64,000 bases of DNA. Origin: Branchiostoma floridae. Taxonomy: Eukaryota; Chordata; Leptocardii; Amphioxiformes; Branchiostomatidae. A program made the translations under genes and the position numbers. The stretch covers positions 2,721,516-2,785,515 of the forward strand of contig NC_049996.1 of the NCBI RefSeq assembly GCF_000003815.2, in the 5' to 3' direction. The notes beneath the pieces were generated by a model. The model saw only the letters and a program-made list of their open reading frames with translations, was not told the origin of the DNA and did no database searches. Positions within the stretch are counted from its first letter, which is position 1. Every line of letters begins with the position of its first letter. This document shows positions 1-64,000 of this stretch, piece after piece.

Positions 1-58
1 GCGTGGCTAGGGTGATGAAACATATGTGCGTTTCGCCCAAGTGCAGTGAGGAGTCCAC
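1..58. repeat. right end of a MITE cut by the window edge
   Basis: The first bases include CAAGTGCAGTGAG. This matches the right terminal inverted repeat of the element at 56379-56630 and similar ends near 26110 and 26930. Only the end is visible, so size and target duplication cannot be judged. Confidence 0.4.
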
Positions 59-447
59 CTATAGAGTGTCACAGGGTGCATTAAAGAGCGTGCAATCGGA
101 GATAGGACTAACCCACTACTGTGCTATAACAGTAAAATTATAGGGATCTCGAAAAACTGTTAGAATACCGTTAGTGTTTTGACAAACGTAGATAGTACTG
201 CAAGTTGGTCTTATTGTATCGAGAACTACTTGCTGCTGTTCGTGGACGACAATACACGAGCAGAGGACACAAATGTTCCTTTCCTGAAAATAGACAGGGG
301 GGGGGGCATAGGCAGTAGCAACAAAAACAACACTTTTTCCATAGTTATGTGCATTGGAATATCCAGCAATAGGCTTTGGATCTGCATTAAAGAGATACTG
401 CTGCCCCTTTACAGCACTATTCGGTAGATAAGGGCCAATCTGAAAGG

Positions 448-1109
448 GCTGAAACCGTCATGTGATCTGGGGAAATTTTCAGGGCAGAGAAATTCCATGA
501 CTCATGATAGACAGGCTGAGACCGTCATGTAATCTGGGTAAATTTTCAGGGCAGGGGAATTCCATGACTTATGATAAACAGGCTGAAACCGCCATGTGAC
601 CTGGGGAAATTTTCAAGGCAGGGGAATTCCATGACTCTATCATGATAGACAGGATGAGACCGTCATGTGATCTGGGGAAATTTTCAAGGCAGGGGAATTC
701 CATGACTCTATCATGATAGACAGGCTGAGACCGTCATGTAATCTGGGGAAATTTCTAGGCAGGGGAATTCCATGACTCATGATAGACAGGCTGAAAACGT
801 CATGTGATCTGGGGAAATTTCTAGGCAGGGGAATTCCATGACTCATGATAGACAGGCTGAAAACGTCATGTGATCTGGGGAAATTTCTAGGCAGGGGAAT
901 TCCATGACTCATGATAGACAGGCTGAAAACGTCATGTGATCTGGGGAAATTTTCAAGGCAGGGGAATTCCATGACTCATGATAGACAGGCTGAAACTTTC
1001 ATGTTATCTGGGGAAATTTTCAAGGCAGGGGAATTCCATGACTCATGATAGACAGGCTGAAAACGTCATGTAATCTGGGGAAATTTCTAGGCAGGGGAAT
1101 TCCATGACT
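448..1109. repeat. 67-bp minisatellite, about 10 copies
   Basis: About ten tandem copies of a unit of 67 bp (some 70-71 bp) built on a GTCATGTGATCTGGGG block, a GGGGAATTCCATGACT block and TCATGATAGACAGG. Copies differ by a few substitutions and a TCTA insertion in two units. It opens repetitive reading frames on the minus strand, which I treat as artefacts. No gene is seen in 60-1250 apart from this array. Confidence 0.95.
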
Positions 1110-1254
1110 AGACATGACAGACTTGGAAGTCCCCACGTTTGATCTTCTTGGCAATTAGGATCCAACAAATGTACTATCGTATAACTTTTATCAAGCATAA
1201 ATGTGATATGTACTGTAAAAAATGGTTTGCCCAACTGCAAGGCACCTATTATGT

Positions 1255-1420
1255 TACAATTTTAAGACCATATATCCGTACAGAAAGTAAATCGTTTGAA
1301 TACCATCAAGCTTTTGATCAGTCCTCTGATCCCTACCAAGTTGAAATGAAAAGTCAAGCCTAAGTCACACATCCGGAACGGAAGTGTGACGTCAGCAAAG
1401 GGTCAAAGGTGTTTGAACTT
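1255..1420 (+). pseudogene. relic of an NXPE intron (intron 4 type)
   Basis: This stretch resembles the intron before the GDST exon of NXPE-B (about 35405-35555) and NXPE-C (about 52685-52835). Shared blocks include CAAGTTGAAATGA, then TCACACATCC, then GGAAGTGTGACGTCAGCAAA and GGTCAAAGGTG. No flanking NXPE exon can be recognised here. It suggests a further NXPE copy once stood upstream of the zinc-finger genes. Confidence 0.65.
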
Positions 1421-1602
1421 ACATTCAAGTGCAAGGCACCTACTGAAGTTACTTCTACTCATAATGGACCTCATATTTGTTACGAACAGATGGTCTTATC
1501 TTGTTTCAACAGTCAATTGTGTCCAAAGTGCGATTGAACTGTATTTAGGCCTGTTTGTCTTTTCCCATGTAAGACGCGTCGACGTAAGCAGCCGTTTTTA
1601 CT

Positions 1603-1732
1603 TAGTCTCTACCAGGCGCCGTGGTTCGGTGGTCTAATTGTAGAAATTGGACAAATATGGTTAATAGTACGCTAGGGGAGTCAGCCGGCCGAGTAGAACC
1701 ATTATCCTCACCACGGAGCCTGTTAGAGGCTA
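1603..1732. mobile_element. MITE, TAGCCTCTACCAGG family, diverged copy
   Basis: The left end resembles TAGCCTCTACCAGGC and the right end is its inverted complement, with a shared inner block GGTCTAATTGTAGAAATTGG. The same family is much better preserved at 29600-29740 and 41536-41676. This copy has lost clear target duplications. Confidence 0.65.
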
Positions 1733-2081
1733 ATTTGTGGAAGTGTGTTTGTGGACAAAATAATTCAAGAGATATAACGAACAGATGATATTTAGTGTGT
1801 GGTTTAATTGAACTGGAATGGTCAGATATTCGGACACAAGTTTTATAACTTATGTTACCAGCGCCACTTAGCATTTAACAGTTAACTTAACCCTATTCAG
1901 ACAGGGAGGTCAACCACTTTGATCTGAAGAAACAAATCAAGTAATCAAACTACGAAATAAATGGACTAAATAATCAAGTCTCACGACCACGCCCTTAACA
2001 AAAGAGTACAAAATAAGGTAGTAATTGCCCCCAAACACCTCAACTAACCTTTTCTATTTTACAATGTTGTTTAACAATTAG

Positions 2082-3410
2082 GTGGTGGATGTTGAAACGG
2101 CTGAGGACAAGAGCCAAGAAGCTGGCAGCAAACCCTCTCGTCAAGACACTGACCATGAAGGCACATTGGAACAGAACATCGGACCACGTCAAACTATCCG
2201 GGAAAGTGAACAGCACACATTAAAAACTATGAAGAAAACAAAAGCAAAAGAAAAGGGAGGGGAGAAATTGAAGAAACACGTCTGTCCACACTGTGAGTAT
2301 AGAACGGGGCATGCGGCCCATTTGAAAGATCATATTAGGATTCACACAGGTGAAAAACCATACCAGTGCCAGTATTGTGACTATTCTGCATCACAAAAGA
2401 GCCGCCTGAAACCGCACATCGCTGCTAGACACCCCGGTGAGAGACCATCATACGGACGTCGACGCAGTGAGCGTTCGACAGCATGCAAAGGTGAACGTGT
2501 CCAAACCAAAAACACTGGTGGTGTGAGACCGTATAAGTATCGCTGCGATCTTTGTAACTATTCTACGACACACAATGCACATTTGAAGCGCCACATCGCG
2601 GCGAAACACAGTAACTACAGGCCGCACAAATGCCACATGACTAAACACACAGGTGACAAACCTTACAAATGTGTTGTTTGTGGGTACGGTGCAGCACAAA
2701 TGTTACATCTGGAACGACATATGGAAACACACTTTGGCGGTAAGTTCTACAAATGTGGATATTGTGGTTACGCCACTTCACGGATGTGTGATTTGAAGAA
2801 ACACATACTGCCCGTACACACCGGTGAGAGGCCTTACAAATGTGTCTTTTGTGATCACGCTACGTCACGAAAGTATGATTTAAAGAAACACATACTGGCC
2901 AGACACACCGATGAGAAGCTAAATCGTGCTGCACAAATGTCAAATTTGAAGCAACAATCCATTTCTGGCAAGAAGACCCACAAATGTCACGTTTGCAGTT
3001 ACGCTACTTACCGAAAGTATGATTTAAAGAGACACATGGCCAAGCATACTAGTGAGAAGCTAAATCATACAGCCAAAATGTCAAATTTGAAGCAGCAATC
3101 TGGTAATAATCCGAAACAGCACATTAGGGCCAAACACACTGGTAAGAAACCTTACAAATGTGAAGTCTGTGGGTACGGAGCAGCACATCTGTCAAATTTG
3201 AAGCTTCACATTTTGGACAAACACTATAAAGAGAAGCCTTATAATTGTGAAGTTTGCCCTTATGGCACTTCGCGAATGTGTGATTTAAAAAGGCACATCG
3301 CCATACACACTGGTGAGACACCTTACAAATGTGACACTTGTGGGTACTGCGTAGCACAACAGTCAACTTTGAATCGGCACATGGCTAAACACACTGATGA
3401 AAAACGTTAA
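2082..3410 (+). CDS. C2H2 zinc-finger protein 1 (about 10 intact fingers)
   Basis: A 442-codon open exon encoding a probable nuclear DNA-binding protein. About ten intact C2H2 fingers (C-x2-C-x12-H-x3/4-H) occupy residues about 68 to 437, joined by TGEKPYKC-type linkers. Between them lie degenerate modules, near residues 190, 285 and 345. The N-terminal 65 residues are hydrophilic and end in a basic stretch. The codon directly upstream is TAG within AACAATTAG, a splice acceptor also conserved before the other two finger genes, so residue 1 is not a real initiator. Translation begins in an unseen upstream exon or at the ATG at 2229 (residue 50), which aligns with the ATG of the next gene. The stop falls at a linker tyrosine codon and relic fingers continue past it. 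DNA target unknown. Confidence 0.8.
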   Translation: MVDVETAEDKSQEAGSKPSRQDTDHEGTLEQNIGPRQTIRESEQHTLKTMKKTKAKEKGGEKLKKHVCPHCEYRTGHAAHLKDHIRIHTGEKPYQCQYCDYSASQKSRLKPHIAARHPGERPSYGRRRSERSTACKGERVQTKNTGGVRPYKYRCDLCNYSTTHNAHLKRHIAAKHSNYRPHKCHMTKHTGDKPYKCVVCGYGAAQMLHLERHMETHFGGKFYKCGYCGYATSRMCDLKKHILPVHTGERPYKCVFCDHATSRKYDLKKHILARHTDEKLNRAAQMSNLKQQSISGKKTHKCHVCSYATYRKYDLKRHMAKHTSEKLNHTAKMSNLKQQSGNNPKQHIRAKHTGKKPYKCEVCGYGAAHLSNLKLHILDKHYKEKPYNCEVCPYGTSRMCDLKRHIAIHTGETPYKCDTCGYCVAQQSTLNRHMAKHTDEKR

Positions 3411-3419
3411 AAATTTTAG

Positions 3420-3840
3420 GGAGTATTTGAAGCGTGTGCAGAGGCTATTTTGCTCTATGGTTCAGACTCATGGGCACTAACTAAGTCTCTGTCCAAAAAC
3501 TGGATGGTAACTACACCCATCTGCTTCGTCATACTCTGAATGTACTCTGGTAGAGTCCTATCGGAAACCAAAAACTGTACAATGGCCTTCCCCCGATCAC
3601 TAGAACTATCCAGAATAGAAGACTGGCTCTAGCTGGCCATGTAGCACGTCATGAGGAGATGGCCGCCAAAGTTCTCCTCTCCGAAGAGAAAAATGGGACG
3701 ACCGAACCTGACACTTAAAAAAGTTTTGGAGAGGAGGTTGGTTTAAAGGACTGCAACTTGCTTGCTGCCATGCTAGACAGAGATGCATGGTCAGACATCG
3801 TTAATGGCACCTCATATGAGGATGAACTGAACTGAATTGA
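3420..3840 (+). mobile_element. 5'-truncated LINE fragment, RTE-like, C-terminal RT region
   Basis: Conceptual translation gives ILLYGSDSWALTK, then a shifted frame with YTHLLRHTLNV, then RRLALAGHVARHEE and AAMLDRDAWSDIVNG. These are the conserved C-terminal motifs of RTE-like and related non-LTR reverse transcriptases. It has stops and frameshifts. The 3' end is a short repeat, TGAACTGAACTGAA, typical of such LINE tails. It sits between the stop of zinc-finger gene 1 and further finger relics, so it interrupted the old array. Confidence 0.75.
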
Positions 3841-4005
3841 GAAATTCGACATTTGTGGTTATTGTGCCACACACGTGACAAACAAATTTGAAACGTCATA
3901 TCGATAAATATACTGGTGAGAAAACTTACACATGTGATATCTGTGGGCACGGTGCGTATCTTATTACCTGGATGTCTAATCTTCATCGACGTACACGTAA
4001 GTTAG
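3841..4005 (+). pseudogene. relic zinc fingers after the LINE, plus a 36-bp retroelement tail
   Basis: The sequence still shows finger coding such as ACATTTGTGGTTATTG and GTGAGAAAACTTACACATGT with frame breaks. At about 3954-3990 it runs into TATCTTATTACCTGGATGTC, which is also found at 58428-58447 at the end of a retroelement. The fingers continue the array of the upstream gene. Confidence 0.7.
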
Positions 4006-4359
4006 ATATTTACGTTTGTGTTCTTATATTGTTCAGTTTGTAGAATTTTGTAGACTGTAGCAGACAGTACGGAACTCTTTGTACATTTTGATGTATCAAT
4101 ACAGTTTCATAAAGTGCATTTGTATGTGAAATGATAATTTTTCTGACCCAGTTGAATATAAGTTATGGAATGAATGTAAAGAATGCTACTAATAATATCA
4201 AATAGGTCACAGATTGATCCCTTAACAACCTCTCAGTCTAAACGTAGAAATGCAAAGTTTCAAAAATGCAAACGTTTGACGATATGCATGGACTTCGTTA
4301 ATTGCCATGCTATCATTGGTTGAACTGCTAATTGTGATGGACAGTCAGGTTCGATCTAC

Positions 4360-4391
4360 TCAAGGAGGTTGAAAGAGGGAAACCTCCTTGA
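4360..4391. repeat. perfect 11-bp hairpin with a direct repeat
   Basis: TCAAGGAGGTT (4360-4370) and AACCTCCTTGA (4381-4391) form a perfect stem with a 10-nt loop. GATCTACTCAAGGAGGTT occurs twice, at about 4353 and 4390, so the hairpin lies inside a short direct duplication. Function unknown. Confidence 0.7.
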
Positions 4392-5386
4392 TCTACTCAA
4401 GGAGGTTCTACTGAACTGCAACCGGCTCAACTGGAGAGGCAGTTGCGTAAGGGTATGCATTTATACAAGAACTGCAAAAAAAATCACAATCAAAATCATA
4501 TAGTCTAAAAGCAGACATATTCTTATACCACACAGCACAGTTTATACTATGATGGCTTTTTCATACAACTTCCTACCCAGTCTTCAAGAATTCTTGGCTG
4601 CACTACTTTATGTACCCGCGTCATATACGGCGGTCGCGGATTAATACTTTGTTATGGGGGTCGCGGATGAACACTGTGTTCTCCGACCTTGTGAGTCTTG
4701 TGAAAACGGGACGAGTACATGTAGGCTTAGGATGTCTCTTCGAAGCTTCCTCTTTGCTGCTGAATCAATCCTTAGGAGGTTGGAAGTTGGGAAGCGGGGC
4801 TCTTAGATTTTTTCCTGGAGCGTGGATAAACCTAAGGTACGTGAAAAATACTTTCTTTTCTTTGATAACGGTGAAAACTACTGACAGAGAAGGTGTGGGG
4901 GGGGGGGGTCGACTAGGTGCTCTTTGATACAGTCAAAACCAACTTAGGGGGACAAAAACAATATTCAAAGGGCTAAAGAGGCCTCACAAGTGACCACCTC
5001 TACATAAGAACCCCTTGGCCATTGCAAGACCTTGTCCAATATTTTTTTAAAAATTATCTACACTATATTGACCCAGATTTACCGGTCCCCTGAGTATATA
5101 TAAGCATGAAAATTCGGTTAAAGATACTTTTTTTTGATAATGTAGTTCTTTGTGATGACGCACTGACTTGTGCCGCCTTGATACTGTTTTAACAACATAT
5201 CTTGTAGCTGTAATACCATTTCAAGTCTATACTGATAGGTGCGTCTACATGCTTTGCGTCATTTACATCATGTGCTGTAATGTCACCTATTATTTCATTT
5301 CATTGTTTTCAACCTTAACTGTGAGGAAACTTTGTCTTTACCATTCGAATCTGCAATTGATCCGTTGCTTTCTACTTGAACGCAAA

Positions 5387-5447
5387 GAGAACAAAGCCTA
5401 AGCCTGGATACTAGCTATAGCCTCGTAATATTAGCCTTTGTTCTCTC
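5387..5447. repeat. imperfect inverted repeat, 16-bp arms
   Basis: AGAGAACAAAGCCTAA and TTAGCCTTTGTTCTCT are inverted copies with one mismatch, about 30 bp apart. This could be a very small MITE remnant. No target duplication is evident. Confidence 0.5.
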
Positions 5448-6620
5448 CACACTGGTGGTTAGCTAGCCTACTGGGGAAAGCTAACTGTTGAAGACTGGAA
5501 CCCAGACTGTGAATATTTCGCCCCATGCACTCCTTGACACAAAGTCTTTTGTTCCATCCAAGCTTGTTGAAAAGAACGCAGACAAAAGAGTGATAAAAAG
5601 GTATTGAAATGCGTGGATGGACATCTGTCACTGCTCGGTGACGTATGTTTGAACCACTTAGTTCTTCTCCAAGCAGATGTTTAACTCTGGGGGGCTAGTA
5701 GCGATGGCAACGACTGCTGTAGGAAAAATATTTGGGGAGTTTGGCCACCACCATGCGGTAACATTTTCTTGCATAGTGATGTAATGGGATGTTATTACCG
5801 TTCCTGTAATGTCTTGTAAACACAGCTTGAGTGGCTGAGATACAGCCGTAGAATTACTAGTACATGTATAGTAGTAGTCGGTAAATTTTTAGACTACTAG
5901 TACTACTATATCTCCGCGACTCAAACTCTGTTTGGAGAATAGATCTACTGGTGGTATAAGGAGTTTATCTGACCAAGGAGTGTTCTGAGTCTTCTTCCCG
6001 TAGGCGCGAACTTTCGTCAGGGATGTGCCTGGGTCATTGAATTCGTCGCAATAAAGATATAAATTGATCTTAAAGGCATTAGCACTACGAATCTTTTCAT
6101 TGTTAGTATGACCAAAGTAACACCATGATTGAATAGAAATGCATACCTGGTACACACTCGAACACGTCGCACCAGGACCCTGGCTTGCCCTTCGGAAAAG
6201 ATTTCGGTATTTCAAGCAATGCCATATATCGGTTCATGATTTTAGGAATCTGTCAAGGCCTAAACAAAGGACTAAAATCTTGATTTTTAATACATCTGAA
6301 AATCTACATCGTTCACTGTATGAAATTTCCTAAGCAATAAGACATCTGCTGGCTTTAAGAACTGGTAAAATTAAATATAAGTTGCAAGATTCGATGTTCA
6401 ATAACATCAGAAGGGTGTACATTTTGTCCAAACATCTTACTTTATTTATTGTTTGATGATTAATACTTAAAATATGATGCATGGTTGCTTGTAGTTTTAG
6501 TGTCGTAAGTGACATAAGCACTTTAGAAGTTTGACACCAAAGTGTAAACAATAAGCCACACTAGTCATTCTCCTCCTACACATCGATTAATATTCCTTTG
6601 TCATAATGTTGTTTAATTAG

Positions 6621-6753
6621 GCGGTGGTAGTCTAAACCGAGGATGAGAGCCAAGGGACTGGCAGCAAACCCTCCTGTCCAGACGCAGACCAACTGAAGGA
6701 ATATAGGACCACGTCAATCTAGTGGGAAAGGTGAACAGTCTATATTAGAAACT
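6621..6753 (+). other. leader of the zinc-finger gene 2 main exon
   Basis: The exon begins after TTTAATTAG, a splice acceptor matched at 2071-2081 and 11031-11040. The leader is homologous to the first 49 codons of zinc-finger gene 1, but the matching frame is closed by TAA where gene 1 has GAA. It is therefore 5' UTR here, or decayed coding DNA. Confidence 0.6.
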
Positions 6754-8475
6754 ATGAGGAAACCAAGTGCGAAAGGAAAAAGAGGGGAGAAAATGAAGAA
6801 TCACATCTGTCCGCACTGTAAGTACTGTACGGGAAATGCGGCAAATTTGAGAGATCACATCAGGACTCATACTGGTGAGAGACCATACAAGTGCCAGCAT
6901 TGTGACTATTCTACAACATACAAGGCGCATCTGAAGCGCCACATCGCGGCGAAACACAGTAACTACAGGCCGCACAAATGTCCAACATGTGATTTTACCG
7001 CGGTGGACAAAACCTGTTTGAAAAATCACGTAGCTAAGCACAGCAGTGAGAAACCTTACAAATCTGATATCTGTGGGTACAGTGCAACACAACTGTCATA
7101 TCTAAACCGTCACATGGCTAAACATTCTGGTAAGAAAACACACACGTGTGACATTTGTGGTTATAGTACCGCACACCTGACAAATTTGAAACGTCACATG
7201 GCTAAACACACCGGTGAGAGACCTTACACATGTGACGTTTGTGGGTATGGTACAGTACAACTGTCGAATTTGAAACGGCACATTATTGGCCAACACTCTA
7301 GCGAGAAGTCATACAAGTGTGGAGTTTGCCGTTACGTTACTTCACGAATGTGTGATTTAAAGAAGCATACCGAAATATGTGGTAATGGCACTTTGCGAAT
7401 GTCTGATGTAAAGCAGGACATAGCCAAACACACTGATGAGAAACCTTACAAATGTGACATTTGTGGGTTCGGTTCAGCACAGAAGTCAAATTTGAAACAG
7501 CACATCATGACCAAACACTCTAGTGACAAACCTTACACTTGTGACGTCTGTGGGTTCGGTGCAACACAAGTTTCAAAATTGAAAAGGCACATGGCTAAAC
7601 ACTCTGGTGAGAAACTTTACAAATGTGACATTTGCGGGTACGGTACCGCACACACGTCAAATTTGAAACGGCACATCATGGCCAAACACACCGATGAGAA
7701 ACCTTTCAAGTGCGATATTTGTGGGTACTGTACAGCAATAAAGTCAAATTTGGAACAGCACGTCATGGCCATACACACTGCAGGTGAGAAACCTTACAAA
7801 TGTGACATTTGTGGGTACGGTGCAGCACATGTGTCAACTTTGAAACGTCACATGGCTAAACACACTGGAGGACCTTACAAATGTGAATTGTACGGCTATG
7901 CCACTTCACGAATGTTTGATTTGAAGAAACACATAGCAACACATACTGGAGAGAAAACGTACAAATGTGATATTTGTGGGTACTGTACAGCACTTATGTC
8001 AAATCTGAAACGACACATTATGGACAAACACTCTGCCGAGAAGTCATACAAGTGTGACACTTGTGGCTATGCCACTTCTCGAATGTCTGATTTAGAGAAG
8101 CACATAGCCAAACATACTGTCGAGAAACCTTTTAAATGTGATATCTGTGGGTACGGTACAGTGGAAATGTCACATTTGAAACGGCACATTAGGGCCAAAC
8201 ACACTGGTAAGAAACCTTACAAATGTGACATATGCGGGTACGGTGCAGCACATCTGTCAAATTTAAAGCTTCACATTATAGACAAACACTCTGAAGAGAA
8301 GCCTTATAATTGTGAAGTTTGCGGTTATGGCACTTCGCGAATGTCTGATTTAAAAAAGCACATCGCCATACACACTCGTGAGACACCTTACAAATGTGAC
8401 CTTTGTGGGTTTGGTGCAGCACAGAGGACACATTTCAAACGGCACATGGCTAAACACAATGGTGAGAAACGTTAG
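6754..8475 (+). CDS. C2H2 zinc-finger protein 2 (about 20 modules, 16 intact)
   Basis: A 573-codon single-exon reading frame from a true ATG. After a ten-residue basic start it is an almost unbroken array of C2H2 fingers with GEKPYKCDICGYG-type units. About 16 of 20 modules keep both cysteines and both histidines. The module near residue 110 has YKSDIC (first Cys lost), two near 200-225 are truncated or fused, and one near 385 has CELYGY (second Cys lost). Histidine spacing alternates between three and four residues. The ATG aligns with the internal ATG of gene 1. It lies in tandem with genes 1 and 3 on the same strand. A nuclear DNA-binding role is expected from the family; target unknown. 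No KRAB, SCAN or BTB domain is visible in this exon. Confidence 0.85.
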   Translation: MRKPSAKGKRGEKMKNHICPHCKYCTGNAANLRDHIRTHTGERPYKCQHCDYSTTYKAHLKRHIAAKHSNYRPHKCPTCDFTAVDKTCLKNHVAKHSSEKPYKSDICGYSATQLSYLNRHMAKHSGKKTHTCDICGYSTAHLTNLKRHMAKHTGERPYTCDVCGYGTVQLSNLKRHIIGQHSSEKSYKCGVCRYVTSRMCDLKKHTEICGNGTLRMSDVKQDIAKHTDEKPYKCDICGFGSAQKSNLKQHIMTKHSSDKPYTCDVCGFGATQVSKLKRHMAKHSGEKLYKCDICGYGTAHTSNLKRHIMAKHTDEKPFKCDICGYCTAIKSNLEQHVMAIHTAGEKPYKCDICGYGAAHVSTLKRHMAKHTGGPYKCELYGYATSRMFDLKKHIATHTGEKTYKCDICGYCTALMSNLKRHIMDKHSAEKSYKCDTCGYATSRMSDLEKHIAKHTVEKPFKCDICGYGTVEMSHLKRHIRAKHTGKKPYKCDICGYGAAHLSNLKLHIIDKHSEEKPYNCEVCGYGTSRMSDLKKHIAIHTRETPYKCDLCGFGAAQRTHFKRHMAKHNGEKR

Positions 8476-8780
8476 AATTGAGACAATTATGTTAGTTGTA
8501 CCATACACATGACACATTTGAAACGTAAAATGGCTAAACACGCTAGTGAAAAACCTTACAAATGTGACATCTGTGGGTACGTCACAGTGCAAATGTCAAA
8601 TTTGAAACACTTTGCCGAGAGGTCCTACAAATGTGACACTTTCGGTAATGTCACTTCGCGAATGTCTGATTTAAAGACACACTATGACCTCAAAACTGTA
8701 AAGTGTGAAGATGTGTGTCCATATATGCAGCTTCGAGAATGTTTGATTCACTGCTGTCAGCTTGTCATGATATGATGTCA
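8476..8780 (+). pseudogene. relic zinc fingers 3' of gene 2
   Basis: Past the stop the finger pattern continues: MTHLKRKMAKH, then KPYKCDICGYVTVQMSNLKH, then KCDTFGNVTSRMSDLK, with lost ligands and frame breaks. It shows the coding array was once longer and was cut at a linker codon. Confidence 0.8.
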
Positions 8781-8904
8781 CTGTAGTTACAGTACCCAAT
8801 AGGCTATTCGTCAATTGTACAACAGATTTTTAGAGACTTAGTAACATAGGCATTTGTAGATTTGACAATTCTCACAATGCTATGATATGCAAATGCTTAA
8901 AAGC

Positions 8905-8963
8905 CTGTATGTTACGCCGAAGGGTGATTATTCATTAATTATACCGGCTATATATTAAATACG
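8905..8963 (+). mobile_element. short diverged tail of the CR1-like LINE
   Basis: TGTTACGCCGAAGGGTGATT followed by TATACCGGCTATATA resembles the 3' end of the CR1-like LINE at 28021-28929 (TGTTACGCCGAATGGCGG, TATACCGACTATATAGATAC). Only about 60 bp remain. Confidence 0.55.
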
Positions 8964-9531
8964 TATGTTATCCCATATTGTTTACATTGTAGAATTCTGA
9001 AGTTTGTTGTAGAACATGCGAAAGCCTTTGTACATTTTGTTGTGTCATAAAAATACATGTTTACTTGTTTGGATAATGGCTTTGATCCAACAGTTTGTAA
9101 TTTATGGAATGAATGAAACGAATGCGACTCATTTATAATGTCCTTTTGCCGAAGATTAAGAAAAATTGACAATTAAAGGTTATCATATACTACACTTTGT
9201 GATTGTGATTTGTTTATCATATCAGAAGCAGGGTAAATAGTTCATTTCATGTATGCGAACTTCAATGTGTATTTTTTGTGACATACTGCACTTAACCGCT
9301 GGGGGCGCTGTAAACCCAGTGCGTCTCGTGAAAGTTGCTAAGCACTGGAGGACCCGAAAAAGCTACCCCGGTCTTTATCTACTTCAAGGTATTTCCATAA
9401 AACATCCATTCATCCACACGGCGGGTGTCACGGAGGTTGATAAGTACTTGAGGGTCTTTGTATTTTTTCAAGGCCTACCCACATACCAAATGTCATCGCA
9501 AAGCCACCCATTCACGCAAACAGACAGACAA

Positions 9532-9634
9532 ACACACACACACACACACACCCCACACACATACACACACACACACACACACACAGTGACAGACACACAC
9601 AAACAATACGCACTCTCTCTCTCTCTCTCTCTCT
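9532..9634. repeat. CA and CT microsatellite
   Basis: Interrupted (CA)n from 9532 to about 9604, followed by (CT)n to 9634. It lies in a 3' flank paralogous to 13880-14150, where GGGCGCTGTAAACC and AAGGCCTA..CCACATACCA recur and a CA array follows at the same place. Confidence 0.95.
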
Positions 9635-9764
9635 GATACCGGTACCCCCCCTCACATGTAGCGAAAATCGATCGGACGACGGGTCTGCAACCTCCAAATT
9701 ACAAGGAGGCATGACCCTGTCGGGAAGGGGGGGAACGCTACAATTTCTTCGTGGGCATCAGGGT

Positions 9765-9766
<2 letters not shown>

Positions 9767-9809
<43 letters not shown>

Positions 9810-9998
9810 TCACACACGTACACACGTACACACAAACACACACATACACACATACACACACGTACACACACACACAAACACACAAAAATACACACATACA
9901 CACACGTACACACACACACAAACACACAAAAATACACACATACATACATACACACACAAACACACACACAAACACACACAATCACACTCAGACACACA
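9767..9998. repeat. long interrupted CA microsatellite
   Basis: About 230 bp of (CA)n with ACGTACAC, AAACACAC and ATACACAC interruptions. Reading frames across it on either strand are artefacts of the repeat. Confidence 0.97.
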
Positions 9999-10129
9999 TA
10001 CAGACATTTGAGATTTGAAAAAATGGCGGCACTGGTCTGACCTTAGATCTACGTCACCTGTGGCTTTTCGAGTCAGGGATTACTAGTAATACTACAGCGC
10101 CTCCGGATGTTAACACGACAAGTTAGACC

Positions 10130-10525
10130 GGTTTTGCGCGACCTCACTATTATAGTTGTTTGTCTCATGAAAGTGCATCGCCATAGACGGAAGTGACAAA
10201 TCTACACTTCAAAACGGTAAGGTAAGATCTTCAACGCTGTCGTCCATATTGTCTTAAAGTTTGGAGAATGCTTACTGTACAGATTATAAATCTTAAAGGA
10301 GTGAAGGAAAGTATTCTGTCACCGTTAAACGAGCCTGAAAAGCTGGACAAAGAAAGTTCTTATACGTAGTCATTATCTTGTTTTAGAAAGCATGTAGACT
10401 GGGTGCCATTGTATATCCTCTGGTGGCTCTCACGATTACATTTTCTTCACGAAGCGGTAGAAAATAAGATGGCTGTAGAAGCTAAAAAGCATGTAGTGAT
10501 TGCTATCAATACTGTGTAACAGGGA
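10130..10525 (+). other. conserved block upstream of zinc-finger gene 3, possible 5' exon
   Basis: About 300 bp here resemble 14360-14660: GGTAAGATCT, GTCGTCC, GACAAAGAAAGTTCTT, ACGTAGTCATTAT and AAAGCATGTAGACTGGGTGC are shared in order. AACGGTAAGGTAAG at about 10214 could be a splice donor of a leader exon whose acceptor is at 11040. Coding content is not convincing: the two copies do not keep a common open frame. Confidence 0.45.
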
Positions 10526-11040
10526 CTAGGAGGGGTCCAATAAATTAAAGAATATCCCTAACCCATTTTTTGCTATTGTAGAAGACTGAACCTGCACATG
10601 TAACAATCTGCATATCTTTATAAGCCACATGCTTATTGTCAACTCTGAAATCCGATCAGTTTTTATGTTTTCGTTGCTGATGTGTAGTGAGGTATAAGAG
10701 GTCGTCAGGGTCATGAGATTTTGCAGTGTGTTGATTAAGTTTCTGTAACCTACTTTCCCATTAATATTAAACTAAGATGACTCAGATTTTACACACTTCT
10801 TGACCTTTAACAGTTTCAACAGTTTCAGAGTCCAAAGTTTCAACGATATAGTCATCTTGAAATTAAATCGTTCCCAAAAAAAATGATGAACAAAAACTTC
10901 AATCTCAAGATATTTGTGTATACAATTGTGCCTAATTTCTGTTCATCCTCTTAGAATAAAAAAGCCTGTTATGAAAACACTTGCATTACATTTTTGACTC
11001 ACCCTCGTATTCCTTTGTCACAATGTTGTTTAACAATTAG

Positions 11041-11594
11041 GTGGTGAAAGTCGAAACGACAGAGTCAAGCTGCAGAGTGTAAAGAGGCATTGGAAAAGAA
11101 CATCACGTCACTCTAATCGGGAAGGAGAACATTCTACAACTACGAGGAAAGCAAGTGCGAAAAGAGCAACATGGGGAGAAAATAAAGAAACGCGTTTGTC
11201 CGTTACTGTGAGTATAGAACAGAAAATGCAGCAAATTTGAAAGAAGATCGCATCAGGACTCACACCGGTAAGAGACCATTGTGACTATTCTGCATCACAA
11301 AAGAGTCGCCTGAAGATACTCATCACTTCTACATACACCGGTGAGAGACCATCATGCGTGACGCCAAATTTGAAACGGCACATCATCGCAAAAAAACCTA
11401 GAGAGCAGTCATACCAGTTTTAAAGAACGCTTGCAGATAGGTGTGGCAGGTTGTTCGGCGTAATATAACCAGCTGCTGCCGCGCCGCGTGCCTGCGGAGC
11501 TGGTGTGTTACGCCGGCGGTTATACGGGCTATATAGATACAGATACAAGTGTGAGGTTACGTTACTACACGAATGTTTGATTTAAAGGAGCACA
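11041..11594 (+). pseudogene. decayed 5' part of zinc-finger gene 3
   Basis: After the conserved acceptor TAACAATTAG the leader and first fingers are recognisable (CGTTTGTCCGTTACTGTGAG, CATCAGGACTCACACCGG) but shifted in frame several times. The start codon of genes 1 and 2, in ACTATGA, is ACTACGA here, so the ATG is lost. A CR1-like LINE tail is inserted at 11415-11541 exactly in the TCATACAAGTGTG of a finger. Confidence 0.85.
11415..11541 (+). mobile_element. CR1-like LINE 3' tail, extreme 5' truncation
   Basis: About 125 bp matching the 3' end of the LINE at 28021-28929: TTTTAAAGAACGCTTGCAGA, TATAACCAGCTGCTGCCGC, GTGTTACGCCG, then a GATACAGATAC tail. The interrupted finger reads TCATAC before and AAGTGTG after, contiguous in gene 2 at about 7309-7321. 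Confidence 0.9.
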
Positions 11595-11654
11595 TTGAGA
11601 AACGCTGATGAGAAACCGTACAATTGTAACCTGTGTGGTTATAGTACGGTAAGA

Positions 11655-13157
11655 ATGTCCAATTTGAAACGGCACGTGGCAAAACATACTACCGACAAAC
11701 CATACAAATGTGACATTTTCGAGTACGGTGCAACACAACTGACAACTTTGAAAAGGCACGTTTTGGACAAACACACTGCACAGAAGTCCTACAAATGTGA
11801 AGTTTGTGCGTATGTTACTTCGCGAATGTTTGCTTTAAAAAGGCATAGCGCTATACACACCGGTGAGAAACCTTACAAATGCGATATTTGTGGGTTCAGT
11901 TCAGCACACATGGCAAATTTGAATCACCACATTAGGGCCAAACACTCTAACGATAAACCTTACAAATGTGATGTCTGTGGGTACGGTGCAACACAACGGT
12001 CAAATTTGAAAAGGCACATTATGGACAAACACAGAGAGAAGTCCTATAGATGTGAACATTGTGGCTATGCTACTTCACGAAAGCTTGATTTAAAAAGGCA
12101 TATTACCACACACACCGGTGAGAAACCTTACAAATGTGATATTTGTGGGTTCAGTTCAGCATACATGGCAAATTTGAAACAGCACATCATTGCCAAACAC
12201 ACTAACGATAAGCCTTACAAATGTGTTGTCTGTGGGTACGGTGCAACAAAACGGTCAACATTGAAAATGCACATTATGGACAAACACAGAGAGAAGTCCT
12301 ACAAATGTGAACATTGTGATTATGCTACTTCAAGAATGCTTGATTTAAAAAGGCATATTGCCAAACACACCGGTGAGAAAACTTACAAATGTGATATTTG
12401 TGGGCACGGTGCAGTACGAATGTCAAATTTGAGACAACACATCATTACCAAACACACTGGTGAGAGACCTTACAAATGTGACATCTGTGAGCACGGTGCA
12501 GTAGGAATGTCAAATTTGAAACAACACATCATCGCCAAACACACCGGTGAGAGACCTTACAAATGTGATATTTGTGGATATTGTACAGCGCGAGCGTCAC
12601 ATTTGAAACGTCACATGGCTAAACACACCGGTGAGAGACCTTACAAATGTGACAGTTGTGGGTACTTTGCAGCTCGAATGTCAGATTTGAAACAGCACAT
12701 CATTGCCAAACACACCGGTGAGAGACCATACAAATGTGACATCTGTGGGCACGGTGCAGTACGAATGTCAACTTTGAAGCGGCACATGGCTAAACACACC
12801 GGTGAGAGACCTTACAAATGTGACAGTTGTGGGTACGGTGCAGCTCGAATGTCAACTTTGAAACAGCACATCATTGCGAAACACACCGGTGAGAGACCTT
12901 ACAATTGTAATATTTGTGGGTACCGTGCAGCGCGAATGTCAACTTTGAAACGGCATATGGCTAAACACACCGGTGAGAGACCTTACAAATGTGACAGTTG
13001 TGGGTACGGTGCAGCTCGAATGTCAACTTTGAAACAGCACATCATTGCGAAACACACCGGTGAGAGACCTTACAAATGTGATATCTGTGGGTACTGTGCA
13101 GCACATATATCAAATTTAAAACGCCACATGGCTAAACACACCAGCGAGAAAAGTTAG
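11655..13157 (+). CDS. C2H2 zinc-finger array 3 (18 modules, 17 intact; 5' end lost)
   Basis: A 500-codon frame from the first in-frame ATG; it is open back to about 11595 but with no ATG. Eighteen finger modules follow each other with TGERPYKC or TGEKPYKC linkers. One early module reads CDIFEYG (second Cys lost); the rest keep all four ligands. Several late fingers are almost identical, pointing to recent internal duplication. The array has stayed open although its 5' end is broken, so it is either a recent pseudogene or is expressed from another start. The frame ends at a TAG in a linker tyrosine position, and finger relics continue to about 13385. The gene lies in tandem with genes 1 and 2. 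Confidence 0.65.
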   Translation: MSNLKRHVAKHTTDKPYKCDIFEYGATQLTTLKRHVLDKHTAQKSYKCEVCAYVTSRMFALKRHSAIHTGEKPYKCDICGFSSAHMANLNHHIRAKHSNDKPYKCDVCGYGATQRSNLKRHIMDKHREKSYRCEHCGYATSRKLDLKRHITTHTGEKPYKCDICGFSSAYMANLKQHIIAKHTNDKPYKCVVCGYGATKRSTLKMHIMDKHREKSYKCEHCDYATSRMLDLKRHIAKHTGEKTYKCDICGHGAVRMSNLRQHIITKHTGERPYKCDICEHGAVGMSNLKQHIIAKHTGERPYKCDICGYCTARASHLKRHMAKHTGERPYKCDSCGYFAARMSDLKQHIIAKHTGERPYKCDICGHGAVRMSTLKRHMAKHTGERPYKCDSCGYGAARMSTLKQHIIAKHTGERPYNCNICGYRAARMSTLKRHMAKHTGERPYKCDSCGYGAARMSTLKQHIIAKHTGERPYKCDICGYCAAHISNLKRHMAKHTSEKS

Positions 13158-13385
13158 AAATGTGACATTTGTGGGTACGGTTTAGTACAAAAGTCAAATT
13201 GAAACGGCTGCTGTGACATGGGCAAATACAATCTAAAAGAGAAGTACTACAATTGTGAAGTTTGCGGTTATTCTACTTCCCGAATGTCTGATTTAAAGAA
13301 ACACATCGCTAGACAAACCAGTGAGCTACAGCAAATTGTCAAGTGTGTGGCTATGCGACTTTGCAAATGTTTGATTTAATGATGC
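13158..13385 (+). pseudogene. relic zinc fingers 3' of array 3
   Basis: Directly after the stop the sequence reads KCDICGYGLVQKSN, then a frame break, then NCEVCGYSTSRMSDLKKHIA, then a shifted finger. The old array extended at least three more modules. Confidence 0.8.
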
Positions 13386-14090
13386 CCACTGTTCATGAAA
13401 GACTCTACATGTGGATATGATACCTTACGTTGTAATAGGCTATTCACCTTTTTCTAAATGTCTCTCAATGCAATGATAGGCAAATACATAAAAGGTAGCT
13501 TTTTATTAGAAAAGATACTGATTATATCAAGATGCATGTATTAGATATTCCTGTATATATTGTTTAGTTTTTAGAATTTTGACATTTGTAGTAGACCATG
13601 CGAAAGCCTTTGTCCCTTTTGTTTTAAGAAGAAACTTTTTAAAATACATCTTCATTTGATTGTGGAATTGGTGTGGTCTAAAAATTGTATGTAACTTATG
13701 GAATGAATGTATAAGGAATACTACTTAAAATGATCATCACCAACATCATGAATGTAAGGGATACTACTTATAATGATAATTCACGATGATCTGAAATCAA
13801 TGAAAATATGCTGATATATCAAAGAATTTGACATAATAATTAATCCTTGTGATTTTATCCTATCAAGACATGGGTAAACATTTCATTTCAATGAGGTATG
13901 TTTACTTCAATGCAGATTTGAAAAACAAAATCACAAACTACTCTTAACCGGCAGAGGGCGCTGTAAACCTGGCGCGTGTCACGGAGGTTTGTCACGGAGG
14001 TTGATAAGTCCTTGAGGGCCCCAAAAGCGACCTTCGTCTTTGTATTTTTTCAAGGCCTAACCACATACCAAATGTTATCGCAAAGCAACC

Positions 14091-14097
<7 letters not shown>
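13386..14097. other. 3' flank of zinc-finger array 3
   Basis: AT-rich DNA homologous to the 3' flanks of gene 2 (8960-9530) and to 31526-31775. Shared blocks include CCATGCGAAAGCCTTTGT, TTATGGAATGAATG, TGAAAATATGCTGAT, GAGGGCGCTGT and CAAGGCCTA. No gene seen. Confidence 0.6.

Positions 14098-14151
<54 letters not shown>
14098..14151. repeat. CA microsatellite next to a sequence gap
   Basis: Uninterrupted (CA)n of about 54 bp. A run of N (14180-14317) follows 28 bp later, probably an assembly break caused by the repeat. Confidence 0.97.
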
Positions 14152-14153
<2 letters not shown>

Positions 14154-14359
14154 AGTAGTATCAGGGGTAACAGCATATTNNNNNNNNNNNNNNNNNNNNN
14201 NNNNNNNNNNNNNNNNNNNNNNNNNNNNNNNNNNNNNNNNNNNNNNNNNNNNNNNNNNNNNNNNNNNNNNNNNNNNNNNNNNNNNNNNNNNNNNNNNNNN
14301 NNNNNNNNNNNNNNNNNCCTCAATAAAGTGCATATTTATAGACTCCGTGACAGATCAGC

Positions 14360-14660
14360 ACATTAAGGTAAGATCTCCAACGTTGTCGTCCGTCCATACT
14401 GTCTCAAATGAAGGTGTATGTGTAATGCACAGATTCTAGATCTTAAATGAAGGGAAGAATGAAGTACATCGTTAAAAGGGTTTAAAAAGGTAGACAAAGA
14501 AAGTTCTTGTGTATACGTAGTCATTATTTTGTTATAGAAAGCATGTAGACTGGGTGCCATCGTATATCCTCCCGGGGCGCTGTAGAAAATAAGAGGCAGC
14601 ACTACTGTCAGTAGAAGCGAAGCTAGAAAGCATGTGCCGATGACTGTCAATCCTTTGTAA
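14360..14660. other. second copy of the 10.2-kb conserved block
   Basis: Paralogous to about 10215-10515. In this copy the minus strand has a hydrophobic open stretch (TCFLASLLLTVVLPLIFYSA) that looks like a signal anchor. It has no ATG start and the paralogous copy is closed, so I do not call a gene. The block may be the leader region of a finger gene that was later separated from its body. Confidence 0.4.
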
Positions 14661-15273
14661 GGCTTAGGTATACCCCAATGGAGAATAGGGGTCCTGCCGG
14701 GCAGTACTAGTTCACGGGCTGTTTTGTGGTACTGTAAATTTTGGGCGTAATCCCTATGTGTCTAATGGGACCTTGAGGCTCCCGTTGTATTATTGGGAGC
14801 GGCCAGGCACTGGGAAGACTTCGAGCAGAAATTAAGATGAACACGTACGGGGCCCGGTAACAAATTGACGCCGAAATCTACCAATGAGGAACACCGGGGG
14901 ATTAGTCAAAGTCAAGTTGTCGATACAATCACATTTTGGGATTAAAAAAAAAAAAAACTAGAACTGGAACACTCTCTGGAGTACAATATAGCTTTAAGCC
15001 TAAGGCTAACGTAACATTTCCAAATAGGGGCCCCACTGGACTGTTTGTAAAAACGAAGAATAGACATGTATACGTAGAACATGTACACCAATAATATTAA
15101 TGCCGACGACTTTTCTCTGAACGTCTTGTGTAGTTTGGTATCTTTTATATTATACTTTTCGTTCCCGTAAGCTGCCCGGCCAGGCCCCGGTTTGGAAATG
15201 TGACGTAGACCTAACTAGGTGTACATCTTCTATTCTATCTAGATTACAGTATCGACATATCAGTTGTTATGCA

Positions 15274-18200
15274 ATGAAAGCCATAACATGGGGAACTGCA
15301 CTCGTGACCGGTTTGCTGATCATGGTTTCAATGACGGTATGTTTCTTTTCACGTTGCTATGGCTATAACAATATCTCAATAGAGTTATGTAGAAGATTTT
15401 CATGTTTAGATACGTATATAATTTGTTAGATACGATTTTCATTCTCTGGACAACTTCTGTTATTTGGGTAGAAGAAAGATGATCAACTGATGATACATGT
15501 CGTGCAAATGAGGACATAGTTTGCATAACCAATGAGCAACCTTGTCTTGCGTAAAGGTTAACACCATTTTCAAAAGTCGTGAGGTCGTGGAACTCTTAGT
15601 TTCGTAATTGGAACGTACAGGATTTATTGAATCACCATTACATACGAGTATATCAAGAAATGCTTCTATATTGTTCTTATTATGTCATACAGGAGTGGCG
15701 AGCATTTTATCAACGATTTATGACTTGGGGCCAGTACACTACAGACTATCAGGGTGTTCCAAAACCAATGGTGTCCAAACTTCGCCTCATCCAGCCACCA
15801 GTTCAACGTTGCCTTTTCAACTATTCTATCCACTTCGACCAGACCACGTACCCAACCTACACGGAGGTTGTCGTCTTAAACAGGGACCGCCTGTATCGCA
15901 AAGGAGACGTCCTTACCGTCAAGGTGGTGGCAAGAGACAAGAAAAGAAGGCTGAAGACGTACGGAGGAGACTTCTTCCGTGCCAGACTGGTCAGCAGTGA
16001 CCGTTCGCTACAGGCCAGTAGTGCCGGTCACGTCACTGACCACTGTAACGGTACCTACACAGTGAAGTTCCAGCTCTACTGGGTAGGAGGCGTTTCGGTG
16101 AGTCCGGAAAACTGCAAATGGTTGTATTTTTGGCGACGCCTCAGAAGCGTGCCTAATAGTATAGTTTGCGACCGTTTGACAATTCACAAAATCTCGGGAA
16201 TTTTTCTCCAGGCGTGTAAAGTTGCATCATTCCCTTAGAGGGGAATAACTCGGGAATGGGTTCTATAACAAAACATTGCAAAACATTACAAATTCCTCTG
16301 AGTACATCTTCCTTTGACATATTTTGCAACTCAAACATAATTCATCGGAAACGCCAGGTTTTTCAAAAGCTCTTGTTTTACATCAGATAAAGATCCAGCT
16401 TGTCCATCCAAGCGAGGCAGTTAGGATTCTGCAGAGCTTGCAACAAGTTCCCAACAAGAAAGACTACTATTGCATCTTCGGTGACCTAAAGACCAAGGGC
16501 CAGTATACACAGCAATGCTTCAGCTCTAACAACCCCAGCTTACCACCCCACAGAAAGTGCGATTTCTCCAAACCAGAGGCAAACGGTACCTGGATTTGTG
16601 AGAAACCGGAGAAACTACCGTGTTCCGCCATTACCAAGTGCCGATGTAGTCCAGATCTAAGGAGGGTACTGGGCCTTGTGTCTCAAGAGGAAATAAAACT
16701 TTTCCAAAAGTAAGTCCTTGAGACATTTTCCACCAGGGCAAAGGTCACTTACCAACGCATGCGCAGAGGGTCTATTTTGAGTTTTTTTTCCTTGTATGTG
16801 TTGGTATTTTGGAGCTAGATGTTTCAGTTAATTACTGTTGGCATTTTATCATGATCGAAAAACATAGGCGACAGACGATCACCGAAACGTTGGAAGAATA
16901 TATATAAAGAACGCCTGGTTGTGTATAAAGAATGCTTTTATTCAGTGACTTACAACTTGACGAAGTAATTTAAGAGAGCTTTCTGTGCCACACAGGCCAT
17001 ATCTTGAGACGGAACTTGAAGTAGACCCCAAGGAACCCATACGAGTCCTTGAGACAGAACTGTCCACACCAGAACACCTTCCAGCGTGTACCGGGAACAC
17101 GCGTGAGTCCGGAGCTTCGCTGGGACATTGGTCAGGCAAGGTGTGGAAGTCAGCTGTCTGTTATGTCCGAGTCTTCACTAAGGAAGACATCCGGCAATGC
17201 CTGGCTAACAAGACCGTGTATATACACGGTACGTGCCATTAGTGGTGTAGTTCATTACCCGTGTTCATTACATTTGCCAGGACGATTATGCTCTTGTGAT
17301 ATGCATAACTCGAGAAGTATTGGACAGATCTTTATGATATATAGCATAGATGTTGACAAAGGTAAAAACGTGAGGATTGCCCAGGGTAGACGTTACCATT
17401 CAATACCAATTTGGTTTATTGATTACAAAACAAGGGTCAGCTTTCTTATTTTGCATTATTAATCTATCTTGGATAGATCTTTATGCTGTTTAGCATAGAT
17501 GTTAACAGAGGGAAAAAACGGAAAGATTGTCCAGGGTAGACGATACCATTTGGTTCATTGATTTAAAAACAACGGTCAGTTTTCTCACTTTGCCTTACTA
17601 ATCTATTCTAGTTGAATCTAGTTTTTGTTCAGCTAAAACTGAATTACTGCCAACATATATATTTCTATCCTTTTACCAGGTGACTCTACCGTTAGACAAT
17701 GGAGTGAGCGTTTGGAGAATATAGTGCCGCTGTACTACGATAAAAGAACCGCGGATTCACCAGGTTTGTCGATCTATTCTAAAAGTCGTCTAAGATATGA
17801 TGTTCTAACAACTCTCTGACACGCGTTAACAATTAGGCAACATGTAAAACCATCACTTGAACGCCTTCCAACCCTATCCAGACTGGGGGTTGGGGGGGGG
17901 GGGGCTAAAAGTGCCTACGCCAACTTTGACGTCGTATAGCTCCCAAACGGCTTGTGCTGGAACAATCAAACTTTGTGAAATTTCCTAGAATATTGTTGGC
18001 GACAATTTTGAAAAAAAAGAGAGCAAGTTTATAATTTTTCGTGTTGCCATGGCAGCGGGTATCTGAAAGGCAAAAATCACTAATTTTGGTTTAAAGAACT
18101 GGATTTTAAGATTTTCTTGCTAAACTTAACTTCTTTTCATATATCTTTAATATCGAACACATCTTAGTTGAACATTTATGATTAAATATTCATAAATTAT

Positions 18201-19954
18201 GATAATGAGATGACGTAATTGGTCAAAATCCAAGATGGCCGACAATATCATGATGAAAAGTATAACCAGCTAATTTTCACTTTGATTTCATCACTACTTG
18301 GTCTTTTATTACAGAAAACATTCATGTGAACGTTTTCAATCTTTTTTCATTGGTTTTTAGCGTTATATGTTGAAAAAAATGTATCATAAGGCATTTAAGG
18401 TTGATAATCCAAGATGGCGGATAGCTAAACTACAGATGACGTCATTTTATGACGTCATTTTGACGTCGTTGCGTCGCTTTCTGACAACAGAAGTCTTCTA
18501 ACACTTAAACATTGATAAGAAACCTTTATTGGTAACTTTTTGTGTAAGATATTTAGGTATTATGGGTATTCCCCGTTTGAGCCAAATAAATTAATTAATG
18601 GCGTCCTAATTACGCCATATTACGTCATAGTGATGTAAACCATTCAGAAATTACGTCAAAATTCAACATGCCGGCTCCCAAAATTCAACATGGCGGCTCC
18701 CATACATGCCAGCAAAGGCATTTTAACTAGTCTATCTCTCATACTCGACTACAGACAAGGATCTACATGGTAACGNNNNNNNNNNNNNNNNNNNNNNNNN
18801 NNNNNNNNNNNNNNNNNNNNNNNNNNNNNNNNNNNNNNNNNNNNNNNNNNNNNNNNNNNNNNNNNNNNNNNNNNNNNNNNNNNNNNNNNNNNNNNNNNNN
18901 NNNNNNNNNNNNNNNNNNNNNNNNNNNNNNNNNNNNNNNNNNNNNNNNNNNNNNNNNNNNNNNNNNNNNNNNNNNNNNNNNNNNNNNNNNNNNNNNNNNN
19001 NNNNNNNNNNNNNNNNNNNNNNNNNNNNNNNNNNNNNNNNNNNNNNNNNNNNNNNNNNNNNNNNNNNNNNNNNNNNNNNNNNNNNNNNNNNNNNNNNNNN
19101 NNNNNNNNNNNNNNNNNNNNNNNNNNNNNNNNNNNNNNNNNNNNNNNNNNNNNNNNNNNNNNNNNNNNNNNNNNNNNNNNNNNNNNNNNNNNNNNNNNNN
19201 NNNNNNNNNNNNNNNNNNNNNNNNNNNNNNNNNNNNNNNNNNNNNNNNNNNNNNNNNNNNNNNNNNNNNNNNNNNNNNNNNNNNNNNNNNNNNNNNNNNN
19301 NNNNNNNNNNNNNNNNNNNNNNNNNNNNNNNNNNNNNNNNNNNNNNNNNNNNNNNNNNNNNNNNNNNNNNNNNNNNNNNNNNNNNNNNNNNNNNNNNNNN
19401 NNNNNNNNNNNNNNNNNNNNNNNNNNNNNNNNNNNNNNNNNNNNNNNNNNNNNNNNNNNNNNNNNNNNNNNNNNNNNNNNNNNNNNNNNNNNNNNNNNNN
19501 NNNNNNNNNNNNNNNNNNNNNNNNNNNNNNNNNNNNNNNNNNNNNNNNNNNNNNNNNNNNNNNNNNNNNNNNNNNNNNNNNNNNNNNNNNNNNNNNNNNN
19601 NNNNNNNNNNNNNNNNNNNNNNNNNNNNNNNNNNNNNNNNNNNNNNNNNNNNNNNNNNNNNNNNNNNNNNNNNNCTCATGCGCAGGAGTCCCGGCACGCG
19701 AGTTTTCGTGAGAACTGGAACAACGCGAGAACACAAGGGGGGAAAGTTGGAGTACTACCTGCTACATAGCGACTGGATGGCTTACCAGATCACGGAGGTG
19801 ATACGAGAAATATTCCGGGAGGATCCAGGACGTGGTTTTGTTGGACACGTGGGACATGAGTGTTTGTCAGCCGGGGGAAGACCACGTTCATCCTGATCAA
19901 ACAATGGTGGACAATCTACTTAACAGGTTGTTGTCTCATATATGCCCAAACTAA
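15274..19954 (+). CDS. NXPE family protein A (six exons, last exon gapped and frameshifted)
   Basis: Exons: 15274-15336, 15693-16097, 16387-16709, 16996-17228, 17680-17763, and a last exon whose visible part is 19675-19954. All junctions are GT-AG and keep frame. Exon 1 codes a short hydrophobic signal-anchor. Exons 2-3 code the neurexophilin-like domain (KGDVLTVKVVARD, YGGDFFRARLV, NGTYTVKFQLYW, IQLVHPSEAV). Exon 5 opens with GDSTVRQW, the serine motif of the PC-esterase domain. NXPE proteins are secretory-pathway or Golgi proteins; human NXPE1 has been linked to sialic-acid O-acetylation, but the activity of this copy is unknown. The first part of exon 6 lies in the N run 18776-19674. One extra G at about 19829, against NXPE-C, shifts the last 40 codons and ends the frame at 19896, losing the C-terminal DxxH. 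Confidence 0.75.
17764..18775. other. NXPE-A intron 5 with unclassified repeat DNA
   Basis: AT-rich intron with repeated CAAGATGGC or CAACATGGCGG motifs (about 18231, 18410, 18685) and clustered GACGTCAT motifs near 18437-18470. This mix resembles the interior of diverged TIR elements, but I find no clear ends. It runs into the gap at 18776. Confidence 0.4.
18776..19674. other. sequence gap (N)
   Basis: 899 N. By comparison with NXPE-B and NXPE-C it must hold the acceptor and first part of NXPE-A exon 6. Reading frames spanning it are meaningless. Confidence 0.99.
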
Positions 19955-21129
19955 GAGGTTTGAACGGGAGGGTCTTTTTAGCGAATGCCCACAAACGCCC
20001 ACTCTAGAGAAGTCCGCGCTGCACGAATCTCATTTTTTTTGCTTGGAATATGTCCACGTTGTGCTCCCATGTATTAATCCTGAGTTTCAAGTCAGTCCAT
20101 TGACCAGAAGTGACATAAATCAAAGTTTTCGATTCTCGATGGTCTTTTTAGCGAACGCCCAGCAAAATGTCTTTTTAGCGAATGCCCAGTACATCCACAA
20201 AAATATCGGCCGTCGCGCAACGACACCTAAACCTACCGCCACAAACATGTTCAAGATGGTGTCCCATTGATGTGTACGGAGTTTCCATGCTTTACAAGCA
20301 TTTTAAGTCCCTGTTTTTGGTCAAAATGTACGGCGACGATACTACCATACTTTAACTATAGCAATTCAAAATGGCGGGCACTAGTCATGTGACCTCCTTG
20401 CGGGACTGTTCTATAAGTATCGCGGAAGGGACTGTTGTAGCATAGCTTCTCATACAACCATTTTAGAGTGAATTCTGAACAAGATTTTCATTTCATAGTG
20501 CTATCATCTGACTGATATTTACAATGTGGTCATTTTTTCTGTGCTATTATTACCCAGGTTTGAGGAACTTAGTGCAAATTTGGATATTGATTCACCTCAG
20601 TGCCCAATTAATGTACAAAAGGCTCAGACACATTAGTGTTATAAACCTGAATAGGGGCAGGTAACCAATACTAGAAAAACATAGCTATTTATTATTAACA
20701 ATACTATTTACATTATAATAATAACTCTTCACCAAACTGGACTTTTCTTATCTTTATTTATCACAGAAACATTGTTACAATGAGGATTTGATTAGATGAG
20801 TATCTGTTACAGTGTGTACAAACTTATTTCAAATACAAAAATGTATTTCGTTTCACTTCCTAAATATTTTTAAATTATTGGAAGAAGTTGACACATAAAC
20901 AATATTAATTGCATTATTTATGTGCAGTAAAATGTGACCACATGCTATCAATAGCCTAATAAAATGTTGGAACATGGCACAATCAGGCTCCTCTTCTGAG
21001 TACAGAAAGGAAATGTTTTATAACATTTAGTTATGACGTAGAAAATTTCAATTGTAAAATATACCTTTATTAACATTTACAAACAAATTGTTTTTTTCTC
21101 TTCTTAATAAATGACAACAATACAAGTAA

Positions 21130-22232
21130 GTAAGGTGTGTTTCCTTTCATAACAGGCCAGGTAAGACGCCGTATAGGTGAGTAAGGTATGTTTCCTTTTA
21201 TAGCAGACCAGGTAAGACACCGTACAGGTGAGTAAGGTGTGTTTCCTTGACTACAGACTAGGTAAGACACCGTACAGGTAAGTAAGGTGTGTTTCCTTTT
21301 ATAACAGACCAGGTAAGACACCGTACAGGTGAGTAACGTGTATTTCCTTTGATTACAGACCAGGTAAGACACCATACAGGTGAGTAACGTGTATTTCCTT
21401 TGTTCACAGACCAGGCAAGACACCGTACAGGTGAGTAACGTGTATTTCCTTTCATTACAGACCAGGTAAGACACCGTACAGGTGAGTAAGGTGTGTTTCC
21501 TTTTATAACAGACTAGGTAAGACACCGTACAGGTGAGTAACGTGTATTTCCTCTGATTACAGACCAGGTAAGACACCATACAGGTGAGTAACGTGTATTT
21601 CCTTTGATAACAGGCCAGGTAAGACACCATACAGGTAAGTAAGGTGTGTTTCTTTTTATAACAGACCAGGTATGACACCGTGCATGTGAGTAACGTGTAT
21701 TTCCTTTGATTACAGACCAGGTAAGACACCATACAGGTGAGTAACGTGTATTTCCTTTCATTACAGACCAGGTAAGACACCGCACAGGTGAGTAAGGTGT
21801 GTTTCCTTTGTCTATAGACCAGATAGGGTATTACACAGGTGAGTAAGGCGTCTTTCCTTTGCCTATATACCATATAGGCCATTATACAGGTGAGTAAGGC
21901 GTCTTTCCTTTGCCTATAGACCAGATAGGGTATTATGCAGGTGAGTAAAGCAACTTTCCTTTGCCTGTAGACCAGATAGTGTATTATACAGGTAAGTTAG
22001 ATGTCTTTCCTTCGCCTATATACCAGATGGGGCATTATACAGGTAAGTAAGGTGTCTTTCCCTTGTCTATATACCAGATAGGCCATTATACAGGTGGATA
22101 AGGTGTCTTTCCTTTGCCTATAGACCAGATAGGCCATTAAACAGGTGAGTAAGGTGTCTTTCCTTTGCCTATAGACCAGATAGGCCATTACACTGGGAAG
22201 TAAGATGTCTTTACTTTGCCTATAGACCAGAC
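21130..22232 (+). repeat. 51-bp tandem array, left arm of the foldback element
   Basis: About 21 units of 51 bp. Each contains a pyrimidine run ending in CAG or TAG, 21 nt starting ACCAG, then GTGAGTAA. Because 51 is 17 codons, frames stay open on the minus strand and give a 17-residue repeat; I treat that as an artefact. Two sub-families occur: ACCAGGTAAGACACCGTACAG inside 21130-21800 and ACCAGATAGGCC types after it. Confidence 0.9.
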
Positions 22233-22911
22233 NNNNNNNNNNNNNNNNNNNNNNNNNNNNNNNNNNNNNNNNNNNNNNNNNNNNNNNNNNNNNNNNNNNN
22301 NNNNNNNNNNNNNNNNNNNNNNNNNNNNNNNNNNNNNNNNNNNNNNNNNNNNNNNNNNNNNNNNNNNNNNNNNNNNNNNNNNNNNNNNNNNNNNNNNNNN
22401 NNNNNNNNNNNNNNNNNNNNNNNNNNNNNNNNNNNNNNNNNNNNNNNNNNNNNNNNNNNNNNNNNNNNNNNNNNNNNNNNNNNNNNNNNNNNNNNNNNNN
22501 NNNNNNNNNNNNNNNNNNNNNNNNNNNNNNNNNNNNNNNNNNNNNNNNNNNNNNNNNNNNNNNNNNNNNNNNNNNNNNNNNNNNNNNNNNNNNNNNNNNN
22601 NNNNNNNNNNNNNNNNNNNNNNNNNNNNNNNNNNNNNNNNNNNNNNNNNNNNNNNNNNNNNNNNNNNNNNNNNNNNNNNNNNNNNNNNNNNNNNNNNNNN
22701 NNNNNNNNNNNNNNNNNNNNNNNNNNNNNNNNNNNNNNNNNNNNNNNNNNNNNNNNNNNNNNNNNNNNNNNNNNNNNNNNNNNNNNNNNNNNNNNNNNNN
22801 NNNNNNNNNNNNNNNNNNNNNNNNNNNNNNNNNNNNNNNNNNNNNNNNNNNNNNNNNNNNNNNNNNNNNNNNNNNNNNNNNNNNNNNNNNNNNNNNNNNN
22901 NNNNNNNNNNN
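22233..22911. other. sequence gap (N) near the centre of the foldback element
   Basis: 679 N inside the repeat core. The true length of the element's centre is unknown. Confidence 0.99.
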
Positions 22912-22984
22912 ATGAATAACCGCAGCTCACCCCTTGTGCGTTTCCTTTGCCTATTGACCAGATAGGTATTAAACAGGTGAGTAA

Positions 22985-23410
22985 AGCAACTTACTTACCT
23001 GTATAATGCCCTATCTGGTCTATAGGCAAAGGAAAGACGCCTTACTCATCTGCGCGGTGTCTTACCTGGTCTGTAATCAAAGGAAATACACGTTACTCAC
23101 CTGTACGGTGTCTTACCTAGTCTGTAGTCAAGGAAACACACCTTACTCACCTGTACGGTGTCTTACCTGGTCTGTAATCAAAGGAAATACACGTTACTCA
23201 CCTGTACGGTGTCTTACCTGGTCTGTAATGAAAGGAAATACACGTTGCTCACCTGTACGGTGTCTTACCTAGTCTGTAGTCAAGGAAACACACCTTACTC
23301 ACCTGTACGGTGTCTTACCTGGTCTGCTATAAAAGGAAACACACCTTAATTACCTGTACGGCGTCTTACCTGGCCTGTTATAAAAGGAAACACACCTTAC
23401 TTACCTGTAT
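22985..23410 (-). repeat. 51-bp tandem array, right arm of the foldback element
   Basis: About eight inverted copies of the same 51-bp unit. The left array has more than twice as many, so the arms differ mainly in copy number. The turn from plus to minus orientation is at about 22985-22995. Confidence 0.9.
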
Positions 23411-24649
23411 TGTTGTCATTTATTAAGAAGAGAAAAAACAATTTGTTTGTAAATGTTAATAAAGGTACATTTTACAATTGAAATTTTCTACGTCATAACT
23501 AAATGTTATAAAACATTTCCTTTCTGTACTCAGAAGGGGAGCCTGATTGTGCCATGTTCCAACATTTTATTAGGCTATTGATAGCATGTGGTCACATTTT
23601 ACTGCACATAAATAATGCAATTAATATTGTTTATGTGTCAACTTCTTCCAATACTTTAAAAATATTTAGGAAGTGAAACGAAATACATTTTTGTATTTGA
23701 AATAAGTTTGTACACACTGTAACAGATGTACTCATCTAATCAAATCCTCATTGTAACAATGTTTCTGTGATAAATAAAGATAAGAAAAGTCCAGTTTGGT
23801 GAAGAGTTATTATTATAATGTAAATAGTATTGTTAATAATAAATAGCTATGTTTTTCTAGTATTGGTTACCTGCCCCTATTCAGGTTTATAACACTAATG
23901 TGTCTGAGCCTTTTGTACATTAATTGGGCACTGAGGTGAATCAATATCCAAATTTGCACTAAGTTCCTCAAACCTGGGTAATAATAGCACAGAAAAAATG
24001 ACCACATTGTAAATATCAGTCAGATGATAGCACTATGAAATGAAAATCTTGTTCAGAATTCACTCTAAAATGGTTGTATGAGAAGCTATGCTACAACAGT
24101 CCCTCCCGCGATACTTATCGAACAGTCCCGCAAGGAGGTCACATGACTAGTGCCCGCCATTTTGAATTGCTATATTTAAAGTATGGTAGTATCGTCGCCG
24201 TACATTTTGACCAAAAACAGGGACTTAAAATGCTTGTAAAGCACGGAAACTCCGTACACATCAATGGGACACCATCTTGAACATGTTTGTGGCGGTAGGT
24301 TTAGGTGTCGTTGCGCGACGGCCGATATTTTTGTGGATATAGTGGGCATTCGCTAAAAAGACATTTTGCTGGGCGTTCGCTAAAAAGACCATCGAGAATC
24401 GAAAACTTTGATTTATGTCACTTCTGGTCAATGGACTGACTTGAAACTCAGGATTAATACATGGGAGCACAACGTGGACATATTCCAAGCAAAAAAAATG
24501 AGATTCGTGCAGCGCGGACTTCTCTAGAGTGGGCGTTTGTGGGCATTCGCTAAAAAGACCATGCGGGTTTGAACAGGCCGCATGTCTATTGTTATTTACT
24601 CGTTAAAGTATACTGTAATTCGTATTAAATTGAAACATGTTTCATAATT

Positions 24650-24812
24650 GCCAAACACACCTGTGAGAAACCTTACAAATGTGCTATTTGTGGTTATTGT
24701 GCAGTGTGAAGGTCGCACTTGAAACGGCACATGGTTAAACACACTAGCGAGAAACCTTAGAAATGTGACATTTGTGGGAATGGTTGGGGAATTGGTACGG
24801 TCGAAAAGATTG
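24650..24812 (+). pseudogene. zinc-finger relic, copy 1
   Basis: Two finger modules remain: GEKPYKCAICGYCAV-stop, RSHLKRHMVKHTSEKP-stop, then KCDICGNG. They continue into a 3' flank that resumes after the TIR element at 31526. Stops include TAC to TAG in a linker. Confidence 0.85.
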
Positions 24813-25884
24813 TATTAGTCCATGGGCCAGAGGAGTTTTTGGTACCACCGAGAGGGACAAGTGCTATCAATTTTTTGTATTAGTAGGAACCAAAGTTTAT
24901 TTTAAGCCACGATAACCAGTTGTCATGCACAGCTTTCCTACTGTAATCACGTGACCAAGTGACGTCATCCAAATTGACCTGGCCGTTTGGTCATTTATTG
25001 AAAAGGACGAGATAAATATGTAAAACATTCAATAATTTCCAATGAAAATTGGTTTACATGTGAAAAATACCACAAGAATTACAAAGTATTAAGTTTTTTT
25101 GTCGGTATTTAGCATCTGTAGGAAGTTATGAATCTTTAAAGGCTGATTTTTGGGGTAATTTTTGCGTAAAAATTACATTGTTTACTTTCCAGAACCAGGC
25201 ATTTATTCAAGCCTGCCTATGGGGCCTTGTTTGATACGTTTTCGTGATTTGCCACATCTTTACCTGCATTTTGGGCTTTAAAGCAACAAAATCCGTCAAT
25301 TCCAGCAGGAGTTACGAGTATTTCAATAATTACACCCAACGGACTTTCTATCAAATTTCTGCGAATATCGCAATGCATCATGGGTAATCCAAGAGACTGT
25401 CTATAAACTAATCCATGTGGCCGAGTCAAAATGTTGATTTTTCTCAACATTTGGGGTAGTAGTAGGGCATTGGTCCATACATACAAAAATGGCTAAGTTT
25501 TGGGTAAAGTGCTGTTCACCGGTTGCCATGGCAACGGCCATTTTTCTAATGGCGATTTTCATCTGCTTATGGTCATTCAGTCGTTTGTATCATCAGTCAT
25601 CATTTGTTGTTGATGGTATCTGACGTAATTCCGACTTACTTATTTGGTGTTTACAAGTATAGAATTCTGACCTATTTCCAATCAAATAAAGCAAAAGATA
25701 TCTTTAAGTTAGTCTGAATACGGACACAAGTTAAGTTTTGTGGAAATCTCACTGTTGTAACTGAATCAAAAACCGCTGTAAAATGATATCCAAAATGTAT
25801 CCAAAATAGCTTTTCAGTAACAAAGGGATGTTTGCTTTTGATACTTGGTGCAAAATAGGCAAAATATAACCTTGATACTGTTGA

Positions 25885-26130
25885 AAGCATGATACCTGTT
25901 GTGTCACTATTGTGTCACTATTGTGTCAGTCTTGGGTCACTCTTAGGTTACTGTTGGGGCATCTTACCACTTGCGCTATTTTTTAACTTTCAAAAAATCG
26001 TCGCGCTTGCTTGTGTCACCTCTAGGTTCGCTCGCGTCACCTCTAGGTTCCGTGGGGTTACGTCTGCGTTGTCGAACCCCGAAGCGACGCAAGCGTGACG
26101 CGAGTGTAGTGAGAGTGGACCTTCAGCACA
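25885..26130. repeat. MITE-like segment with TGCACTTGCGTC-type end
   Basis: The right end GAGTGTAGTGAGAGTGGACC resembles the right TIR of 56379-56630. The segment has repeated TTGTGTCACTA and GTCACCTCTAGGTTC motifs. A second such segment ends at about 26941. Both recur in the other duplication copy, near 38070 and 38893. Confidence 0.45.
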
Positions 26131-28020
26131 GAACGCCCATATCGCCTGAGGAAATCTTTGTGTGAAACATTACCGACATCTCCATAATAATTACGAAGAA
26201 GGGACACCTAGCTATAGACAGCTCTTTTGCATTTTTCTTTTGTCACATTTGTTTGTAACATGATGGCAAATACGACCAAACGATAATCAAATGTTCAGAT
26301 TTTCATTTGTACATGTAAACACACACCACCAGATTTGCCCAGTCACCGGTCTGGGCGCAGGCGCCAGCTGTGACAGCCTCTCTCGGGGCCCCTAGACTGC
26401 CCGATCTGGTCTTTCTGCATTTATCCCTGGTAACCGCATTGGTTCCGAACTCGCAAACTGGGCTGGTCGGTATAACCTCGAGTTCCAGACTTGCAGTTTC
26501 TTGGTTAAAAACAAAAACACAGAACGAACGATTCCCGGCTTGTCATCTCAAAGACGGTATGTGCTGTTTTGAACCTTTTGCATTTGTATTTAAAGATGAT
26601 CATCACATTTTGTTACATCATTTCCTATGTTGGTTACGTTTGTGTCTGTTGTATACAGTCACACCTGTCAAAGCGGGGGGGGGCTGGAGAAATGTGGCTA
26701 CTGTAGACAGGTGGCCACTATAGAGAACATTTCTATCAATTGACCACGAGCAATAAGTTACACATGTTTTCAGTACCCACTAATTTTTCCCACCAAGTAA
26801 CATTGTTAAAAACGTCGCATTTGCATCCGGCACCTCTAGGTTCGGTAGTGGTGTGGTTACCTCTAGATTTCGTGAATAATACATCTGCGATCTCGAACCC
26901 AGTAGTGCCGCAAGCGTGCCCCAAGTGCAGTGAGATACCACCTTAACTATTTCTCTAGCCCGGCTATTGGGCGTTCTACCTGCCCAGACCCAGGGCTAGG
27001 CAAGCGTCGGCCTTTTGTTTTGACGTTCGATCTTTTTGGCTTCTGATCGTGAATTGTCTAATTATGACGAGGTAACTAAGCATGTGGCAGTAGACTAGGG
27101 CGGGCGGGAAGCACTGCCAGTGCCGACCGAGGGGAAACTTTTATTACGAAGAAAATAAGGTGAAGTGCACGGTTACAGGTAACGTTTGTAACTCCTGCCT
27201 ATGATATAAGCCTTGGGTCGAAAAAAACTGTCATTTTTGGCTATCGTAAATGGAGACACAGTAGGGGGTGTGACTGAAAAATGAAGCATTGGAAAGAATG
27301 CTTTAAAATATAGAGAACGTTTTCATGTAAGAAAGCTGACAAAATGTCCTGCAGAATGAAAGAATATTTACTGTTGGTGCAGAAACGTTGACAAAACATT
27401 TCATCAACATTTTTCATTGACGTCGTCAAATAAAGATGGTCAGAATGGTGTAAAAATGTTTAAAGAGCAATTATCATGTTGCTTTCCTATATCTATCTGA
27501 GGTGAATAAAACGGAGAAACTTCAATGTGGACGTTGCCTGGATTTAATGAATAGTTATACAACATGCATAAATGGTATGAAGTAGGTGGTTACGACCTAA
27601 AACCTGCACGATAAATCAACTGTGATATTAATTAAGCAGTAAATACAGATTTGTGAGGAAAATCATTTTGCAAATACATATATTACATTTATCGGCATTT
27701 AATTTTTTGCAAACACCGATGCAATATTTTGGTGTCACAATTAAGAAATGCCTTCTCATGAGCGCACAAATGCCCGTATCGCCTGAGGAAAACTTTTGAG
27801 GGAAACAATACCGACATCTCCATAATGATTACCAAGAAGGGACACCTAGCTATAGACAGACCTGGTTAGTGTGGCTCTTCTGCATTTTTCTTTGGTCCCC
27901 CCATTTATGTCTAACCCACAAGCTGGACAGATCGTTAAACCCTGGGGCACAACCCGCAGTACGTGCAATTTGTCCGTACGTTTTTTGTGGAGGCCACGTC
28001 CGCCACGTATTGCTGAAAAC

Positions 28021-28929
28021 CCATATAGAGGTATCTGCAAAGAATGACTCACAAGTTCTTCAGAAAGATCTGAACACCCTGGAAGAATGGTAAAGGAAAT
28101 GGCTTATGCAGTTCAATCCTGATAAGTGCTATATCATGCACATAACGAACAAACGCACACCAAATGTGTCCCCTTATCAGTTTTGTGGTCAGACATTAGC
28201 AACCACGATAAGCCACCCATACCTAGGTGTTACGTTAACAACTGGGCTGAAGTGGGGTGTCCATGTTAACAAAATAACAACCAAGGCTAAACAGACATTG
28301 GGAGTGATCAAACGTAACTTGTGGGCATGCCCAGCCAGGGTAAAATCACTTACATACACGTCAGTGGTAAGACCTAACCTTGAATATGCTGCAACAGTAT
28401 GGGATCCGTATACAAAGAAAGACAAAGATAAACTTGAAAGGGTACAGAACCAAGCTGCCCGATTCTGTACAAACAACTACAACAGGGATGCTAGTGTTAC
28501 CAAAATGAAAACAGATCTACAGTGGACATCACTTGAAGACAGAAGGAAAGCGTCCAGACTTTGCATGATGTACAAAATGACCAATAAGCTGGTGGACGCA
28601 CCGACTGATAAGTATCTAATACCAGCTCAAAAAAGAACAAGAAACAGCCATGAATTCAAGTACCAGAGTTTCCAAGCTAGGATTGATGTGTCCAAAAATT
28701 CGTATTTTCCCAGAACTATCGTAGATTGGAATTTGTTATCACCAAGTACAGTAGGGGCATCTTCTCTGGATAGTTTTAAAGAACGCTTGCAGATAGATGT
28801 GTAACAGTTAGGTGTGACGGATCGTTCAGTGTAATATAACCAGCTGCTGCCGCACCGCGTGCCTGCGAAGCTGGTGTGTTACGCCGAATGGCGGTTATAC
28901 CGACTATATAGATACAGATACAGATACAG
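28021..28929 (+). mobile_element. CR1-like LINE fragment, copy 1
   Basis: 5'-truncated just past the RT active site. The product from 28106 shows MQFNPDKCYIMHITN, YLGVTLTTGLKWGVH, RPNLEYAATVWDPY, LERVQNQAARFC and SLDSFKERLQIDV, the C-terminal part of CR1/Crack-type reverse transcriptases. The 3' end is a GATACA repeat. GAAAAC just before the fragment and after the tail may be a target duplication. This copy has a TAA in place of CAA at 28090-28092. Confidence 0.9.
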
Positions 28930-30010
28930 AAAACGTGGGGAACGACTGGCAAGAGCAGGGAGGGAGTACGTCAACGCACGTCACTCGCACGGTTGCGCAA
29001 GGTGTAAGTACGTGGTCTGCACGCCACGCCTGGCTGCGAGCGGTTGCGTTCATCGTTCGTTGCGGAAGTGGTAGGTGAGTTGCACGTGCTTACAACGTAC
29101 GGTCTCTGTGCGATTACGGTCTCTGTTAACGTATGCAGGCCCTACTTACACGTGCTACTCAGTAGTACGTACGGTTTCCTTACTCGCATGGTGTAAGTGC
29201 GTTCAAGAGCGATGAACGTAAGTTTTTTCGGGGATGTATATATAGGACGACCTTTCAAGGTCTTTCTTTTGGGCGGCTCTGGTCGAAGCTGCTACTGATG
29301 CAACTGACGGCTTCTTCTGCGTCTTCTTACGCATCTTGGAGACGGGTTGGCAGTCTTTCGTCGACTCGGCTTTATATACTGCAGAAACCATGTGCTTGCC
29401 ACGTGCGTTGTACGTGCGGAGCACCTGCTCCCTCGTTACAGTGCAGGTGTGTTGTGCGTCGGCATTCACAGGTGAACAAGTGAAGCGCGAATTAAGCACG
29501 GAACACGCAATCACCACGTGCGTAGCACGCACGTTCTACGTGCGCCGTCCGTACAGCAATTGACTGTGAGAAAACTTTAATACACTCACGGAGCCAGTGT
29601 AGCCTCTACCAGGCTTCGTGGTTTGGTGGTCTAATTGTAGAAATTGGTCAAATAGAGTAAATACTACCCTAGCGTACGGTGACTCTATTTGTCCAATTTC
29701 GACAATTAGACCATCAAACCACGAAGCCTGGTAGAGGCTAGAGCCAGTGCGTTGTACGCTCATTGGCTGTACATGGCAGGTGCGTCGCCCTTACTGGCAC
29801 GTACGGAGGGCGAATCCGCAGCCCGAACGCAGAGAAAGTTCCGCATGCACTTAAATTTCTACGGCGTGTCTGCGTGCTCTCAAATCCGTCGAATTCCCTA
29901 CGAGCTCGTACGGAGACGCTACTTACCACTTACGGACACCAAAAGATTGCCGACGTTTTGGCACGTATTTGCACGTACGGCGGGTTGTGCCCCTAGCTTA
30001 AAGCCGGGAA
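28930..30010. other. CpG-rich stretch with many CGTAC and ACGTG motifs, copy 1
   Basis: Base composition is clearly richer in CpG than its AT-rich surroundings, with repeated CGTACG, ACGTGC and GTACGG. A TATATATA at about 29240 precedes the small palindrome GACCTTTCAAGGTC. A basic minus-strand frame ends near 29203, but it has no confirmed start or known domain, so no gene is called. Confidence 0.5.
29600..29740. mobile_element. MITE, 141 bp, 9-bp target duplication, copy 1
   Basis: TIRs of nearly 50 bp start TAGCCTCTACCAGGCTTCGT and are almost perfect. GAGCCAGTG flanks both ends (29591-29599, 29741-29749). It can fold into a long hairpin. The same family is at 1603-1732. Confidence 0.92.
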
Positions 30011-30039
30011 CGGCTTTTCTGTGCGTTCAAATCTAGGCA

Positions 30040-31525
30040 CGCGTTAAAAATCTGCGCGTCAAAAATAAAGTCCTTGAAATATGCCAGCAAATGTGCAATG
30101 AGAAATTCTTAGGCAGAAAAATGTGACCCCATTATATGATTTTCCATCTGTTACCTGGATTTGGGGTTTGAAAAGCCCCAGATTTTTAGGTCTTTTGGAA
30201 TAGGTTAATTTGCAAAATATTCAGAATATTTCAAAATTAATTAAATTTGACGCAAATACATGGGAAAATTACTAACGTGTATCGTTTTGTAAAATATTAG
30301 GCTTTACTCAATTCTATAAGCTTCATTTCTCAAGCAGATTGTTTCACATGCAAATTTCAACCTTTTTGCGCGTGATGACTTATATGTCGTATAGCAGGAG
30401 ACACGTTTAATACAACAGGGGTCGGATCAAAGTAACCTGATACATTATTGAAGGTGGCATAGGCCCCTGCAACACAGGAGACAGTTCTACATCTAAACTG
30501 TCAATCACCTGGCAACCCAAACCCAACCATGGCTGTATTCACAACCAAGAATAACGAAACGGAACGTTCATGGTGACAAATTTATCCGTTTTAGCTTGCC
30601 AAACGGATGAACCGTTTCATTTTTTTGCATCGTGAACAGCGCCTTCCATATGATATTTAAGTACACTTTACCATTGCTGATCCCGAATGTACCGTACCGC
30701 CAAAAGCGACCGCTATTACCGTCTATAGGAGTTGCAGTGTGGTTTCTGACTGACTGCCAATGACTTTAAACCACTGCAAATATTTTCTCCTTCGCGCAAA
30801 AGTATGTCCCCGCAATCTCAAATACATGTACAGCTAATAGACAATGGACTGGTAGAGAACAAATTTTATTGAGTTTGTCACGTGCACAGCAAGTTGTCTC
30901 CCAAATCATAATGACGGCTTTGACGGCTTTTGGCGGACGTGCGTCTCTTTATGGCGCAAAAAAACAATATACATGTATTTCAATTCACACTGTAGTATGG
31001 ATTAAAATACTAAAAAGTTCTATTTATTTCTTACCTAACTAAAATGTTTTCTGAGAGCCCTTACATTAGTTATGAATCGTTCGGTGTCATTGGTCATGCC
31101 TTGATAATGGCTAAATTTCAAAAGCATCCAACAATGGCTTGTTTAGCAACTTTCCTGTAAAAAAATGTTATTTTTCACCGTTGCCATGGCAACCAATGTG
31201 GAAATTTGTCTAAATTTATTTCAAAATGGTTCCAAATATATTCAACGGGTATTTGTATGATCTAAGTGCAGAGAAATACTCATCAAATGTGGTTGGGGAT
31301 TATTAAAACCACTTTTGATGACTTGTAATAAACGATTTTTGGTAGTTCTATATATTTGAGTGACGTCACAAAATCACGTGATAATTCCTATAAAGCTGGG
31401 CATCTGACACGGTTATCATGCAAAATAATGAAGTAGAGGAATCAGCCTTTTCAAAAAAGTAAGTCACCCTTTGTCCCTTTGTTTGGTACCAAATGGTCAT
31501 TTGGGGGGACCTGGCCCATGGACTA
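30040..31525. other. right part of TIR element, no gene
   Basis: AT-rich DNA inside the 6.7-kb element. From about 31170 it mirrors the left end. I see no open frame or RNA gene here. Confidence 0.5.
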
Positions 31526-31775
31526 TATGTAAGTTATGGAATGATTGTAAGGAATGATTGTAATGATAATTCACGAAGATCTGAAATCACTGAAAATATG
31601 CTGATGTATCAAAGGCTCTGACATGAAACTTTTGATTTAATCATATCAAGACATGTGTAAACAGTTCATTTCAGGTAATACCGTATGTTAACTTCAATGC
31701 AGATGTATAAAAATCACAAACCGGTAGAGGGCGCTGTGTCTTTTTTCAAGGCCTACCCACAGTTCATATCGGATG
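31526..31775 (+). pseudogene. 3' flank of a zinc-finger gene, copy 1
   Basis: Resumes the zinc-finger flank interrupted by the TIR element: TTATGGAATG, GATAATTCACGA, TGAAAATATGCTGATG, ATCAAGACATG, GAGGGCGCTGT and AAGGCCTACCCACA all match 13690-14065. It then joins the NXPE-B upstream region. Confidence 0.75.
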
Positions 31776-32034
31776 GCGAACTCAGTTGGGCGACGTCCGC
31801 TCGACTTACGCTCACCTTACGTTCGTATGCAAATATTGCATTTCTTTAAATGTGAGGGTAGTTCTGACATTGTGGCCCCTGTGGTAGTATACAGACTGGC
31901 TTTATGACACATTTTTCTTTTCTTTTGTCATTTCTAGTATGCCCGCGCCTTCCATTATTTGATTAAAAAGATTCTGACAACAAAAGAATGAACATTTATT
32001 GATCTCTTGCCTGTGGTATTTTGGGGTTGAATTT

Positions 32035-32515
32035 AAGTCGGACTTATAATGAACACGGGGCCCGGTGACAAATAAACACCGTGACCTAACCGTGGGAACA
32101 TTGAGGGGTACCCCCGGTATCCGGTTGTCCATCGGGAAAAACTAGTGACTTCGGGGCTACATCCAGGACGGGCAACGGTGCAATTTGGACCTAAGCCTAA
32201 TTAGGACTAGTCTAGCGTCAAAAAAGAATTTCATCAGGTTGGTACACGTAGAACATAGATATTCATAGCCGGGTACCGGATTCATTTTCAGTTGTCGTGA
32301 CTGAAATTCAACCCGTCACCCCCCCCCCCCCCCCCAAAAAAAAAATCATGGGACCGCAATGTGTCCCATGGGGCCACGTAGGGGTGACGACCGAAAGCTA
32401 AAAAAACAGCCCGTGAACTTCCCGACATGGCCCCTTTTGTCCATTGGGACATTAGCATTAATAGATTCCTTCTATTCTATCTAGATTATAACAGTATCGA
32501 CATATCCGTTATGCA
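32035..32515 (+). promoter_or_regulatory. NXPE-B upstream region, conserved among copies
   Basis: Shares GGGGCCCGGTGACAAAT-type and GACATATC-type blocks with the region before NXPE-A (14850-15273) and is nearly identical to 43975-44413 of the second copy. TTCTATTCTATCTAG just before exon 1 looks like a splice acceptor, so a non-coding first exon may lie upstream. Transcription start not identified. Confidence 0.5.
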
Positions 32516-35500
32516 ATGGAAGCCATAACTTGGAGAGGGGCTGCCGGCGTGACGATCATGATTTTCCTGACGGTATGTTTCTTTTTACGTTGCTTTTCAC
32601 GTTGCTTTGGCTAATTATTAACATGTCTTGTTCAAGCCATACGCCACAGGCAGACAGGACGGAAGTGCTGGAAACAGTTGGTTCTTCCTTATTTTTTATT
32701 CTCCACTACACACTGTAGTGCTCAGCCGTAGGTTTTGGTTACTGACAGACCATTGTGCTGTACCAGGGATAGTACATTTCTGCTGGCTGTAGGTTTATGT
32801 TACATGTGGGCTAGTATATTGTGCCAGGGATAGTGTGACAGGGAAGTTTCAGTCGATTTCTGATTTGTGCTGTATTATTGTTCACCTCAATCGTCGTCAT
32901 GGCAATAATATTCTTATTGCCAGTCTTGTTGTTCTTGTTATGTCATGCAGTCGTGGTCGGTTTTCTATCAACGATATAAGTCCTGGGACTCCAACCATCG
33001 GGATGTTCCAAAACCGATGGTGTCCAAACTTCGCCTCATCCAGCCACCAGTTCAACCATGCCTCCTCAACCAGTCTCTCTTCTTCGACCAGACCACGTAC
33101 CCAACCTACACGGAGGTTGTTGTCTTAAACAGGGACCGCCTGTATCGCAAAGGAGACGTCCTTACCGTCAAGGTGGTAGCAAGAGATAAAGAAGGAAGGT
33201 CGAAGACGTACGGAGGAGACTTTTTCCGTGCCAGACTGGTCAGCAGTGACCGTTCGCTACAGGCCAGTAGTGCCGGTCACGTCACTGACCACTGTAACGG
33301 TATCTACACCGTGCAGTTCCCGCTCTACTGGGTAGGGAACGTTTAGGTGAGTACAGATCACAATGTTCTACGATGTTAAACTGTTCTGTGCATGTTGTTG
33401 CATAGAAGGTTGTTATGATGATAAGAAGGTTGTGTTTTCGTGCGTGTGTGCTTACCTGCTTGTCTGTCTATGAGCAGCATACCTCGAGAAGTCGTGGGTG
33501 GATCTTGGTGGTATTTGGTATGTTGGTACGGAGTTAGCAAATGGAAGAAACTATTGGTTTATGAGCTCCCGTCTAGCGACTTTCCGTGGTACTGCAGCAG
33601 AATCTCTGGTCCTCTGCTTGTAACGCACAGGTAAAACATTTTACGCCATCGTCCATTTTCCCCCAAAGTATCTGAGAATGTTGCGCAGATGTCTTGATAT
33701 GCGTTTCATAGCGACATATGCTACTGTTGTCTTGCCAAAGACGTAAATATCTCTTCATTCCGTCAAGTACTTGACCTCACCATATCAAGTTGTTTCGTTG
33801 TAAATAATTCTATAACAGGACCAATATGAAAAACATTACAGCTTTCCCTTTGTAAATCTCCTTCCATATTGTAAATGCAAATCTAACACCATGCATCACA
33901 CTACGCAAGCTTTTTCAAAAGCACTTGTTTTACAGATAAAGATCCAGCTTGTCCATCCAAGCGAGGCAGTGAAGGTTCTACAGAGACTGCGACAAATTCC
34001 GAACAAGAGAGTCTTCTACTGCAGATTCGAGGACAAGTCCAAGTCCAAGTCAAAATCTACACAGCAATGCTTCAGCTCTAACAACCCCAGCCTACCACCC
34101 CACCGACAGTGCGATTTCTCCAAACTAGAGGCAAACGGAACCTGGATTTGTGAGAAACCGGAGAAACTACCGTGTTCCGCCATCACAAAGTGCCAATGGT
34201 ACTTTAAGGGCATAACAAGGGTACTGGGCTTCGTGTCTGAAGCGGAAAAGAAACTTTTCAAAAAGTAAGTTTTTGTGACGAATTTTGGTAAATTTCTTCT
34301 TTATCTTGTCTCATCGATTATTCAAATAAGGCTGGGATGAACACATTATATTTTTTCTTCTCTACCAAAATATAAAAAAAAATGTGTAAAAATCCGATCC
34401 TTTGGTAGAATTCCATATTTCATCTTGAATGATCAACGAATGACGTTCATATTTGCATAACACATGCATAGTGATATACATCTATAACTAACTTATATAT
34501 GTCACAAGTATGTAGTTCGCACACTTTTCGAAGGAATTGGGGCACGTTCACGTAAGACATGCAAATTAGACTCTAATTTGCATATTTGGCACATGTAAAT
34601 GTACCACCTGTCATAAAGAACCATTGTTATACGTATCAAATTTCCTACTATGGAAAACATTGGTATTATGTTTTTCTTATTGATTATGTACATCCATTCC
34701 TAATTTGCACAATTCCGGATCCCTAACGTTTGGTCCAGCATCTGGAAACAGCGACACCTATGCTGCAGTGCAGTATAAACCAGTTAGAATAGCCCTGAAA
34801 ATGGCGACACCAAAGCATGGATTGAATAAAGCACTTAATGCATTGTGTACAAAGAATTCAGAACTCAGAAATTTACCAACTTCTTAAAACTATTCACTAG
34901 AGTTTCGTGTGTACATGGTTAATTTTAACGTCCCCTGCCACACAGGCCATATCTTGAGACGGAACTTGAAGTAGATCCCAAGGAGCCCATACGAGTCCTT
35001 GAGACAGAACTGCCCACACCAGAACACCTTCCAGCGTGTACCGGGAACGCTTCGCTGGGACATTGGTCAGGCAAGGTGTGGAAGTCAGCTGTCTGTAATG
35101 TCCGAGTCTTCACTAAGGAAGACATCCGGCAATGCCTGGCTAACAAGACCGTGTACATACAAGGTATATATCAGTAGTGGACTACTAGTGGTAAGCAGTT
35201 CTAGAGTGCCAATACTATAGTTGCAATTCATTGGACGTATCTAGACTACAGTGTTCTCTAACTTTGGAAGATTACACTCTCATAGCTGTGATTGGCCGTT
35301 CGTGACAAGCTTGACTCGGGAAGGCTTAGATGGGCGTTATGATATTTGGTATGCTAACAGCTGAACATAGTCATTTTTATATTTTGCAAATGTTTAATGT
35401 ATTTTTCATATTATATTACAATTTTGAAAACTACATTTCCGTACACAAAATAAAGTGCTTACCAACAAGCTCTGATGCTTATCAAGTTGAAATGACCCAA

Positions 35501-36523
35501 AGCATAAATCACACATCCAGGTCGGAAGTGTGACGTCAGCAAAGTGTCAAAGGTGCTTGGCAGTTGGTAACGGCCCCCGTCTCGGTTGAGAGAAGATTGG
35601 TGTTTTTTTTGTTTTTTTTTTTTAATTTTAACATGTATTCCTATAACCTAGGTGACTCTACCGTTAGACAATGGAGCGAGCGTTTGCAGAAGGTAGTGCC
35701 GCTGAAAAAGGATGAAAGAGCTAAGGATTCAGGAGGTTTGCCTATCTTTTCTACATCTTCCAAAAAACTCTCTAGGACAGTTCTTTGTCTAACATCTGTC
35801 CTCCATGCGTTATCAAAGACGCAGCATGCAAATTTTTGCTCTGGATGCTTTCTTAAACAAAACCTTAAGGCATACAGATGGCATTTAACCCTGTTCATGT
35901 AAAACCAGGTTATTGCTCCGTGAAATTTGTCACTACCTGTTTTTCTACAACAGAGCACTCAAATGAGAACTAACCCTGCATTGGTACATTTCTGTTGCAG
36001 TTTTGCAAGTAGGAGACAACATGCAGTGGAACATCTCTGTTCGCTATCGGTTCCATCACCTTCCAATACAAACGAAAGCTTGGCACAATTTTTATGGCTA
36101 CCATTACACTGTTGATGAACTAGACGCCATCCAAGGAGGCCCGAATATGGTATTTATCGTTGGTCTGTGGGCTCACTTTACGAAAGAGCCGTTGGACATG
36201 ATCCGGTCCCGTCTGTACGCCATACGGGGCGCAATAGACCATCTCCTGCGCAGGAGTCCCGGCACGCGAGTTTTCGTGAGAACTGGAACAACGCGAGAAC
36301 ACGAAGGAAAGTTCGCGTTGGAGCACTATCTGTTAAGTAGCGACTGGCTGGCTTACCAGATCACGGAGGTGATACGAGAATATTCCGGGAGGATCCAGAC
36401 GTGGTTTTGTTGGACACGTGGGACATGAGTGTTTGTCAGCCGGGGGAAGACCACGTTCATCCTGATCAAACAATGGTGGACAATCTACTTAACAGGTTGT
36501 TGTCTCATATCTGTCCAAACTAA
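32516..36523 (+). pseudogene. NXPE family gene B (premature stop and C-terminal frameshift)
   Basis: Exons: 32516-32572, 32951-33346, 33936-34264, 34946-35163, 35652-35735, 36001-36523, all with GT-AG sites and the same phases as NXPE-C. Exon 2 ends GTT TAG before GTGAGT where C has GTT TCG, so the frame stops after about 150 residues. Exon 4 lacks 15 in-frame bases present in A and C. In exon 6 one A is missing in GAGAATATTCC (C has GAGAAATATTCC), shifting the end and losing DxxH; that frame stops at 36428. The GDST serine motif in exon 5 remains. If the stop and the deletion are assembly errors it would be a normal family member. Confidence 0.75.
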
Positions 36524-36609
36524 GAGGTTTGAACAGGCCGCATGTCTATTGTTATTTACTCGTTAAAGTATACTGTAATTCGTATTAAATTGAAACATGT
36601 TTCATAATT

Positions 36610-36772
36610 GCCAAACACACCTGTGAGAAACCTTACAAATGTGCTATTTGTGGTTATTGTGCAGTGTGAAGGTCGCATTTGAAACGGCACATGGTTAAAC
36701 ACACTAGCGAGAAACCTTAGAAATGTGACATTTGTGGGAATGGTTGGGGAATTGGTACGGTCGAAAAGATTG
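36610..36772 (+). pseudogene. zinc-finger relic, copy 2
   Basis: Nearly identical to 24650-24812, including the same linker stop codons, so it was already dead when the region duplicated. Confidence 0.85.
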
Positions 36773-39700
36773 TATTACTCCATGGGCCAGAGGAGTTTTT
36801 GGTACCACCGAGAGGGACAAGTGCTATCAATTTTTTGTATTAGTAGGAACCAAAGTTTATTTTAAGCCACGATAACCAGTTGTCATGCACAGCTTTCCTA
36901 CTGTAATCACGTGACCAAGTGACGTCATCCAAATTGACCTGGCCGTTTGGTCATTTATTGAAAAGGACGAGATAAATATGTAAAACATTCAATAATTTCC
37001 AATGAAAATTGGTTTACATGTGAAAAATACCACAAGAATTACAAAGTATTAAGTTTTTTTGTCGGTATTTAGCATCTTTAGGAAGTTATGAATCTTTAAA
37101 GGCTGATTTTTGGGGTAATTTTTGCGTAAAAATTACATTGTTTACTTTCCAAAACCAGGCATTTATTCAGCCTGCCTATGGGGCCTTGTTTGATACGTTT
37201 TCGTGATTTGCCACATCTTTACCTGCATTTTGGGCTTTAAAGCAACAAAATCCGTCAATTCCAGCAGGAGTTACGAGTATTTCAATAATTACACCCAACG
37301 GACTTTTTATCAAATTTCTGCGAATATCGCAATGCATCATGGGTAATCCAAGAGACTGTCTATAAACTAATCCATGTGGCCGAGTCAAAATGTTGATTTT
37401 TCTTAACATTTGGGGTAGTAGTAGGGCATTGGTCCATACATACAAAAATGGCTAAGTTTTGGGTAAAGTGCTGTTCACCGGTTGCCATGGCAACGGCCAT
37501 TTTTCTAATGGCGATTTTCATCTGCTTATGGTCATTCAGTCGTTTGTATCATCAGTCATCATTTGTTGTTGATGGTATCTGACGTAATTCCGACTTACTT
37601 ATTTGGTGTTTACAAGTATAGAATTCTGACCTATTTCCAATCAAATAAAGCAAAAGATATCTTTAAGTTAGTCTGAATACGGACACAAGTTAAGTTTTGT
37701 GGAAATCTCACTGTTGTAACTGAATCAAAAACCGCTGTAAAATGATATCCAAAATGTATCCAAAATAGCTTTTCAGTAACAAAGGGATGTTTGCTTTTGA
37801 TACTTGGTGCAAAATAGGCAAAATATAACCTTGATACTGTTGAAAGCATGATACCTGTTGTGTCACTATTGTGTCACTCTTGGGTCACTCTTAGGTTACT
37901 GTTGGGGCATCTTACCACTTGCGCTATTTTTTAACTTTCAAAAAATCGTCGCGCTTGCTTGTGTCACCTCTAGGTTCGCTCGCGTCACCTCTAGGTTCCG
38001 TGGGGTTACGTCTGCGTTGTCGAACCCCGAAGCGACGCAAGCGTGACGCGAGTGTAGTGAGAGTGGACCTTCAGCACAGAACGCCCATATCGCCTGAGGA
38101 AATCTTTGTGTGAAACATTACCGACATCTCCATAATAATTACGAAGAAGGGACACCTAGCTATAGACAGCTCTTTTGCATTTTTCTTTTGTCACATTTGT
38201 TTGTAATATGATGGCAAATACGACCAAACGATAATCAAATGTTCAGATTTTCATTTGTACATGTAAACACACACCACCAGATTTGCCCAGTCACCGGTCT
38301 GGGCGCAGGCGCCAGCTGTGACAGCCTCTCTCGGGGCCCCTAGACTGCCCGATCTGGTCTTTCTGCATTTATCCTTGGTAACCGCATTGGTTCCGAACTC
38401 GCAAACTGGGCTGGTCGGTATAACCTCGAGTTCCAGACTTGCAGTTTCTTGGTTAAAAACAAAAACACAGAACGAACGATTCCCGGCTTGTCATCTCAAA
38501 GACGGTATGTGCTGTTTTGAACCTTTTGCATTTGTATTTAAAGATGATCATCACATTTTGTTACATCATTTCCTATGTTGGTTACGTTTGTGTCTGTTGT
38601 ATACAGTCACACCTGTCAAAGCGGGGGGGGGGGGCTGGAGAAATGTGGCTACTGTAGACAGGTGGCCACTATAGAGAACATTTCTATCAATTGACCACGA
38701 GCAATAAGTTACACATGTTTTCAGTACCCACTAATTTTTCCCACCAAGTAACATTGTTAAAAACGTCGCATTTGCATCCGGCACCTCTAGGTTCGGTAGT
38801 GGTGTGGTTACCTCTAGATTTCGTGAATAATACATCTGCGATCTCGAACCCAGTAGTGCCGCAAGCGTGCCCCAAGTGCAGTGAGATACCACCTTAACTA
38901 TTTCTCTAGCCCGGCTATTGGGCGTTCTACCTGCCCAGACCCAGGGCTAGGCAAGCGTCGGCCTTTTGTTTTGACGTTCGATCTTTTTGGCTTCTGATCG
39001 TGAATTGTCTGATTATGACGAGGTAACTATGCATGTGGCAGTAGACTAGGGTGGACGGGAAGCACTGCCAGTGCCGACCGAGGGGAAACTTTTATTACGA
39101 AGAAAATGAGGTGCACTGTTACAGGTAACGTTTGTAACTCCTGCCTATGATATAACCCTTGGGTCGAAAAAAACTGTCATTTTTGGCTATCGTAAATGGA
39201 GACACAGTAGGGGGTGTGACTGAAAAATGAAGCATTGGAAAGAATGCTTTCTAAAGCAAAATATAGAGAACGTTTTCATGTAAGAAAGCTGACAAAATGT
39301 CCTGCAGAATGAAAGAATATTTACTGTTGGTGCAGAAACGTTGACAAAACATTTCATCAACATTTTTCATTGACGTCGTCAAATAAAGATGGTCAGAATG
39401 GTGTAAAAATGTTTAAAGAGCAATTATCATGTTGCTTTCCTATATCTATCTGAGGTGAATAAAACGGAGAAACTTCAATGTGGACGTTGCCTGGATTTAA
39501 TGAATAGTTATACAACATGCATAAATGGTATGACGTAGGTGGTTACGACCTAAAACCTGCACGATAAATCAACTGTGATATTAATTAAGCAGTAAATACA
39601 GATTTGTGAGGAAAATCATTTTGCAAATACATATATTACATTCATCGGCATTTAATTTTTTGCAAACACCGATGCAATATTTTGGTGTCACAATTAAGAA

Positions 39701-39960
39701 ATGCCTTCTCATGAGCGCACAAAATGCCCGTATCGCCTGAGGAAAACTTTTGAGGGAAACAATACCGACATCTCCATAATGATTACCAAGAAGGGTATAG
39801 ACAGTCCAGTGTGGCTCTTCTGCATTTTTGTTTGGTTCCCCCATTTATGTCAAACCCACAAGCTGGACAGATCGTTAAACCCTGGGGCACAACCCGCAGT
39901 ACGTGCAATTTGTCCGTACGTTTTTTGTGGAGGCCACGTCCGCCACGTATTGCTGAAAAC

Positions 39961-40869
39961 CCATATAGAGGTATCTGCAAAGAATGACTCACAACTTCTT
40001 CAGAAAGATCTGAACACCCTGGAAGAATGGCAAAGGAAATGGCTTATGCAGTTCAATCCTGATAAGTGCTATATCATGCACATAACGAACAAACGCACAC
40101 CAATTGTGTCCCCTTATCAGTTTTGTGGTCAGACATTAGCAACCACGAAAAGCCACCCATACCTAGGTGTTACGTTAACAACTGGGCTGAAGTGGGGTGT
40201 CCATGTTAACAAAATAACAACCAAGGCTAAACAGACATTGGGAGTGATCAAACGTAACTTGTGGGCATGCCCAGCCAGGGTAAAATCACTTACATACACG
40301 TCACTGGTAAGACCTAACCTTGAATATGCTGCAACAGTATGGGATCCGTATACAAAGAAAGACAAAGATAAACTTGAAAGGGTACAGAACCAAGCTGCCC
40401 GATTCTGTACAAACAACTACAACAGGGATGCTAGTGTTACCAAAATGAAAACAGATCTACAGTGGACATCACTTGAAGACAGAAGGAAAGCGTCCAGACT
40501 TTGCATGATGTACAAAATGACCAATAAGCTGGTGGACGCGCCGACTGATAAGTATCTAATACCAGCTCAAAAAAGAACAAGAAACAGTCATGAATTCAAG
40601 TACCAGAGTTTCCAAGCTAGGATTGATGTGTCCAAAAATTCGTATTTTCCCAGAACTATCGTAGATTGGAATTTGTTATCACCAAGTACAGTAGGGGCAT
40701 CTTCTCTGGATAGTTTTAAAGAACGCTTGCAGATAGATGTGTAAAAGTTAGGTGTGACGGATCGTTCAGTGTAATATAACCAGCTGCTGCCGCACCGCGT
40801 GCCTGCGAAGCTGGTGTGTTACGCCGAATGGCGGTTATACCGACTATATAGATACAGATACAGATACAG
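39961..40869 (+). mobile_element. CR1-like LINE fragment, copy 2
   Basis: As copy 1, but CAA is kept where copy 1 has TAA. The reading frame therefore runs on from flanking DNA to 40744. It is still 5'-truncated beyond the RT active site. Confidence 0.9.
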
Positions 40870-41535
40870 AAAACGTGGGGAACGACTGGCAAGAGCAGGG
40901 AGGGAGTACGTCAACGCACGTCACTCGCACGGTTGCGCAAGGTGTAAGTACGTGGTCTGCACGCCACGCCTGGCTGCGAGCGGTTGCGTTCATCGTTCGT
41001 TGCGGAAGTGGTGAGTTGCACGTGCTTACAACGTACGGTCTCTGTGCGATTACGGTCTCTGTTAGCGTATGCAGGCCCTACTTACACGTGCTACTCAGTA
41101 GTACGTACGGTTTCCTTACTCGCATGGTGTAAGTGCGTTCAAGAGCGATGAACGTAAGTTTTTTCGGGGATGTATATATAGGACGACCTTTCAAGGTCTT
41201 TCTTTTGGGCGGCTCTGGTCGAAGCTGCTACTGATGCAACTGACGGCTTCTTCTGCGTCTTCTTACGCATCTTGGAGACGGGTTGGCAGTCTTTCGTCGA
41301 CTCGGCTTTATATACTGCAGAAACCATGTGCTTGCCACGTGCGTTGTACGTGCGGAGCACCTGCTCCCTCGTTACAGTGCAGGTGTGTTGTGCGTCGGCA
41401 TTCACAGGTGAACAAGTGAAGCGCGAATTAAGCACGGAACACGCAATCACCACGTGCGTAGCACGCACGTTCTACGTGCGCCGTCCGTACAGCAATTGAC
41501 TGTGAGAAAACTTTAATACACTCACGGAGCCAGTG

Positions 41536-41676
41536 TAGCCTCTACCAGGCTTCGTGGTTTGGTGGTCTAATTGTAGAAATTGGTCAAATAGAGTAAATAC
41601 TACCCTAGCGTACGGTGACTCTATTTGTCCAATTTCGACAATTAGACCATAAAACCACGAAGCCTGGTAGAGGCTA
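41536..41676. mobile_element. MITE with 9-bp target duplication, copy 2
   Basis: Same insertion as 29600-29740, with GAGCCAGTG on both sides (41527-41535, 41677-41685). Confidence 0.92.
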
Positions 41677-43461
41677 GAGCCAGTGCATTGTACGCTCATT
41701 GGCTGTACATGGCAGGTGCGTCGCCCTTACTGGCACGTACGGAGGGCGAATCCGCAGCCCGAACGCAGAGAAAGTTCCGCATGCACTTAAATTTCTACGG
41801 CGTGTCTGCGTGCTCTCAAATCCGTCGAATTCCCTACGAGCTCGTACGGAGACGGTACTTACCACTTACGGACACCAAAAGATTGCCGACGTTTTGGCAC
41901 GTATTTGCACGTACGGCGGGTTGTGCCCCTAGCTTAAAGCCGGGAACGGGTTTTCTGTGCGTTCAAATCTAGGCACGGGTTAAAAATCTGCGCGTCAAAA
42001 ATAAAGTCCTTGAAATATGCCAGCAAATGTGCAATGAGAAATTCTTAGGCAGAAAAATGTGACCCCATTATATGATTTTCCATCTGTTACCTGGATTTGG
42101 GGTTTGAAAAGCCCCAGATTTTTAGGTCTTTTGGAATAGGTTAATTTGCAAAATATTCAGAATATTTCAAAATTAATTAAATTTGACGCAAATACATGGG
42201 AAAATTACTAACGTGTATCGTTTTGTAAAATATTAGGCTTTACTCAATTCTATAAGCTTCATTTCTCAAGCAGATTGTTTCACATGCAAATTTCAACCTT
42301 TTTGCGCGTGATGACTTATATGTCGTATAGCAGGAGACACGTTTAATACAACAGGGGTCGGATCAAAGTAACCTGATACATTATTGAAGGTGGCATAGGC
42401 CCCTGCAACACAGGAGACAGTTCTACATCTAAACTGTCAATCACCTGGCAACCCAAACCCAACCATGGCTGTATTCACAACCAAGAATAACGAAACGGAA
42501 CGTTCATGGTGACAAATTTATCCGTTTTAGCTTGCCAAACGGATGAACCGTTTCATTTTTTTGCATCGTGAACAGCGCCTTCCATATGATATTTAAGTAC
42601 ACTTTACCATTGCTGATCCCGAAGGTACCGTACCGCCAAAAGCGACCGCTATTACCGTCTATAGGAGTTGCAGTGTGGTTTCTGACTGACTGCCAATGAC
42701 TTTAAACCACTGCAAATATTTTCTCCTTCGCGCAAAAGTATGCCCCCGCAATCTCAAATACATGTACAGCTAATAGACAATGGACTGGTAGAGAACAAAT
42801 TTTATTGAGTTTGTCACGTGCACAGCAAGTTGTCTCCCAAATCATAATGACGGCTTTGACGGCTTTTGGCGGACGTGCGTCTCTTTATGGCGCAAAAAAA
42901 CAATATACATGTATTTCAATTCACACTGTAGTATGGATTAAAATACTAAAAAGTTCTATTTATTTCTTACCTAACTAAAATGTTTTCTGAGAGCCCTTAC
43001 ATTAGTTATGAATCGTTCGGTGTCATTGGTCATGCCTTGATAATGGCTAAATTTCAAAAGCATCCAACAATGGCTTGTTTAGCAACTTTCCTGTAAAAAA
43101 ATGTTATTTTTCACCGTTGCCATGGCAACCAATGTGGAAATTTGTCTAAATTTATTTCAAAATGGTTCCAAATATATTCAACGGGTATTTGTATGATCTA
43201 AGTGCAGAGAAATACTCATCAAATGTGGTTGGGGATTATTAAAACCACTTTTGATGACTTGTAATAAACGATTTTTGGTAGTTCTATATATTTGAGTGAC
43301 GTCACAAAATCACGTGATAATTCCTATAAAGCTGGGCATCTGACATGGTTATCATGCAAAATAATGAAGTAGAGGAATCAACCTTTTCAAAAAAGTAAGT
43401 CACCCTTTGTCCCTTTGTTTGGTATCAAATGGTCATTTTGGGGGACCTGGCCCATGGACTA

Positions 43462-44413
43462 TATATGTAAGTTATGGAATGATTGTAAGGAATATACTAC
43501 TTACAATGATAATTCACGAAGATCTGAAATCACTGAAAATATGCTGATGTATCAAAGGCTCTGACATGAAACTTTTGATTTAATCATATCAAGACATGTG
43601 TAAACAGTTCATTTCAGGTAATACCGTATGTTAACTTCAATGCAGATGTATAAAAATCACAAACCGGTAGAGGGCGCTGTGTCTTTTTTCAAGGCCTACC
43701 CACAGTTCATATCGGATGGCGAACTCAGTTGGGCGACGTCCGCTCGACTTACGCTCACCTTACGTTCGTATGCAAATATTGCATTTCTTTAAATGTGAGG
43801 GTAGTTCTGACATTGTGGCCCCTGTGGTAGTATACAGACTGGCTTTATGACACATTTTCTTTTCTTTTGTCATTTCTAGTATGCCCGCGCCCTCCATTAT
43901 TTGATTAAAAAGATTCTGACAACAAAAGAATGAACATTTATTGATCTCTTGCCTGTGGTATTTTGGGGTTGAATTTAAGTCGGACTTATAATGAACACGG
44001 GGCCCGGTGACAAATAAACACCGTGACCTAACCGTGGGAACATTGAGGGGTACCCCCGGTATCCGGTTGTCCATCGGGAAAAACTAGTGACTTCGGGGCT
44101 ACATCCAGGACGGGCAACGGTGCAATTTGGACCTAAGCCTAATTAGGACTAGTCTAGCGTCAAAAAAGAATTTCATCAGGTTAGTACACGTAGAACATAG
44201 ATATTCATAGCCGGGTACCGGATTCATTTTCAGTTGTCGTGACTAAAATTCAACCCGTCACCCCCCCCCCCCAAAAAAAAAATCATGGGACCGCAAGGTG
44301 TCCCATGGGGCCACGTAGGGGTGACGACCGAAAGCTAAAAAAACAGCCCGTGAACTTCCCGACATGGCCCCTTTTGTCCATTGGGATATTAGCATGAATA
44401 ATAGATTCCTTCT
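43462..44413 (+). other. zinc-finger 3' flank relic and displaced NXPE-C upstream region
   Basis: The first 250 bp are the zinc-finger flank relic. The rest matches the 600 bp upstream of NXPE-B. The LINE now separates it from NXPE-C by 5.3 kb. Confidence 0.7.
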
Positions 44414-44495
44414 TTTTTTCTTTTTTTTTTCTTCCTGATTCCGTGTTCGTCACGGCACTTTATTACATATCACAGAAAGCTGTACAATATGTAGC

Positions 44496-46573
44496 TTATA
44501 TCATATTTCTAAGAATACATTCTGATTTGAAAATTTTCAGGATGATTTCTGCATCTTGACATAATGAATTCGGGGATGACACTGTAGACTTATATTTTAC
44601 AATGGATAGTTTCGCAACTAGCAGCAGTTCATTGATGTACCGAAACTTGTTTAACATATGAGGGTTGTATCCAAAAATAATGTCATGTACAGTGAGAGAT
44701 ATGGAATAACTAAACAAACTTTCCACATAATCCCATAATGGTTTAACAATTTTACAGTCAAAGAAAAAATGCTCTATATACTCTATAATATCGCAAAAAA
44801 TACACTTATTATTTTCTACAATTCTCATCTTATGCAACAATATTTTGGTCGGATAAATATTATGCAAGATCTTCCATTGCAAACTAATAAGTTTGGGTTC
44901 TTTAGTGGTCAAGAAGGGAGATTTCCATAGTACTTGCCAAGAAATGGAACGAAAATCGTACATAGGAAATCGTTTCTCCCAGAAATTCTGTGAGACTGGG
45001 ACTGCTTGGTATTGCATGATACAGAAATTCTTAAAGAAGATAGAGTCTAGTAAGCGGATGTCTTTACCACAAAGTTTGATACTAGGAGATTCTTCGTTGT
45101 CTAATCGAGAAACACCTTTCCATTGTTTGGGAATTGAATTGATTAAAGCATGATACTGTAGTAATACATGTGCATCATTACCAACAATAGCTTTTACATC
45201 ATCAAAAGATATAAAGTTACCCTGATCATCCACAATATCATTTACATAAAGAATATGTCGTCTAATCCATTTCTTAAAATAAAGCATGTTGCCCTTGTAA
45301 CTTATACAAGCATTGTTCCATAACAATTGCCAATTTACTTGATTTACCTCAATATCATTGACATTCTGTACAGGTTTCATTTCATACCAAGTAAGTATGA
45401 GTTTACGGTAATAGAGAGGTAAGGGCAACAGTGAATCTTTAGATGACACATGGACTGCCGAGCAGTTATGTCTCAATATACAAAGATCAGGTCCTAACTT
45501 CTTAAAATAATACAGTTGTATCTTCTTCCATGTAGGAGTAGGAGTTTCACTACCGGATAACAATTTTTTTATCGATCGTAATAAACAACATTTGTGCATT
45601 ATTCTTATATCTATCATTTTCAATCCTCCCTTTGAATAGTCTTGAACCATCACATTACGCTTTACTCTATCTCTTTTCCAGATAAATCTGTAAAACATCA
45701 AATTAACATCCTTTAAGAAGCTATCCGGTGGTATAAGTGCACCAAAACTGTAAGACAGTTGTGAAGCTACAAGGTTTTTGAGCACTGTTATTTTTCCTAT
45801 AAGACTAAGGTTGCGTGAAGCCCAAGATAATAAAATGTTTTTCATCTTACAGTATTTTTTGCTCCAATTTACTTCTACTTCAGAGGCACAACATGCAGAT
45901 GAGAAAACAATCCCTAAACATTTTGCTGTGGTGCACCATTTTAGCCCACTAGCTTGTTCAGAGCAGTGTCTCCAAGGGCCTAGCCACATGGCTACTGTTT
46001 TTTCTTTATTCAAAACTAGACCAGAAAAAACGGAAAAATGTCTAATAATATCTAAACTTCTATCAATAGAAATTTTGTCACCAAGTATCAGTTCAGTATC
46101 ATCTGCATATTGAAAAATTCGAGATTCAACATCGGAGTCGCCAAGCCCAGATAATGTAATACCTTTGATTTCGGAAGACTGGCGGATTTTAAGAGCAAAA
46201 AGCTCTGTGGCTAGAATAAACAGAAGAGAAGACAAGGGACATCCTTGACGTACACCTCTTCCTAGGTCAAACCATTCAGAGATATGACCACAATGATTGA
46301 TACAACTACTGGCATTATTAGTGTATACCTTTACCCACTGAACAAAATCTGAACCGAAATTGAACTTTTCAAGAACTTTTATAATGAGGTCTTTGGAAAT
46401 AGTATCAAAGGCTTTGCTGTAATCTAAGAAGAGAATGGCACCTGGAACATTAGAATCTCTAGTAAAGCAAATTATGTCATCTATGGCTCGTATGTTATTC
46501 AAAATACTACGTCCCTTGATATATCGAACTTGGTCTGGTCCAACAATGTGAGAAATAATGTTCTGTAATCTAT
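44496..46573 (-). CDS. LINE ORF2, reverse transcriptase part
   Basis: Open from about 46573 (VGPDQVRYIKGRSILNNIRA) to a stop at 44496. Motifs in order: AILFLDYSKAFDTI, GVRQGCPLSSLLF, QYADDTELI (catalytic Asp pair), LVLNKEKT, then the thumb. The C-terminal CIFCDIIEYIEHFFFDC is the zinc-binding RVT domain typical of L1/Tx1 elements. The 5' side of this segment ends abruptly where a foreign repeat begins, so it is one half of a split gene. Confidence 0.9.
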
Positions 46574-46814
46574 TTATATTTCAGCCATACCATAGGTATG
46601 GTGAAATATATTGTATTCGTAATGTTTCTTTCTTTCTTTCTTTCTTTCTCCTGTCAAATCTTCGGAACACGGTATCTCCGTTGTTCCTGAACCGATTGAC
46701 TTGAAATTTGGCACAGGGGTAGAGTGGGCCAATACCCTCAGACGTTTTTTTCATTTTTTTCATATCTGCCTTTAAAATGATTTTATTAAGGTTTTTTGTC
46801 ATCTAAGTAGTAAG
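46574..46814. mobile_element. repeat inserted in LINE ORF2
   Basis: About 240 bp of non-LINE sequence running into the gap. It has a TTTC microsatellite at about 46625-46650, then ACGGTATCTCCGTTGTTCCT and GACTTGAAATTTGGCACAGG. Similar TTTGGTATGTTGGTA and CTCGAGAAG-type repeats occur in NXPE intron 2 (33475-33530, 50755-50800). Its far end is hidden by N. Confidence 0.6.
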
Positions 46815-47074
46815 NNNNNNNNNNNNNNNNNNNNNNNNNNNNNNNNNNNNNNNNNNNNNNNNNNNNNNNNNNNNNNNNNNNNNNNNNNNNNNNNNNNNNN
46901 NNNNNNNNNNNNNNNNNNNNNNNNNNNNNNNNNNNNNNNNNNNNNNNNNNNNNNNNNNNNNNNNNNNNNNNNNNNNNNNNNNNNNNNNNNNNNNNNNNNN
47001 NNNNNNNNNNNNNNNNNNNNNNNNNNNNNNNNNNNNNNNNNNNNNNNNNNNNNNNNNNNNNNNNNNNNNNNNNN

Positions 47075-48238
47075 CATTGTGTATGGCACGTGACTTTTCA
47101 AGTCGAAGAAAGTAGGCTGTGTTTTTTTCTCCTTCCTCAATCCATTTACTTTTGAGCGGATTTGTGCACCATGCGCCTCGTGAAGGGCTAATGCTTCAAA
47201 CTCAGCCTTTGTGTTGTGCACCTGTTGCTGTAAAGTTAAATTCTTTGGATCGGAAGCTAATTGTTTTTCCAGCCGTTCTAATTTTTCCTCAATTTTGTTT
47301 TGTTTGGATCGTTTTTCAAGAGCCTTTTGTTTCCCGTAACTGATTGAGAAAGTTTTTATCTTACTCTTACAGATGTCCCATATTAACTGTTTATCTTCGA
47401 TCACAGAGTCACTAAGGCCTTCTTGGATGTTTCCTATGATTTCATTAACACGATCAACAAACACCTTATCTTTTAGAAATGAATTATTGAATTTCCAATA
47501 TGAAGGTCCTTTGTCAAACTGTGTTACAGACATATCCAATACAACAGCTCTATGATCACTGCAGGGGAAAGAGATGATTTCACATGCAGTAGTTTTATCA
47601 AACAAAAAATCATTAATCAGGAGATAATCTAGTCTCCTGGCTGTAAAAGGGTTTCTCTTAGACCATGTGTAATCCTTGTCTTCACTATGGAAGATTCTCC
47701 AGATGTCAAGTAGTTCAAGGTTGTCTGTCAAATTATTAAAACATTTAACCTCTGCTTTATCATGCTCTTTCCCTGCTACATTGTCGAGATCACGGTTGAG
47801 TACTGTATTGAAATCACCAGCTAACATAAAATATTCACCTTCACAACAATGTTCTTGCAGTTGAGTTAGAACCTGTGTGTAGAACAGTTTCTTACTCACT
47901 ACATTGTTAGGAGCATATACATTGAAACAAACAAATTTCTCACCATGGTGTATAAATTTCACACCGATTGAACGATCAGAAAGATTTATAAATTCAACAT
48001 TATTACAGTCAAAATTCTCAGCTATTAATATAATTTGTCCTTTACTGTGTGAGGTGCAAGGATGAGCGTAAAGTTTTCCACCCCACTCTTTTGTCCATGC
48101 ATCTTTGACATCATTGGTTATATAAGTTTCCTGCAAGCAAACAATATCAATTTGTTTTGTTTTCAAATATTGAAAAACAGTTCGACGGACGGATCTTTTC
48201 CGTAGTCCTCTGACATTGATGCTAAGAAAACGTACCAT
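47075..48238 (-). CDS. LINE ORF2, apurinic endonuclease part
   Basis: From the ATG at 48238. Motifs: LSINVRGL, CLQETYI (catalytic Glu), VYAPNN, LAGDFNTVLN, YTWSKRN, RRLDYLLI and CSDHRAVVLD (catalytic Asp-His). A coiled-coil-like basic linker follows. It runs into the N run at 47074; comparison with related ORF2 proteins suggests the missing part is the connector before the RT. Confidence 0.92.
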
Positions 48239-48268
48239 GACAACAAATGTCAATCAGAATTACTAATA

Positions 48269-49510
48269 CTAACCAATGTCTTTCTGTCTCTTTTGCTCAT
48301 CTTTGTGACGTAGCTTGCCGGGCTTGTTGGTTTCTGGTGGGGTGAGAACGTCTTTTCTTTTTGCAGTCGACGTAGCCCGGCGAGATGATCGGAGCCCGGG
48401 TCGGTTCTGCTGTGTCCCTCCAGAGTGATCTACCCGCTGTGTCCTAGGTGTACTGGAAGCACCGGAAGTGACATCCTCTCTGCTCACGGACTCGCGACCT
48501 TGGTCACTCCCTCCAGAGTGATCTACCCGCTGTGTCCTAGGTGTACTGGAAGCACCGGAAGTGACGTCCTCTCTGCTCACGGACTCGCGACCTTGGTCGT
48601 CGGTACACTCACTTTCTACTTCAGAAGTACTTTCAACAGTTTCGCTCACTAGATCAGAGCAAGGATCGAGATCCTTTTCACTCTGATTGTCGTCGGCTTG
48701 TGTGGTTGTTTTTCTGCGGGCAGCTTTAAGCTGAACTTCAACTTCTTGTTCGATGTTTCTGTTGGTTTCGGTCGGAGCGTCGCTTTTCTCTGCTCGACAC
48801 CACTTGCGGATGTGGCCCTTTTTGCCACAGTTGTGACAGGTTACGCGATGTGGGCAATCAGAGAAAGCGTGGTCTTCGGCTTTGCAAGACTTGCAATTCA
48901 CTCTCTGACCGTCATGAAAAATCGTCACCTCAACATCCATCAGGCTAGTTTCATCGATGGGATCTGGAATGCTGTATGTTGTGTAGCGCGGAAAGCTTTC
49001 CCGGATCTTAGAAACATAGCAGAACCTGTGGCCGGAGTAGAGATGCTGAAATGGGGAATCAGAGTTTCTGTTCCTTTTCTGGTGTCGCATAACAGTGGTA
49101 GATCTGTCGGCTTTACTATCTACCCACTGGGCAACTTCATGATCGGGAATGTGGTGGGGGATACCGTGAATGGAAATTCTTATCTGTTTTTCTTTGATCC
49201 CAGCTCTCTGAAAATCCAGGATGGCATACGATTTGTTGTTGACAACAATGCGGCCGATGCTAATTGCTTTTGCCTTGGCGTCTTCACATGCAAAATTGAT
49301 CAGCCAGGTGCGCTGCTTCGCCAGGAACTGGGCTCCTAATATATCCTCGGGATTCACTGATCCATCACCAAGTTCACTTATAACAGAGTCATACAGGGCT
49401 TCAACGATGTCAAATTCAGATAGCTTAGGCATACCTTTGGCTTCTATGCTCAACCATAAGCTGGTATCCTGTAGTTTGTCAACGTCGTCACTCGCGTCTG
49501 CTGCCGCCAT
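48269..49510 (-). CDS. LINE ORF1, zinc-knuckle RNA-binding protein
   Basis: 413 codons from the ATG at 49510 (MAAADASDDVDKL). The centre holds two CCHC knuckles, CKSCKAEDHAFSDC and CHNCGKKGHIRKWC. The C-terminal third is acidic then basic and contains a perfect two-copy 31-residue repeat (93 bp each, 48418-48603; one silent difference). ORF1 of this kind packages LINE RNA. A frame open further upstream to 49573 has no ATG. Confidence 0.9.
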   Translation of the reverse strand: MAAADASDDVDKLQDTSLWLSIEAKGMPKLSEFDIVEALYDSVISELGDGSVNPEDILGAQFLAKQRTWLINFACEDAKAKAISIGRIVVNNKSYAILDFQRAGIKEKQIRISIHGIPHHIPDHEVAQWVDSKADRSTTVMRHQKRNRNSDSPFQHLYSGHRFCYVSKIRESFPRYTTYSIPDPIDETSLMDVEVTIFHDGQRVNCKSCKAEDHAFSDCPHRVTCHNCGKKGHIRKWCRAEKSDAPTETNRNIEQEVEVQLKAARRKTTTQADDNQSEKDLDPCSDLVSETVESTSEVESECTDDQGRESVSREDVTSGASSTPRTQRVDHSGGSDQGRESVSREDVTSGASSTPRTQRVDHSGGTQQNRPGLRSSRRATSTAKRKDVLTPPETNKPGKLRHKDEQKRQKDIG

Positions 49511-49784
49511 TGTAGTATCCGCTGTAAACTCCGTAGGTGAAGCCGGGAAAAGGGGGCTTAAAGTCTCTTTCAAACGAAAGAGAAGTCACAAGAAAGACGT
49601 CTGACGTTCTTCAATTACTTAGACACAAAAGTAACACTGGAAAGGGCGACTTAATCGCCTTGAGAACTCCAGAAAACGGAAAATCTGGAGAGCTCGAAAA
49701 ACCCGCACGTTGCCAGGTGACCTCACCTGACCTCTTCCTTCTATTCTATCTAGATTATAACAGTATCGACATATCCGTTATGCA

Positions 49785-52700
49785 ATGGAAGCCATAACTT
49801 GGAGAGGGGCTGCCGGCGTGACGATCATGATTTTCCTGACGGTATGTTTCTTTTTACGTTGCTTTTCACGTTGCTTTGGCTAATTATTAACATGTCTTGT
49901 TCAAGCCATACGCCACAGGCAGACAGGACGGAAGTGCTGGAAACAGTTGGTTCTTCCTTATTTTTTATTCTCCACTACACACTGTAGTGCTCAGCCGTAG
50001 GTTTTGGTTACTGGCAGACCATTGTGCTGTACCAGGGATAGTACATTTCTGCTGGCTGTAGGTTTATGTTACATGTGGGCTAGTATATTGTGCCAGGGAT
50101 AGTGTGACAGGGAAGTTTCAGTCGATTTCTGATTTGTGCTGTATTATTGTTCACCTCAATCGTCGTCATGGCAATAATATTCTTATTGCCAGTCTTGTTG
50201 TTCTTGTTATGTCATGCAGTCGTGGTCGGTTTTCTATCAACGATATAAGTCCTGGGACTCCAACCATCGGGATGTTCCAAAACCGATGGTGTCCAAACTT
50301 CGCCTCATCCAGCCACCAGTTCAACCATGCCTCCTCAACCAGTCTCTCTTCTTCGACCAGACCACGTACCCAACCTACACGGAGGTTGTCGTCTTAAACA
50401 GGGACCACCTGTATCGCAAAGGAGACGTCCTTACCGTCAAGGTGGTAGCAAGAGATAAAGAAGGAAGGCCGAAGACGTACGGAGGAGACTTTTTCCGTGC
50501 CAGACTGGTCAGCAGTGACCGTTCGCTACAGGCCAGTAGTGCCGGTCACGTCACTGACCACTGTAACGGTACCTACACCGTGCAGTTCCCGCTCTACTGG
50601 GTAGGGAACGTTTCGGTGAGTACAGATCACAATGTTCTACGATGTTAAACTGTTCTGTGCATGTTGTTGCATAGAAGGTTGTTATGATGATAAGAAGGTT
50701 GTGTTTTCGTGCGTGTGTGCTTACCTGCTTGTCTGTCTATGAGCAGCATACCTCGAGAAGTCGTGGGTGGATCTTGGTGGTATTTGGTATGTTGGTACGG
50801 AGTTAGCAAATGGAAGAAACTATTGGTTTATGAGCTCCCGTCTAGCGACTTTCCGTGGTACTGCAGCAGAATCTCTGGTCCTCTGCTTGTAACGCACAGG
50901 TAAAACATTTTACGCCATCGTCCATTTTCCCCCAAAGTATCTGAGAATGTTGCGCAGATGTCTTGATATGCGTTTCATAGCGACATATGCTACTGTTGTC
51001 TTGCCAAAGACGTAAATATCTCTTCATTCCGTCAAGTACTTGACCTCACCATATTAAGTTGTTCCGTCGTAAATAATTCTATAACAGGACCAATATGAGA
51101 AACACTACAGCTTTCCCTTTGTAATCTCCTTCCATATCGTAAATGCAAATCTAACACCATGCATCACACTACGCAAGCTTTTTCAAAAGCACTTGTTTTA
51201 CAGATAAAGTTCCAGCTTGTCCTTCCAAGCGAGGGCAGTGAAGGTTCTACAGAGACTGCGACAAATTTCCGAACAGGAGATTCTTCTACTGCAGATTGGA
51301 GGACAAGTCCAAGTCCAAGTCAAAATCTACACAGCAATGCTTCAGCTCTAACAACCCCCAGCCTACCACCCCACCGACAGTGCGATTTCTCCAAACTAGA
51401 GGCAAACGGAACCTGGATTTGTGAGAAACCGGAGAAACTACCGTGTTCCGCCATCACAAAGTGCCAATGGTACTTTAAGGGCATAACAAGGGTACTGGGC
51501 TTCGTGTCTGAAGCGGAAAAGAAACTTTTCAAAAAGTAAGTTTTTGTGACGAATTTTGGTAAATTTCTTCTTTATCTTGTCTCATCGATTATTCAAATAA
51601 GGCTGGGATGAACACATTATATTTTTTCTTCTCTACCAAAATATAAAAAAAACTGTGTAAAAGTCCGTTCCTTTGGTAGAATTACATATTTCATCTTGAA
51701 TGATATACGAATGACGTTTGTATGTGCATAACCCATGCATAGTACAGTATGACCAACTTATATATGTCACAAGTATGTAGTTCGCACACTTTCGGGCACG
51801 TTCACGTAATACATGCAAATTAGACTCTAATTTGCATATTTGGCACATGTAAATGTACCACCTGTCATAAAGAACAAATGTTATACGTATCAAATTAACT
51901 ACCATGGAAAACATTTGGTATTATGTTTTTCTTATTGATTATGTATATCAATTCCTAATTTGCACAATTCCCTAACGTTTGGTCCAGCATCTGGAAACAG
52001 CGACACCTACGCTGCAGTGCAGTATGAACCAGTTAGAATAGCCCTGAAAATGGCGACAGATGGTCACCAAAGCATGGATTGAATAAAGCACTTAATTGTG
52101 TACAACGAATTCAGAACTCAGAAACTTACCAACTTCTTAAAACTATTCACTAGAGTTTCGTGTGTACATGGTTAATTTTAACGTCCCCTGCCACACAGGC
52201 CATATCTTGAGACGGAACTTGAAGTAGACCCCAAGGAGCCCATACGAGTCCTTGAGACAGAACTGCCCACACCAGAACACCTTCCAGCGTGTAGCGGGAA
52301 CGCGCGTGAGTCCGGAGCTTCGCTGGGACATTGGTCAGGCAAGGTGTGGAAGTCAGCGGTCTGTAATGTCCGAGTCTTCACTAAGGAGGAGATCCGGCAA
52401 TGCCTGGCTAACAAGACCGTGTACATGCAAGGTATATATCAGTAGTGGACTAGTGGTAAGCAGTTCTAGATTGGCAATACTATAGTTGCAATTCATTGGA
52501 CGTATCTACTGTGTTATCTATCTATCTTTGGAAGATTACACTCTCATAGCTGTGATTTGCCCGTTCGTGACAAGCTTGACTCGAGACGGCATAGATGGAT
52601 ATTTATGACATTTGGCATGCTAACAGCTGAACATATTCATTTTTATATTTTGCAAATGTTTAACATATTTTTTATATTTTGTTACAATTCTTAAAACTAC

Positions 52701-53786
52701 ATTTCCGTACACAAAACAAAGCGCTCACCAACAATCTTTCAATCAATCATCTGTGATCGTTTTGAAGTTGAAATGACCCAAAGCCTAGGTCACACATCCA
52801 GGTCGGAAGTGTGACGTCAGCAAAGGGTCAAAGGTGCTTGGCAGTCGGCAACGGCCCACGTCTCTGTTGTTGTTGTTTTTTTCATATTTTTAACATGTAT
52901 TCCTATAACCTAGGTGACTCTACCATTAGACAATGGAGTCAGCGTTTGCAGAAGGTAGTGCCGCTGAAAAAGGATAAAAGAGCCAAGGATTCAAAAGGTT
53001 TGCTTATCTTTTCTACATCTTCCAAAAAACTCTCTAGGACCGTTCTTTGTCTAACAACTGTCCTCCATGTGCTGTTAAAGACGCAGCATACAAAGTGTTG
53101 CTCTGGGTGCTTTCTTAAAAAAAAAAACTCTAAGGCATACAGATGGCATTTAACCATGTTTATGTATAACCCAGGTTATTGCTCCGTGAAATTCGTCACT
53201 GCCTGTTTTCTACAACAAAGCACTCAAATGAGAACTAACCCTGCATTGGTACATTTCTGTTGCAGTTTTGCAAGTAGGATACAACAGCCAGTGGAACATC
53301 TCTGTTCGCTATCGTTTCCATCACCTTCCAATACAAACGAAAACTTGGCACAATTTTTATGGCTACCATTACACTGTTGATGAGCTAGACGCCACCCAAG
53401 GAGGCCCGAATATGGTAATTGTCCTAAGTCTGTGGGCTCACTTTACTGCTGAGCCGTTGGACATGTTTCGGTCTCGTCTGTACGCCATACGGAGCGCCAT
53501 ACATCGTCTCCTGCGCAGGAGTCCCGGCACGCGAGTTTTTGTGAGAACTGGAACAACGCGAGAACACAAGAAGGGAAAGTTGGAGTACTATTTGCTAAGT
53601 AGCGACTGGCTAGCTTACCAGATCACGGAGGTGATACGAGAAATATTCCGGGAGGATCCAGACGTGGTTGTGTTGGACACGTGGGACATGAGTGTTTGTC
53701 AACCGGGAAAAGATCACGTTCACCCAGATCAAACAATGGTGGACAATCTACTTAACAGGCTGTTTTCCCATATATGTCCAAACTAA
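49785..53786 (+). CDS. NXPE family protein C (six exons, 540 residues, best preserved copy)
   Basis: Exons: 49785-49841, 50220-50615, 51204-51535, 52199-52431, 52914-52997, 53266-53786; phases agree and all introns are GT-AG. Residues 1-19 form a hydrophobic signal-anchor, so a type II Golgi or secreted protein is expected. Residues about 50-260 are the neurexophilin-like domain; 262-540 the PC-esterase (SGNH-like) domain with GDST (Ser342) and C-terminal DHVH (Asp517, His520). In exon 3 three single-base insertions relative to A and B shift the frame over about 45 residues and then restore it. The native IQLVHPSEAV..RCFSSNN-like stretch is replaced by FQLVLPSEGSEGSTETATNF onward. Length is normal for the family. 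A LINE lies 50 bp upstream. The enzyme substrate is unknown. Confidence 0.85.
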
Positions 53787-53842
53787 GAGGTTTGAACAGG
53801 CCGTATGTCTATTATGATTTACTCGTTATGTAAGTATATTTT

Positions 53843-54137
53843 TCGTTGAAGAGATTCATTAATTAGTCACGTATGTAAACAGTTAATGGAATTTTTCATC
53901 AATCAGTCGAGAACTAGGTCGAGACTTGTCCTGCTTACCTCTACTCCGCAAGGAGGCGGGGGGTGCGGGGCAGAAGATCCACGCAAGTCTCGACCTAGTT
54001 CTCGCAACTCTCGCGAGAACTAGGTCACTCCGTGATCATGATGGACTGACAGCCATCGAACATTTGGAGGTATGTGTGTTTACCTGTCAAAACTAGTCAC
54101 TGATTGATGAAAAAATTCTATTAGCTATAAGTATATT
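53843..54137. mobile_element. hairpin-bearing MITE downstream of NXPE-C
   Basis: TAAGTATATTTT stands on both sides (about 53831-53842 and 54126-54137); the other NXPE copies have one related site. Inside, GAATTTTTCATCAATCAGT (53889) is inverted at 54099-54118. Nested in it, CGAGAACTAGGTCGAGACTT is perfectly inverted at about 53975-53995, with a third half-copy GCGAGAACTAGGTCA at 54013-54028. Confidence 0.75.
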
Positions 54138-54174
54138 TTGCATTAAATTGAAACCTGTTTCATAATTGCCTGCG

Positions 54175-54265
54175 ATGGAATAAAACTCCTCTGCCGGCTT
54201 AACTCCTTCCCCAGCTTATGTTACTGTATTAAACCACCGAAAGATCTGCTTGGAGATTGCCGGTA
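54175..54265. mobile_element. partial MITE, TCTCCAAGCAGA family
   Basis: ACTCCTT..CCAGCTTATG..ACTGTATTAA..AGATCTGCTTGGAGATT follows the 3' half of the elements at 58587 and 58798. The left half is missing. Confidence 0.6.
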
Positions 54266-56104
54266 CCCACCCCTAGTTACGAGTACTGTACATGTACTTC
54301 CGATTACAACGGGTAGATGACGCTCTTGTGTTGTAATTCCTGAGACGAAGCAAAGTGATACGGGACTGCGAGATACAGAAATTACAATTCGCAAGTAAAT
54401 GTTGATATATTGACTTTCTTTTCATCATTACTAAAATTCAATTACTAATTAAATAATTAGTAATTGATTTATTTTTTAACTACTAAAATTCACCATTAGT
54501 TTGTCTTTAATACCCTCAGTCAAGGTTATGTTTGTGATTTACGCATGGTTAAGTTCTTTTTTATGATCATCTATATTTGCATCGTGTTAAACTCTGATTT
54601 GGTGCTGTTAAGTTTCTATTTTTCAATGGATGGTTCCACTTATTTTTCGTACGATGTAGACAAAATAAAATGAAACAAGCCCTCTAAGATCTCAAAAGTG
54701 AAATATTTTTTGTTGTGAATTTCTCATGCGACAGCACTAGCCATATCATGTACTTCAACAGCTGATTTTTAACTAGCCTTGTGGCCCAATTTGCGGCCAA
54801 TGACCAAACCAATGGCAAACCAGTCATCAGACTTTGTATCATACTACTTTGAGGATGCGGTACCGGCCTGTAAATCTGCAGTACCTTCCAATACTGCTGT
54901 GAGGCGTAAATTTGCCATGTTCCGTTCAGACCTAAATACACTCACATACCGAAATGCAAACAAATCAATAAAAAGGATATTGAGTTATAGTTGCTAAAAC
55001 ACAGACACAACCAAAAACAGTACCCCGTTGTAGTGAATCTTCTTCTCAGAAGTACTTTTTTTGCCAAAAACGTTGACGGTACAAAAGGCAAAATGTATAC
55101 ATGTGCCTGCCCCTCTCCCCCATTGACCTGTAGGCTACAGCTATACATTTAGATCCACAGTAACCTATATTCCTACTAGCAAGTCTTTCTGTAGTCCGAT
55201 ACATGTAATAAATCAACACACATAACAGACAATCACTACAGAACAACCATACATATGCATGAGATACATCTAGAATACATAAATAAAAAAATAAAAAAAT
55301 GGTCCATCCAATAAGTGTCCTGTAGGGGTGACTACACAGTTAGAATTTTTCTCAGTAATACATATAATCCAATCGAAGAGTTGAGGAAACAAATATGCAA
55401 TTATCTCAAGAACAAAAAGTTCCAGCCATGCAAACTTACCCTTATCTGCTAGCCTACTCTGTCCAGTCACATCACATGCATTTGCAAGAATTTCTATACG
55501 GCTAGTTTTTAGATCAACCCCCCTAAATCAGAGCCCTTGAATTGGTCCTTTAGGCCAAAATCAGCTACCTGGGGATGATACCACTATCTCAGAGGGGTGC
55601 CAAGACCCTCCAACTGGTTAGAAGTCATTTTTGGCCACTGATTCAACACGTATAGGGTCTTACCTACTGCTCTCTCCAAAACTGCTCAGAATTAACAAAA
55701 AAAACACCAAGAAAGATTTTTCAATTGTTTAACGCGCTATTAACTGTTGCGCCACCCCTGTAGTTCTGTGGACGCATAAAATACAAATCCAAGCTGTCAG
55801 TGTGAAAAATCTGTCAGAGTTTTCCAAACGATCTTCCCTAATCTATGAGCAATTTCAGATGACGCCATTTTAGTCATTACGGCGGCGCCATGATTCCCAA
55901 GGGACATGACGTCATCTATATACATGTATCGTCCTGATCATATCATGTCTGAACCATTGTTTAAACAGAATACAGCATTTCGCCTTTGGGAATTTGTATG
56001 GTTAAGGACAACTGACTGACATAGACACGGTTATTATTATAGTATTACGTTTTTATTCAGTTTTACTAAGTTTGTGGAAGGATTGACATAACAGGTGAGT
56101 AACA
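54266..56104. other. intergenic DNA, no gene recognised
   Basis: AT-rich DNA. Several short open frames lack any recognisable domain or codon pattern. No repeat ends or RNA genes could be supported. Confidence 0.5.
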
Positions 56105-56378
56105 CCTTTTCAAGATGTCAACCCGGAGACCATACTGTAAGGTTTGATCCACTCATACCGGGAAGGGCCCCTACTGTTTTGGTTCTTTAACGTGCTTGAG
56201 GTGTGGCTCTCCTCAAACACGGGACCTCCATTCAACCTCCTATCCGAGGGACGTCCCTAACCAAAGCTAGGTACTCATTTTCAGCATTTTTAAGTGAGGA
56301 AAGACGTGTAAAGTGGGACAGCTTTGGGTCACACCAGCGGGTTTGAACCCGGCACCTATGGGTTGGGTCAAACACCTA
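56105..56378 (-). mobile_element. SINE-like repeat, minus strand
   Basis: On the minus strand CCGGGTTCAAACCCGC is a good tRNA B box (T arm). Downstream come conserved blocks TTTGGTTAGGGACGTCCCTC and GGTCCCGTGTTTGAGGAGAG. The A box is not clear, so the 5' end may be truncated by the MITE at 56379. Confidence 0.55.
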
Positions 56379-56630
56379 AGGTTCACTCTCACTGCACTTG
56401 CGTCACGCTTGTGTCACTGCGGGGTCCGAAATATACGCAGCGAATTTCAGAAATAAAGAACGAATTTTATGATTTTTTTGTATATTTTGTCGTCTTCTAA
56501 GCCATACGTTTACGTATTACACAATATCTAAATTATAAAAAAAAATCGGAGAAAATAACAAAACAATGACGCAGTGAACGAACACCGCAGTGACGCCATC
56601 TTGACGCAAGTGCAGTGAGAGTGCAACTTT
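56379..56630. mobile_element. MITE, about 250 bp, TGCACTTGCGTC ends
   Basis: CACTCTCACTGCACTTGCGT at the left is inverted at 56604-56625. Inner TGCGTCA and GCAGTGACG motifs add symmetry. Ends of the same family are at 1-58, 26110, 26935 and in the second duplication copy. Confidence 0.85.
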
Positions 56631-56980
56631 AGTACCAATCGCGCCACACGATGCTACGTTTAAAGTATAGACTATAAAAAAAGGTCAAAAACAAAATGGC
56701 GGTTATTCACCAGAAAAACAGCATATTACGTTTGAATGAGCCCCACTAATTTTGCCAAGGTTGACTCCATCTTTCAATGCCACACCTGTTTCTTAAACCT
56801 TATTTCAATTTTACGCACGAAGAAATGGAATGCTCCAGGGCCTTAAAGGGTATACTTTTTATCAACACTTGCACTTTTGACTTCCGATTGGCCTTGGTCT
56901 GCTGTACTGTGAATTTTTGTAACGTATAATGAAACATCGAGTGCCCTAATTTGAATTCATACTTCAAACTCGCATTTTTT

Positions 56981-57188
56981 GGACGCGGTCAGATATACGT
57001 CGTGCGATCTTCGTACGATTTTGATGCTATAATAGAATTTTAGCAGGCTGTGACAGAACCGACTACCGACATGGATTTTTAACCGTGCACGCATTCAGCT
57101 GTCTTGCTACACAAAATAAGTCTTAAAAGACTGTTCAAATATTGAGTTAGAGATAGTACAATGATCGCACGACGTATGTGACCGCGCC
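56981..57188. mobile_element. MITE, about 208 bp, CGTCGTGCGATC ends
   Basis: GGACGCGGTCAGATATACGT plus CGTGCGATC at the left is inverted as GATCGCACGACGTATGTGAC plus CGCGCCC at the right, with two or three differences. No second copy in the window. Confidence 0.75.
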
Positions 57189-57349
57189 CTTTGTAAAACA
57201 AACTGTTAGACCAACTCCATCGTACGATAGATTAACCATAGCAAATATGATTGAGATTATTCTTGTGATAGTAGTGGAGGTGTCGCACAACATTCCATTG
57301 TTTTGTAAATGAAAGATCTTTAACCTACCGTACGATATGGGTGTGCAAA

Positions 57350-57706
57350 AATGTAAAGGTAGGTCTATAGCCATTTTGAAGCCGTATATGCAGTGTTTGT
57401 TTTTTTGTTACCCACTGCATTTAGGGCACGGTATTAGAAGGTGGAGCCCATCCCTCTCCTTTTACCGCCATTTACCTTCCCAACAAGAAACACCTGTTCC
57501 ACCATACCCCCCACTGTATTGGGGACCTTAACAAATAAATAGATTAATCAAACCGAAGTCATGATCAGGTGCCCATTTTTACACCTGGGTGAAGTGAGGA
57601 AAGTTGTATTAAGTGCATAAAGTTGTTTGAGAACATATCAGGGAATTCGAACCTCTGGGTTCTGGGCCAAGCTCCCGAACCATTATACCAACGCGAAACC
57701 ACAAGA
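57350..57706 (-). mobile_element. tRNA-derived SINE, minus strand
   Basis: On the minus strand TGGTATAATGG (57681-57691, A box) and GGTTCGAATTCCC (57642-57653, B box) are spaced as in a tRNA gene, forming an internal Pol III promoter. The body shares GTGTAAAAATGGG and GAGAGGGATGGGCTCCACCT with 62135-62393. It carries a short AT-rich insertion near 57530. Confidence 0.8.
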
Positions 57707-58334
57707 TGACGGTACCCAGACCCTGAACTACAGTAGACTTATCTTTTTCTTTCTATTTTAAAGGCACGATTTTGGAATGTGACATAAGCGTGAATTCAAA
57801 TTAAAACACCATATTTTAATCACCCAGTCTTGTTTTGTAACAAAACCTCAAAATTACAGACTATATATATTACGACCCTTTTCCCTGGGGGCCAACACCT
57901 GTGTTACAAAAATCACCAAAGCGAACGATTTCCATCCGTCAACACGTCAAAAAATGTTGATCAAACATTCCCAGAAAACCACAGGAAGACTGGAAGGGGT
58001 TTGAACAATGGTTTGTCTCGCCACTGACAAGGGGGTTCATGTATACAAAAGACGACGTGACATATTATATACAGGTAATGTGTACTTACCTGTGTTGTGT
58101 AACAATGCGCGCTATTGTTGGAGCTGTTTGTTCCACTTCCTGTTTTGACTCGTTGGGAATTACTCAATCTTTCAACCGTTGCGAACACAAGTTATCTGCT
58201 TTTTTTTGCAAACTGAAGCACATATAGCTCAATACTAAAACCCATAGCACGTTACATAGAGAATTTCATTGCACGACAAACGTACACGGTACAACGTATG
58301 ATAACAACTAACGTTACATGTGCCAAAAAGTAGT

Positions 58335-58462
58335 TGTCACTGACGAAGGATAGTGGATTCTATCCGAAACGTCTGACCGTTTCCAAAACCATATTCAGTT
58401 GCTTGAGTAACTACTTTTGGGCGTATCTTATTACCTGGATGTCTAACCTACAGAGACGTAAT
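58335..58462 (+). mobile_element. retroelement 3' tail with hammerhead-like motif (Penelope-like suspected)
   Basis: CTGACGA (58340), a perfect 6-bp stem GGATAG/CTATCC and GAAAC (58366) resemble a hammerhead ribozyme core with one extra A. ATCTTATTACCTGGATGTCT follows at about 58427. The same tail recurs at 3954-3990. No coding part is present. Confidence 0.5.
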
Positions 58463-58586
58463 GTTACATGTATTACACATAGTACAAAATAGAGGCATAG
58501 GAAAAAAACTAAACATTCTAATTACTAAAAACAGTAAGAGCTAACATGGGGCTTTGATAAAGTAATACAATTGAGTGAGGCTAATC

Positions 58587-58754
58587 TAATCTCCAAGTAG
58601 ATCCTACGGTAGCATAAGATAGCACCACAAGTTAGCCGAGGAGTGAAACCGGCCTAGAAGTGTGTATGCTACCGTCTGACTCCCTTTGGCCGACTATACT
58701 CCTTGGCCAGCTTTGATACTGTCTTATGCCACCGTAGGATCTTCTTGGAGATTA
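58587..58754. mobile_element. MITE, TCTCCAAGCAGA family, copy 1
   Basis: TAATCTCCAAGTAGATCCTA with CGGTAGCATAAGATA at the left is inverted at the right end. The middle has GACTCC and ACTCCTTGGCCAGC blocks. Confidence 0.85.
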
Positions 58755-58797
58755 ATTGTCTTTTACACGCATACATACGATCATGTGCACACAAATA

Positions 58798-58969
58798 TTC
58801 TCCAAGCAGATCCTACAGTAACATAAGATTGTATGAAAAGCTGACAAAGGAGTGAACGTGGCCGGCCTTGGAGTGTGCATGCTACCGGTGACCGTCTGAC
58901 TCCTTTTAGCCGACTATACTCCTTGACCAGCTACTGTATTATGGCACCGTAGGATCTGCTTGGTGATTA
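58798..58969. mobile_element. MITE, TCTCCAAGCAGA family, copy 2
   Basis: TTCTCCAAGCAGATCCTACA at the left and TGTAATCC-like inverted end at the right (TAGGATCTGCTTGGTGATTA). It is the same length and order as the copy 44 bp upstream. Confidence 0.85.
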
Positions 58970-59119
58970 GGCCTTCCTCGCCTTCGGCTACATATTAATG
59001 ACTTGTCTGATCTTTGATAGGACCCTGTCTGGCACACAGGTGCCCCCAAGGCGTCAACCGCACAACTAATCAGCGACAGGGAATTGGGGCGACTTTCATT
59101 TCCGCCATTTTCCTGTCTT

Positions 59120-59600
59120 CAAAAAGATCACGCTTGCATACCAAGTGTTCGTCCGGCCTTTATTCCATACACTGTACACGTATTTTCTTTTTATTACCTT
59201 CGCCAAGAAGGTTATGTTTTCAGGAGCATTTTTCCGTTTTCAAAATGATCACGCTTGCATACCAAGTGTTCGTCCCGCTTTCATTCTACACACTATACAT
59301 GGGTGTAGTTTCTTTTTACCACCTTCTCGATCCAAGAAGGCTATCTTTTCAGGGGAATTTTCCCGTCTTAAAAAATCACGCTTACATTCTAAGTGTTCAT
59401 CCGGCCTTTGTTCTACACAACACACTATACATGGATGTAGTTTATTTTTACTACCTTCACCAAAAAGGCTATCTTTTCAGGGGCATTTTTCCGGTTAAAA
59501 AAAAGACAAAAAGATCACGCTTGCAAACCAAGTGTTCGTCCGGCTTTCATTCTACAAACTATACATAGGTGTAGGTTCTTTTTACTACCTTCACCAAGAA
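59120..59600. repeat. about 125-bp tandem repeat, four copies
   Basis: CACGCTTGCATACCAAGTGT-like starts recur at about 59128, 59247, 59376 and 59516, each followed by TTCATTCTACA, TTTTTACTACCTTC and a TTTTCAGGGG..TTTTTCC block. The last copy runs into a GTGT-rich repeat. Open frames over it repeat at the same period and are not called as genes. Confidence 0.85.
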
Positions 59601-59858
59601 GTTAATGTTTTTGTGTGTGTGTCTGCGTATATGTGTCTGTCTGTGTCTATGCGTGTGAGCAGGGTAAGTTGAGAATGCCTGGATGGATTGTTTTGATACT
59701 TTGTATATTGGTAGGTGTTCAGGGGAACTCAAAATGATGACATTTCGGCCCCCCTAGCGGCTCGCTATGATACTACAGTGGAACTTCAGTTTTTTATATC
59801 TCGTGTAGCATGCTATTGGACATTCTATGGTCATTTTTTTGTGGTAGATAGCTCTGAT

Positions 59859-59955
59859 TCACTCTCCAAGCAGAGGTTGTTGGAGAAAATTGTGACCTTT
59901 TTCTTATATGCCGTATATTTTGACCAGCCTCCCCACCAACCTCTGCTTAGAGAGT
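59859..59955. mobile_element. short MITE with 9-bp target duplication
   Basis: CACTCTCCAAGCAGAGGTTG at the left is inverted as CAACCTCTGCTTAGAGAGT at the right. AGCTCTGAT flanks both sides (59850-59858, 59956-59964). The ends share TCTCCAAGCAGA with the two larger MITEs upstream. Confidence 0.85.
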
Positions 59956-60339
59956 AGCTCTGATATGCTTTAAAACGAAACAAAGACAAGACAAGGGTAA
60001 TGTGGCACTACGCAAAATACAACTTATTTTAACAATGTTACTTTGGCTATTCGACGTCACTTAAAGCTTTTACTGGCCCAGCATTTATCTGTGTGTTCAA
60101 TTTTGCCTTACCACGTCAACCCATGACATATGGTGCAACAGGAAAACACTTCCAACCCACATTCACATTGTAAAACCCGCAGTTATCTGACTACAATCAA
60201 TATCTACATGTACCATTTTATGACTGTTCTTGCCAAGTCAGCATATCATGATAACAACTAACGCATCAATGCCAGAATTTGACTTCGGATCGATTTATGT
60301 TATACATGTATATGCTTCATTGGGATCTAGATATAGTTC

Positions 60340-60523
60340 ACCTTTATCCGCAGGGTAACCTATTTCCGTTGTTATATCAAACAGAATTATTTTCAAATAT
60401 TTGGGTGACTTTTATCCGCCGTTGCATCAAACTGCAACATTTTTAAAATCCCTCGACATGATATCACTAAATTTTACCCTGTTTTGAAAAACAACGGATA
60501 TAGGTTACCACGCGGATAAAGGT
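60340..60523. mobile_element. MITE, 184 bp, ACCTTTATCCGC ends
   Basis: ACCTTTATCCGCAGGGTAAC and CTATTTCCGTTGTT at the left are inverted at 60487-60523 with few changes. An inner TTTTATCCGCCGTTG near 60411 is a further partial copy. Confidence 0.85.
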
Positions 60524-62134
60524 AAAGTAGCGTTATAGGTAACGGTGTACGAATACAAAATCCACGAACCCCTTACTTCAAAGCACCAAATGTTTTATGA
60601 ATGTAGACTCGCTTATTCTAATGCTACCTACGTATACGTTGCCCCAAGAACTAACTCAAAAAGGTAAGATCATAACAATACAGCCGTGTGAAAAGGTAAA
60701 GCAAACAAAGACTACAGTATTTACTTGAAATCAATGTCAGAACGTGTTGTACACCTGACATAGATCAATGATGCGTTACACGCTCCATATGGTATGTCAC
60801 GTCAAGTATAAGCGTTCACGGCAAAACGTTCTACATAATCATTATCTTTAGACAGGTAACATTTGTCAGGCCACAGAGACTCGAGTCTCGCATGAGTCAG
60901 ATAATAAGTCACTGACACAAAGGGATAAACTAGCGGGACGGTTCGGTAACCTCCTGGGAGTGATTGTAAGGATGAGTGACGGGATGGATCGTTATTCCCT
61001 TGGGAGGGAGGGGTGAAAAATTATTGTGTTCATGGGGCCCGTATAAGGTGACGTCATTAATACGAGGTTTGTGTAAGCATCTTCTCTTTAAGCACAGATA
61101 CATGCATGCTACCCTTTTATGAGCATACATATGGTCATTTTTTACCTCCATTGAGATAGAGGTATTGTTTTCGGTGTGTCTGTGTGTTTTTGTGGATATT
61201 TGTTGTTGGTATTACAACAGCTGGATGAAATGTGGTGATCATGTAAGTACGTCTTGGGAAGACGAAGATCAAAGTCAAGTTTGGGTCTCCTAGCACTTGT
61301 CCTTGGTACTGCAGCATAACTGTCGGTCTTTGTATCTTTTACCCTGGATATACGATGGTCTTGTTATACATCTCTTTAAGTAGACTTTATTTGTAAGTTA
61401 TTTCAGTGGTGTGTATTTTTCACTAGATCCCTTGAAAACCGCTTCAATGTAAAGACATAGAAAATGGTGCAAAAAGGCTTCAAAGACAAACCGAGTCAGT
61501 CATCACATCTGCTCGGAGTTTATCACTGTCACCACAGCACTAGAGGTTGCTTTTTATCTAATTAGCTGTAGTGGGAGGGTGGAGCAGGAAAATGGGCTAG
61601 ATTTTGGCTAAGATAACATTGTTAGTGATAATACTGTATTTGCGTTCTACCAATGCACTGAGCTGGTAAAAATAGATGGTATAGTTTTACTTCAACATTT
61701 TGCTGTTAAAGACATCTAAAATACAAGAGTACGAACTGTATTTTCATTTACACAAGATAGTTCTATTTCTGACATTATCGTCTCTTAGAATTGACAGACT
61801 TTGTATAAGTAAAGAAACGAATTTTCCCTCAATGTCTGAATTCTGTACAAAGTGCATGGATAGAAGAAAATATGTTTAAAATATCCCTTGTTTAATCTCC
61901 TTGAGAAAAGATACGATGAATCTATCTACGAAAGCGAAACGCCCACTCACAGAAGTGGTTGATATCCCACGACTGTATGACGTCATGCATGATTGACAGG
62001 TGCAAAGGACGATGGCGACAGGTACAACACTAGAGGATTACCTCCCGTACTGGGTCAATCTGTCACCGGAAAGATGGCGGGAAAATCCTAGTAAATCACC
62101 ATGAAATGGGACAGATTACCAATCACAACGCAGC
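60524..62134. other. intergenic DNA, no gene recognised
   Basis: Nothing coding could be supported. TACCTCCATTGAGATAGAGGTA at 61144-61165 is a small palindrome at the edge of a GTGTGT-type repeat like those in NXPE intron 2. Confidence 0.5.
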
Positions 62135-62393
62135 CAGTAAAAAGGGTAAATGTAGTCCCATAGCCTTTTTTGAAGCCGTAGGGGCAGTGGGTTGTTATCC
62201 ACTGTGTCTAGTGTACAGTATTGGAAGGTGGAGCCCATCCCTCTCCTTCCATTGCCTTTTACCTCCCCAACCGAAGTCAGGTACCCATTTTTACACCTGG
62301 GTAGAGTGAGGAATGTCAAGTGCCTTTCCAAAATGACAGGAATTGAACCCGAAACCTCTGGCCCTTGAGGTCTCATTGATGTATTACTCCGCG
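62135..62393 (-). mobile_element. tRNA-derived SINE, minus strand, second copy
   Basis: On the minus strand GGGTTCAATTCCTG is a B box, followed by the same body blocks as 57350-57706 (GTGTAAAAATGGGTACCTG, GGAGAGGGATGGGCTCCACC, ACGGCTTCAAAAAAGGCTAT). The A box is diverged. Confidence 0.7.
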
Positions 62394-64000
62394 AGTGGAC
62401 ACCCTAAAATAGATCCGAGCCAAAAAAATAAACGGCTGCATGGACGCGTGTTTTTAGCGGTGAGAAATTCCCTTTTAGCCAGCGGAACTGATCTCAAAAG
62501 TTAGATTGGTGAAAGCTTGTTTGTAACTGAAGATATTAGCAGGTAAAGTTTTGCAGCCGCGCGCTAGGTCGGAGGTACACAGCCCTGGGTTCTGAGTGGT
62601 GCGGTTGTACACTCAAAGCGAAAAAAAGTGCCTTTTGTGGGGATTGACTAATCGTCGTTTGTAATTGCTATAAAAAAAAGTTCCTACGCATAGTTTACGT
62701 TGACAATATTTTCCCACGATATAGGGTAAATGTGCTCAACATAGAATGAAAAATCTGCTGAAATTTTACGTAGCGTCATTATGAACGCGCCCATGAAAAA
62801 TACGAATTATAACATACAAGTCTATGGAAAGAAGAAACTCATCAATGAGACCTTGAGTCAGCTAGCCCACCCACTCGTCCATTCGATGCCACCTTTTTTT
62901 AACCACAGAAACAGAAGTCGCCATGTGACTTACGGAAGCAAATATGAGCTCAGTAAATCGCCATTTCCGGTGTCCAGACCCACCTGCCTTGTTTACCTAC
63001 CTGGGATAGTTTCGCATGACATCATGCATACCCACCCGTGAGAAGATAGTGTAACCACCCGGACTCTACCATTCCATCGTGGCAACACTTTAAAAACACA
63101 AAATAACACAACAAAATACCATTTAACAGTAATAAAATACTCATCATACACGCATATAATTGACATATTCATCTATACAAAGGCTGGGTCATATTATAGC
63201 AATGTTTAAAGCGATTTGTAAAAATGACGTCATTGCTACACCCTCCCGTGGAAGAGTGGTATCGCCCATGACGTCACCTGAAGCACCACCTGAGTGGCTA
63301 TACGGGGAAACGCCGGTTTAGAGGACACACACGTTTTAAAACCCGTCCGTGTATTTCCTCCCTATCAACGTCAACGAACCACACAAACATTTGGAGAGGG
63401 GAGAGGCTCGTTAACAGGAGGGAAAAGTCCGTGGAAATCACCGGTGAGTTTGTGTTTATTTCTCGGGCCCTTGAGTGGGTTGAGCCCGTGTGTGTGAATA
63501 GGTAAGACCTGGCGATGTGAAACAATAACACAAGGTACCAAACCGTACGAATTGCACACAATACCGTACCAGGGATGCTAAGAATAGGGAGGACCATTTC
63601 TCGTTTACAAGGCGTATCTATATACACGTAGACATATGTTATATCGCACTGTTTCGTGTGTGTGAATATATGTACCATGCTCTGTAGACATATATACTGG
63701 ATAGACCGCTCTTAGGGCATTCATTTGGAAGCGGTCCAAAAAAATTAAATCCCCCATGGTATCGTGTCATCTTCTAGAGGGGTTTAATCAGTATCTCTAT
63801 TTTTCTCTCACGTGGTTGGCTAAGATGGTATCGACTAAATGCCAGCATTGTGAAATATAGCCTTCAAGCCGTGTTGGGTTTTATAATAATTTGGCGATGC
63901 AAAATTATATGACCAGAGCATATGTTGTAGTAGGTATGGTGATAGAAAGCTAGAAAAGGGTAGCCCCCATAGTAGGCCTCGTGGCTGGGCTGTTTTGGGG
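62394..64000. other. right end of window, no gene recognised
   Basis: Mixed-composition DNA with TGACGTCA-type motifs near 63227 and 63269. Short frames show no domain. A possible exon of an unseen gene cannot be excluded around 63400-63450 (CACCGGTGAGTTTG resembles a splice donor). Confidence 0.4.

Follow-up and report, generated by a model that had tools for sequence, protein, structure and literature searches.

The window, a stretch of 64,000 nucleotides of Branchiostoma floridae DNA, contains three NXPE paralogues (A, B and C), and immediately downstream of copy A lies a foldback element of 4600 bp (19966–24565, including 679 N) that is bounded by exact 9-bp direct repeats of GGTTTGAAC and consists almost entirely of inverted arms and internal repeats, as expected of foldback elements. 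The preliminary description had given the element the span 19957–24574; both duplications are indeed found within those limits, although the element proper is the shorter interval. Its parts, and the corresponding sites in the other paralogues, are as follows, where other copies are the 19 two-ended members of the family read elsewhere in the genome.

19952–19954, + strand: stop codon of NXPE copy A (NXPE4_C domain match, E 1.8e-10), 2 bp ahead of the left duplication
19957–19965, + strand: left target-site duplication, GGTTTGAAC, found once in paralogue B and once in C
19966–19970, + strand: A-end asymmetric motif GGGAG, outside the inverted repeat; it starts 19 of 19 other copies, found with a query that itself contained GGGAG
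19971–21119, + strand: left (A) arm, unique part, with GTCTTTTTAGCGAA three times, at 19972, 20142 and 20169 (arm alignment, motif search)
21120–22232, + strand: left array, built of splice-like units of 51 bp, 13 of type 1 and then 9 of type 2 (repeat analysis)
22233–22911, no strand: assembly gap within the left array (679 letters N)
22912–22989, + strand: remainder of the left array past the gap, in the left sense (read from the sequence)
22974–23001, no strand: head-to-head inversion junction CAGGTGAGTAAAGCAACTTACTTACCTG, the palindrome centre, present in the window and in 16 of 19 other copies
22990–23409, − strand: right array of about 8 51-bp units, type 1 outer and type 2 inner (repeat analysis)
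23410–24560, − strand: right (B) arm, unique part, with the end motif three times, at 24349, 24376 and 24546 (arm alignment, motif search)
24561–24565, + strand: B-end asymmetric motif, ATGCG, or CGCAT when read inward; it terminates 18 of 19 other copies, and the remaining one, L026, has the one-base variant ATGCA
24566–24574, + strand: right target-site duplication, GGTTTGAAC, the same 9 bp as on the left
36526–36534, + strand: empty site in paralogue B, one uninterrupted GGTTTGAAC (flank-joined alignment)
53789–53797, + strand: empty site in paralogue C, one uninterrupted GGTTTGAAC

Comparison of the paralogues bears out the earlier proposal of a foldback insertion with empty sites in B and C. 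The sequence GGTTTGAAC occurs six times in the window where 0.81 occurrences are expected (six or more in 0 of 100 shuffles): at either end of the element, at the empty sites in B and C, and at two unrelated sites (56340 and 57998). The bases adjoining both duplications differ on either side, which fixes the length of the duplication at exactly 9 bp. When the flanks in A are joined without the element they align with paralogue B without a break over 8220 columns (98.36% identity), and with paralogue C in a main alignment of 332 columns (91.6%). These data show an insertion with a 9-bp duplication, 2 bp past the NXPE stop codon, in one of the three paralogues.

The arms (19966–21122 versus 24565–23409) are identical at 1143 of 1155 aligned bases, the 12 mismatches being distributed as three within the five outermost bases and nine at inner sites; when part of the arrays is included (19971–21540 versus 24560–22991), identity is 96.7% over 1572 columns. 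The inversion is imperfect at the very ends, where GGGAG on the left faces CGCAT on the right when both are read inward, and the termini are thus asymmetric. The end motif occurs in exact form six times in the window, each time inside the element. The core is built of repeats, as had been suggested: two 51-bp arrays arranged head-to-head and meeting at ~22988, where an RNA hairpin is predicted (z −9.2). A miRNA at this hairpin was rejected, the four Rfam matches (21.7–33.4 bits against gathering thresholds of 72–90, best E 0.00084) being sub-threshold and corresponding to the array palindrome. Long reading frames cross the arrays because the period of 51 is divisible by 3; among the 6 of 35 element-overlapping ORFs (at least 40 aa) that were scanned, five gave no match and a 308-aa array frame matched only below the cut-off.

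A genome-wide search for the ends, which the preliminary description had recommended, establishes that the element is one of many. A 21-bp end pattern gave 236 + 240 matches in the 513-Mb genome, 476 in all, versus 0 + 0 for the reversed control; at about four motifs in each full copy, this corresponds to roughly 120 elements. Of 349 candidates 40 were scored, among them both arms of the window element itself, and all gave 98–100%. The copies read were those that best matched the end of the window element, and the sample leans toward young and similar members. Among the 19 other two-ended copies the target duplication is exactly 9 bp in 14, 10 bp in one, 9 bp with a mismatch in one and absent in three, and the 14 exact duplications are all different sequences. 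The left arm of the window copy is mostly 96–99% identical to those of other copies (92–94% in the poorest stretches), and array lengths vary from copy to copy. Three copies (L011, L012 and L026) are rearranged or show repeated flanks next to gaps. The same 21-mer had no match in viral contigs and one in genome contigs, in a Parvibaculum MAG; this match, which reaches 28 of 30 bases and so goes beyond the 21 queried, lies in an apparent bacterial terminator, the rest of the element has no match there beyond single motifs, and it was dismissed as chance. A multicopy foldback DNA transposon with dispersed copies that share their ends is thereby confirmed, and the family is real, recently active and non-autonomous; a lack of further copies with these ends, which the preliminary description had named as a refutation, is not what the genome shows. 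The earlier remark that such elements are little described in lancelets agrees with literature searches, among whose listed results no lancelet foldback paper appeared.

An assembly artefact could in principle produce an inverted arm, and the 679-N gap in the core of the window copy, the N present in 8 of the 19 other copies and the disturbed structure of L011, L012 and L026 would all fit such an origin. However, both junctions of the window element are intact with the gap lying between them, its arms differ at the nine inner sites, and 11 of the 19 other copies are free of N; ten of these 11 show two such arms with their arrays, and the remaining one, L017, is a short hairpin that lacks arrays. 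An artefact is therefore vanishingly unlikely.

The arms were compared in 16 fetched copies and the window's own (17 copies, 34 arms). L011, L017 and L026 were set aside as rearranged or gapped, L019 because it has a single end, and from L012 a third arm was left out. Divergence between arms is 0.85% within a copy versus 1.46–1.58% between copies. Of the 60 variants found in exactly two of the 34 arms, 49 occur in both arms of one copy where 1.8 are expected, and the maximum among 10000 draws was 10. Such an excess of private variants common to both arms shows that sequence is homogenised between the arms of a copy. The process is partial, as some arm differences (columns 610, 786, 811, 1104 and 1116) recur across copies. 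A single head-to-head junction is found in 17 of 20 elements, the window's included, and points to one foldback ancestor; it is in the standard orientation in 14 and flipped in three, and the three elements where none was found have gaps or no arrays. Two of the flipped copies show exchanged array lengths, and L011, which is flipped, rearranged and gapped, does not.

Arms could also be alike only through youth and descent from a source with near-identical arms, with no copying between them. The low mean divergence from the column majority (0.82%) is what such a history would leave, and the recurrent differences indicate that old differences do persist. Against this stand the 49 variants confined to the two arms of single copies, the range of within-copy differences (one each in L015 and L023, up to 15 in others) and the flipped centre in 3 of 17 copies, and we regard youth without inter-arm copying as very improbable.

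The units of the arrays carry splice-like signals, with sites of the forms CAG|GTGAGT and TTACAG|. In the left array 17 strict donors (MAGGTRAGT) lie on the + strand; past the gap there are six on the − strand and one on the + strand, compared with two over both strands of 58,085 other bases. Shuffling produced a unit with both donor and acceptor 8 times in 20000, and none of 6810 51-mers of the window is such a unit. In introners the splice sites sit at or near the element ends, and splicing removes the insert in its entirety; here strict donors are confined to the inner arrays, with none in the left arm, and an introner was rejected. A literature search for 'SOS splicing' gave no paper. It is conceivable that the arrays function, such that read-through transcripts in either orientation would splice out part of the element and soften its harm, and the concentration of donors, the rarity of the combined unit and the location of the window copy (judged by position, in the 3' untranslated region of an NXPE gene) are in keeping with this idea. 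Yet conservation in the donor columns barely exceeds that in the remainder of the unit (0.938 versus 0.925 for 318 type-1 units and 0.926 versus 0.903 for 160 type-2 units, counted without L011, L017 and L026), which lowers the functional reading to one that we consider distinctly unlikely.

In their tandem units with AG/GT signals and unstable number, the core arrays appear, from sequence, to be of a kind resembling lancelet mirages, units of which are known from the Adh, globin and troponin C genes. The units of mirages are likewise tandem, tens of bp long in Adh3, many with AG/GT, and unstable in copy number (PMC3087553, PMC3902484), but those papers describe them in place at exon-intron boundaries of genes, whereas here the array belongs to a mobile element and is present in both of its opposed arms.

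The autonomous partner that had been predicted was not found. In the window, 18 of 30 ORFs of at least 150 aa were scanned (including 21070–21996 and 53232–53786; the other 12 span gaps) and contained no DNA-transposon transposase. The genome has 27 MULE-transposase matches. They were compared with a part of all ends, 89 entries that reduce to 81 distinct places once 8 duplicates are removed, and no match is closer than 10 kb to any of these. Eight of the 27 MULE loci were inspected for the 11-base motif TTTTTAGCGAA (about 3.3 kb each), and all eight lack it, as do three stretches of 8.5–9 kb around MULE domains, which overlap the places of those eight. No cognate transposase bearing the inverted repeats of the foldback family was thus found at the MULE loci compared. 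Four listed end pairs are more than 5 kb apart, and the three that were read are L038, L039 and L043 (the fourth is C2:29655009). L038 (9.2 kb) has a reverse-transcriptase ORF in its array (RVT_1, E 4e-19) and L039 (6.7 kb) has ORFs without Pfam match that by eye suggest RNase H and a tyrosine recombinase; L043 (5.1 kb) has an insertion within an arm. All three are interpreted as nested insertions rather than as partners. Matches to the eight-base TTTTAGCG in L040 are not the end motif.

The most likely mover of the family would nevertheless be a Mutator/Phantom-type transposase, judging from the anatomy of the ends. The duplication falls in the Mutator range of 8–11 bp given in a 2019 survey (PMC6446971) in 16 of 19 copies, one with a mismatch counted, and short asymmetric ends lie outside sub-terminal inverted repeats, as in some Phantom members. 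Two MULE elements of this genome that were read end to end, L041 and L042 (97.5% alike), have the same end design: their duplications measure 10 and 9 bp, and an asymmetric end of 7 bp lies beyond each inverted repeat; FLYWCH plus MULE domains are present in L034, the same place as L042. They differ from the foldback family in their ~350-bp inverted repeats (84%), which are unrelated in sequence, in a long ORF and in having no splice-like arrays.

Taken alone, duplications of 9 bp suit other groups besides Mutator, Rehavkus among them. The P superfamily, that of Galileo-type foldback elements, makes 7–8-bp duplications, and was rejected on the 9-bp duplication in 14 of 19 copies. Another superfamily with ~9-bp duplications, Rehavkus or an unknown one, might move the family, in which case the Phantom-like ends would be coincidental. 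The transposase of Rehavkus has a PHD finger, and for the present family no transposase was found. Rehavkus is listed with 9-bp duplications, as seen here, and a minisatellite before the 3' inverted repeat (PMC6446971), and the failure to find a MULE element with the foldback repeats at the loci compared would also suit such a mover. On the other hand, MULE elements of the same genome share the end anatomy, and the same survey lists Rehavkus inverted repeats as 26–400 bp, versus arms of more than 1.1 kb plus an array here; another superfamily is accordingly judged unlikely, and a Mutator/Phantom-type mover is preferred.

Two described families are close to this one. Tm1, a Mutator/Foldback family of root-knot nematodes (PMC3169594), has composite inverted repeats with repeated motifs, duplications of 8–10 bp (mostly 9), asymmetric 7-bp motifs between duplication and inverted repeat, and mostly non-autonomous copies. 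Unlike the present family, with its arms of more than 1.1 kb, 51-bp units, arrays that meet without a middle and cognate transposase not found, Tm1 is described with 13–15-bp repeats, a non-repeat middle and an identified MULE copy. The Drosophila virilis foldback Tetris (PMC4079207) combines an outer flanking domain that is hundreds of bp long with an inner domain of tandem repeats that vary in number; it makes 8–10-bp duplications and no transposase was found for it, but its units are of about 220 bp and its middle is variable, in contrast to the 51-bp splice-like units and one conserved junction seen here.

Taken together, the window element probably belongs to a recently active family of foldback DNA transposons that are non-autonomous, and its likely mechanism is as follows. 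A Mutator/Phantom-type transposase made elsewhere would bind the thrice-repeated GTCTTTTTAGCGAA in each arm, cut at the asymmetric ends and insert the element with 9-bp staggers. Repair or recopying of the palindrome from itself would keep the arms alike, occasionally flip the centre, and lengthen or shorten the arrays. The splice-like unit may be a mirage-type minisatellite captured in the arm of the ancestor, perhaps from an intron of a lost transposase gene.

The family offers a natural test of how arms are maintained in long-armed palindromic elements, its 17 compared copies showing inter-arm conversion and, in some, a flipped centre. MULE elements with long ORFs and 9–10-bp duplications are present in this genome, for whose species the 2019 survey gave MULE transposases as not detectable (PMC6446971). 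The mechanism by which mirages are generated was called unclear in a 2010 paper (PMC3087553). A further idea, which we hold to be quite unlikely, is that mirages are mobile in the genome, the foldback transposon spreading donor/acceptor arrays in both orientations and thereby seeding introns or isoforms in or near genes. Should the splice-like core work in RNA, it would provide a link between foldback transposons and the lancelet minisatellites found at splice boundaries.

The foldback transposon at 19966-24565, in paralogue A of three NXPE paralogues, is an insertion. Paralogues B and C each carry a single GGTTTGAAC (at 36526 and 53789, respectively) with neighbouring bases as at the element's insertion site. 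When the insert and one duplication were removed, the flank-joined A aligned to B with 98.36% identity across 8220 columns, with 62 mismatches and 73 gap letters; its alignment to C covers 332 columns at 91.6%. Because element-free A aligns to B, which has the single GGTTTGAAC, the insertion postdates the A/B duplication. The preliminary description, which had reported a foldback insertion with a 9-bp duplication and empty sites in two paralogues, is correct, and its case is even stronger than first stated.

Features of the window's element
19957-19965 and 24566-24574: target-site duplication, direct copies of GGTTTGAAC flanking 4600 bases
21120-22230 and 22990-23409: arrays of 51-bp units within the arms, in mutually opposite sense
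22974-23001: head-to-head array junction, CAGGTGAGTAA + five bases + CTTACTTACCTG

The NXPE reading frame terminates at 19952-19954, leaving 2 bp between its stop codon and the left target duplication, and the C-terminal frames of A, B and C all match NXPE4_C. The last NXPE exon (19675-19954 in A, 36243-36523 in B, 53232-53786 in C) is open for 184 aa in C; its frame breaks after only 50 aa in A and 60 aa in B. Single-base gaps distinguish A from B here, and the broken copies are either pseudogenes or assembly errors. Identity between A and B is ~80-90% in three upstream blocks (15671-17245 vs 32929-35180) and 98.4% along 8.2 kb starting at the last exon (19675-32.5k vs 36.2k-44.4k). The contrast could stem from conversion, from a tandem duplication that happened recently, or from one haplotype having been placed at two positions. 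Directly after the element lies a two-unit remnant of C2H2 zinc-finger sequence (24653-24784), present also in copy B; a cluster of C2H2 zinc-finger ORFs (442, 592 and 523 aa) occupies 2082-13157 (+ strand). Farther along, 44499-49585 (- strand) holds non-LTR retrotransposon-like ORFs with RVT_1 and zf-RVT (694 aa) and Exo_endo_phos (484 aa), a further ORF of 438 aa with a CCHC knuckle below cut-off, and an internal 93-bp tandem duplication (48415-48598).

In the arm-versus-arm alignment of the window's element, 1143 of 1155 aligned bases of the unique arms are identical. Each arm holds three exact GTCTTTTTAGCGAA motifs, putative transposase binding sites; the remaining matches in the window number nine, each needing 3 mismatches (expected total at ≤3 mismatches, 6.4). 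A middle domain is absent, as the two arrays abut directly at the junction, and RNA folding of 22912-23110, which spans it, gives a z of -9.2. The left array is broken by a 679-N gap.

The genome (513,431,437 bases, 431 contigs) was searched for the element's ends and their flanking 9-bp duplications, as the preliminary description had proposed, and the element proved multicopy. The outer 235 bp yielded 349 candidates. Among the 40 that were scored, two are the window's own arms, one other match has 99% identity and all remaining ones 98%. Matching starts at base 6 in the window's own right arm and at base 1 in the others listed. GGTCTTTTTAGCGAAYGCCCA is found 236 times forward and 240 times in reverse (a backward-read control, none); since a typical full copy carries four, this amounts to ~120 copies' worth. 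The first 100 places listed include 49 outer ends, forming 21 pairs ≤12 kb apart with a median length of 3993 (1868 to 9187). Twenty regions were read, nineteen with both ends and one (L019) with one end. All 19 two-ended copies start with GGGAGGGTC; 18 finish with GACCATGCG and one with GACCATGCA. The element is thus polar, with two unlike 5-bp ends lying outside one inverted repeat; as copies were picked by likeness to the window's A (left) end, constancy of the B (right) end is the fairer evidence. Exact 9-bp target duplications, no two alike, flank 14 of the 19; that of L021 is 10 bp, the 9-bp duplication of L016 contains one mismatch, and none flanks L011, L017 or L026. Divergence of arms from the column majority averages 0.82%, from 0.09% (L023) to 2.06% (L024), in a sample biased toward young copies. 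Two copies are of unusual build. In L017 (1001-2139), A arm 1-821 is fused to B arm 6-321, giving a hairpin derivative of 1.1 kb with neither array nor target duplication; L012 (2505-8915) has an extra third arm, its 9-bp flank identical to its neighbour's, beside a 1.6-kb gap, an arrangement that resembles an assembly artefact caused by a haplotype or by the gap.

Comparison of 34 arms from 17 copies (16 fetched and the window's) shows that the arms of a copy copy each other. The mean arm difference is 0.85% inside one copy, against 1.46% (A-A), 1.58% (B-B) and 1.56% (A-B) across copies. Of 60 variants present in exactly two arms, 49 occur in both arms of one copy, where random placement predicts 1.8 (maximum 10 in 10000 draws); counting only the second-commonest base, with no missing-letter limit, gives 44 of 55. 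L024 contributes 16 of the 49, and the other 33 are scattered over 12 copies. This sharing shows arm-to-arm copying, whether within the copy itself or already in its source. Conversion is only partial, since some arm differences recur across several copies; per copy, A/B differences number one in L015 and in L023 and 15 in L018.

The junction was sought with ≤6 substitutions in 20 elements (19 fetched and the window's) and is present in 17, with the standard orientation with respect to the ends in 14 and the opposite one in three (L011, L021, L024). No match was obtained in L015 and L027, both containing N, or in L017, which lacks arrays; the poorest matches, L011 (4 substitutions) and L026 (6), are both rearranged. 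Array lengths vary from copy to copy. The A side is the longer in 12 of the 14 standard elements (exceptions, L022 and rearranged L026), and the B side in flipped L021 and L024; flipped L011, gapped and rearranged, is contrary to this pattern, with A longer. Recombination between arms would invert the centre and so exchange the side lengths as in L021 and L024. The shared junction points to one foldback ancestor, with a centre that would have flipped in some of its descendants.

The core arrays comprise two kinds of splice-like unit. Type-1 units read CAG|GTGAGT, a pyrimidine-rich stretch, TTACAG and ACCAG|GTAAGA. The left array has 17 strict donors on the + strand, and in the stretch beyond the gap the - strand has 6 and the + strand 1, against 2 outside the element in 58,085 window bases (both strands counted); because array units are copies, these counts are a single observation. 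Units with a strict donor plus acceptor came up in 8 of 20000 dinucleotide shuffles and 0 of 6810 window 51-mers, and two AGGTRAG plus acceptor in 0 of either set. Donor columns are scarcely better conserved than the rest of the unit (0.938 vs 0.925 in 318 type-1 units, 0.926 vs 0.903 in 160 type-2 units), and selection for splicing is therefore unsupported. The units are alike in build to mirages, tandem duplications of splice boundaries in lancelet genes (PMC3087553, PMC3902484), whose units measure 10-72 bp in Adh3 (PMC3087553); the likeness is one of build and need not mean common descent.

MULE transposase domains have 27 matches in the genome, all above cut-off and several in open frames hundreds of residues long; a 2019 survey gives MULE transposases as undetected for Branchiostoma floridae (PMC6446971). 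Two MULE places, L041 and L042 (the place of L034, which has FLYWCH and MULE domains), are 97.5% identical along 3749 bp.

L041 ~2993-7234: MULE (Phantom-type) element with long open frame, 10-bp target duplication
L042 ~1846-5830: MULE (Phantom-type) element with long open frame, 9-bp target duplication (FLYWCH was seen in one of the two)

Their ends, GAATGTC and GGAAGCA, both lie exterior to a common GGACGACTCGGACC, an end anatomy like that of the foldback family, although the inverted repeats are of other sequence. The anatomy is also that of Tm1, the Mutator/Foldback family of root-knot nematodes (PMC3169594), whose inverted repeats differ from those of L041 and L042. At another MULE place, L030 (1003-3285), a long ORF with MULE, ZSWIM RNaseH-like and weak FAR1/SWIM matches is followed by acidic repeats; L040 is likewise, and the two, at separate places, are 100% identical along 2621 bp. 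None of the 27 matches lies ≤10 kb from the 89 end entries (81 distinct), a minority of all ends, the nearest being at 10,715 bp. The end motif is absent at 8 MULE places, three of them also checked across 8.5-9 kb, and the three long foldback copies that were read contain either nested elements or an inserted stretch; a cognate transposase was thus not found in these neighbourhoods and copies. Since most ends lie outside the listed set, an autonomous partner may well exist somewhere in the genome. In one long copy, L038, the foldback array contains at 2059-6801 a nested reverse-transcriptase element with a 1188-aa ORF, its end part duplicated (same frames at 2388-2873 and 6212-6697).

Among mostly open-access papers, no literature was found on lancelet foldback elements or on foldback elements with splice-bearing minisatellites; the family may be catalogued in Repbase. 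The kind is already known, that of foldback elements, here probably of Mutator type; within the literature searched, what is new in detail is the splice-like core lacking a middle domain and the cross-copy evidence that arms convert each other and that the centre has flipped.
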